From Crambe crambe (taxonomy: Eukaryota > Porifera > Demospongiae > Poecilosclerida > Crambeidae), in contig OZ004585.1 in NCBI GenBank assembly GCA_963924555.1, positions 7,642,556 through 7,706,555 of the forward strand: a DNA stretch of 64,000 bases, in the 5' to 3' direction. The notes beneath the pieces are model-generated. The model was not told the DNA's origin, did no database searches, and worked only from the letters and a program-made list of their open reading frames with translations. This document shows positions 1 through 64,000 of the stretch, one piece after another; positions within the stretch are counted from its first letter, which is position 1, and each line of letters starts with the position of its first letter. The position numbers and the translations under genes are program-made.

Positions 1-767
1 AAATTCTAGATGTAATATTACTAACTAATTATCAACAGGATTCAATCAGGGTGGAAACTTCTCATCACATGCACAAACCATAATAATATTGGTGATGTAA
101 ACTCAGATTTGCCTCTCAAATTGCACCAGATGCAATCTAAGTAAGGGGAACTAAAAGTCAAAAATTTCCCAGGGAACACCCCCCCCCCCTTTAGATGGCG
201 CACTTTGTGCGGTATGTAGCCTATAGCTAGCATATGCCTATGTACTCCCACCATTGAGTAGAACAAACAATCCGGGCTCCATGTCCAAGTTCAAAGTTCA
301 CATTAACATGTGCCAATAGTCCCTAGGCCCTCCTTTTTAACAGGGCCTGTGGGGACGAGGCTAACTTCTAGCGACATGGGAATATATACTGGCATAATAT
401 CCCTACATTAATTTCTAGATGATTGCTCCACACAGAGTTCTTGGAGGAGAGGGGAGGGGTTAGTTGGAATAATTATATGGACAAAAAAATGTATCTACAT
501 AGCTATATAGCTAGCTATGTACATACATACTGTCATTTGTAAAGGTCAAAGGTTAAAGCTGAAGTTGCAAGTGGTTTGTAGTCATGTGTTCTTCTTCACT
601 TACTGGCTCCAGTCATGTATCCATTCACCCCTCACGAGTCTTCAGCGGACATAAATAATTATAAATGTAATTTGTAATATCAGAGGCCAATGAGGACTCC
701 TCAACTTTCAACAAGTAGCTAAGATTATAAGGTAAGAGCATGATAGAGATAATTATAATAGCTACAC
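1..767. other. intergenic, no gene seen
   Basis: AT-rich sequence with a C-run near 180-189 and frequent TAGCTA-type words. No frame with convincing splice sites or domain content was found on either strand. Short open frames here have no recognisable composition. Confidence 0.5.
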
Positions 768-1010
768 TAGCTGTAGCATAGTTGCCAACCTCTCAAAATC
801 AAAAGGAGTCAAAGTTTGAGGAGGGAGGGCCTGAGAAACAGTTAAATAAATTACTGTGGCCTTAAAAGGACAAAATAGTCATCTTTATACACTATTTCAT
901 GGCTTATTAGAGGGATAACAATAGAAATGCTGACATTTTTGGAGGGACAGGCTCTAAAAAAGAGGGACTGTCCCTCCAAAATAGGGACGGTTGACAACTA
1001 TGCTGTAGCT
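768..1010. repeat. MITE-like element with terminal inverted repeats
   Basis: The left end reads AGCTGTAGCATAGTTGCCAAC and the right end is its near-perfect reverse complement (…GTTGACAACTATGCTGTAGCT). The interior holds further complementary words (GGAGGGACAG / CTGTCCCTCC). About 240 bp with no coding capacity, consistent with a non-autonomous DNA transposon. Confidence 0.6.
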
Positions 1011-1587
1011 ACATAGTTAGCTATAGCTAATAGCTATTACTAAAGTGAATATTGTGGGGTAAAATTTAGTATAAGTACTGTACCCCTATAATTAGCACTG
1101 ACTGAACTCAATTCATTAGCTGCATGGTTATTGTGCATTTTCTCATTAGGATAGGAAAGTTCCAGCTTTGTGCAGGCCAATGGACCCAGTATTCCATATA
1201 TATACTACTAAAGAAGATCCAGGAGCTGCTAATAAGAAAGAGTCCAAAGTAATAATAACAAGTTAGTCTTTTAAAAAGACTAGGAATGCCTCGGCACGAC
1301 TTCAGGCAACCTTTATTATTATTAAACTTCTAATGTGCACTGAGCAACATGGCTTATTGTAGTAAGATTGGTATTTACACAGCTTATTCTTGCTGTTCAA
1401 TGCTTTCAAACTGCCGTTTTGAATGATTCTCATGCATAGCTTGATTGAAGTATGTGTACTGGATTCTTTCATTAGATTCTCCTTCAACATGGCTCTCTCT
1501 TTGGCACTTCAAACAATCACCTAGTTCGTGTACATTGCAAATCTCTGTTGTTTTTGCTCATTGCTGTCTTCTCTGCATGGGCTTCAT

Positions 1588-1635
1588 TAGCCTCGTACCC
1601 AGGCCTTATTAAAATAAGGCCTGGGTACGAGGCTA
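1588..1635. repeat. perfect 23-bp inverted repeat (hairpin)
   Basis: Two perfect 23-nt arms (TAGCCTCGTACCCAGGCCTTATT and its complement) are separated by 2 nt and followed by a T-rich tract ending in an uninterrupted T-run near 1675-1693. Related words (GGGGACGAGGCTA, TGGGGATGAGGCTA, CTGGGAATGAGGCTA) recur near 351, 34566 and 29604, so this looks like a dispersed short foldback repeat. Confidence 0.65.
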
Positions 1636-1774
1636 GGGCTTTTTTTGTTGTTGTTGTTTTTTTGTTGTTGTTTTTTTTTTTTTTTTTTTTTTTGGCCATT
1701 GGACCACTTAAATAATTCTTACAGTATAGCTAGTTAATTATAGCTTTGTATTTATACTGTACATATGTTTTATA

Positions 1775-2040
1775 TCATACACAGCTATTCCTGCACTGTT
1801 GTCCATCTGACTTTAATTTACCGAATGCCATTGTATCCAAGCCTATATGTCCACGGCAAAGTCTACACCAGTAGCAGCAAAACATTCCAATGCAATTACG
1901 ATTACAACCATTATAATCAATTGTGATGGTGCAATATAGTGCAAGTAGAATCAATGATGACACTCCAACCAAGCCCCCAAGAATGGCAATTATAGTGTCA
2001 TGACTCATGTCAGTGCCCATGTATCCCTTATTAATATCGT
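1775..2040 (-). pseudogene. isolated transmembrane/Cys-rich exon, paralogue of the SRCR receptor tail
   Basis: The minus-strand frame encodes a hydrophobic segment (ILGGLVGVSSLILLALYCTI) followed by a Cys-rich tail (FCCYWCRLCRG). This matches the last exon of the plus-strand SRCR receptor at 4984-5198 (FLGVLVGVLF…ILLALYSTLT, then FCCFWCLLCR). It is therefore a paralogous receptor 3' exon in inverted orientation. No upstream SRCR exon is visible on the minus strand before 2446, and there is no clear acceptor in front of it. It is most likely a stranded fragment of an inverted duplication, although an unseen distant 5' part cannot be excluded. Confidence 0.5.
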
Positions 2041-2402
2041 GGGCATTGATCACACAATTAGGGAATATGATAAACTGGGATCTAATTTTCACACTGCAAA
2101 GTTGCCTCATCTGCTAGCTGTCTGACATGGTCAAGCATATAGCTACTTGTGATGATTTTGTGGCTAATAATAATGGTATAACTACTGCCCGTCAGCCTGA
2201 TTGTGAGGAAAATCCTGAAACATGAATGTCATTAACAAACGCTGGCCGTGCAGAAAGTTGCATGGAATAGTTTACATGACTCAACAGCAAAAGATTACCT
2301 ATCAGCTCTAAGTCATTGGAATACTATACTTGTTACTTGCTCGCTCGCTGTCAAATGCTCGTTGTAGATCTAGTGCGCATGCGTATAAGAGGTCAACTCG
2401 CA

Positions 2403-2426
2403 GGTGCGTACGTACGTACGTACGTG
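2403..2426. repeat. (CGTA)n tract just upstream of SRCR gene start
   Basis: Four to five CGTA repeats lie about 20 bp before the proposed start codon at 2446, within the probable 5' untranslated region or core promoter of the receptor gene. Confidence 0.6.
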
Positions 2427-2445
2427 GACGTGACAGTGAACGACG

Positions 2446-5198
2446 ATGGGGTTAGTATTTCTTCCTGTAGCTATAGCTTTCTTTGCACTGTTAGAAGGTG
2501 GAATAGGGCAATGTAAGTAGACCTACATAGCTACTTATTTAGTTTATACACTCGTAGTTTATATTTATATACAGCTCTATTCAACCTGGGAACAATACTG
2601 GTGGCAAATGAAAATGAAGATCCAAATAACTACACTGAATCAGCTCTGAAGACTATTAATAGCTGTACTAAGGATGGGTGTGTTGGACGAGTGTGGATCT
2701 ACTATAGTGATGTAGCAACTTCCACCCAGTGGGGGACTATATCTGAGACTGGCATGACTAGCTATGCTAGAAACATAATATGTCGACAACTTGGCTATAA
2801 GGAATCTAATGATTCCAAATTGTCACCAGCACTAAATTCCATAGAAACTCCACCTCTTTGGCTTACAAGAACAAGTTGTGGTAATGCACCCACTGAAGAT
2901 CCTAAATACTATGATAAAAACAACATTCTCCAGTGTAACCCTGAGGTCTGCCAACCAGATGTAGATCATAATTGCAAAGATCACACTAATGACTTGGTGA
3001 TAAGCTGTGGTAAATTATAGCTAGCTAGACAGTAGCTAGCTAGACTGTAAAAAAAATGGTATGTTTAGCTAATACCAGCAACACACATGCACCTTTTGAT
3101 GCTTCCATGACGCTCAACTGTGCTTCAATCATGTGGAAGCATGCCATCATGTGACCAGCAATAAAACACTTAGCTATGACATAACTTTGCATCTGCAGGG
3201 GCAGAGTGAATAATAATACACCAAGGTGTCACTTTTGCACAGGCTTACCCTGTAGCTAAAAAATCCAAAGGTCTCAGGCTAGCTTTATGACTCAGTGATT
3301 CATCATAGTTATGTGCACCACATGCTTCTTACCGTAAATGAAGTGTATCTATGTACAGCTACAGACTACTTGTTTCAACTGGGTGCATGTGTGGCAAGTA
3401 TCTGGCCAGCTTATGATCATATGTAGCTGTTGCTTTGTGGGGTGATACACACCATGCTGATTACCTTATGATGTTATGCTGGTAGAGTAGAGCCTATAGT
3501 GATTCTAATTTCTACACTCCTTATGTGGTGTATGCTATCCTTTCAATTCATGTATGCATATGGAAATAATGTGACTTTGCAGAAGGAGATTTGCATAGTA
3601 ATCAGCATGATTACTACAATGGAGAGGTGTTCTTTTGTGCTCCTGATGAAAAACCCTATGGAATGCAGACATCCATGGGCCTCCTCCAAATCTACATTGA
3701 TACAAACACAAGAGGAATTACAATTGAGGATCCTACTGGCTATTACTTCAAATCCTCCAAAAAGGACAGTTTCTGCAGACAACTTGGATTCACACAGGCT
3801 GTCAGTGATAGTCTGTACACAAAAAAAGCATTGAGTAGCAAATTTTCTTTTTCAGAATGTTTTCTGTAAGTTTGTAATTCTATGTAGCTAGTTGAAGGCT
3901 ATAGGTGTTCCTAAAGCACAATTAATAATATTTGCAGCCTTAATTATCATTCTAGATGATTAGAGGCACACGCTGGTCCAAATTAGGTTCGATCTCACAA
4001 ATAAAGGTGGCCTGCTCCTATCTATTGATTAAGTTGCTATTATATAGGGGAGAAAGGGGTACCTGCTGCTGCAGATGCATATTATAGCTAATGATGCATG
4101 GAATACTGTCTTGAAACCTTCAAGAAAGTCGATTCAATCATTCCACAAAATACCATGTCTCTTTGCTCCTTTTGCCTCTTATTCTCTCAACAGTTCTTCA
4201 TGGTATGACGCTACACAGTTAAGAGAGTGTAGGGTGGATAAGTTTTCAACTGCTTGCTTTGGATGCTGCTTCACTTATCCTGACCCTGCAGGATGTTCTC
4301 AAAAAACTTGCCCGTCAGATAACTTGATAGCAATTGCATGCTGTAAGTGAACTAGCTATGTTCGCAAAAAAAAAAATCATTATCATTTCCCTCACAGTGT
4401 ATGACTCACATAATCAAATGGATGAGGTTGTTTCCAATGGATATCGTGGCAAATGTGAACTGAAGAATGAGAAACTACAAAACCATGATTCAGTGTGTGG
4501 AACGGGTAATAACATTATTGTATATAATTTTACTATAGCTCGCTACCACTTTCACCTCATAGCCACTAGCAGGGATATAGCAGTGTCAGCATAGCATAAT
4601 TATTTTGTACAACTTGGAGTATTGTGTGTGATACATACATGGGGTTATGCTGTGACATTCTTTGATGAAAATCACGCGTGCATATAAGTGCATAATAATG
4701 CCCGCTACTTAGCAGTGGCATTATGCTACTATAGAAAAGGTCATGACTAGCTACCATGAGAAAGGTCACTAAGATTCATTCGGGCATTTCATAACAAGAA
4801 GTAAAACTGCCCCAGCAATCATCCTGCCAGTGATTGGTCAGTATTCTCTATAATTTCTCCAGTCCTTGTGACTATCTTCTTCTGCATTCAGCTCCTCAGG
4901 ACCCAGCATGGGGTTTGCCCATAGTTAGCTACCATAAACTAATACATGTAATGTATAAAGTAGCTGGTTTATATATTTTTCAGCTATTCCTGGTACTACA
5001 TATGCAATTACCTTTCTTGGTGTCTTGGTTGGAGTACTATTTATCTCATCATCAATTCTACTTGCACTCTACTCCACACTGACCATGAAGAACACTAATG
5101 GTCGCTGTAATTGCATTGTACACTTTTGCTGCTTCTGGTGTCTACTTTGCCGTGTGCGTGGATACAATCGTCAACCAGAGGGACAAGGGAATAGTTGA
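2446..5198 (+). CDS. SRCR-domain single-pass membrane receptor
   Basis: Six exons join in consistent phase: 2446-2512, 2575-3009, 3583-3865, 4194-4342, 4398-4505, 4984-5198 (418 aa). Exon 1 encodes a signal peptide (MGLVFLPVAIAFFALLEG). Exon 2 carries a scavenger receptor cysteine-rich domain: GRVWIYY, QWGTISETG, IICRQLGY, then NCKDHTNDLVISC at its end. Exons 3-4 carry a second, more divergent SRCR-like domain (DSFCRQLGF) with extra cysteines. The last exon has a transmembrane helix and a short Cys-rich cytoplasmic tail. SRCR proteins usually bind extracellular ligands or microbial surfaces. The ligand here is unknown, and the tail shows no known signalling motif. The start was chosen because it gives the signal peptide and a clean donor (T|GTAAGT). 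Confidence 0.8.
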
Positions 5199-6298
5199 GG
5201 AAATGCATGCCTTGGACCCTAAATAGCTTGTGTGTAATTTTTTTTATTTTATGGCAAATCCACATCATATATGCGCATGCGCATGCACTGAATACCGCGC
5301 GCGCGTATAGGCATGCATGCATGCCATGCATACATTAATACTGCATGCTAGCTGTACAGTCGTTACGCCAGCGGAACCGGAAGTCATAGGGCCCCATACA
5401 ATTTTATTTTCACCGGAAGTTCTTCATTTGGAATATTTTCCTGTTTAGTTAACTTATAATTCCTGCTATAACTCTTACACTTTATACGTGTAGTAAGTAA
5501 AACACTTCACACAAACAGATCACACATAGACCTATCTAACTGTGTGAAAAAGTTGTTACTTCCAGATACACGAAGTCACGATCACTTGGAAACAAGTGCC
5601 TTGACGGTAGAGGTGCAACTGGATTTTCTGTAAGTGGCCATGACTTAAATTCTGCACCATCTTTGAGACCATGAACTGAAATTACACTCATGCAAAATAC
5701 ATTTTGTTCCCAACGGTAGAAAGCGCGCTACACACGCTACAATTTCAGCTGTTATCAGACTAGACATGCGTCTCTACCTTTTTTGTATGAACATTCATAC
5801 CCGACCACAAGGTAATCAGTTGTTGATAATGAATTATTAAAAGAGTCAAAATATAGATTATGAGTAGAGAGAGATACAAGACAAATATGTAATAGCTATC
5901 AGAGCCACACATCAACACAGAGACAATAGGTATGTGAGCCAGCTTGGGAGTATGCCCTATCTCTCCAGTTGCCTCTTGATGCAGCCATCTGCGCTGCCGG
6001 CCCTGTAGGGTAGATATCAATAAAGTTATGAATATGCCAACACATACCCGAAGGTGGGCTCATTGGGTTAGTGTACCCCAGAGATGCTAAGTACCAGGGT
6101 GTGAAGACACTTCATTTGTAGCCACAAAAATGAATCCACAAAGCATAGCTAGAGCTATACAGCTACAGAGCAATAGATGTACCTTCACCAACCCCACAGT
6201 TGGTATTTATACATTTAATTGGAACTGAAATATGCCACAGGGTTTGCAATGTATCACCGACAGCCCATTTTCTAAAATTTAGAAACCCAAAATCAAAC
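5199..6298. other. intergenic with alternating purine-pyrimidine tract
   Basis: No gene seen. At about 5272-5335 there is a dense run of GCGCATGCGCATGCA / CGCGCGCGTA / GCATGCATGC words, which could adopt Z-DNA or cruciform structure. It lies directly downstream of the SRCR gene. Confidence 0.5.
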
Positions 6299-6506
6299 AA
6301 ACAAACAACATTCTGAATGGTTGGAGGATATACGACAAAACACCTGGCTATGCCCTCAGATGACATTGGCAAAGAACATGTTGGGTGTGCCACATGTGGC
6401 AAAAACAAACAACATTCTGAATGGTTGGAAGATATACGACAAAACACCTGGCTATGCCCTCAGATGACATTGGCAAAGAACATGTTGGGTGTGCCACATG
6501 TGGCAA
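6298..6506. repeat. 104-bp tandem duplication
   Basis: Two adjacent copies of a 104-bp unit (the word TTCTGAATGG starts at 6311 and again at 6415) differ by about one base. The unit is not a multiple of three, so frames running through it are not the same protein in both copies. Confidence 0.8.
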
Positions 6507-6566
6507 CAAGCTAACCAAATTCTATGATTCTGGAACCACTAGTTAATCATGGGTGGGAAGTAAAGC

Positions 6567-6760
6567 TTACCATTGTAAGGGTTCACTAGCCTCTTGCTGG
6601 GTGTTGTCATCAGAGGGGGAATAGAGATTGTCACAATTCTGGCACTGGCATTCTTCGCCACACTGGGTCTGTTTCCTGAGGCAGCTGCAGTGTCTGGTGG
6701 AGCAGCCTGTGATGCATTGTAACCACTCAGAAGAAGTCATGGGCATGATATTTGGAGAAG
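6567..6760 (-). pseudogene. fragment with Cys-rich CXC-like (tesmin/TSO1-type) motif
   Basis: The minus-strand frame encodes GCSTRHCSCLRKQTQC followed by CQCQNCDN, then an acidic/Gln tail and a stop at 6567. The spacing (GCxxxxCxCxxxxxxC…CxCxxCxN) resembles the CXC domain of tesmin/TSO1-like proteins, which is also common at the ends of transposon-derived proteins. No upstream domain is visible, and a tandem duplication lies next to it. Likely a mobile-element remnant; identity uncertain. Confidence 0.4.
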
Positions 6761-7268
6761 AGGACGATCAAGGTAATCTGGAGTTGGATGCAAATGAGTT
6801 CAATTAGTGTGAAACAGAGCTAGCTGATGGTGGACACGTGCAAACAAATTTTCTGTTTTCTCCTAGGTTATGAAACTTGGTAGTTACAGTCTTTACTCAC
6901 ATCTCCGTTATAATATCCAATTTGGAGTTGTTCTGTCCAGTCAATACTGCATAGCATCCTCTTCTGTTCAATCATCTTTGTTTCTAATTGTAGCACATCC
7001 ACACAAACTAGTAGTGGTACTTAGGAAAGGCTTAGTCCTGGCATCTAAAACTGGCGATAAAAGATAGAAAGATTCCTTCAAAGGAGCTACAAACTATCCA
7101 AATAATTGTAGCAATAAGCATCACACCAACAGCATCAGCCAAACACGGACACCTTCCACGCGGTCGAATAGCCATTTTTAATAAAATTATGACGTAATCG
7201 TGCAAATAAAAGTGTGCATAAATTACCGCTGGCGTAACGACTGTGTACAGTGTGGCTGGAATCGAAAG
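6761..7268. promoter_or_regulatory. probable promoter / 5' UTR region of IARS1
   Basis: No coding exon is seen. The 120 bp before the start codon at 7269 are less AT-rich, with CGCGG and GACGTAA words, as expected for a housekeeping promoter. No TATA box was identified, and the transcription start cannot be placed from sequence alone. Confidence 0.35.
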
Positions 7269-15861
<8,593 letters not shown>

Positions 15862-16062
15862 ATTACTATTCTTATTTTTTGAATGAATGGTTTGATTTTT
15901 TGTTCACTAGAGAGTACTTGGATGATGAGTGAGCCCATAGGGCAGACCATTAAGAAATGTATCCCATTCCTTTTAAACATAATTATTATAAAAATCAAAT
16001 CATCCTATTAATTATGACTTGTTAAAACACTGGGAAGGTGAGAAAGATTATGACTTTAGTAC
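15862..16062. other. spacer between convergent IARS1 and minus-strand genes
   Basis: AT-rich. An AATTATTATAAAAATC-type region follows the IARS1 stop, with no canonical AATAAA clearly placed. No coding signal. The next gene is convergent (minus strand). Confidence 0.4.
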
Positions 16063-16461
16063 CTACTGACATGACTCACTAATATAGTCATCTTCAATTT
16101 TTGATACAATGTCTTTGCGGTTGACCAAAGGGTCTCTCAGGGCTGTGCAGAGGTTGTTCCATGATGGTGGTTCACTTCCTTTTCCCTCAAACTATAGATT
16201 TACAACTTCCTTCACACATTGCTTCACATCAGAAGGATTGTCTATCTTTATGGCATCAATGTCTGACTTGGGCAATCCAAGAGCTTCTGCAAGGTCATCC
16301 CATTCCTTCGTTATACCCTGCAGTGCTATCCTCACACAACGATGACCTTGTAATAGAGAATGTATGTAATATCACACTAACTAATGAAAACTCACTTATG
16401 GAAACTCTTTTTGGTGAAGGTTTGGTTGTAGTCACAGTTGTTGCAGTTGTAGAGTGATAAC
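16063..16461 (-). pseudogene. Thr-rich linker exon and death-domain exon with internal stop
   Basis: Two minus-strand exons in phase 1: a Thr/Pro-rich linker (16396-16461, GYHSTTATTVTTTKPSPK) and a death-domain exon (16063-16346). The latter reads ITKEWDDLAEALGLPKSDID, then VKEVVNL, a TAG codon at 16192-16194, and continues in frame as GSEPPSWNNLCTALRDPLV. The stop sits where death domains of this type have Trp (NLW); TGG to TAG is one base. The fragment lies downstream of the Roc-COR exon on the same strand and could be its original C-terminal signalling module. With the stop, the last two helices are lost. A truncated functional form is possible. Confidence 0.6.
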
Positions 16462-17253
16462 CTTGAGAAGGAGAACAGAAAAAAGTGGTGTAGCTAAGAA
16501 GAAGGCTTAGTGGTAGGACAGGCTTGGCTACATAATTATGTGGCTTAATGCTCCCCTCTATATTGAGGCAGGTCATTCCACTTGTGCAATGGCTATGCAA
16601 TGTTTTTCACAAAATTTACCAGGTCACCGCCTTGGGAAAATATGGCCTAGCTTTTTTTTCATGAGACCAATGACACTCAAATGTGAATAATTTTAAAAGA
16701 TTCATGACTAAGGTGAAATTGGTAGCCAAGTTCTGTGAGTAGGGGTTTACGCATAGTTCACAATTCCAAACAAGTTCAACTGGAGCATCGTCCACATTCA
16801 CATGCAAATTATTCACTTGAATGTTACATTAGATTCACACGTCCAATGCATGTGATTATTATATTCAAGTGAATTGTTGTCTTCTCTTTGATGTTTCAGT
16901 TGTCATCATTGAGTAAGTTTCAGCTACAGTCATCCATTAATACTTCTTATTTGTAATTTTTTTGATATTTGACTGTTTTTTGTTTTTTTGTTGTTTTCAT
17001 ACTGGAATTCTGGGTTGTCCAGGTTGTTTCTGTGCAGGCATGTATGACTGTGGCTGGGGCTGGTATACATTACCTAATAATAGTCAGTGAACGCAGCACT
17101 AATTATTATATGTACATGAAGATGTAAAACTATATGCCCAGCCTCAATATAATGGAATTATGTGAGTAGCATAATATATATATATATACATTATATATTA
17201 CCATCACTAAGGGGCTTGTCTTCACTCAGTTTATCAGAAGTCAAGTGTGAACT
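16462..17253. other. intron-like region with a remnant P/Q-rich exon
   Basis: Mostly AT-rich with (TA)n at about 17177-17203. On the minus strand, 17003-17073 keeps a P/Q-rich exon (VYQPQPQSYMPAQKQPGQPR) homologous to exon 44293-44412 of the second Roc-COR copy. Its donor has lost one G (CCAGTATGA against CCAGGTATAT), which changes the exit phase. The words at about 16795-16835 also match 42350-42393 of that copy. Confidence 0.5.
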
Positions 17254-19478
17254 CTATAGGACAATTACTGTAAAAAGGTTATCATAAAATTCAATGTGGC
17301 TAACCTTTAAAAACCAAACCTCTTGAGAGGGCTCATTTTTAAAATAAATTGTATGTTTATCCAACTGACACCTCATGAAAGTTTTCTTCACTCGCAGACG
17401 CAGATGGTCCTTCACCGGAGGATTGGCAGGGCTAGTGGTATGCTTGCACTTGCACTCGAATCCAAACTTATACTCTGCATTAGACTTGTAAGGCATTAGT
17501 CCAGTTACTCTCTTCAAGGAAGACTCAATCTTTTCAAATATGGAGGGACATTCTTGCTCACGTGTTGTTTCGGAATCAGAATTTAGTGAAAGTGCAATTG
17601 TAATATGTTTCGGACGCGATACAAGAATAACTTCATTATCGTCCACAAAAAATTTGATCATATTCTTCCAAACTTCGTCTTCAGCCAAGTCCCAGGTGGT
17701 TTCGTCTTCAGCCAATTTCCGGGCAGCCTGAGAGGCAATGTCAGCGATCATGTGGGAAAATATACCCACAGGCACGAAACCACAATCATATTGCAACATC
17801 AAAGGTGCTGGGTTTTGACTACAAGCCTCTATTGCCTGCAATGCAGCCTTCAGTTGACCAGCTGCAGCACTTTTTAGTATACATGGCATGAAGTAGGTTT
17901 TGCTGGTAGAATCATCTGGGATCACAGTCAAAATCTTGAGGTGTTCAAGGAGTTTCACTAATTCATCCACAGGGAGTTGATTCGATTCATCGCTGCTAGG
18001 TTGCATGGCCAGATCAAGTTCTTTCTTTGAAAACTTTCCCTTTTCCTTGAATTTCTTTGTTACGCCTGGACTAACTTTACTTGCATTAGTGAAGGTGTGT
18101 ATGATCAGCTGTGAGATACTGTCGAATATGACCTGCACATCACAAAAAACTTTATCTTCAATCACTTTAGGATAATACAAGATTAGTCCCATGTAGTGAT
18201 GCAGAAACCAAAGAGCACTCTTTAATTCTTTCGAGTCAATTCCAAGCTTCATTGCTTGTTTCTCGCAATCATCTAGAGACATAATACGCTTACTGTCGAT
18301 ATCCTTGCGCATATACAGGCTCAATATCAGCCAGGCTGCTGGGATCTCAATTTCTTCAAAGTTATCTTTGATTACTTTCTCCAAGACTTTTTGTTTCTCC
18401 TTTCTCTCATTATCATCACCTGTTTTATTATTCACTGTTAAAATTAGCTCATTTGTGTCTTTTCCAGCAGGTAATAGTATGCTATCATAGAAACTAGTGC
18501 TCTTAATTCTGCCTTCAAGGGATTTTTGCTTTTCTGATAATAGGAGGGATTTTTGTTTTTCTGATAATTCTTTATTTTCTGTTATCTCATCCAGGTGTGT
18601 ACCCACAAAGAGGGCTCTCGAACGAATAGGATACTCTTTAGATAAGCTTTGAATCTCATTCATGCTTTTAGTCAGTTCGTCCTTTTTAGGGTTGCTGAAG
18701 CATGTAATACTAGCAAGAATTTGGAACAGGGTTTCTTCCACGGTAATGGTGGATTCAACTTCATCGGTAGACTTACCGTCAGGATGGGTGTAACTTATCT
18801 TGAAAGGTTTATCCAGTGAATCAATTAGTCGGTGGTAGAGAAGGTAAAGAGAAGGACCCATAATGAGGGCAGACAACATTTCCAGAAACTCAGGCTGGCC
18901 ACCAGTGTCGGTATTGATCAGGAGGATAAGCTCATTGAGATCCTGTAGCAGGATCTTAATGTCATCAAGATCTTTGCTATTCCTGGTATCAGGAGGGGGC
19001 AACATATCTACAATATCTTCCCTTTTTACACGAGTATGTAGTTCACTGGCTGACAAAGAAGATTGCTTAGAAACTTTTGTTGCTGGATTGGTGCTGGTTG
19101 AATCCTTTGGGACCAATTGGCATTGGCTTAATAGTTGGCTAAGCATCTTGTCTTCTTTCATAAAGCCTTTGAGTTTGGACCACTCGGATGACCCTGAGAT
19201 TGTTGTCATATCACAACTTATATCCCTCATGTCACTGCGCTTGATGATAACCTGCCCTGCATATTCAACAACTCCTGTACTACGTGAAATATTTCCCTTT
19301 TCTTCTTCCTCCAGGAGATTCTTAATCTCTCCCATCAAGCGCTTTATCGTGGATGACTTTCCTGATCGAGGAATGCCAGCATGAACGAGCCTAGCCATCT
19401 TTATTTTCACTTTAATCTTCTCTTTGATGGCTTTATAATAAGCTTCTCTGTGCTGAGTATCACTTGGTGGTTCAACAC
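17254..19478 (-). CDS. Roc-COR (ROCO-type) GTPase, copy A
   Basis: One long minus-strand exon of about 740 codons. The N-terminal Ras-like (Roc) domain shows a P-loop GIPRSGKSS, a switch/G3 motif DTGGQPEF about 155 residues later, and G4 GTHLDE about 100 residues after that. The COR part follows, with a winged-helix-like stretch (PAAWLILSLYMRKD, then ALWFLHHYMGLILYYP). Roc-COR proteins are dimeric GTPase switches coupled to signalling domains. The exon has an acceptor (TACTTAG|GT at 19479), so a short upstream exon is likely; otherwise Met at 19398 (MARLVHAGIPRSGKS) may start it. A donor at 17304 (AAAG|GTTAGC) would join it to P/Q-rich exons. Unspliced, it ends at 17254. No frame lesion. It is near-identical to copy B except in the last ~150 residues. 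Confidence 0.75.
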
Positions 19479-19927
19479 CTAAGTATGTACAATAGAGCAA
19501 AGTATACATCTATACAGCTAGTAAGTAAACTACTTGTGGCATATCTAGTTCACACAGAGGATAAGGTTCAATAACTAGCTACACTTAAGGGGGCTCCGAC
19601 ATGACTACTGACATGACTACACGCAGCAGCATGCAACTAAGTATAAGCACTAATAACAGAATCATTATTGTGGAAAACGAGCTGAAAAACCACAAAAAGG
19701 TTAGGAATGCAACTTTGTACAGGTAGTACATGAACCATACAAGCAGGAAAAGTAAATAATTCATTCAATTGCATGTAGCTATAATAGCTAGTATAGGTAG
19801 CACTCCTGAAGAAAAATAATGTAGGCAATCTATAATTATTTCCAGCGCCAGATTCAGAGCCTATTCCAGAGCCAGTGTCACCGGAAGAGTCTGGCCCGAG
19901 CGAGACTAACTCCAGAGCTAGTCTGGG
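19479..19927. other. spacer between Roc-COR A and coiled-coil gene A
   Basis: No exon could be assigned with confidence. Any first exon of Roc-COR A should lie here or be fused to the next gene. Both strands have an open stretch at about 19840-20110, but only the minus frame from 20110 to 19928 fits a spliced terminal exon. Confidence 0.35.
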
Positions 19928-22900
19928 CTAGCAGACCTCCGGTACAAAGAGGTGTTGAGATCCAGATGAGTCCGAAGTGTAGCGTTGAGAGAGAGAGCCA
20001 GACTCTCCTGAGTCCAGGATCAGGGCCGCCTCTCCGTGGCATGAGCGATCACTCAACCAACGGTAGAAAGAATTGGCATCCTGCTGGATATAGTGGGTGG
20101 GGCTGGGGCTCTGTGTAGTAGTATTGACTTTCAGTGATGCTCACCATCTAAATGTACTATGAAGTCTGCAATATGATTGTATTTGTTGTAGTAAGAGATC
20201 AGTCATGAGCAAAGATTTGACCTTTAACCCATAATGACTGAGTCACTGGGTGTGATCCATTACTTCCATGGGAGGAGTATACTTGCAGATGCCCGTAAAT
20301 CCAGAAGAGTCCGTACTTGGCATGTTGTTTCCTCATGGTCTGGGGTAGACAGCTACGGATGGGATTAGGAAATCTTCAAAAACTGAAGTGATCAGCGCTT
20401 TCAGCAGTTCATTCTAAAGCTAGAAATTTGTGTATCTAGGAAGCTAGGTTATATAGAGACAATTCGATCCGTAGTTGTCTTATAAGCATACAAAGGAAGG
20501 ATGTGAAACTATTTTCAACACTGTAAGTTTAGCACAAAAAAAGAAGTATTAATTTTAGTCCTTTTAGCTTTAAGCGGTGCTAGCCTCTCGGCAACTGCCC
20601 CATTTTTCCTAGTTCTTGGGAGATCAGCGACTGTAGATAAGTCCTCCACTGTGATCTTTGTAGCTTCTCTGCAAGTGTCGGTAGTCTCGACATCAGTCCC
20701 TAGCAACCTGCAAAACAAGCGCGTGGGCGGGATGTCAGAGCCCCATTAATACTATAAAAATTGATCAGCAAAGATGGTGGGTGGAGTTTCGAACTCAGGT
20801 AAGAAATAATCTTGTATTCTAGCTGCCGAGGTTAGAGAATACACTGTAATTTTCAGACCACAGAAATCTGGAGCTATGCACAGTATGTAACTTTAGTAGT
20901 TTTCTAAATGATGCACATCGTATCAAAAAAGCATATGTGCATTGCTGATAGTCATTACATGAAACTATTGTACAAGTTCTATAGCACCAACCACTAGTGT
21001 GCTCGAGATCTAGGAAAGAGTGTTGGATTTTCTCTTTTCTTCTGTCTTTGCCATTTGTTGTTTCATCACACCTGGCAGAGTATGAAGTGCAAAATGGCTG
21101 GCCTTTTAGCACCTTGATGGATCTATATGCTCGAGCATGCTAAGTGATCTAATTGGTCCCGCAACAAGTCATACGTGCTAGTAAGTCCAAACCCTTTCCT
21201 CCCATAGGGAAATAGAGTAAAGGGTCGGCTATGCCAGAGAGTTTGCTAAAATCTATACCAACCAAAATTTGGCTTTTTGGCCTCAGCACCGGAGTGCCAA
21301 GGCACAGTGCTGAAGGCGACTATATATGATTAATAGCGCGCGCAATGATGTATATTGAGCATGCACTTGATGATAACTTGCCCAGCATATTCAGCAAATT
21401 CTGTACTAGGTGAAATAATTATTCCCAACATCTATATACAGAACAAGTGAAAGGAAAAGAAATAAAAAGGCCATGTAGGGTTAGTCTGTACTTTAATAGT
21501 TTGTCAACAAAAATCAAAATTATGCTGCCTTCAATAATAATCCCTACATCACTGCAAGCTGCTTTAATTGTTCATGTCAGTATAAAAGTGTTCTGCTTGG
21601 TTTAGGCAGTGATGTAGGGATTATTATTGAAGGCAGCATGATTTTGATTTTTGTTGACAGAAACTATTAAAGTACAGACTAACCCTACATGGCCTTTTTA
21701 TTTAGCATAAATTTTCACTTGTTTGTTTACTTGTTGTACGACCTAAAGGTTGAATATTTAAAAATAGCTGGTTGGTAACCACCCATAAACCTAAACCACC
21801 AACTGCAAGTTATGAGCACTTAATAGCCACAACTTACCATTATCACCAGAAGGAGGAGGGTTGGAGGAGGCAGAAAGAGGAGGGGGAGGTTCAGGGGGAG
21901 TAGCTAAAGGAAATGAATACAAAGATGAAGCATTCAGCAGCCATGACTCTTTCCCTCCACCACTAGTACCATATTCAGTTCTAACTTGAAGTACTAACTC
22001 ATTCCAATGCCAACAATGCTCAAGAATGGACAAAACAGCTTTAAATTTGGTCAAAATGGGTTATTACACACCTGGCACACTCCTTAGACAATGTTAACTG
22101 TCTCACAGAGAAAGAGAAAATTTTTCTGAGCAGAATGGTCCTTACTTTAGAACTATAGCACCTTCCCTTCAAAAGTTATACCCGTTTTTAACATTAATTA
22201 ATTTCACCTACTTTTAATTAACCACTAATTACTTCCTAAGGGCTATTAATTATATCGCTACTGAGCGAACACCGTTATTTTAGCTCTGGGCTATTATCTA
22301 TATTTAGAACATGTACTGCTACATTATCTAATTAGTGCTAAGTGGTTGAACATCTCTATACTTACAATCAAGTTGCCTGAGGGCTAATTCTCGCTTGATT
22401 AATTCTTTATCAATAGCAAGAATCACTTGTTTGCGGTTATTGATGTCTGTCTCCCTCCCCTGAACTCTCCTCTGCAGGGATTGTTTCCTATCTGAAGACA
22501 GGGAGGGCTGAGCAAGCTCCCTCTTCCACTCAGCTATCTCCTGCACACATGGAACACACATCAGGTATGGACTGGGCCACATGCCACGCCCTCATCACAC
22601 CACTGCTACACTCATCACTCACCTGTTCCCAGAGCTCTATCACCCTCTGACGGTATGCCTTCACCTGTGAGGAGTGAGAGAGAGAAGGTGAGACAACCAT
22701 ACAACCAACACACAAAGACAGCCATCATGCACCACAAAAAAAACCACCACACGCACACCATGTGAGCTACGGCTTCCAAACATGGAGAATGTGTAGAGTA
22801 AATCATGCTCTATAAGATCAAGGGGTCCATGAGTCACTATGCCCCGCCCACTTCCCTCGGCAGACTCGTGAGCGAGTACAATGGCCTGAAAAAAATTGAG

Positions 22901-23762
22901 CAGGGGTCTAGTATGCAAGCCATTTGAGCTGCAAACTCCAAAGGTGGAGAATCTTCGTTATTTTTAATGCTTAATAGAGTCTAGGGGTGCATGAGTTGAT
23001 GGACCTCACACACTTCCCCCGGCAGACATGTCAAGGAATTTTGCTGAGTCAGCATATTGCCATACAAATCGACAGGGGTCTAGTAGCCGGTATAGCAGAC
23101 ATGCCAGATGAGGTGTGCCCATGAAACATTGGGGCACATATGCTGGAGGTAGCTGCTTTAAGGTTGAGTAGTCCAGCATTCCAACAAACAACCCATCCCT
23201 GCATACGAGCACCCCCCATTCTTTATACACTGTTGCTATGTAATGGCCTACTGTTGCTATGGGCCTAAGGTGCTGGCAGTGACTGTCTAGAGGGTCTTGT
23301 TGGAGATACTGGACCAACACAACAACACAGCAGCTATTTTCATAATAACTCACCCGCTTTAACTCCTCAACAGTAGCATTCTGGACCCACTGTATGTGAG
23401 GAAACAAACCGAGTCACAACAGCCATGTTAGAATAGCAATGGACTAAGCTAGTAGTCTAGCTATAGAGAGACCTGGGACTAACACAACAACATATTAAAG
23501 CTTCAATTCAATGGCCATAGAATGAAATACAGCTGCCTTTAGTCGCGCGCCTACTAGCTATAATCTGCGCATGTGAACTAGAAACCATTAATCTTTAGTA
23601 ACAAACCTTTTCAAATATCGCCATCTCTTTCTTTACACCCCAATACTTGATCTCTAAAAATAGCTCTCATCCAAAAATGGAATTCAGCTCCTACTACCGA
23701 GCATCTAATATAAACCATGGAGGGGACCCTTAATATAGATTGTCACTTGGCCACTCCCTTTC
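19928..23762 (-). CDS. coiled-coil / proline-rich protein, copy A
   Basis: Minus-strand exons inferred from splice sites and conservation with copy B: 23716-23762, 23607-23653, 23354-23389 (WVQNATVEELKR), 22623-22664 (VKAYRQRVIELWEQ), 22366-22540, 21838-21903 and a terminal exon 19928-20110 (ends HLFVPEVC). Exon 22366-22540 is highly charged and helical (EIAEWKRELAQPSLSS, AIDKELIKRELALRQLD), a probable coiled coil; the next exon is Pro-rich (PPEPPPPLSASSNPPPSG). Phases agree from 23762 to 21838. The link to the terminal exon needs at least one unseen exon; the frame at 20515-20713 is a candidate. No known family recognised. The N-terminal exons differ strongly from copy B while the introns do not. 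Confidence 0.5.
20515..20713 (-). CDS. conserved open frame, candidate exon of the coiled-coil gene
   Basis: After a TTTTGCAG acceptor the minus strand stays open for about 65 codons (TDVETTDTCREATKITVEDL, then RKNGAVAERLAPLKAKR). Copy B (48280-48478) keeps the same frame with two replacements (R to K, K to E). A good donor is not obvious, and it starts in phase 2, so its place in the transcript is uncertain. Confidence 0.3.
21460..21703. repeat. palindromic foldback element, copy A
   Basis: Two ~97-bp inverted arms start AAATAAAAAGGCCATGTAGG and are separated by about 48 bp. The outer ends are near-perfect complements. A copy sits at 49391-49634 within the duplicated block, and a shorter diverged relative at 31413-31584. 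It lies in an intron of the coiled-coil gene. Confidence 0.85.
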
Positions 23763-26413
23763 CTGTATAGTTGTAAGGATACAATAACAGTGGATGAATG
23801 AGGAGCAATGGCTATATCAATGAAAGTTATCATTGAAATAATAATGAGACCAAACAGTTATCCCCAAAAGTATTCTCTTTTGGGACGTGTGTATCTTCTG
23901 CCTCCTAGGTACCTATTTGATGTCACAGTAATACTGTACTTCAAATTGGGCTTTTTAATTACATTCCAATTGCATTGTAGGGCTTTAAGTAGTCAGTAGT
24001 TGGTGGTCACTGGAATAGTGGAGCCTCATCCAGTGTTTATGACTCTGAAGTGCAATGATTATTATTTTGCTAAAAACTAATGACACTTAATTACATCAAC
24101 AAGTACATAGATCACTACAAAAACATTAAATTTGTACAAAAAATAAGATGTTTGAGTATGTTCTGTGCAACATTCGGTAATCCAATTCCAATATAATGAC
24201 AAAAATAATCTGATTCACACAAACAAAAATAATTGCTGTATGATTTATGAAAACAACAACAAAACCTTAATCAGTAGTGAACTGGAAAGTGTCTGAAGTT
24301 AGAGTCACGGGAGCATCTTGGATGAGAATTGGAGTACGATAACCATAAATAAAATCTAAATTAGACCATCACTCAATTGAAGTAATCACTGTATTCCACT
24401 TACTAAGTCTCTTTCTTGCATACAGTGAGAGTAAGGGAGTTGTGAAGTGATGAGTTCATAGATGACCACTCCAAACGAGTACACATCACAATATGGAGTG
24501 TAAGGGTCTGGTTCTGACATCCTAATCACTTCGGGGGCCTAAAAGTAACGAGTAATTTGAAGGGGGGATATCATCGGTGACATAGTAGTACCTCTCATTA
24601 CAGACATTTTAGGAACCACAGTGAAACCACAGGACAAACCTCTCCACAAAGGAAAATACACACTCGATAGAAAATAACCTCCGACCTCTCTATAAAGGAT
24701 GGGTCCCAAGTGTGTCCATTATTAGGAGGTTCCAAAGTGTCTTTATTAGAGAGGCTATGAGACTGACCATCCATAGAATACTGCCAGTCGGTTGCCTGAC
24801 TTTCTCTCCTTCTCTCCAGCGAGTCAATCCAAAGTATCATGCAGAAAGATGTCTGGGTGGGTGTGGTTAAGGGGTGTGGCTATCCCATATAAAATACAGA
24901 GTGAAAGATTCAAAGGATACTGTTTGATTTGAGATCTCTGTGGATGATATTCTTAGCATGCAAGTAACTGCAAATGAGGGATGGAATACTGTGAACATGG
25001 TGTAACATAATTAGAATCCGACTTACTCGACCCCCTGTAGCGATGTCTATGAGTTGGTACATCTCGAAGCGCGTCTCCATGACGTGAAGGTGTCTGTAGA
25101 GGATGGAGCCATCACACCACTGCATCACTATGGTGATCTGGGGGAGAGATGTCCAGCCCATGAACAAGAGAATGTTCGCATGCCTAGTCTTCCTGCAAAA
25201 GGATTGAGAAGTAACATTATAATTTTTTGTGGGAGAGAATTTTTTGGGAGTAGGCATGTCTGTACATAAAGGGGGTGGAGTTCTAACCTACAGTACCACC
25301 AACCTTAGCACGCCCATTTCATTCTTGAAGGCTAGTAACTGCTGCTCTGTGGGATTTGTCACGTTCAGTTTCCTCACAGCTACTGGCCCTGAAGGGATGT
25401 CAATGTCATGCATCATGCAACATTACCAAAACATTTCATAATCTGTGCATGAATGGATGGACTTACCATGCCATTTCCCCTTGAAGACAGTACCAAACGA
25501 TCCAGACCCTATCTTGTTCCCTATTTCTATGTCTTGGTAAGGGATTTCCCAAACATCTGTAGAATCTCGATTGGATTTCTAGAACATGAGGAATAAATCA
25601 GCTAAAGGGTCAAAGTTCAAGTGGGTGAATGCACCCCTTCTCAATGTGGACCCTGAATACAATAATTTCATACTTCATAAGGACACCTTTCTAATCAGGA
25701 CACCCCTCTGATCAGGACACCTCTCTAATCAGGACACTTTCGGAGGAGGTTATATCTTTATTTCAGGGATTACTTAATACACATGGTAGTCTCAGTTAGC
25801 CAGCACAAGAAGGAATCCACTTTAAACTGGTTATATAGTCATACTTTCTTTGTCTTTTCGTCCGTGGCAACCTTTCCTCTGGGTTTTCTAAGATGGGGCA
25901 ATGTGCTACTGTGGTAGGACGTGCTCCCTCCTCCTGAGTGTTGACTCCCAGTGACACTCCCATTAGTGGAAGTCACGTCAGTGTTGGAAGCAGAAGAGCC
26001 CTTGCTCGTCATCCCAAGAGCTCCAGGACTAGGACTAAGACTCTCTGACATGACAGAAAAATGTTCCCCAGATGAACTATGCCTAGAGAGTAATAACTAT
26101 TTTACATAAATAAAAAATAACTTTTTCCTACCTTTCGAGAGATTATCTCTTTGTTCGTTCACTGGTCCCCATTGTTAAGTTTCCAGAGTTTTTTCTCTCC
26201 GAGGGTGGGGTGGACACAATTGTCCATGGAACTGTGACGACTGTTAACACTGTGAGGGCAGGGCATTCTGGTCTAGCGAGGGAGATGACGAGGAGGAATG
26301 GTGCAAACATGTGGTTGCTCCACAGATAACATGAAGGGGCATCCCCAGGAATGTAGTTTGCCTCAGAGCCTGCAGCTGATACTCATGGTGTACTCAGTAT
26401 ACTCATCCCAGAA

Positions 26414-26463
26414 CTATGTATGTATGTATGTATGTATGTATGTATGTATGTATGTATGTATGC
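26414..26463. repeat. (TATG)n microsatellite
   Basis: About twelve tetranucleotide repeats in an intron of RAF copy A. The matching tract in copy B is at 54089-54141. Confidence 0.9.
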
Positions 26464-26755
26464 AATGAAAAGATGATACTATTGACAGTTTTGGTTCCAA
26501 CCTGTTTGGTTCCAGTATGGAGGATGTGGAAGTGACAGTCCCATGGTGCTGATGTGAGGAGAGGTACTTCTGGTCATCTCCCTTGTGGTCTCTGGAGTTG
26601 GAAGCACTGGATGCAGTGCTGGAGTTGGAGTGGAGATCGAACGTTCTCTAGAAACTCGCCTTAAAAGGAAAATTAATGGCTGTTATAATGAAGAAGCAAC
26701 TGGAGACTTATGAAGGATTGATGGCTGTTTTGAACACACTTACTAGCTAAATTAC

Positions 26756-26925
26756 AGTGGAACCTCTGATGATGGATGCTATGAAAGAGGACAAACCACT
26801 CCACAAAGGACAATCTCTTTGTATTATACATTCGATACAAAATGACCTCCAAAAGAGGACAACCTCTCAACAAAGGACGAAAGGATGGGTCTCACGAGCG
26901 TCCATTATTCAGAAAATTTCCCTGT
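26756..26925. repeat. MITE in RAF copy A intron
   Basis: The left end CAGTGGAACCTCTGATGATGG and right end CCATTATTCAGAAAATTTCCCTG are imperfect inverted repeats, and the interior carries AGGACAAACC…CAAAGGACAA words. Same family as 9497-9671. Confidence 0.55.
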
Positions 26926-27940
26926 AATGCTTGCCAAATATAAGTATAAACACACTGAATTTAGCATGCCTATAGTCTCATGATAAGGGATGCTCAGTGA
27001 TATGATAACCCTAGGGTGGACATACCAATAAAATACATGTATTTTTTAAATAAGCTTGAATTAGGTCACTTTACCCCCTCCTCATATATAGAAGACGAAG
27101 ACTTCCAGGGGGTAGTATAATGAAGATATGGACGTTTAGATATATTTCATGGATATGTCCACCCTTAAGGGTGTTGATTGTGTACCTATGGGCAGGTTGG
27201 TACTGATCTGGAGGACTGTCTGATCTCAAAGGTTCCATGTGACCTGGTATGCGGATTTGCAGGACATGGTGAGTTGGTGTGACCGAGGGAGGAGTCAGGA
27301 CCGCAGATGATGGGTTTTGACCAGAGAGAATCCTGTAGGACAGTCCATTGAAAGTCAGTGACACCATAATATGACTGGAAGTGATCACAGTAATTATTCA
27401 AGTCTTGCCCCACGAGCATAGAGAACTAGCTGCAAAAGATGGGGACTTTTGGACTACAACACTAGTGGTAGCAATATCCATCTTACACCTGCATAATTAG
27501 ATATGTGGTAAAGGGTCACCATGCTGTATTATGACCTTTGACCTGTGTGATAAAACTGGTAAAGGGTAGACAAGCTCATCACTGCATGCACCATATACTA
27601 TACTGTACTACAGCATATGCACTGGTATAGTATTTAGTAAAGGATCTACATGAAAAGCTCAGTGTGGATTCTTTTGGGATCAGGAAAAAGATGTCCTGGA
27701 TACAGAGGTGTAGAGGTATCTAATTATAGAGGAGTTGGAATTCCTGAATAGAGGTGTCCTGAATAGAGAAGTGTCCTAATTAGAGAGGTACGTTGTGTTC
27801 TACTTACAGTTGTCCTTTGACCTTCCGGGAGGAAAACCTTGAGGAGACCTTGGTTGGGTCCGGGACTGGAACTGGGGGGACAAGGAAGACTGGGATGGAA
27901 CTGGAATCAGGGAGATGCTGGAGGTGAGGGGTGGATGATT

Positions 27941-30040
27941 CTTGATGTGTCTTCATCATTTCCATCATGGCAGATCCAGGTCATCAGTGATGGACTGGGG
28001 GAGGGTTTTACAGAATCATGGAGGGTGTTGAACTGACAGCAAGTGCTGAAGTGGAAATAGGTGGATATCATGATTTACACAACTGCATAGATTGTATAGG
28101 ATCAGGTTTCTTAGGTCCTTGTAAACCACTACCTATTTCTCATCCCTTATGGACAACCATACTGAAATGCTATCTCAGACAGCTACAGGCAGTGCATGAT
28201 GAGGACCTTGTTCTGGGAACACAGTCATAGCTGCATGCACCAAAAAGGACATGGAAGCATGTATGCATCATGCAAACAATTGTACCAGTCACCCTGAAGT
28301 GGCACATTTTGCAATAAGTTAGTCCGTATACCTTTTTCGTTCTCTCCTCCAAAATCTGGAGGAGCGTACTAGAGCTGTATTGCTTATGGAGCACGTGAGA
28401 CTTATGGAGCACGTGAGAGAAGGTGTAAAAATTGCGAGATAGATTTTTTTGCTAGCAGCTAGTGCTAAGCTTCTAGCATAGTTTCCAGAGCCTGAGTCCA
28501 AGTATGGAAGCTGCTGAGCCAAACACTCTTCAATCATTGCCAGGACGGCGGAGTTACTTGGCTATTTCACCACGAAGCCAGAGCAAGAGAGGACTCTACT
28601 GGCTATGGAAAAAAAGCTACTTCCTAGTGTCTTTGATAGGTCCATGGACAAGAAGTCTACTGTGTTTATAATAATAGTAGGGATCAAGATGCAGCCATAG
28701 CTGCATTCTCCCTGGTTCTATAAGAGAGAAGTGTTTGGGCTACTGCTTGCAATGTTAAGCTGCAACTCTGTTTCTTCTCCTCTGACTGTGAGGAGACATC
28801 TCTTCCATGCTGCTACAAATAAAAAAATAATTTTATACTCGCACTTTTTTAATGATAGTCATACGTCATAATAAACCACGCCTTGAGAACGAGAAAGGTA
28901 TACGCATTAGACCAGACCCCTATTTTTTTACAGGGGGCTGCGCGCGCGAGACTAGCAATAAGTCACTCTATGTACCTGACCACTCAAATTTTGATGGCTC
29001 CACCCATAAGACACTTAAAGAAAACTTTTAATAAGAACTTACTGTTTCATTTTCTGAGTTATAGAGCTACATCGGATCCATGATTGGTTGCTAGGTATCT
29101 CGGCACAGAGATTCAGAAGTATATACAAAGTCTCACACTACACACTCCCAAAGGGTGGGAGTGGCTGAAGAGGGGCTGAGGAGGCAGAGTCCCACACTGA
29201 ATAATTAGGGGGAATGGTTGGGATGTGGTGGACTGCTAGTAGATACAACCAATATTATTCACTCACTAATTCTCTCGATCTCCTAGAATGTTTTAGTGAT
29301 GTACTTTGACCTCTAGACTCTGAGACACAAATGAATTTGAAGGGAGAATTCCACCAGAGACTTACTCCCCACCCCTTCTACGTCTAACTTCATCATTGAT
29401 AGACTCTGAATTGAAGTAGTCTCGCGGACCGATCCTTTATCAACCGAATTGGAAGGGGGCAGGCCGGTTTCCTTTAAAAGAAAGGTAAAGGGTCGACGTC
29501 GCCAGACTGATATCTCGCGCGCGCCGGGCCTTCATATCATCAATAAGCTTAAGTACTAAGTGATCAAAATAACAGATCCGCCCCCACATTTCCCGAGAGC
29601 CTGGGAATGAGGCTAACACAGAGCATACATAATAGTGTCAACCCTGCTCTTCAGCTTCTGATCTGCATACAAGCAAAACAGGAAGAATGTCAATGGAGAT
29701 TGGGGCACATTTAGCTAATTGTTTTGATGCCAGTTATACAGTCCCACTGTAAATACTGTGAAGTGGCATAGGTCAGCAAGTGAGTAGATACAACCAAAGA
29801 GAAGCTATTACATGATAGTAATAAGCAGAGACATCCGGGTCTTTCAGCAGGCAGGTTGAGGGGAAGTCTTGATTGGAGAATCTGCAAAGTGTGAAATGGA
29901 CAGTATCTACATAGCACAATGGAGCATATTTTAGTGCTCTATTCCAACCCTCTTAAAGTGAACACCAACTCTCACCTGAAATGAGGACACCCTTTAATTA
30001 ACAAACACTTCATAATCACACACATACAGGAATGGCACGC
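27941..30040. other. region without a confident gene
   Basis: Contains a 22-bp tandem pair (CTTATGGAGCACGTGAGA) at about 28386-28421 and a GCGCGC-rich stretch at about 28930-28950 and 29514-29524. A plus-strand frame at about 28550-28700 (AELLGYFTTKPEQERTLLAM) looks protein-like but has no clear splice context. The RAF 5' exons encoding a Ras-binding domain and C1 domain were not found here. Confidence 0.35.
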
Positions 30041-30440
30041 ATGAGAGGTGTCTCCATTTCAGGGGGTTGGAATAGAGTGGTTCCACTGTATACAGAGGTG
30101 TCTCCATTTCATGGGGTTGGAATAGAGGGGTTCCACTGTATACAGAGGTGTCTCCATTTCAGGGGGTTGGAATAGAGGGGTTCCACTGTATACAGAGGTG
30201 TCTCCATTTCAGGGGGTTGGAATAGAGGGGTTCCACTGTATACAGAGGTGTCTCCATTTCAGGGGGTTGGAATAGAGGGGTTCCACTGTATACAGAGGTG
30301 TCTCCATTTCAGGGGGTTGGAATAGAGGGGTTCCACTGTATACAGAGGTGTCTCCATTTCGGGGGGTTGGAATAGAGGGGTTCCACTGTATACAGAGGTG
30401 TCTCCATTTCAGAAGAGGAGTTCCACTGCATACAGTTGAT
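30041..30440. repeat. 50-bp minisatellite, about 8 units
   Basis: The unit TACAGAGGTGTCTCCATTTC…GGTTCCACTGTA has period 50, with unit starts at 30041 (partial), 30091, 30141, 30191, 30241, 30291, 30341 and 30391. Units are nearly identical. Its words (TTCCACTGTA, GAGGTGTC, TCATTTCAGGGG) are those of the dispersed MITE family, so it probably grew by tandem amplification of one such end. Confidence 0.95.
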
Positions 30441-31259
30441 GCAGCTAAAAATGACCATTCTGTGCTGAGCACCATGAATGCTCCTGGACAGAAACCAACA
30501 TAGCAAGCATACAGATAATCACGAATAAATTCCAACCACAAGTAAGTTGATTATGAAGCATTATTCTAAGCGTAGGCATTCTTAATGTTCCCCCTGTGCT
30601 TTCTCAGACGATCGTTAACTTGCCTCCATGCATTAAAGATATGGACAAACGTACCACCATCATAGTCACCTCCAGCACTGCACCTTGGCACTTCAGTGCT
30701 GAGGCAAAAACTACGCTTGTTTTATAGCTAACTACTTCTGTTAACGCTATAGCTAGCTACTATTAGTTCAAAGGTCAACTAATGATAATTAGGTGGGGCT
30801 GACAGCTTATCAACCATGCTCCACATTTACAGGGATATTGATGTCAACATAGAATGCCAGACGTCACCCTCATCTACAACTCTCCAATATTCTTAACTAG
30901 ATCTTGGTTAGCTAGTTCATTGTTTTGCTACATCAAGTGGGTGCAGTTTATCCAAAAGGGTACGTGGAAGTGGGCATGGCTAGGCAAAAATTTTCCGCAT
31001 GTGCACAGATATTTCTAAGCATCCCCTACATGTAAGCAAGTCCCTCTACTATGTATTATGTCAATGGTAATTTGAGATGTACGTGTTAATGTGTCAATCA
31101 CCAAGTGGATGTGGTGTATGAATGACCCCAAGACACCGAGCAAAAATTACTCAAGTTCATGAACTTAGCTACTAACACAATAGTAATACTCCCTATGGTA
31201 GCTAACCTACAATATCCCCAAGATGATGTTAGCCAGATCACTTCAAAATATTCTCTGAT
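30441..31259. other. intergenic, nothing recognised
   Basis: AT-rich. It contains short words shared with other spacers (GCACTGCACCTTGGCACTTCAGTGCTGAGGC resembles 21286-21314). No exon found on either strand. Confidence 0.4.
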
Positions 31260-32926
31260 CTAACCTTTTGTTCTTTTCGATACTTTTGGTGTCAAGATTT
31301 TCCAAACACAAATCACAATCAGAATCAGAACCACAATTACAATTGGCAACAGAATCTTATACACAGTACCACCTGTAACATAATTATTTGAGAGAAGAAA
31401 GTGAAACTACGTAAATAAAAGGCCATGTAGGGTCAACTATAGCAGTTGCTGTGAATAAACATCAAATTTTATGCTGCCTTCAATAATAAGTCTACATCAC
31501 TGGCAACACTTTTAAACCGACATGAACTACTAAAGCATGCAGCTTGGTGGGAGGCAGCAGACTAACCCTACATGGACTTTTATTGCATAATTTTCCCCCC
31601 TTCATCTACAGTGCTGTCATGTACATGAACTATTTTGAGAGTATGTGTGCGTGAGTATGAATGAGAATAATAGGTAGCTACCATCTGAAAGAATAGTAAC
31701 GGAAAAAGTGAGAATCCAGGAATAGAATTTTAGGCAAAATTTCGAGCATAATCTAAGGGCGTATCGAGCCGCGAAGCGGCGAGAGAGTGTAGACGGTGAA
31801 ATAATATATTTAGCTACAGTTTACTGCAGTAAACGGACATATGCGGGCAGAGCCTACCACATGCTAGGCTATTTTTAGTAACATTTTACACTATGCCGTC
31901 TATATATAAAGCATTGGCAGTTGCATGCCCTCTCGCCGCTTTGCAGCTCGATACACCCTTGAGAGGATCCTATCCAGATCCCCAAGATCACCTCAGTAAA
32001 TTCACTGATGAAGAAAGTTGCTGTGGAAATTTATCCATCAGGCAGAATGCTCGGATTTTATACAAGTAGCTATGATCCACACACTGGTTATTTCCAATGA
32101 GCTATAGTCATAGTCACAACTTCTACTTCTAGCACAAGCACCTGCCAACTCGCTTAAGTCAGCTAGGTATTATAGTCAACAATCTCTACCTATGGGCAAT
32201 ATGACCTGCATGTCACATACCTGTGATCATGAAGGTCATATCAAACCTTGTGGCAGTGAAGTTAGTAGTTACATTAAATTGATGCATCAGTATTCTTTGC
32301 TCAAAGAGATCACTTTCAAATTCCTCTTCAATATTATAGACTCTCTTATCAGAAAAATAAAGTGCTAATTCCATATCATATGTACAGAGGGTGAAATTGG
32401 GTTCACACAAGTTTGCTGCTGTTCAGCAATTTCGTTTTCATCGGGATATGAAGTAAAAACTGGCTGCTCTACATAATTAAAAAGAAAATACTAGAATAAA
32501 TCATTAGACTTCACTAACCCCTCAAAAATAACGTACAGTAGCCATGAATATTAAGTCTTTCCGTGTGTTGCTGATTATGAATAATGTCATACACTTCACA
32601 TAACGTGGAAGTAAGGCTCAATCTAGCAAGGGTCTTATCTTTCTACCTATAAAATTTGAACATTAGCTAAAAGTTGCAAGCATTGGTTTCTATTCTTAAA
32701 GTTAATAGATAAGCTTCAAGTGGAAAAAAGGTTGCTTATTACATTCAGTTGACAGTTGCATCCAAGGTCTGATGCTGCATGGAGTCTTGGATTAAAAAGA
32801 AATAATTCAGTCATCACACATCTTACTTCTTGATTGGATTCCACCATTTGTACATACATCTTCCAGTCCACATCTTCGACCAAAACAAGCAACAGCTCCT
32901 TGAAGTATTAATATCCACACTATCAT
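31260..32926 (-). CDS. small single-pass membrane protein, unknown family
   Basis: Four minus-strand exons: 32827-32926, 32537-32638, 32221-32415, 31260-31372 (510 nt, 169 aa). All introns are phase 1, as is usual for extracellular modules. Exon 1 starts at Met 32926 with a signal peptide (MIVWILILQGAVACFG). The ectodomain of about 110 residues has a few cysteines and potential N-glycosylation sites (NVT, NFT) near FNVTTNFTATRFDM. The last exon encodes a transmembrane helix (ILLPIVIVVLILIVICVW) and a short basic tail ending KVSKRTKG. No domain recognised. The model is too spliced to show as one open frame, but phase, signal peptide and membrane helix agree. Confidence 0.6.
31413..31584. repeat. 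diverged palindromic element
   Basis: Ends AAATAAAAGGCCATGTAGGG and CCCTACATGGACTTTTATT; the interior CTGCCTTCAATAATAAG matches the foldback element at 21460-21703. It lies in the last intron of the small membrane-protein gene. Confidence 0.65.
31755..31960. repeat. MITE with GC-rich inverted ends
   Basis: The left end AAGGGCGTATCGAGCCGCGA and the right end are ~32-bp imperfect inverted repeats (right end is the complement of AAGGGTGTATCGAGCTGCAA). About 206 bp, with the interior GACGGTGAAATAAT / CTATGCCGTC. It also lies within the last intron of the small membrane-protein gene. Confidence 0.75.
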
Positions 32927-33174
32927 TTTGACTATACAAATTATAAAAGCAACAATTAACATAGTCACAAGAAATTCACTATGCTACCTTATAGAACTAG
33001 GAGGCTACTTATGTATGATAGCTAGCTAGATGCCACAGAGCAACATGTCTCTTATTGCATCATCTAAAATCCTTACTTCTTCATTACACTCCCCCTCCCC
33101 CTCCCAAGAGCCTATAATTGATGGTATTCACAATGCTTGAATGTGACGAATATAAAAATTAAAATCATAAAACC

Positions 33175-33215
33175 CTGAAGAAGGCTAGAGACATAGCCGA
33201 AACGTTGGTTTAAAA
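33175..33215 (+). other. hairpin with hammerhead-like core words
   Basis: CTGAAGA is followed by GGCTA-loop-TAGCC and then CGAAACGTTGG. CTGANGA and GAAA flanking a hairpin are the conserved core of hammerhead ribozymes, which occur in Penelope-like retroelements of many animals. One extra A between CTGAAGA and the stem makes the fit imperfect, and the cleavage-site stem was not identified. It may equally be the end of an unrelated transposon. Confidence 0.3.
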
Positions 33216-34274
33216 AGAATTTTTTAAGCTAGAAGTGATGAATATAATAACATGTATCATGATTCCAGTTAATTAAAAGTGTCACATAGCGACTAAAGTG
33301 TATTTCAAAGTGATGTAAAATATAAAGGCAACTTAGATAACTTTTGGATACTGTATGGATTGGAGAACTTTGTCACTAGCTAGCTAATAGAGAATGTAAT
33401 GTGAATTATCTAGACCTTGAGTTCATTCTCTGTATGATTATGAACTGGTTGCAGCTTGAAAGCAACCACCTAGCTATAACTAGCCACACTAACCAGAAGC
33501 AAGAGTTTTCTTACACTTTGTACTTCAACATGACAACCATGACCGATAATATTACCTCAGGCTACTGCTGCAGGGGTCTTTTTTTCTCAGGACTTCTACA
33601 TGTATGCAAGGACAGATGGTATGCGCACGTTGCTGCTGCTGGATATGTTCATTGGTCTCTGAGATAGAGCTAGTTATGTGGGCAGGAATCGCTAACATTC
33701 ATGTAGTTAACAAGATCGAATTACAATAGCTGAACGGTCTATAATTTATAGCTGCTAGCAAGAATTTGGGTTTTTTGAATAATAAAACTGGCTAACCAAC
33801 TCACGTTTGGACAGATCTTCGGATTTCCTCAGATCGTAGCGGTTTGTTTATTCGATTGGGAAAAGGGGCGTGTCAGCCTTTGCGCATGCTGACTGAGTCT
33901 ACTGGTGGTACATGGCATTTTTGTGTACTAGGTAGTAAAGATTTGCTTTTTACCGCCAATAAAATAATTATTAATGCTACTTCAAACAGTTGGCTTCTAG
34001 CGAGCTGTCAAAATTCCTCATCAAACAAATAATGTTCCTACAATATTAGCTTACTTGTCTATGTATAGGAGGTAGATTGAGTGGTGTGAGAGTAATCTTC
34101 GTTGTAGTGCATGTACTCTGTATAGAAGTACTTATAGAGCTATATAAACCAAAGCTTATAGCTAGAACTTTGGTTTCAAAAGCAAAAACTAAGGATATCT
34201 AGAACCAGACACATTAGGAGAAGGATAGTTGTGTACATGAACTTTGGAGGCAAGACATCGTAGCTACTAAAGAA

Positions 34275-34554
34275 CAGTGGCGTAGGAACAGGGGTGGCCA
34301 AATTTTGAGGCAATGCGTATCCTTATAATAATTAGCAGAGCCCTGCACGCGCATAACGCAACCCCAAAAGAAGAAAAGCTGGGCTGGCGACGCCAGACTA
34401 ATAAAGTGCTTGTGGTAAGAATTATAATTATAGCTATATAGTCATTTTTTTCAGGACACCACTGGAATCTTCAGGCCCTCAAGGTTAGCATAATTATAGC
34501 TTTCCGCACGGGTTACTAGGCCACCCTAAGGAAAACCATCTTCCTATGCCACTG
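34275..34554. repeat. MITE, CAGTGGCGTAGGAA ends
   Basis: The left end CAGTGGCGTAGGAACAGGGG and the right end TTCCTATGCCACTG are inverted repeats; GGTGGCC / GGCCACC also pair inside. About 280 bp, non-coding. Confidence 0.75.
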
Positions 34555-35035
34555 AAGAAATACTTGGGGATGAGGCTAAAGAGGACCTGGTGTATGTCAA
34601 TTTCACCATTCACCAATCTTGACTTCCTAAAGCACTAGCTATAACCACACCGACAAAACTAGAGTGGGGGGTTGCATACACCTAGCAGTAATAAACCATT
34701 TTACATAGTGATTAATCCATACACTACTGAGAAAAGACCTATTATCTCTATTTCAGATCCCCCATATTGGTTAAAATGGTAAGGAATTGTTTTTCCATCG
34801 AACATGCACTTTACATCTTGGTTTTTATCAATTATCGTTCAGTTGTTGTAAGTTAGCTATTGTTAAAGTTATTCTGAAGTCCAGCGAAATCTTTGCTGTA
34901 AAGACTATGCAACTAATGAGTACACTGATTCATTAAAGTTGAGTATACCGGTATGAATTTATCGCTTACCCATGCATAGGTCTGACATCATAAGTAAATG
35001 TACAATTATGTTCATACAAAATTAATAATAAGTTA

Positions 35036-38000
35036 CTATGGTGATGAAGGAAGATCCTTGTCTGCATATCTCCTGATTCTTGTGGCGATGTCTGAGTGGT
35101 CAGTTTTATCAAGTGCTGTGGCCAGACTTGCCCAGCTGGGGGGACCACTCATTTCAATAACTGTATCCCTCTGATCGAGCCATGCTTGAATCATATCCTC
35201 AGGCATCGTACTCATTCTTTTTAGAGCAAAAAAGGATAATCCAAGAGCCACCCCCAACCGTATTATGTCATCTTTACACATATCTCGTAATAGTGAAGTG
35301 ACCATAAAGTGGTCCTCCATTCCTATAGGACTTGAAGTAACTATATTATTAAGAGTATGAGCATGTATGCATGTGTGGGCAGAGAGAACAACAAAAGTAA
35401 ATTTTATGACTGGTAAGCACTTAGCTACATATCTAGCTATGTCTCATGTAATTTGGTCAAGGAGATGTTATGTGGTTATCACAAGTCCCATCCCATCATT
35501 ATACGTAGGACACTCATAACTCATGAGAAGAATTAAAGCAAGCTGTCTCCACTAAATACCCTCAGTGGGTGACATTTACCCTTAATGGGGTAGTTATAAT
35601 AATTATAGGTGCTGATTAAAGCATTTAGCTACATTAATAATTAGCATACCCCTATAGGCTCTGCCCTTACCATTAGACCTCTTTAACTCAAAGTGTGACA
35701 TGATCATGAAATGTGTGGTTTTTTGATTGTTACAAAAAAATAAAGGAATTAATCTCAGAAACTGGGGAGAGTCACCACGTCTCTTTGAAGGTAAAAAATG
35801 TATTGAAGAGTGAGCATTTGGGACCTTGAAGGTCGTCTTTTAATTGTAGAGAAGTTACCTCTTCTGGAGGGTCCTTTATTGGAGGTTCCATGCAATGGGA
35901 AACTAGAGTACACTTATAGTCTACGCATATGCAAACCCTTTGAAGACAGCTGCTAACATGAAATAATTATTCTGTGCACTTGGTACTTCAATTAGACAGG
36001 CCACTGTTCTTATTCAGTGTTGTCAAAAAAATTGAAGCATGAGCTCATATCTAGCTAGCTAGCCCCATGATCAAAGCTGTGGCTTACTTACTCACCAGTT
36101 AATGGAGTATGAAGTGGAGATGAAGGAGGATCCTTGACTGCATTCAGTTTTTCTAAGCAAGACAAATTCAAAAGCATAAGACTTTTCAAATATGCACTGA
36201 AATGCCTTGACTATAGCTACCTCTCTCGATTATTGTGGCAATGGATGAGTGGCCAGTTTTATTGAGTGCTGTTGTCAGATTTGCCCAGCTGGGAGGACCA
36301 CTAACTTCAAGAACTGCATCTTTACTTGTAAGCCATGCTGCAATAATGTCTTCAGGAAACATTTTCATTCTTCTCAGCCTAACATCAGACAGTCCAAGAG
36401 CCACCCCCAACTGTATCATCTCTTCACAGGTCAAATCTTTTATTAGTGAAGTGACTTCAATCAGGTCAGCCATTCCTAGAGCACTTGAAGCCACTATAGG
36501 GATACAGCGAGGGAACATGACCTCCATAGTAAGACTTAAGCTTCCCCACTCTTAAGGGAACCTACCACTCTCTATTAAGGGAACCATGGCTTCCCTAGTA
36601 AGACCACATCTACCATGACCTCCTTTAACAGCTGGTGAAACCCATGGGCCCAGGAAGTGTGTCATTATGTAGCCACATGTTATACATACAAATAAGAGAT
36701 CTATCAAGGCTTGGGGGAAGAACTCCCTTACTACTAGAGACTATATAAAATTAAGATCTGTTTATCAGTGCCTGTGCCATCAAGTGCAATAGCTACTATG
36801 AAATATAATAAAGTAGATTATTGCTGACTGTATAGCAATACTCACTACTGTATGCTCAGCAGGATTTGTACAAAACAGAGTTGGATTGGAGGGAGTGGTC
36901 TGGCAGCCAGGTATTGGCCAGACCAATTAGTGAAAGAAAAGAAAACTGCCATAAATGTACCGACAGATTTCACCATGATAGGATCTCACTAGCTAAAAAC
37001 TCACCTGTTAACGGAGTATGAAGTGGAGATGAAGGAGGATCCTTGACTGCATGCATTTTTTCTAAGCAAGATGAGTTCAAAAGCATAAACACTATGGACT
37101 TTTCAAACATGCTAGCTACCTCTCCCAATTATTGCGGCAATGGATGAGTGGCCAGTTTTTTTGAGTGCTGTTGTCAGACTTGCCCAGCTGGGATCACTAA
37201 TTTCAATAACTGCATCTTGCCGACAAAGCCATGCTATGACCATATCACCAGGCATCACACTCATCCTTGTCAGGCTGCTATGAAATAGTCCAAGAGCCAT
37301 CCCTAATTCTATCATATCATCATTGTCCATATCTTGCAATAGTGAAGTGATTGCAAAGTGGTCCTCAATTCCTAAAGGACTTGAAATAACTAATAACTAT
37401 AGGGATATGATGAGAGAGAGAGAGAGAGAGAGGGAGGGAGGGAGGGAGGGAGGGAGGGAGGGAGGGACTTTGACTCCATGGCAGGACAAAGAAATATGTA
37501 GATACAGTAGAACCTCCAAAATAATAATGGACACTGCAGCTTTTTGTCTTGTCCCCTTCGTTAGATAGTCCTAAATTTGTGGAGAGGTTTGTATCCTCTT
37601 CAGTACGAAACACTTAATTTTACTTAATAACATGCACCAAACTAGCTTAGTTGCTAGTCAATATATAATATTATGTAAAAGTTTGGACGATCCTCATTCT
37701 TTACAGCTGCTCATCCAATCTCCCGCCATGCATGCTTCAGAGTCTTTACCACAGAGAAGACTGCCCTATGAAATCTCCAAAGCCATGGATGCATGGAGAG
37801 AGTCTGATATTGAGTTTTCATGAAGAGAGAAGTCTACATTCAATTTGATTGATATCGCTAACATTCTCCATTATTAATTTGTATGTCAGCCTCCTTTGGG
37901 AGTCTGGAAAGACAGGGCTTTCACTGCATGCATGGACCTACAGCTAGTTACATAGCCATGAGGAAGGGAATCTGCACAGAATAGTATGAAGAAGTACAAC

Positions 38001-38838
38001 AAATGGCCATAAAGCCATATCATCCCATGAAGTCATCAGTAGACATATCCTGTCATACAACAGGTAGCTATAACCACAAAGCCATATTATCCCGGCATAA
38101 AGTCATCAGTTGAAGTGAGATATACAGCAAAAAGCAGCTTCTGAACATAGCTACTGTACTTCTTAAAAACTTGGATCCTATAAGTCTTCACTCTGCTAGC
38201 ATGTGTTCTTTCCCACCAAAGCATATATCTAGCTGCAATAGATATGCAGTTTTGCAGCTATACTTCTCATTCCAAATGATCCCACTTCATTATAGTCACC
38301 CCCCTCTTCCAATAATTTTGGCTGTTCTGGACAAATTTAATGATCCTGCTGAGTTCTGTAGCAATTAGCTATAACTAACAAGTCACCTTCATGACCTTGG
38401 TGAGATGGAGTAGACTTCACAGAAGCACTAGTACTCTCACGAATTCCACCATCTAGGAATTTAATGCTTAGAATACAACCATAGAACTAGGTAGCTATGT
38501 AGCTAATGATTAGCTCTATCTTCTAGCTACTCACTCTCCTCATATGTGGACCAAAGGAGATCCACCATGTCACTCAAAAATGGATATTCTTCCAAAGTCT
38601 CCACCATAACTTTGAACTTCTTTGGGAAGGAATCTATCTTCATAGTGAGAGCAGAAACGAGCTTAGAAGCCTTGATTTCATCAGTTAGAGCAGGCAAGGT
38701 CATCTCGGACAAGATAAGTGGAGGAATGAGGTTCTTGGCCTTTAACTCTTCAGCTAAATTCAGTATGAAGGATGACGATATCTTGCTTGAAAGTGTTTCT
38801 CCGCATATTAGCATTGTCTTATACTCAGGAGACGTCAT
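35036..38838 (-). CDS. CARD-like domain plus three tandem Death domains
   Basis: Seven minus-strand exons, all introns phase 1: 38535-38838, 38387-38452, 37120-37389, 37005-37061, 36221-36493, 36096-36152, 35036-35340 (1,332 nt, 443 aa). Exon 1 (Met at 38838) encodes a ~100-residue helical domain resembling CARD (LNLAEELKAKNLIPPLILSE, then FPKKFKVMVETLEEYPFLSD). Exon 2 is a Ser-rich linker. Three death-domain exons follow, each with a helix-2 motif (GVALGLS or GMALGLF), then (D/E)xxxAWL, then (P)PSWA(S/N)LxTAL(D/N/K)KT. The first two are each followed by a 19-codon linker exon (VKDPPSSPLHTPLT); the third ends the protein (DKDLPSSP). Probably a cytoplasmic adaptor for death-fold assemblies. 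The linker+domain pair is clearly an exon-duplication unit. No enzymatic domain seen. Confidence 0.75.
37409..37467. repeat. (GA)n/(GGGA)n tract in an intron
   Basis: GAGAGA repeats pass into about eight GGGA repeats, 20 bp upstream (transcript sense) of the acceptor of the first death-domain exon. On the coding strand this is a pyrimidine-rich CCCT/CT tract. Confidence 0.9.
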
Positions 38839-39914
38839 TTTCAGGTTTTTGCGCTAGGATTTCTTCTAGGACTCGCTTCCCCCAGGCCCTCCGGTCGGAA
38901 AATGGAACGCATGCGCCCAGTTTCTTTGTTGTAAAGCGTTCACATCTTTCGGTCGTGCTGACGACATAAGAAGTGTGTCACCCCGACTAATTGGACCTGC
39001 AGCTCAGGCCAATGCCACCAAAGCCTTTGCAGTGAGAAATGAAAGTTAAACTTTTGATAATGATCTCCATCTCTAGAAGTGGTAGCTATGAAGGTTGGCA
39101 AATGTGAGATCTCTTCCACTTCTGTATATAATTTGTTTAGGAGTCATGTGGATGTCTAATCTAGGTATTTTTGTGCTTTAAGCCTTGGGTATCTCCATGC
39201 CAGGGGTATACATAAAGCAAAAACCTAAACTCTTTAGCGAACTTTAATATGGAAAACTATGTCCCCAGTGTGCTTGCATCATTGGTGCTGGGAACTGGCT
39301 GCTTACTAGCTAGCTAATCTTATTTTTGAGCTGCTGGAATACTGCCCATAGCTACTATGAGAATGCATCCTAAATCCCACTCAATCAGCGTGGCATGCAC
39401 CAGGCATAAAGTTAATTTCAGCATAGGAACTGATCAATGACATCAAAAGGACAGGAAACACATCTATAACATGGCTTCACATAGATCTAGAGAGTCTCCA
39501 CCTGCACTAGTCCACCTGCTGCCCCTTGATACAGGATGGCATAAACTGTGTGGATATACGTAGCTACTGCACAATGGTAGCTATTATACCCCATGGTGCT
39601 AGCTAAATCCATCTTAGGGTTATCACTTGTCCTGTCTTTAGTGACACTTTCCTGTGAAATCCTGTCACCTTTATGATCACACCTTTGCTGCTCCTGCTGC
39701 TAGGGTTCCTCCTGCAATACAACTTGCAGAAGTCCATGCACCTTAACTGCAACATCAAGAGAGTTTAAAAGAGTCATGTGACAAAATTTTGAACTTGCAG
39801 AGCCCTAGCTTCAGAGGCCTCTATGTACACCATCTCATCCAACCTCACATGATTTTTATTGTTTCAACTATTGACTTGTTACCATAATTATTATATAGCC
39901 AACCTCTGCAACTT

Positions 39915-39945
<31 letters not shown>

Positions 39946-42049
39946 CATAGAAGGGATGAGAAGACCTGAAATTTAGAGCATCTTATTTGCTAATCGGCTT
40001 TCGCCATGCATTCGATTGAATATAATACATGAAGCAATTTCTGCTTCATGTACGTACTTCATGTTATGTAGTGATTTCTCTCTGTGTGTCTCTTCCAGCA
40101 TCCATTGCAATGCTGCATGACCTGAACAGCTAGTGGAACCTTCAAATAATGGATACTTATGACCCAAACAGTAATTTTCCTTTGTAGAGAGATTATCCTC
40201 TTTTAGAGGCAATTTTTAAGAGGCAATTTTTATTAAGTGTATGAGGTTATAGTCCTATGCTACTGAATCATCTTCAAATTATGGACACACTTTGGGACCC
40301 AGTCCTTTGTTGCATAGCTACACATAATACACAATCAATGACATCCAAAGACAGCCTTTCAAAGGTGATTTTAGATTGTTTATCATTGAGAGATTTGTTC
40401 TCTTTCAAGGTATCATTTACTGGAGGTTCCTAATTTAGGTACAGATAGCTATGTAATTATTAGTTAACTTACAATGTGATGGAGGTGGAGCTAGTGGCTA
40501 ATATTTATGATAGCTAGGACTATACTGTAGCTATGTGTGATTGAGTACACCAATTAGCAAGGGGACAGTTTTCCCTCTTTTTCTCCCTTGCTGTGCAGGC
40601 AACTAGTTACATGTACAAGTTCAACTTCTGATTCTTCTATTCACCTACTCTGACTTGACAGTGTCTGTCCAGTATTCCATCACCACAGGGACCATATAGA
40701 GTGGCGCACTAAGGGACTTATGAGCAAACACACCATTTTTTGATATGGCACTGCACACTTGGGGGCTTTGATCTTTCTATACTATGTCTATGAGTGAGTA
40801 GCTATTTCCTATGAATATGTTGTGTCTGTTCACATCCATCACTGATGGATGTGAAAATAATCACCTAAAGAGCAAACTCCATTATTATAGCTACAAATTG
40901 GGAATGACTAATCAACTCAGGTTAGGAAAGGAGTCAACATGATGAGGTTAGTATACTCCAAAATTATGTCAATACAAACAAAACTAGAGATGCTCGTATA
41001 GCATTAGTTGGGCGAGCAAGCAGCCAGTGGTCATTTCAATGTGCTCCTCCCTCACTTATGATTATATATATCCCCAACAGTGACTTTCGATATCTAGCTA
41101 TTCAGGTTGTTAACTGACTTGGTGCATTCCCAGTTAGCATTAGAGTGTCTTCTCTGAACCCAGGCTACCACTCCTGTTCAGACTCAGTAGCCAGTCTCTC
41201 AAATAATGAGCCCTCATATGCTCTAATCTGGCAGCTCTGTGTTCTGCTGACTCTGCTCTCCTTCTGGCTCTCATTTGCTCTGCTCTTGCAGCATTATCTT
41301 CTGCTGACTCTGTACATTCCCTCCTCCTGGCTCTATCTGTCGCATTTCTTTGCTAGTCTTGTTTTTCTCTGTTCCTTTGACTCTGTTCTCCTTCTAGCTC
41401 TGTCTCTTTCATTTCTTTCATGAGGTCTCGCTCTTCTTTGCTGGTCAGTTTCTAGAGGGTGTTCTGGGGCCCTCCTTCGCTTGTTTTCTGGTTCTCTGAG
41501 TTCCATAATACTCGCTACAATAGTGCTTCAACTTCAAGCTTAACGAAAACGATTGCTTATTATGACGTTGCTTAGTAGCTATTTCGTGCGAATGTGTAAG
41601 CGCATGCGCATTTTGAGTGACGTACATGTAACATATAAATATCATCGCAATTTTCCATTTTGACCAATTAGTGTGGGGCTTCGCTCGCTCGCTCGCCAAC
41701 AACAACAAAAACAAACAAAAAAACAAACGACAATAACAACCAACAACAACAAAAAACTGGTAGCATCAACAACATCAACAGTAATGAAGTTCTTCAGTTC
41801 ATGAGTCGAAGCATTTTTCTTTTCAAGTACTACAAAAAGTACAAAATAATAGCTATAAAAGTAGCTATCAGTATGGAACTTCTCAATGTGGACACTTTGG
41901 GACACAAGTGTAGAGAGATGTCCTCATTTCAGGGGTGTAATTAATAAAGTGATTTTGCAATGAGAAATAGACAAATGTCCCAACTGATCATAGACTAAAG
42001 GAGTCTACATGCACTGAGGTGCGTTATTATACTCACGTCTTCAATATCT
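38839..42049. other. intergenic; promoter side of CARD-Death gene
   Basis: Mostly non-coding. It includes a 30-base C-run (39917-39946), degraded MITE-family pieces at 40130-40440 and an (AAC)n/(AAAC)n tract at about 41697-41755. The 150 bp upstream of 38838 are relatively GC-rich and would hold the promoter. Confidence 0.45.
41145..41440 (-). pseudogene. degenerate Arg/Glu/Ala-repeat coding remnant
   Basis: The minus strand encodes repeats of the type RARRRAESAEHRAARLEHMR, followed upstream by similar but frame-broken pieces. Such R-A-E-x-x-E-x-R-x-x-R-L repeats are typical of mobile-element or Helitron-like coding regions in invertebrates. The plus-strand frame is Leu/Ser-rich only because it is the complement. 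Family assignment is tentative. Confidence 0.35.
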
Positions 42050-42081
42050 TCAGCTGTTCCTTTCAGGCGGATATCTCTGAG

Positions 42082-42600
42082 GAACTCCAGGTTCGGCACA
42101 GGACAAAGGTGGTTGTGGAGGCATCTGTGGAGGCATGTTCATGTATGGCATCATAGGTCCTCGGACTTGTTGGGATGATACTTGTGGCTGGGTTGTGTAA
42201 GCTCCATGTACTTGTTGCTGGGGTAGGGATTGCTGCTGGTATATGTTCCCTATAAGAGTCAGTATACACTTAGTTTCACACTTCCAGACAAGTTATACAC
42301 ATAACTACATCTCAACTGAAGCATTGATATCTTATGAAAGGGAAGACCACATTCACATGCAAAATTATCCACTTGAATGTTACATTACATTCACATGGCA
42401 TGGCTACCTTGAACTCCAGGTTCGGCACGGGACAAAGGTGGTTGTGGAGGCATCTGTGGAGGCATGTTCATGTATGGCATCATAGGTCCTCGGACTTGTT
42501 GGGATGATACTTGTGGCTGGGTTGTGTAAGCTCCATGTATTTGTTGCTGGGGTAGGGATTGCTGCTGGTATATGTTCCCTATAAGAGTCAGTATACACTT
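42082..42600. repeat. duplicated P/Q-rich exon, 329-bp period
   Basis: Exons 42050-42249 and 42408-42578 are near-identical over about 170 bp (the word GAACTCCAGGTTCGGCAC starts at 42082 and 42411), flanked by the same acceptor and AGTCAGTATACACTTAGTTT words. A recent tandem exon duplication at the 3' end of Roc-COR copy B. Confidence 0.85.
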
Positions 42601-45600
42601 AGTTTGAGGTTCCAGTATTTTTAAATTTCTAGGTCTTGTGACTCGTGGTTTGTTTGTGTAACATATTCAATTGGTGAGCGAAGCAGTTGGTGAAAGTCAT
42701 TTGTACTTCAACTTCTTAGGCTAAGATATTGCTGTCAGGATGAAGTGGTGGTGCAGCTGCATACACAGGAGGCTGTACCACCAGTACTTAGAAAGCCAAG
42801 CGCCTACAATCCACCTAACACCTCTATGACAAAATGCTGTAGAAAGCAATAAACTCTAGCTGTTTGTTGCTAAGTGTTGTGGGTGCATGCATATTAAATG
42901 TGACATACGTTATGTAAATCCCAATTTGCATGAATAAGAGGTAAGCTTGCTTCGCTTGCCAACTACCCAACAGCATGAAACCTTAAGGCACCCTGCAAAC
43001 CAGCATACCTTTGCAGTATTTTTTAGCAATTGTACGAGCAAGATCTCCATCCAGCGGCTCCACAGCTTTGGCTAGAGTTCTCCAACTTGGCATTCCAAAT
43101 TTAGTTGCATGATTCTTCTTAAGCCAAACAACTATGGCATCATTGAGAGCCATCTCAGCATTTCCTGGCATACGGTTTGTTTTGATTGTTCCAATAGTAC
43201 CCTGCTTGACTCCAAGATTTTGTGCTAGGGTCTCCCACTGGCCAGCGAGATCACCTACTGCCTTCATCACAACTTGTATATCATCTATTCCTGGATTTGA
43301 AAATAAATATATAATTTGTGGGTGTAGCTAAACATATAGATTTCACACCCAATACACGTGCACTTTATAAGACGTAGGATTGAAGAGCTCAGTTAGAGAA
43401 ACCCAATGCACAGAGCTAGCTGTCCAACCAGTAAAAAAAAAGCAACTGTGGAGCTGGGGTAATAGCCTGCCCTCTCAAACTGTGATACCAAACCTAAATC
43501 CTTGTTGGGTCACTTGCACCATTAATTCTGTTGCCTCTTTCACTGTAAAATTGTTATACTTGAGCAGTAATGAGTATTACTTAATATCTGATCATCAATA
43601 TCCTCAAGAATTGCCATCCAATCACGATCATCTGCAATAATAAATGTAATTTTGATTCTATAAAATTATTTTCCACAGGTTTTCGGGGACTAAGATGATT
43701 AACTTACCCTCAATTCCAGCAAATGAATCAATCTGAGCTTTTCCTGAGGGAGAACATAGCAGTAAAGCTAACTATGTGGCTACTTATTTAATTGATATCC
43801 CTTGACCCATGCCACACACAGCCATATATACATGCATTAATAATATTGTGACCTGTTTGTTTTGAGGGAGGGAGAGGTATATGGCTAAAAGCTCTTTGTG
43901 ACTTGTTTTGTCTAGTGCTATGGCAAAGTGATTGCATGTGGCATAGATTGTGATTTGTAGCATATAGTGGAGACATTAAAGTCTGAAGATTAACCACATC
44001 TTTTATCCATGTCATTAATGCTTGCATCATGGAAAGGCTATGTACACACTAACTAGTACACAGAGCCACCAGACTGGGCTGTAGCTACCTTGAACTCCGG
44101 ACATGGGTTGTTGTTGAGGAATCTGTGGTGGTTGTTGGAATGGTACTCGTGGCTGCGTTCTAAGTAAGGGTTGGGATTGATGCTGGTATACATCACCTAG
44201 ACATAGTGCATAACAGTCAGTATACACTTGTGAACACAGCCCTATTACATGTACACGAGGACATCAGCACATACTATGCATTATGCATATACCTGGAACT
44301 CTGGGTTGTCTAGGTTGTTGCTGTGCAGGCATGTATGCCTGTGGTATCATATGTGGTTGTTGGTGTGGTACTTGTGGCTGCATTCCAAATACTTGTTGCT
44401 GGTATACATAACCTAGACAGCATAACAGTCATGAACACATGTACATGAGGACATGCCCTTAAGCACATAGAAAACTTCACTCTACCTAATACACTATATA
44501 TATATATGCATACCTGGAATACTAGGTTGTCTGGGTTGTTGCTGTGCACACAGTGGTATCATATGTGGTTGTTGGTGAGCCTGTAGCTGCATTCCAAATA
44601 CTTGTTGTTGGGGTTGGGACTGATGCTGGTTTACGTCACCTAGACATAGTGCATAACAGTCAGCATACATAGTGTACTGAATAGGCCTTAACACAACCAT
44701 GATGATATGTTCTTCAGCGCATAGAAATAGCTAATTATGCATACCTGGACTACTGGGCTGTCCCAACTGGGGGTGCGATGAGAGTTGTTGTGGAGGCATC
44801 TGTGGAAAGCACGCATCACAAGTCAATAGCTGCAGTGAAAATGTTGTTTTATTAATGTGGCTTACCTTTGAAAACCAAACACTTTGAGTGGATTTAAAAT
44901 GAACTATAATATCTTCATCCAACTGACACCTCATGAAATCATCTTCCCCCTCTCCCAGACACAGATGGTCCTTCACTGGAAGACTGGCAGGGCTGGTGGC
45001 ATGTTTGCATTCAAATCCAAACTTATACTGTGCATTAGACTTGTAAGGCATACGTTCAGTTACTCTATTCAAGGAAGATGTAATCTTCTCGACTATGGTG
45101 GGACATTCTTGCTCGTTTGATGTTACCGAATGAAAATTTCGTGAAAATGCAATTGTAATATGTGTCGGACATGAAACAAGAATAACTTTATTCTCTTTCA
45201 CTAAAAATTTGATCATATTCTTCCACATTTTATCTTTAGACAATTTCCACTGAGAGGCAATGTCAGCAATCATGTGGGAAAATATACCCACAGGCACAAA
45301 ACCACAATCATATTGCAACATCAAAGGTGCTGGGTTTTGACTACAAGCCTCTATTGCCTGCAATGCAGCCTTCAGTTGACCAGCTGCAGCACTTTTTAGT
45401 ATACATGGCATGAAGTAGGTTTTGCTGGTAGAATCATCTGGGATCACAGTCAAAATCTTGAGGTGTTCAAGGAGTTTCACTAATTCATCCACAGGGAGTT
45501 GATTCGATTCATCGCTGCTAGGTTGCATGGCCAGATCAAGTTCTTTCTTTGAAAACTTTCCCTTTTCCTTGAATTTCTTTGTTACGCCTGGACTAACTTT

Positions 45601-45955
45601 ACTTGCATTAGTGAAGGTGTGTATGATCAGCTGTGAGATACTGTCAAATATGACCTGCACATCACAAAAAACTTTATCTTCAATCACTTCAGGATAATAC
45701 AAGATTAGTCCCATGTAGTGATGCAGAAACCAAAGAACACTCTTTAATTCTTTCGGGTCAATTCCAAGCTTCATTGCTTGTTTCTTACAATTATCTAGAG
45801 ACATAATACGCTTACTGTCGATATCCTTGCGCATATACAGGCTCAATATCAGCCAGGCTGCTGGGATCTCAATTTCTTCAAAGTTATCTTTGATTACTTT
45901 CTCCAAGACTTTTTGTTTCTCCTTTCTCTCATTATCATCACCTGTTTTATTATTC

Positions 45956-46445
45956 ACCATTAAAATTAGCTCATTTGTATCATTCCCAGCAGATAATAGT
46001 ATGTCATTATAGAAACTGGTGCTCTCGATTCTGCCTTGGAGGGATTCTTGCTTTTCTGATAATAGGAGGGATTTTTGCTCTTCTGATAATTTTTTATTTT
46101 CTGTTATTTCATCCAGGTGTGTACCCACGAAGAGGGCTCTCGAACGAATAGGATACTCTTTAGATAAGCTTTGAATCTCATTCATGCTTTTAGTCAGTTC
46201 ACCATTAAAATTAGCTCATTTGTATCATTCCCAGCAGATAATAGTATGTCATTATAGAAACTGGTGCTCTCGATTCTGCCTTGGAGGGATTCTTGCTTTT
46301 CTGATAATAGGAGGGATTTTTGCTCTTCTGATAATTTTTTATTTTCTGTTATTTCATCCAGGTGTGTACCCACGAAGAGGGCTCTCGAACGAATAGGATA
46401 CTCTTTAGATAAGCTTTGAATCTCATTCATGCTTTTAGTCAGTTC
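45956..46445. repeat. 245-bp tandem duplication inside Roc-COR B
   Basis: The segment starting ACCATTAAAATTAGCTCATT at 45956 is repeated exactly from 46201. Copy A has a single unit. 245 is not a multiple of three, so the coding frame is lost at the junction (stop at 46194-46196, codons LILMVN-stop). The two units look identical, so the event is very recent or an assembly artefact. Confidence 0.9.
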
Positions 46446-47712
46446 TTCCTTTTTAGGGTTGCTGAAGCATGTAATACTAGCAAGAATTTGGAACAGGGTT
46501 TCTTCCACGGTAATGGTGGATTCAACTTCATCGGTAGACTTACCGTCAGGATGGGTGTAACTTATCTTGAAAGGTTTATCCAGTGAATCAATTAGTCGGT
46601 GGTAGAGAAGGTAAAGAGAAGGACCCATAATGAGGGCAGACAACATTTCCAGAAACTCAGGCTGGCCACCAGTGTCGGTATTGATCAGGAGGATAAGCTC
46701 ATTGAGATCCTGTAGCAGGATCTTAATGTCATCAAGATCTTTGCTATTCCTGGTATCAGGAGGGGGCAACATATCTACAATATCTTCCCTTTTTACACGA
46801 GTATGTAGTTCACTGGCTGACGAAGAAGATTGCTTAGAAACTTTTGTTGCTGGATTGGTGCTGGTTGAATCCTTTGGGACCAATTGGCATTGGCTTAATA
46901 GTTGGTTAAGCATCTTGTCTTCTTTCATAAAGCCTTTGAGTTTGGACCACTCGGATGACCCTGAGATTGTTGTCATATCACAACTTATATCCCTCATGTC
47001 ACTGCGCTTGATGATAACCTGCCCTGCATATTCAACAACTCCTGTACTACGTGAAATATTTCCCTTTTCTTCTTCCTCCAGGAGATTCTTAATCTCTCCC
47101 ATCAAGCGCTTTATCGTGGATGACTTTCCCGATCGAGGAATGCCAGCATGAACGAGCCTAGCCATCTTTATTTTCACTTTAATCTTCTCTTTGATGGCTT
47201 TATAATAAGCTTCTCTGTGCTGAACATCACTTGGTGGTTCAACACCTAAGTATGTACAATAGAGCAAAGTATACATCTATACAGCTAGTAAGTAAACTAC
47301 TTGTGGCATATCTAGTTCACACAGTCAGAGGATAAGGTTCAATAACTAGCTACACTTAAGGGGGCTCCGACATGACTACTGACATGACTACACGCAGCCA
47401 GCCAGCGTGCAACTAAGTATAAGCACTAATAACAGAATCATTATTGTGGAAAACGAGCTGAAAAACCACAAAAAGGTTAGGAATGCAACTTTGTGCAGGT
47501 AGTACATGAACCATACAAGCAGGAAAAGTCATAATAGTAAATAATTTATTCAATTGCATGTAGCTATAATAGCTAGTATAGGTAGCACTCCTGAAGAAAA
47601 ATAATGTAGGCAATCTATAATTATTTCCAGCGCCAGATTCAGAGCCTATTCCAGAGCCAGTGTCACCGGAAGAGTCTGGCCCGAGCGAGACTAACTCCAG
47701 AGCTAGTCTGGG

Positions 47713-50700
47713 CTAGCAGACCTCCGGTACAAAGAGGTGTTGAGATCCAGATGAGTCCGAAGTGTAGCGTTGAGAGAGAGAGCCAGACTCTCCTGAGTCC
47801 AGGATCAGGGCCGCCTCTCCGTGGCATGAGCGATCACTCAACCAACGGTAGAAAGAATTGGCATCCTGCTGGATATAGTGGGTGGGGCTGGGGCTCTGTG
47901 TAGTAGTATTGACTTTCAGTGATGCTCACCATCTACATGTACTATGAAGTCTGCAGTATGATTGTATTTGTTGTAGTAAGAGATCAGTCATGAGCAAAGA
48001 TTTGACCTTTAACCCATAATGACTGAGTCACTGGGTGTGATCCATTACTTCCATGGGAGGAGTATACTTGCAGATGCCCGTAAATCCAGAAGAGTCCGTA
48101 CTTGGCATGTTGTTTCCTCATGGTCTGGGGTAGACAGCTACGGATGGGATTAGGAAATCTTCAAAAACTGAAGTGATCAGCGCTTTCAGCAGTTCATTCT
48201 AAAGCTAGGAATTTGATATAGAGACAATTCGATCCGTAGTTGTCTTATAAGCATACAAAGGAAGGATGTGAAACTATTTTCAACACTGTAAGTTTAGCAC
48301 AAAAAAAGAAGTATTAATTTTAGTCCTTTTAGCTTCAAGCGGTGCTAGCCTCTCGGCAACTGCCCCATTTTTCCTAGTTCTTGGGAGATCAGCGACTGTA
48401 GATAAGTCCTCCACTGTGATCTTTGTAGCTTCTTTGCAAGTGTCGGTAGTCTCGACATCAGTCCCTAGCAACCTGCAAAACAAGCGCGTGGGCGGGATGT
48501 CAGAGCCCCATTAATACTATAAAAATTGATCAGCAAAGATGGTGGGTGGAGTTTCGAACTTGGGTAAGAAATTCTAGCGGCCGAGGTTAGAGAATACACT
48601 GTAATTTTCAGACCACAGAAATCTGGAGCTATGCACAGTATGTAACTTTAGTAGTTTTCTAAATGATGCACATCGTATCAAAAAAGCATATGTGCATTGC
48701 TAATAGTCATTACATGAAACTATTGTACAAGTTCTATAGCACCAACCACTAGTGTGCTCGAGATCTAGGAAAGAGTGTACTCGCAAGATGCAGTTAGCCT
48801 AGCATAGACATTCCTTTACCATATTTCTCTACGGGATTGAGGAAAGGGTCTGGACTTATTATTAGCACACACACTTATGCAGCAGGAATGTAGTGCTTGT
48901 TCACATTACATCATTTTAAACCACAAAAACTGCAATTGAGGTCTTGAGTAACTTGGATTTTCTCTTTTCTTCTGTCTTTGCCATTTGTTGTTTCATCACA
49001 CCTGGCAGAGTATGAAGTGCAAAATGGCTGGCCTTTTAGCACCTTGATGGATCTATATGCTCAAAGTGATCTAATTGGTCCCGCAACAAGTCATACGTGC
49101 TAGTAAGTCCAAACCCTTTCCTCCCATAGGGAAATAGAGTAAAGGGTCGGCTATGCCAGACTACTGAGAGAGTTTGCTAAAATCTATACCAACCAAAATT
49201 TGGCTTTTTGGCCTCAGCACCGGAGTGCCAAGGCACAGTGCTGAAGGCGACTATATATGATTAATAGCGCGCGCAATGATGTATATTGAGCATGCACTTG
49301 ATGATAACTTGCCCAGCATATTCAGCAAATTCTGTACTAGGTGAAATAATTATTCCCAACATCTATATACAGAACAAGTGAAAGGAAAAGAAATAAAAAG
49401 GCCATGTAGGGTTAGTCTGTACTTTAATAGTTTGTCAACAAAAATCAAAATTATGCTGCCTTCAATAATAATCCCTACATCACTGCAAGCTGCTTTAATT
49501 GTTCATATCAGTATAAAAGTGTTCTGCTTGGTTTAGGCAGTGATGTAGGGATTATTATTGAAGGCAGCATGATTTTGATTTTTGTTGACAGAAACTATTA
49601 AAGTACAGAATAACCCTACATGGCCTTTTTATTTAGCATAAATTTTCACTTGTTTGTTTACTTTTTGTACGACCTAAAGGTTGAATATTTAAAAATAGCT
49701 GGTTGGTAACCACCCATAAACCTAAACCACCAACTGCAAGTTATGAGCACTTAATAGCCACAACTTACCATTATCACCAGAAGGAGGAGGGTTGGAGGAG
49801 GCAGAAAGAGGAGGGGAAGGTTCAGGGGGAGTAGCTAAAGGAAATGAATACAAAGATGAAGCATTCAGCAGCCATGACTCTTTCCCTCCACCACTAGTAC
49901 CATATTCAGTTCTAACTTGAAGTACTAACTCATTCCAATGCCAACAATGCTCAAGAATGGACAAAACAGCTTTAAATTTGGTCAAAATGGGTTATTACAC
50001 ACCTGGCACACTCCTTAGACAATGTTAACTGTCTCACAGAGAAAGAGAAAATTTTTCTGAGCAGAATGGTCCTTACTTTAGAACTATAGCACCTTCCCTT
50101 CAAAAGTTATACCCGTTTTTAACATTAATTAATTTCACCTACTTTTAATTAACCACTAATTACTTCCTAAGGGCTATTAATTATATCGCTACTGAGCGAA
50201 CACCGTTATTTTAGCTCTGGGCTATTATCTATATTTAGAACATGTACTGCTACATTATCTAATTAGTGCTAAGTGGTTGAACATCTCTATACTTACAATC
50301 AAGTTGCCTGAGGGCTAATTCTCGCTTGACTAATTCTTTATCAATAGCAAGAATGTCTTGTTTGTTGTTATTGATCAATGTCTCCCCCCTCTGAACCCTC
50401 TCCTGCAGGGATTGTTTCCTATATGAAGACAGGGAGGGCTGAGCAAGCTCCCTCTTCCACTCAGCTATCATCTGCACACATGGAACACACATCAGGTATG
50501 GACTGGGCCACATGCCACGCCCTCATCACGCCACTGCTACACTCATCACTCACCTGTTCATTGTGCTTTATCTGATAGACTGCCTTCAACTGTGAGGAGT
50601 GAGAGAGAGAAGGTGAGACAACCATACAACCAACACACAAAGACAGCCATCATGCACCACAAAAAAAACCACCACACGCACAGCATGTGAGCTACGGCTT

Positions 50701-51683
50701 CCAAACTTGGAGAATGTGTAGAGTAAATCATGCTCTATAAGATCAAGGGGTCCATGAGTCACTATGCCCCGCCCACTTCCCTCGGCAGACTCGTGAGCGA
50801 GTACAATGGCCTGAAAAAAATTGAGCAGGGGTCTAGTATGCAAGCCATTTGAGCTGCAAACTCCAAAGGTGGAGAATCTTCGTTATTTTTAATGCTTAAT
50901 AGAGTCTAGGGGTGCATGAGTTGATGGACCTCACACACTTCCCTCGGCAGACATGTCAAGAATTTTGCTGAGTCAGCATATTGCCATACAAATTGACAGG
51001 GGTCTAGTAGCCGGTAGCAGACATGCCAGATGAGGTGTGCCCATGAAACATTGGGGCACATATGCTGGAGGTAGCTGCTTTAAGGTTGAGTAGTCCAGCA
51101 TTCCAACAAACAACCCATCCCTGCATACGAGCACCCCCCATTCTTTATACACTGTTGCTATGTAATGGCCTACTGTTGCTATGGGCCTAAGGTGCTGGCA
51201 GTGACTGTCTAGAGGGTCTTGTTGGAGATACTGGACCAACACAACAACACAGCAGCTATTTTCATAACAACTCACCTCCTCTAACTCCTCAATAGTAAGC
51301 TTCTGGAGCCTCTGTATGTGAGGAAACAAACCGAGTCACAACAGCCATGTTAGAATAGCAATGGACTAAGCTAGTAGTCTAGCTATAGAGAGAGACTTGG
51401 GACTAAAGTAACACAACAATATATTACGATTCAATGGCCATTATAGAATGAAATACAGCTGCCTTTAGTCGCGCCTACTAGCTATAATCTGCGCATGTGA
51501 ACTAGAAAACCATTAATCTTTAGTAACCAACCTCTTCAAAAAATGTCGACATCTCTTTCTTTACGCCCCAATCCTTGATCTCTAAAAATAGCTCTCATCC
51601 AAAAATGGAATTCAGCTTGAGCATCTAATTATAAACCATGGAGGGGACCCTTAATATAGATTGTCACTTGGCCACTCCCTTTC
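47713..51683 (-). CDS. coiled-coil / proline-rich protein, copy B
   Basis: Exons matching copy A: 51637-51683, 51532-51581 (one codon longer), 51276-51311 (RLQKLTIEELEE), 50554-50589 (LKAVYQIKHNEQ, two codons shorter), 50297-50471 (MIAEWKRELAQPSLSSYRK…), 49769-49834 (Pro-rich) and terminal exon 47713-47895. Length differences are all multiples of three, and frames stay open in both copies, so both are probably functional. Introns are nearly identical to copy A, but N-terminal exons differ at many residues. Function unknown; a coiled-coil binding surface is inferred. The exon between 49769 and 47895 is not resolved. Confidence 0.5.
48779..48955. other. ~180-bp segment present only in copy B
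   Basis: At 48778 copy B inserts sequence beginning ACTCGCAAGATGCAG and ending GAGTAACT. Copy A (about 21022) runs straight from GAAAGAGTGT to TGGATTTTC. No inverted ends or coding frame seen. It is either an insertion in B or a deletion in A. Confidence 0.65.
49391..49634. repeat. palindromic foldback element, copy B
   Basis: Counterpart of 21460-21703 with the same ~97-bp inverted arms. Only a few substitutions separate the two. Confidence 0.85.
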
Positions 51684-52454
51684 CTGTATAGTTGTAAGGA
51701 TACAATAACAGTGGATGAATGAGGAGCAATGGCTATATCGATGAAAGTTATCATTGAAATAATAATGAGACCAAACAGTTATCCCCAAAAGTATTCTCTT
51801 TTGGGACGTGTGTATCTTCTGTCTCCTAGGTACCTATTTGATGTCACAGTAATACTGTACTTCAAATTGGGCTTTTTAATTGGCTTTAAGTAGTAAGTAG
51901 TTGGTTGTCACTGAAATAGTGGAGCCCCACCCAGTGTTTATGACTCTGAAGTGCAATGATTATTATTTTGCTAAAAACTCATGACACTTAATTACATCAA
52001 CAAGTACATAGATCACTACAAAAATATTAAATTTGTACAGAAAATAAGATGTTTGAGTAAAAGAAATGTTCTGTGCAACATTCGGTAATCCAATTCCAAT
52101 GTAATGACAAAAATAATCTGATTCACACAAAAAAAAATAATTGCTGTATGATTTATGAAAACAACAAGAAAATCTTAATCAGTAGTGAACTGGAAAGTGT
52201 CTGAAGTTTGAGCATCTTGGATGAGAATTGGAGTACGTGGGGATTTAGAGCAATGTCTATGAGTTGGTACATCTCAAAGCGTGTCTCCATGACGTGAAGG
52301 TGTCTGTAGAGGGTGGAGCCATCACACCACTGCGTCACTATGGTGATCTGGGGGAGAGATGTCCAGCCCATGAATAGGAGAATGTTCGCATGCCTAGTCT
52401 TCCTGCAAAAGGATTGAGGAGTAACATTATAATTTTTTGTGGGAGAGAATTTTT

Positions 52455-52665
52455 ATGGTTCCAAAAGTAGCAAATAAAAATGAGGCTACTTTGAACGGTA
52501 CACATTCATACACAAGTGGCTTAGAAGTATATGTATATTCATTGAATTGGAATGCAATCAGTGTCTATGATTCCAATAATGGTGGTCCCATGACCAACAC
52601 GTTCTTTTATTCATATCCTCCTTTATCACGTCCAAAGTGCACAAGGGAGTTGTACATAAAGGGGG
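52455..52665 (+). other. ~210-bp insertion with an open frame
   Basis: Absent from the same intron of RAF copy A (about 25240). The plus strand is open across the insertion (MVPKVANKNEATLNGTHSYT, then WNAISVYDSNNGGPMTNTFF), with composition like an extracellular domain and NGT as a possible glycosylation site. It looks like a captured exon or processed fragment. The source gene is not recognised. Confidence 0.4.
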
Positions 52666-54088
52666 TGGAGTTCTAACCTACCACCAACCTTAGCACACCC
52701 ACTTCATTCTTGAAGGCTAGTAACTGCTGCTCTGTAGGATTTGTCACATTCAGTTTCTTCACAGCTACTGGCCCTGAAGGGATATCAATGTCATGCATTA
52801 TGCATACGTAATCTGAAAATACTGTGCATGACTGGATGGACTTACCATGCCATTTCCCCTTGAAGACAGTACCAAACGACCCAGACCCTATCTTGTTCCC
52901 TATTTCTATGTCTTGGTAAGGGATTTCCCAAACATCTGTAGAATCTCGATTGGATTTCTAGAACATGAGGAATAAAACACCCTCAGCTAAAGTGTCAAAG
53001 TTCAAGTGGGTGAATGCACCCCTTCTCAATGTGGATACCCTGAATTGTATCATAAGGACACCTCTCTAATCAGGACACTTTCGGAGGAGGTTATATCTTT
53101 ATTTCAGGGATTACTTAATACACATGGTAGTCTCAGTTAGCCAGCACAAGAGGCTTTTACTTATCAGAGAGAGGAATTCCACTGTAAACTGAATATATAA
53201 TCATACTTTCTTTGTCTTTTCGTCCGTGGCGACCTTTCCTCTGCGTTTTCTAAGATGGGGCAATGTGCTACTGTGGTAGGACGTGCTCCCTCCTCCCGAG
53301 TGTTGACTCCCAGTGACACTCCCATTAGTGGAAGTCATGTCAGTGTTGGAAACAGAAGAGCCCTTGTTCGTCATCCCAAGAGCTCCAGGACTAGGACTAA
53401 CACTCTGACATGACAGAAAAATGTTCCCCAGATGAACTATGCCTAGAGAAAATATAATATTTAATAAATAAATAAATAAATCCTTCCATGATTAAAATTA
53501 AGAACTTTACCTTTCCAGAGATGATCTCTTTGTTCGTTCACTAGTCCCCATTGTTAAGTTTCCAGAGTTTTTTCTCTCTGATCGAGGGTGGACACGATTG
53601 TCCATGGAACTGCGATGATCGTTACGCTCATCACTGTTGTTGACACCATGTGCCTGGAGGTGGTCCAAGCTACTGCTACTAGCCAATGGACAGCAGAGAG
53701 GGCAAATAAATTAAATAATTTTGGTTGGATGTCCTGCACCCTGTGGGCTAATTAGATAATTAATTGGCGGGTTATTTCCTTATAAGGAAATTGTTAACTG
53801 GTGGATTGATTCCTTATAAGGAAATTGACTATGTCCTAATTGACTGGATTGAGAGGTGTGACCTACCACTCTTTTATGTTTTCTGGATCCACTCCTGCTC
53901 CCACTGGAAACAGAACCGATCCCGTTGTCCACCTGTGAGGGTGGGGCATTCTGGTCCAGCGAGAGAGAGGACGTGGAGGAATGGCGCAGCATATGGTTGC
54001 TCCGCAGATAACGAGAAGGGACGTCCCCAGGAATGTAGCTAGCCTGCAGCTGATACTGGTGGTGTACTCAGTATACTCATCCCAGAAC

Positions 54089-54141
54089 TATGTATGTATG
54101 TATGTATGTATGTATGTATGTATGTATGTATGTATGTATGT
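54089..54141. repeat. (TATG)n microsatellite, copy B
   Basis: Counterpart of 26414-26463; about thirteen repeats. Confidence 0.9.
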
Positions 54142-54535
54142 ACAAATGAAAAGATGACTATATTAAAGTTTTTGGTTCCAACCTGTTTGGTTCCAGTATG
54201 GAGGATGTGGGGGTGACAGCCCCCATGGTGCGGATGTGAGGAGAGGTACTTCTAGTGAAGCGTGGGTCATCTCCCTTGTGGTCTCTGGAGTTGGAAGCAC
54301 TGGATGCAGTGCTGGAGTTGAAGATAGATGGAGTGGAGATCGAACGTTCTCTAGAAACTCGCCTAAAAGAGAGTATAATAGCATACTAAATCTAGCATGC
54401 TTATGGTCTCATGTTAAGGGATGCTCAGTGATAACCCTCAACTCTTAAGGGTGGATAAAATAACATATCTTCATTCCACAAGGTCTCAAAAGAGAGCTCT
54501 CTTTGAGAGCTTTTCAATAGTGTTTGAGTTACTAC

Positions 54536-54993
54536 CACTCCCATATATAGAAGACTTCCAGGAGGTAGTGTAATGAAGATATGGACGTTTCAATATATAT
54601 TTCACGGATATGTCACCCTTAAGGGTGTTGATTGTGTACCTATGGGCAGGTTGGTTCTGATCTGGAGGACTGCCTGATCTGTTCCATGTGACCAGGTATG
54701 TTAGGGTAGGCGGATTTGGAGGACATGGTGGGGAGAGGGGGGGTTGGTGTGGCTGAGGGAGGAGCACTCCCATATATAGAAGACTTCCAGGAGGTAGTGT
54801 AATGAAGATATGGACGTTTCAATATATATTTCACGGATATGTCACCCTTAAGGGTGTTGATTGTGTACCTATGGGCAGGTTGGTTCTGATCTGGAGGACT
54901 GCCTGATCTGTTCCATGTGACCAGGTATGTTAGGGTAGGCGGATTTGGAGGACATGGTGGGGAGAGGGGGGGTTGGTGTGGCTGAGGGAGGAG
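54536..54993. repeat. 229-bp tandem duplication in RAF copy B
   Basis: The unit starting CACTCCCATATATAGAAGAC at 54536 is repeated from 54765 and includes most of the Pro-rich linker exon. Copy A has one unit (about 27075-27300). Confidence 0.9.
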
Positions 54994-55383
54994 TGAGGAC
55001 CGCAGATGGTGGGTTTTGACCAGAGAGAAAATCCTGTAGGATAAGTCCATTGAAAGTCATTCAGTTCAGTGACACCATAATATGAAAAGCTTAAGACTGG
55101 AAGTGACCATAGTAATTTTCAAGTCTTGACTTAATTTCATACCGAACATCGTCCAAGTAGCTGCAAAAGATGGACTACAATGCTGGTAGTAACAATATCC
55201 ATCTCACACCTATATATGGTAAAGGGTCACCCTGCTGTATTATGACCTTTGACCTATGTGATAAAAACTGGTAAAGGGTAGACAACCTCATAACTGCACT
55301 ATATACTGCATGTACTATGTACTACATGTATACAGCATATGCACTGGTATAGTATTTAGTAAAGGATCTACATGAAAAGCTCA

Positions 55384-55755
55384 TGATCAAGGGCCAAGGG
55401 AGTGAAGTAGGAATAGTATCTCGTACTTGATGATGGGTAAGGGTCACTTCACTAAGTTCACTCTCTTGCATGCAGTTATAATACATATTCCAGCTAGATT
55501 TTTGGGCCATACTGCTTCGATGCTGCAGTACTTGGTTTTCATAATGAAGCTGCAGTTATAATAGCATCCCTACTTCACATTTTTATTTCGAAGAAATTTT
55601 TTGCATTCACTTGTTTTAAGGAAGATATAGCAACTTTTATTTTTCAGCTAAAAAAATGCAATTTATAGGCAAGTATCTAAAAAGGTGTTGCTTGCAATTT
55701 GCATGCAAATTTTCATAGCTACCACAAAGATCAATGATATTTCTCTCTCCTTCAG
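55384..55755. other. spacer upstream of Cys-rich gene copy 1
   Basis: From about 55614 the sequence is homologous to 61702 onward. The first exon of the Cys-rich gene should be here but could not be fixed. A short hydrophobic frame (LLAICMQIFIAT at about 55690-55725) is a candidate signal peptide. Confidence 0.35.
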
Positions 55756-56675
55756 CCCTTCAAACCCAAAGTTGTTGCGCAAGTAGCACGATAGTATGCG
55801 GTGATAAAGACTGGGATCGCATTTATACTTGCTGCAGACATCAAGACACAAAAGATCACACTTTTACACCTGTACTCTGCTGTACAGCTGCAGTTTATTT
55901 ACCTGGACAGGGGCAGAAGACTCGCCTACAATTAAGAGATGACGCCGAATTTGTGTATTCACGATCACTAACACAGCTGCTGAGAGAAAGACATCACAAA
56001 AGCAGGCTCGTCACTGGTCGGGAAGGAAGTCGAAGAGAAAGAATTATTTTGTCAGGTATTAAAGGTATCATGTTAAATTTAATATCATAGCTAGACTAGC
56101 TAAATCTCAGTTAACACTGACTGAATGCATGGCAATTTCAGTTTCTGAAACTGGTACCGTATGCATGTCATGTCATTGTGAGAATAGAAGCTGGGCTTGA
56201 GCATGCCAGTTGAAAGGGTATGCATTTGTGACAGTCAAGGGTAGAAATCAAACGTTATTCACACTTTCTACTTTTGAAAAAAAAAGTTTGAAAGACAGTT
56301 TGAAAAAAAAAGTTTGAAAGACAGAAAATTTATCGTAAAGCATCAGTGATGACAAAAGTAAACTTTGACCAAAACGTGAATAACATTTGATTTCTACCCT
56401 CACTATCACCTTTACAAAAATTAATATCTAGCCTTTTCCCTCCTCCCTCACTGCTTTGTATGTATGCAGGATTAAGGCCACAACATGGAGAGAGTGATTC
56501 ATACAACTTGCAGCGAGCTTTGCCTGAGAATGGTACTGATGCACGAGAGTTAGAAGTGGGAAAGACTCTTGACGATAGCGTCAAAACGTTCACTTGCTGT
56601 TCCCCAAACTATTCTATTCATCTAGATACGGACTATGATGTAATAGTATTTCCCAATGCAGAGTATGGTAATTAA
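55756..56675 (+). CDS. Cys-rich probable extracellular protein, copy 1 (partial)
   Basis: Two exons joined in phase 1: 55756-56055 (acceptor TTCTCTCTCCTTCAG) and 56470-56675 (acceptor TGTATGCAG). Exon 1 has paired cysteines (SCCAS, TCCRHQ, LCCTAAVYLPGQ) and a basic C-terminal part (RLVTGREGSRRER). Exon 2 has another pair (TFTCCSPNYSIHLDTDYD) and ends EYGN-stop, unless the donor G|GTAATT at 56668 is used. The paired cysteines and lack of cytoplasmic motifs suggest secretion. No family recognised. Copy 2 at 61.8 kb keeps the frame with in-frame indels, so the coding call is supported. Confidence 0.55.
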
Positions 56676-57563
56676 TCTGTTCTTATAATCATGTCAATTG
56701 TGTCAATCTGTTCCATCCATTTCACTTGTGATGATGATGATGATTGTTATGTAATAAAACAAAGTATGACATAGTGTATTATTATACTCCCATGGTCCAT
56801 GGCATATGTAATAAGATGCCACAGATAAAAGATCTTACAAAGTGAGTAAATAAATGTCTGCACTGATCCTGCAATCCTTGCATGCAAAATCATAATTCTG
56901 TAAGACAGTAATTTACATCACTGAAGGTCAAAACTGGCTTTGATGTTCCCTTATTGTATCCAGACAAAATCATCATACATAAGTATAAACATGTAGTAGA
57001 GAATATGAAACCACATGCATGCAGATGGAAAGTCACATAATATTATTATGGAAACATGAAATCACTTTAACATGCAAAGATGGATTTCCTGTATCCCTCC
57101 CACTGCCAGAATATTGAACCTCTACTTGACATCATCGCTCTCTGGTTTCCTATAGATAAAATATTGTCCATTTGAGGACGACAGACAGACAGACAGACAT
57201 TGGTCAAGAAACACTAGAAATTGAGTAAAACAGCTTTTCCTCTCAGTTATCACTCTCTGATAAGTCACACTCACTGGTGGATTTAGAGTATAGGTTCGTA
57301 GGGTTCGGACAAACCCCCTTTTTTCCAGATCTTAGAACGCTTGCTAATCTCCCTCGAAGGATGAGCCTTCCTCGTGGACTAGTAGGGCGGGCACACAAGA
57401 TTAGTGGACTAGATATTATTTCTTTTCAATACTTAGATGCTCAGGATCACGAATCACACTGCTGCACATGTAAAGCTCCCATATGCCCCCCCCCCCCCCA
57501 TGTTCTCCTTAAGTGGTTCTGCCAATATATATATACACACCAAAGGATTGTTAACTTCCTTAC

Positions 57564-57693
57564 TTATTCTCTATAGCCAGAAGTTTCAGGAAGAACACAG
57601 CAGCATCCTCATCAAACTGAGTCCCCAGAGACTGATGCTGGTCTGGTCCACGTGAGGCAAAGATCAGCGCCTTCACCAACTCCAAGAGAGAGT
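57564..57693 (-). pseudogene. orphan helical exon, possibly GBF1/Sec7-family-like
   Basis: The minus strand is open and strongly protein-like (SLLELVKALIFASRGPDQHQ, then DEDAAVFFLKLLAIEN), with a ATTCAG acceptor and GTAAGG donor. Just upstream, 57706-57739 (TLHEQLFTR, GTAAGT donor) would precede it, but the phases disagree by one base, suggesting loss of a G at the junction. The 'AVFxLxLL' stretch recalls large Arf-GEFs of the GBF1 type; this is a weak, memory-based match. Confidence 0.3.
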
Positions 57694-58378
57694 CTGAATG
57701 AAGGAACTTACTCTCGTGAATAGCTGTTCATGCAGGGTGACAGTCCTAAAAATAATGTGCAAATATGAGTAAATATTCTCTATAGGGGGTATTCACAGTT
57801 TACCTCCAATGTTAAAAAAATTCAGCCCCACTCCTCTCTATACTTACAGATGCATTTTACAGCTAGATTTAGCAACAGATTGAGTTCAGAGTTGCAGAAT
57901 GCTATTGTTCATTATGATAACAGTTGTCATTTTTGGAAAGAATGAAGCAGACGAACAGACTCTATGCTACAGACTATTATCTTCAGCATTAATAAAAAAC
58001 TTCCAGTGGAGCATGCTAGCTATGTTATGTTATGTTATGATAATGGTTGCCATTTTAGTCACTGGAAAGAATTAAGCAGACTACAGACTGTATGCTATAG
58101 ACTATTGTCTTCTGCACACTGATAAAAAAACTTCAGCATGCAATGTTATGTTATGATAATGGTTGCCATTTTAGACTAAAATAAGGAAAAAATAATAATA
58201 CAAATTTCACAATGTTGACAATAAGTCATAAGCCTTGCACCCATAATGTGAAGAACATGTTATGGGCTATTTAGTCCAGATACAAGTATTTCAAAGGGAG
58301 CCATCAGCGAAGCCCTTCAAGCCAGACTGTAGCCTCCTGGCCTGTCTGGGATGTCATGTCTGCATATGCTGGAAGTAA

Positions 58379-58557
58379 CTACAGTGGATTGCAGTGATCT
58401 TGCAACTTGAAATTCAGAACACCAAACGAATTTACATAGCCTCCTTTTAACCGACTTAATTGTGGCTTTAGAGTTGGGCTACTTAAAAAGGAAGCTATGT
58501 AAATTTTGGTTTGGTGTTCTGAATTTCATGTTGCAAGATCACTGCAATCCACTGTAG
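58379..58557. repeat. MITE with ~70-bp inverted arms
   Basis: CTACAGTGGATTGCAGTGAT at left and its complement at right (ATCACTGCAATCCACTGTAG). The arms pair over most of the 179-bp element around a short centre (TTAACCGACTTAATTGTGGC). Confidence 0.85.
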
Positions 58558-60042
58558 CTGGTGAGCATGAGCTAACCAATCTAGGTCAGTAGTGAAACAT
58601 GTTTTTTAAAATCTTTCTTATCTTGCAAGCAATCGTTATTCAAAAAAAAAATGGACGGCAATGGCCATTTTGACCACCACTTGGCAATTTCGGGCACCAC
58701 TCAAGTTATTTTAACTCATCATATTATTTTAGTTGCTATGACATTTTTGATGACCAAAGGACACTCTTTATTGTATAAAGTGGGCGTGGCAAAATGAATT
58801 TCAGCCACCATTCAAGAATCCTGGGCAGAACTCTGTGCATGACACCTCATTTTCCAAGGGTAAATGTGTCTGTATGCATTCCTGTAGGCAGTGTCAGTTG
58901 CTCCACCTGTTATGTAACTAATTGAAGCTGATAGGACATATCTGATTACCAAATGGAGCATGCTAATAGTCGTAATGTTGGTATTCTCAACCACACTGAA
59001 AACTGGAGGTTTTGAAATGCAGATTGAGATAGTGCTTGAATCATGCAGTTTCCACATTATGCTGTTTGAAATACCTTTCCTTTTATTATAACATCAGTTA
59101 TTACCAGTTGGATGGGAGGACAATCACAGATGATGAGAGGGATTAATTTCCCTGCCCATTGTGGCACCATACACGTATGTAGGATAATCTCAGAGACACA
59201 ATATCATTGTGGCTTGTCTTGAGAGAACTTTCTGTTTCACTCTCTTAGCATATCTTCTAGTCTATTTGCATTCACTTTGCCCTTCTAAAATTGAGAAAGT
59301 GCTCTCTGTACTAGTAATTGTAGTCAGAAAGCTATTAGGAGGCTCATTGATAGGCAGGGACTTCCTCTTTCTAGTTGTTAAGCCTTTAAGCCTTTTTTGG
59401 TCAAAAAAAACACCCACTATGGTATTAACTGGAAGGACATCCTAACCACATACAGATCTAGTGATATAATAATTATTATGTGTTGACAGAAAGGCATATA
59501 TATAAGATGAAACCACATGATCTCAACAAATAGAGCTGCCTTTCTCCGATGAGTAAGGGATGCTGTTCACCTCACAATGCATGACATACCAAGATGCAAA
59601 TCCACTGCGGCATTGACCGTATGCTGACCTAGTGATTCTCCCCACAGGAATTATCGGCACTGTATTGTTTACAACCTTATACATGTACTTATACAGCCCA
59701 AACCACATTGATAGGCAGGGACTTCCTCTTTGGTTAGATTGGATACTGATAGGTAGCACTGTATTGTTTACAACCTTATACATGTACTTATACAGCTCAA
59801 AGTGAAGGAACATTTTCAAACCACATTGCCCACACAATCTCGAAACGGAGAACGGAGCATCATACAGCTGTGCTGGCATTGAGACAACGACACCAGTCCT
59901 CATTCTTAGATTATGACACAAGGTCATAATTTCCATGTTTTTATTTTTGGTTTGATAATAATTATACAATGTCATCATGAAGTATCTGAAAGTTACTACA
60001 TCTATTCAGTGTTATTTTTTTATAAATCCTTGCTTTGGGCAG

Positions 60043-60227
60043 GTATGATGTGAGTAGAAATACCTACCAACCACTCATGCTTATGTTCAGTCAGGATACA
60101 CAAACCACTTACCTAACTACACATAACACCAGATGTGACCACTTGATTGACAACCTTATCAATATAACCTCCCATACGACTTATTTGACTGAAAATTGGT
60201 CAAGTGTACAACCTCTAAGTACAACAA
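60043..60227 (+). CDS. orphan exon, Thr-rich
   Basis: After a TTTGGGCAG acceptor the plus strand reads YDVSRNTYQPLMLMFSQDTQ…WSSVQPLSTTS to a strong GTGAGT donor (185 nt, phase 2 to 1). It contains NIT and NWS glycosylation sites. It could be a further exon of Cys-rich gene copy 1, since it lies in the segment that copy 2 lacks, but the phase does not join directly to 56667. Confidence 0.4.
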
Positions 60228-61701
60228 GTGAGTGTTAGGGACAAGCAAGAGAATGTGTTGTCCATGCAAGCAAAGCAAGCCCAGCTTGAGAAAATGGACT
60301 TATTTGAGCAAGTGTACATGGACCGTCTGCATTTCTCATTAATACTCATTATCCTAATATACAAATAGATATCGACAGATTTTATGTGGGGGGCATGTCA
60401 GCAAGCAATAATAAAAAATGCTTACTGTAGACAGAATAGATGTCTGAATGAGTGAAAGATGTACCTGGGAGAAAAGCTCCTCAACTTCCTTGTCCATATA
60501 AGGAATTCAAGAAACTGCATTCCTATAAACAGATACATCTGATTCAGTTGGACATACCTGGAATACACTTCACAGCAGCAGACCTTGCCTTTCCTTCACT
60601 AAACCACGCCCACATGATACACCCCTGAACTACTGGAGAGTAGGAAGAGGAGGGCCCAGATTCCTGCACGAAGGACAAGTAGCTGTAGAAGGAGGAGAGG
60701 ATGGAGGAATCACTAGGAAGGGGACTGCGCAAAGGACAAGTAGCTATAGAAAGAGGACAGGATGGAGGAATGAAACTTCTTTACAAAACAGAGACACTTT
60801 CCCAAAGTAAAAATGACGATCTAAAAGATAAAACTCCATGGGAGGGAGGGAAAGAGAGAATTCAGTTTGTTGGGCACAAGACGAAGTTGGTACATTCCTA
60901 CCAGAATACAGTAGGTAGTAAGCCACAGTGTAGCCATTATGTAAGTTTTGTGGGCATCCAGATGGAAGGACAGGAACTGTGACTGTGAACAAGCACCCAC
61001 AAGTGAGAAAATAAGGGAAAAGGACACTGTACACAGCTAGTGGCTTAAAAAATGCTAGCCTTCTTGTTACCTATGTTTGAACACACTGAGTAATACAATG
61101 TCTAACGAATACTCTGGGGAGCACCAACATTCCCATGCATTGAAATAGCATGAAGCAGCTATATGTCATATTTGGAGTTATGACTATCTGGAGAGATTTG
61201 CAAATTTGGCGATGATGGTTCTAAAAGAGAAACGGCATAAATTTAGCTCCCATTTCCCACTACAGAGATACCTTTATGGGAACTTCTAACATGCTATGTA
61301 TGGTACCATGAAAGAAAGGTCAACCAATATGATACCATCAGTGTCGTGAGGTCAACATTAGCAAGCACCATTACAAATGCCTAAAGGTCAGTCACCAGGC
61401 ATTTCAGTAGCAAGAATGTAAAAGTTAATAACTTGAATACAGATTTTGATAGCCAAGAGCCATATAATTATGCTTAAATGCGGAGGTGGGGGAAATAGCC
61501 AATGTTTACAATTAACATTCTTCTTATCGATCCGCGGTTACGAAAAATGTAAGGCACATGGCGTGCAATGGCATGCAGTCAATTGCGCAAATTGACGTTT
61601 TTTTACGCTCTACTTTATACCACGCCCCGCCCAGCGCCAATAATAATAAGAGGGAGAGGAAGCGCAGTTTACTAAGAAATTGTACAGCAAGTAATAAATT
61701 A
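60228..61701. other. spacer with a shared 3' segment and short tandem repeat
   Basis: 60662-60768 holds two ~50-bp copies of AGGACAAGTAGCTxTAGAAxGAGGA…GGATGGAGGAAT. 60963-61140 matches 63222-63411 near the end of copy 2. A minus-strand candidate exon at 60558-60624 (GCIMWAWFSEGKARSAAVKC) has good splice sites but no partners. 61580-61640 is GC-richer (CACGCCCCGCCCAGCGCC) and may be promoter sequence for copy 2. Confidence 0.4.
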
Positions 61702-61773
61702 TTTTAAGGAAGATATAGCAACTTTTATTTTTTCAGCTAAAAAAATGCAATTTATAGGCAAGTATCTAAAAAG

Positions 61774-62693
61774 GTGTTCCTTGCAATTTGCATGCAAATT
61801 TTCATAGCTACCACAAAGATCAATGATATTCTCTCTCCTTCAGCCATTCAAACCCAAAGTTGTTGCGCAAGTAACACGATAGTATGCGGTGATAAAGACT
61901 GGGATCGCATTTATACTTGCTGCAGACATCAAGACACAAAAGATCACACTTTTACACCTGTACTCTGCTGTACAGCTGCAGTTTATTTACCTGGACAAAG
62001 GCAGAAGACTCGCCTACAATTAAGAGATGACGCCGAATTTGTGTATTCACGATCACAGCTGAGAGAAAGACATCACATAAATATAAGCAGGCTCGTCACC
62101 GGTCGGGAAGGAAGTCGAAGAGAAAGAATTGTTTTGTCAGGTATTAAAGGTATCATGTTAAATTTAACACTGAATGCATGGCAATTTCAGTTTCTGAAAC
62201 GGGTACGGTGTGCATGTCATGCCATTGTGAGAATAGAACTAGAAGCTGGGCTTGAGCATGTCAGTTCCAAGGGTATGCATTTGTGACAGTCAAGGGTAGA
62301 AATCAAACATTATCTACTTTTGAAAAAAGAAGTTTTGAAAGGCAGAAAATTTATCATAAAGCATCAGTCATGACAAAAGTAAACTTTGATTAAAACATTT
62401 GATTGCTACACTCACTGTCACATTTGCAAAAATTAATATCTAGCCTTTTCCCTCCTCCCTCACTGCATTGTATGTAATATTATGCAGGATTAAGGCCACA
62501 ACATGGAGAGAGTGATTCACACGACTTGCAGCGAGCTTTGCCTGAGAATGGTACTGATGCAGGAGAGTTAGAAGTGGGAAAGACTCTTGACAATAGCATC
62601 AAAACGTTCACTTGCTGTTCCCCAAACTATTCTATTCATCTAGATACGGACTATGATGTAATAGTATTTCCCAATGCAGAGTATGGTAATTAA
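61774..62693 (+). CDS. Cys-rich probable extracellular protein, copy 2
   Basis: Exons 61844-62140 and 62488-62693 correspond to copy 1. Relative to copy 1, exon 1 differs by in-frame indels (SRSQLRERHHINISRLV against a longer SRSLTQLL… form; 297 against 300 nt), and a few residues change. If the intron before 61844 is not spliced, the frame extends up to Met 61774 (MFLAICMQIFIATTKIND), giving a plausible signal peptide that copy 1 has lost through one extra T. The second exon ends EYGN-stop or splices at 62686. Function unknown. Confidence 0.5.
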
Positions 62694-64000
62694 TCTGTTC
62701 TTATAATATCATGTCAATTGTGTCAATCTGTTCCGTTCGTTCCTTCCATTTCACTTGTGATGATAATGATTGTTATGTAACAAAACAAAGTATGACATAG
62801 TGTATTATTATACTCCCATGGTCCATGGTATATGTAATAAGATGAAAGATCTTACAAAGTGAGTATGTCTGCACTGATCCTGCAATCCTTGCATGCAAAA
62901 TCATAATTCTGTAAGACAGTAATTTAACATTGCTGAAGGTCAAAACTGGCTTTGATATTCCCTTATTGTATCCAGACAAAATCATCATACATAAGAAAAC
63001 ATGTAGTAGAGAATATGAAGACCACATGCAGATGGAAAGTCACATACTATACACAGTATGGAAACATGAAATCACTTTTACATGTGCATGTGTATATATA
63101 CCATTTCCTTCCCAGGGATTACTTCCTGCATGCACAGATTCCTTACTCTCCTTTGCTCCATGGATTTGCTATGCACTTTAAAGTAACGCTATTGAATGAC
63201 GATTTCCTGTATCCCCTCCAGGACAGGAACTGTGACTGTGAACAAGCACCCACAAGTGTGAAAATAAGAGAAAAGGAACATTGCACACAACTAGTGGCTT
63301 AAAAATGAATTTTACTATGCTAGCCTTCTTGCATTTGAGTACTACCTATGTTTGAACACACTAAGTAATACAATGTCTAACTAATACTCTGGGGAGCACC
63401 AACATTCCCACAAACCAATTACCAGCCATCTAAGGGTCTGTGGTAATAAGAGTTCTAGCACCAACATTCCCATGACCAGCTTATTGCATTTGCAGTAAGG
63501 AACCTACTCTATGCAATCAATTAGTGTATTGTGCTCCAATGATACTAACCAATGGTAATCCAAACACAGCTGAGAGATTTGCGATTGGTTATGACCACTC
63601 CCCCCCCTTGTGGGTTCAATATTACTATCACATAACTACTTTCTTGACCAATGAATCGAGAAAGGTACCGTGTTTAGGAGAGGGGTGAATTTGTAGAGGG
63701 ATATGATGAGATTTTCAAACACTTCCTTCAGCTCATAGTGAGCACTATCACTGAGCAGCCACAGATGCAGTTACGTACTACAGAGAATTAAAAAGTCAGT
63801 CAGTCTATTATTGACTGTATTACTCTCTCTTGATAACCATTGCAGATGGAATTGAATGACTTAGTATTGAACTATGCTTAATAGTAAACATTGGAGGGTG
63901 CGATAACATTATGATCCATCTGCACAATACTACACATGGTCAGTGATCAAGGAACATGTCTTCAAGAAGGATATTAGTTCATCTCCCCTACCAAGACTAG
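62694..64000. other. 3' flank of copy 2
   Basis: Homologous to 56676-57080 and then directly to 60963-61140, so copy 2 lacks the ~3.9 kb present in copy 1. A frame at 63223-63302 (DRNCDCEQAPTSVKIREKEH) after CCCCTCCAG could be a last exon, but it does not match the exit phase at 62685. Nothing was recognised after 63412. Confidence 0.4.

Follow-up and report, generated by a model that had tools for sequence, protein, structure and literature searches.

Organization of the two copies

The window analysed here, a stretch of 64,000 nucleotides of Crambe crambe DNA, contains two copies, A and B, of a block of small exons on the minus strand, with GT-AG splice sites readable by eye at the exon borders (Table 1). 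In copy A the ATG of exon a is at 23624-23622; the sequence preceding it is much less variable among the copies and is probably 5' untranslated. Several copies of C17 and C18 likewise have a readable short ATG-bearing exon at the equivalent position. An earlier note on this DNA had counted amino-acid changes over the whole of exon a: the exon itself is supported by its ATG and donor, and only the shorter part given in Table 1 appears to be coding. Exon e shows low divergence (measured over 21840-22058, an interval about 20 nt longer than the exon) and, given its phase, could be skipped in frame.

The long open reading frame downstream of copy A is a possible 3' partner of its exons, and the counterpart of copy B carries a 248-nt repeat at 45953-46445. 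The RAF-type kinase copy upstream is, as far as can be seen, a hitchhiking gene or pseudogene with no visible fusion to the hypervariable exons; a fuller RAF sequence ends near the block border in several type I copies, and RAF is truncated in A and B. A kinase fused to the hypervariable exons is unlikely, since its C-terminus can be traced near the border in those type I copies and different parts of it are lost in A, B and the type II copies.

Table 1. Features of copies A and B and of the surrounding block (positions in the window).
Feature	Position	Strand	Description and basis
Copy A exon a	23607..23653	-	Probably the first exon with coding sequence (MAIFEK, 23607-23624); ATG and donor visible, 20-copy alignment, putative start codon
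Copy A exon b	23354..23389	-	12 codons, hypervariable, start of helix 1; GT-AG by eye
Copy A exon c	22623..22664	-	14 codons, 7 hypervariable amid largely fixed framework codons
Copy A exon d	22366..22540	-	58 codons + 1 nt; covers the last part of helix 1, the turn and helix 2
Copy A exon e	21838..22038	-	Proline-rich linker, 201 nt, phase 1-1; splice sites by eye
Left intron arm of exon c	22665..22756	-	Hardly differs among C8, C17 and C18 copies
Right intron arm of exon c (= intron c-d)	22541..22622	-	0-7% different between clusters
Homogenised block, type I copies	21776..24338	-	Match borders recurring across copies
Homogenised block, type II part	about 21830-23768	-	
Copy B exon a, coding part	51532..51552	-	MSTFFEE; sequence and alignment
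Copy B exon b	51276..51311	-	Sequence and alignment
Copy B exon c	50554..50589	-	Shorter by two codons
Copy B exon d	50297..50471	-	Sequence and alignment
Copy B exon e	49769..49969	-	Sequence and alignment
Copy A downstream ORF	17257..19509	-	751 aa; COR-A match
Copy B counterpart ORF	44851..47276	-	Broken, internal tandem duplication; two matches, one with TGA
Partial RAF-type kinase copy	24389..25578	-	Upstream; Pfam kinase matches

Exon and intron divergence between copies A and B

To compare the two copies we aligned positions 21023-24338 of copy A with 48953-52237 of copy B. The mismatches are concentrated within the annotated exons: exons b, c and d together differ at 35 of 247 sites, whereas the neighbouring introns differ at 6 of 1075 (5/686 in intron b-c, 1/82 in c-d and 0/307 in d-e), which corresponds to a Fisher odds ratio of 29 (p = 6e-21). 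The earlier note had described nearly identical introns and sharply different exons, and these counts confirm it; the realignment gave the opposite of the equal intron and exon divergence that would speak against that description.

Its counts for single exons were reproduced as well. Exon b differs at 9 of 36 sites, changing seven codons, all of them replacing, and exon d differs at 16 of 175 sites, with nine replacing codons and one silent. In exon c, said to differ by two codons in length and by many replacements, 10 of the 36 aligned sites differ, six codons are changed and all six are replacing, and a two-codon deletion in B touches three more. The claim that all indels keep the frame holds within exons b, c and d; the exception is another copy, L034, where a 7-nt deletion at the exon border takes away the exon c donor.

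Variable codons across the genomic copies

The search for further paralogues covered 20 copies on C8/C15, 8 of 14 places on C17 and 2 of 4 on C18, with none read on C16. The exon difference was more than three times the intron difference in 190 of 190 pairs of the C8/C15 copies, and the same pattern was found again on C17. Chance, or an accident of two copies, is ruled out by the 190 pairs. The mean pairwise difference among the 20 copies is 0.198 in exon b, 0.244 in exon c, 0.097 in exon d and 0.024 in the introns. On C20 (L022-L024), pieces of exon d of 38-48 nt lie within repeats. The genome as a whole gave 14 Wnt matches, which indicate an animal, Wnt not being known outside animals, and two innexin matches of marginal strength.

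The variation is confined to about 23 codons, and at positions 1+2 of these codons about half of all pairs differ. The Jukes-Cantor (JC) distance of these positions is 0.773, compared with 0.0275 at four-fold sites of the exons and 0.016 in the introns. The resulting ratios are 28 against four-fold sites (bootstrap 17-82) and 48 against introns (39-61), and they hold for these 23 codons only, because the codons were chosen for varying; likewise, the replacement rate exceeds the silent rate at sites picked by their variability. Four-fold sites of the framework codons differ in 100 of 3546 pair comparisons, near the quietness of the introns, and those within variable codons differ in 1 of 196 comparisons in the 20 C8/C15 copies (4/68 for exon c over 30 copies). 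An unspecific hypermutation of the exons is ruled out by these quiet four-fold and framework sites.

The C17 copies vary largely at the same codons as those of C8/C15. Among eight C17 copies exon c differs by 0.280 and the following intron by 0.008, and the number of amino-acid states per codon of exon d is correlated between the clusters (rho 0.60, p 8e-7). Exon c is about as different between C8 and C17 (0.263) as it is within C8 (the mean given above) or within C17.

Third bases of the variable codons show a bias of their own. A is the third base in 7 of 455 variable codons versus 359 of 1214 framework codons, and it is the commonest third base in 0 of 23 variable columns versus 18 of 61 framework columns (p 0.002). 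At two codons of exon c the third base is frozen while positions 1+2 are free (c11, C in 30/30; c5, T in 29/30). Adenines of the framework are conserved (for example, GCA in 30/30).

The variable codons are little linked to each other, even as neighbours (mean z 0.39 at rank distance 1; 20 copies, with limited power), and the distance in intron b-c is weakly correlated with the distance in exon d (r 0.25, p 0.01). The earlier note had offered cassette-like exon replacement as an alternative, and it fits less well because of this low linkage. A shuffling of exons or exon parts from a donor pool would agree with the identical exon c of L025 and L033, which differ in b and d, with the exon d tail motif common to L035, L036 and L039 of different subtypes, with the position of the A and B block beside a different ROCO gene, and with the 7 of 253 codon pairs that show z > 2.5 (b4-b5 being the strongest). 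Nevertheless, 29 of the 30 exon c sequences of the three clusters are distinct and adjacent codons are mostly unlinked, so that the shuffled tracts would need to be about one codon long, and we regard such shuffling as quite improbable.

Predicted helical hairpin

Structure prediction for exon d gave a helix-turn-helix with a pLDDT of 97.5, and the variability follows the helix period, both in helix 1 (99 degrees, p 0.004) and in helix 2 (p 0.02 over d16-d57; 5e-5 over d19-d42). The variable codons are predicted to lie along one side of the helices, and exons a-d may encode a complete N-terminal helical hairpin. A Pfam scan of the open stretches with exons d and e returned no LRR.

Homogenisation of the block and of the exon c arms

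Beside the 42-nt exon c the intron sequence recurs with hardly any change at 73 to 76 places, which lie on five contigs: a 48-nt piece of the left arm occurs at 73 places, 70 of them exact, and a 46-nt piece extending into the right arm at 76 places, 57 of them exact. Between C8, C17 and C18 the left arm differs by 0-7% per 30 bases, with the final 60 bases almost identical; most other intron windows are about 5-50% different between C8 and C17. No arms of this kind flank the hypervariable exons b and d. The isolated paralogue L021 has 78-81% identity in the exon c arms and 67-71% in the other intron parts compared, indicating that the arms can diverge outside the clusters. A strict constraint on the arms is unlikely, given this value.

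In 15 copies the four-fold divergence of the neighbouring Roc-COR exon is 0.087, about five times the intron value of 0.016, and the introns are therefore quiet in part because the block is homogenised; gene conversion may be the homogeniser. The same figures would suit old exon variants around which only the introns were homogenised, with moderate selection. Old exons would, however, carry old silent changes, and the silent sites of these exons are as quiet as described above, which disfavours this reading and makes it unlikely.

ROCO GTPase exon and downstream domains

Most of what is known about ROCO proteins comes from LRRK2 and DAPK. In 18 of the 20 copies the block is followed by an exon of a Roc-COR (ROCO) GTPase; A and B adjoin a ROCO exon of a different subfamily, and the ORF of copy A shares 23-24% identity with that beside the other 18. 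With 150 of 339 candidates scored, the genome contains at least 149 COR-A matches above the cut-off of 35.3 bits. L031, at 35.5-35.7 bits barely above the cut-off, and many other loci of the family have such a match; L035 (31.4 bits) and copy A (E 5.7e-7, 30 bits) are below it. The evidence for the Roc domain consists of weak P-loop matches below the cut-offs (MMR_HSR1 0.0096; in copy A Roc 0.035, at residues 604-630, away from the expected place) and of GLPGSGKST, DTGGQ and GTHKD, invariant in 15 copies, which can be read as the G motifs of a GTPase. A comparison of this exon with PDB sequences gave no match at E 0.01, and its predicted structure has a pLDDT of 30.

The Roc-COR exon is under purifying selection, with a pN/pS of 0.22 over columns 1-700 in 15 of the 18 copies (L036, L042 and L043 were excluded, their open stretches falling short of 700 aa, and A and B have the other exon); in columns 701-800, the Ig-like part, the ratio is 0.62. 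A first Ig-like exon was recognised by eye, and the second one of L031 has an I-set match below the cut-off (E 0.004, 17.6 bits; cut-off 23.7). Exons in the equivalent position beside L030, L039, L040 and L043 exceed the Pfam Death cut-off, and the Death-like exon of L031 gave no Death match.

Not all copies are intact, since exon e of several type II copies has stops or frameshifts, L034 has lost its exon c donor and 4 of the 18 Roc-COR exons contain stops. Together with the truncated RAF copies, these defects are what relaxed constraint or pseudogene decay would leave. Exons under relaxed constraint should equal the introns, though, and exons b, c and d are four- to ten-fold above them, with exon d open in 30 of 30 sequences; we consider decay of the exons highly improbable. 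A and B, too, may or may not be working genes.

Interpretation

The data are best explained by an expanded ROCO family in locally converted DNA, under very strong diversifying selection along one face of a helix, a reading to which we give a probability of about 0.72. Copies A and B would belong to a large animal family of ROCO (Roc-COR) GTPases in which very strong selection for amino-acid replacement would diversify about 23 codons independently in every copy, while local gene conversion would keep the DNA of the block, introns included, nearly identical, and around exon c would do so across contigs. Each copy would present its own binding surface, and the Roc-COR switch would relay binding to the Ig-like and Death-like exons, signalling cell death or alarm, in the way that has been proposed for other large families of non-self recognition. 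This presupposes that exons a-d and Roc-COR are spliced into one transcript whose product binds a partner and has a cell-death output. A recognition function is likely, and it may concern self/non-self or host-pathogen recognition, as the earlier note had proposed. Strong diversifying selection, also its proposal, is the best-supported reading of the contrast between quiet four-fold sites and 23 codons that differ in about half of the pairs.

A star-tree model of selection, run on a coarse time grid, gave same-amino-acid codon differences of 0.08-0.57 over 15 settings (0.08-0.33 at omega >=30) and third-base A of 2-19% (2-6% at omega >=30); we observed fewer, 7 of 428, and 0 of 208, respectively. 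In addition, homogenisation is strongest around the exon with the highest diversity, an arrangement not expected from selection alone. A dedicated eukaryotic process, comparable in its outcome to a diversity-generating retroelement, that rewrites the block and randomises chosen codons one by one, leaving the arms identical, would account for these arms and also for the low linkage of neighbouring codons, the frozen third bases of c11 and c5 and the scarcity of third-base A. It would mean an animal germ line with codon-precise diversification, in which a ROCO family is rewritten from the shared surroundings of exon c, at more than 70 arm-bearing places, with a fixed codon grid and stop-avoiding third bases, randomised in each copy. 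Change that tracks the reading frame and the helix period is nevertheless what selection produces, and exons b and d vary without such arms; both the process and such a germ line seem improbable to us.

Several known systems share part of this pattern. Diversity-generating retroelements, which use a template repeat and a reverse transcriptase, produce adenine-directed, codon-wise diversity between identical flanks. The sponge genes resemble them in the codon-wise diversity and the flanks, but framework adenines are kept here, which rules out adenine-directed mutagenesis and speaks against a targeted process of this known type. PRDM9 zinc-finger arrays also combine homogenised sequence with hypervariable contact codons; they are tandem repeats within one gene and bind DNA. 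In snake-venom and opsin gene pairs the introns are more alike than the exons, as here; those pairs encode secreted toxins or light receptors and lack a common codon grid extending through tens of copies.

PMC11378527 describes brown-algal ROCO genes (citing Zambounis et al. 2012) in which each LRR is encoded by its own 72-bp phase-2 exon and these exons undergo shuffling and alternative splicing. These genes share with the sponge genes small exons for a variable recognition part, diversifying selection and a proposed immune repertoire; in contrast, the sponge genes gave no LRR match, are predicted to encode a helical hairpin, and have intron arms common to different genes and downstream Ig-like and Death-like exons. 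The het-d/het-e NWD genes of the fungus Podospora, which act in non-self recognition, are likewise similar, according to PMC1805685, in their concerted evolution within and between loci and in having few surface codons under diversifying selection; there the selected codons are four per WD40 repeat unit, and here a non-repeated hairpin is spread over small exons with quiet introns. A search of the titles and abstract openings of open-licence literature other than preprints found no ROCO family of animals in which coiled-coil exons are hypervariable. The genes look like a family of recognition proteins, apparently not described before, in which each member has a binding surface of its own.

If this reading is right, the sponge would have a recognition repertoire on a scaffold, a ROCO GTPase carrying a helical hairpin, of which this literature search showed no example in animals, and the codon grid would be an immediately testable list of contact residues. 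It would also be a natural experiment on how ROCO proteins take up signals. A codon-precise system, if true, would mean an inherited, library-like repertoire of recognition helices. The coincidence of extreme local homogenisation with codon diversity raises the testable question of how gene conversion and diversification can both operate within one stretch of some two hundred bases.

Divergence among copies of the hypervariable-exon block

Copies A and B both lie on the minus strand of the window (G000:C8:7642556-7706555, within a 143-Mb assembly), and direct alignment of the two revealed that their differences are concentrated in the small exons, lettered a to e in succession. Exon-by-exon realignment within the family bore out the earlier note, which had claimed that exons diverge and introns do not: 35 of 247 sites differ in exons b, c and d, against 6 of 1075 in introns b-c, c-d and d-e (Fisher p 6e-21). 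The count it gave for exon d was closely reproduced, with 16 nucleotide differences spread over 10 codons, nine of them replacing. The interval 23607-23653, which it read as an exon (here exon a), appears to be only partly coding; an ATG stands ahead of its variable part, and a short ATG-bearing exon is readable there in several copies on contigs C17 and C18.

A search with exon d of copy A, in which all 23 candidates were scored, returned 24 matches: 20 on C8 and C15 (86-100% identical), the isolated paralogue L021 at 74% and three short pieces on C20. For each of the 20 C8/C15 copies, A and B included, we took 10 kb of surrounding sequence, and found a mean pairwise difference of 0.024 in introns and of 0.069, 0.198, 0.244, 0.097 and 0.030 in exons a to e, respectively. 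Taken jointly, exons b, c and d differ over three times as much as introns do in 190 of 190 pairs, so the further paralogues sought repeat the pattern claimed for A and B.

The variation in exons b to d is confined to discrete codons. With single exceptions, exon c reads variable, AAG, GCA, variable, variable, CAG, variable, variable, ATA, GAG/AAG, variable, variable, GAA, CAG, and its fourth codon has 11 states in 20 copies and 15 in 30. Four or more amino-acid states occur at 23 of the 84 codons of exons b, c and d; E, R, W, L, N and Y are abundant at variable sites. Position 1 of these 23 codons differs in 0.52 of pairs and position 2 in 0.45, and at four-fold sites of the remaining codons 100 of 3546 pair comparisons differ. 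After correction, the rate for positions 1 and 2 in variable codons is 0.773, compared with 0.0275 for four-fold sites of the exons and 0.016 for introns; the resulting ratios of 28 (17-82) to four-fold sites and 48 (39-61) to introns hold for the variable codons, picked for their variability, and not for whole exons, where pN is 0.157 and pS 0.050.

Intron b-c of copy A also matches at least 14 places on C17 (76-79%) and at least four on C18 (74%), among the best 40 of 80 candidates; eight of the former and two of the latter were read, so that the copies read come from C8, C15, C17 and C18. The eight C17 copies differ by 0.280 in exon c, 0.162 in b and 0.078 in d, while the values for introns b-c and c-d are 0.019 and 0.008, respectively. 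The number of amino-acid states per exon d codon is correlated between the C8/C15 and C17 sets (rho 0.60, p 8e-7), and the ten most variable codons of C8/C15 include seven of the top eight of C17.

Predicted structure and the origin of the variation

AlphaFold, supplied with 30 family sequences, predicts for exon d a helix at 2-9, a turn and a helix at 16-57 (mean pLDDT 97.5); with exons a to c added, the first helix would be about as long as the second, and the two would probably form a hairpin. Variability has a period of 99 degrees in helix 1 (p 0.004) and of 97 degrees in helix 2 (p 0.02; p 5e-5 over the variable half). The variable direction lies 48-75 degrees from the hydrophobic one, so the two faces are distinct, not opposite.

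Selection on amino acids would produce the frame-following change, the quiet silent sites, the open frames and the helix period. Three features fit it less easily, and diversification targeted to particular codons is retained as an improbable rival reading. Linkage between adjacent variable codons is close to absent: the mean z of the 22 neighbouring pairs is 0.39, with a single pair above 2.5, and of all 253 variable-codon pairs 7 exceed that value (limited power with 20 copies). Pairs with the same amino acid have different codons in 7 of 428 cases, whereas a star-tree selection model expects 0.08-0.57 over 15 settings and 0.08-0.33 at omega of 30 or more; shared ancestry could have reduced this figure. 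Third-base A hardly occurs in variable codons (7/455, versus 359/1214 in framework codons); G-to-A third-base changes are mostly silent and so unfavoured by selection. A point against the main reading is that one exon distance weakly tracks intron distance (intron b-c with exon d, r 0.25, p 0.01).

Gene structure and neighbouring features

Next after exons a to d comes exon e, which is proline-rich, and about 0.1 kb farther on, in 18 of the 20 copies, a long open exon. This exon matches COR-A at 35.5 bits in copy L031 (cut-off 35.3) and at 31.4, below the cut-off, in L035, and by eye its end is Ig-like. Downstream in L031 we found another Ig-like exon, whose I-set match (0.004) does not reach the cut-off, as well as a Death-like exon and a tail with CSLL before the stop that resembles a prenylation box. 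Pfam Death exceeds its cut-off at the corresponding position beside L030, L039, L040 and L043, not in L031 itself, and exons like the L031 one lie near many copies in several clusters (best 150 of 326 candidates). Strand, order, spacing and phase suggest that these exons are joined in one transcript. Some copies are broken, including L034, whose exon c donor was lost by a 7-nt deletion.

In the assembly, at least 149 COR-A matches pass the cut-off among the best 150 of 339 candidates, as do at least 150 Death matches (all of the best 150 of 965). The ROCO expansion is very large, with clusters on C1, C3, C5, C8, C9, C11 and other contigs. Partial RAF-type kinase copies accompany the family, and several type I copies have a fuller RAF upstream.

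Coordinates of features in the window (or on the contig named)
Feature	Position	Remark
Exons a, b, c, d, e of copy A	23607-23653, 23354-23389, 22623-22664, 22366-22540, 21838-22038	
Inverted-repeat element, ~280 nt	21442-21723; 49373-49654; partly also 31412-31537	just past block 3' end
Array of ~50-nt tandem repeats	30044-30435	translates to repeated peptide
Other pair, ~1.4 kb	55611-57074; 61699-63084	87% identical
Partial RAF-type kinase copies	24389-26246; 52249-53624	
Copy B ROCO ORF	44851-47276	split, stop in one part; either truly broken or misassembled
Perfect 248-nt tandem duplication	45953-46200; 46198-46445	within copy B ROCO ORF
L029	C8:7728431-7728525	49-nt tandem duplication of exon c end and donor, hence two donors
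L022-L024	C20:3788089-3792912	~277-nt tandem repeats with short pieces resembling exon d end

Intron arms of exon c and the age of the block

Between the clusters (two C8, eight C17 and two C18 copies), most 30-base intron windows are about 5-50% different; in the arms, about 90 bases before and 80 after exon c, the difference is 0-7%, and the final 60 bases before the exon are nearly invariant in the 12 copies. A 46-nt piece made up of the last bases of exon c and adjoining intron c-d sequence occurs at 76 places with up to three mismatches, 57 of them exact (control 0): 17 on C8, where L029 is counted twice, 2 on C15, 10 on C16, 15 on C17 and 32 on C18. For the 48 nt preceding exon c there are 73 matching places, of which 70 are exact (control 0). 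Exon c itself differs between C8 and C17 by 0.263, much as within C8 (0.244) and within C17 (0.280), and comparisons with the two C18 copies are somewhat higher (0.318-0.357). Because the arms of L021 are only 78-81% identical to those of A (other compared intron parts, 67-71%), homogenisation accounts for the arms better than strict constraint does, although a degree of constraint may also act.

Columns 1-700 of the Roc-COR exon, compared in 15 of the 18 copies that have it, show pS 0.151 and pN 0.033 (ratio 0.22). The four-fold divergence of this exon in these copies is 0.087 (0.019-0.133), against 0.016 (0.003-0.026) in the introns of the block, which makes the block younger than the rest of its gene or the product of later copying. 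This is clear in A and B, where the block resembles that of other copies but the downstream ROCO exon is of another subfamily, 23-24% identical.

We found no comparable animal family in the literature searched (titles and abstract openings of open-licence papers, excluding preprints). The nearest in kind are the brown-algal ROCO genes, in which LRR exons are shuffled and subject to diversifying selection (PMC11378527), and the NWD family of fungi, in which four codons diversify although the WD40 repeats evolve in concert (PMC1805685). Some Crambe crambe copies have a COR match over the cut-off, and no LRR was matched in the open stretches with exons d and e. Compared with both systems as described there, the Crambe crambe family adds intron arms that are near-identical across contigs.
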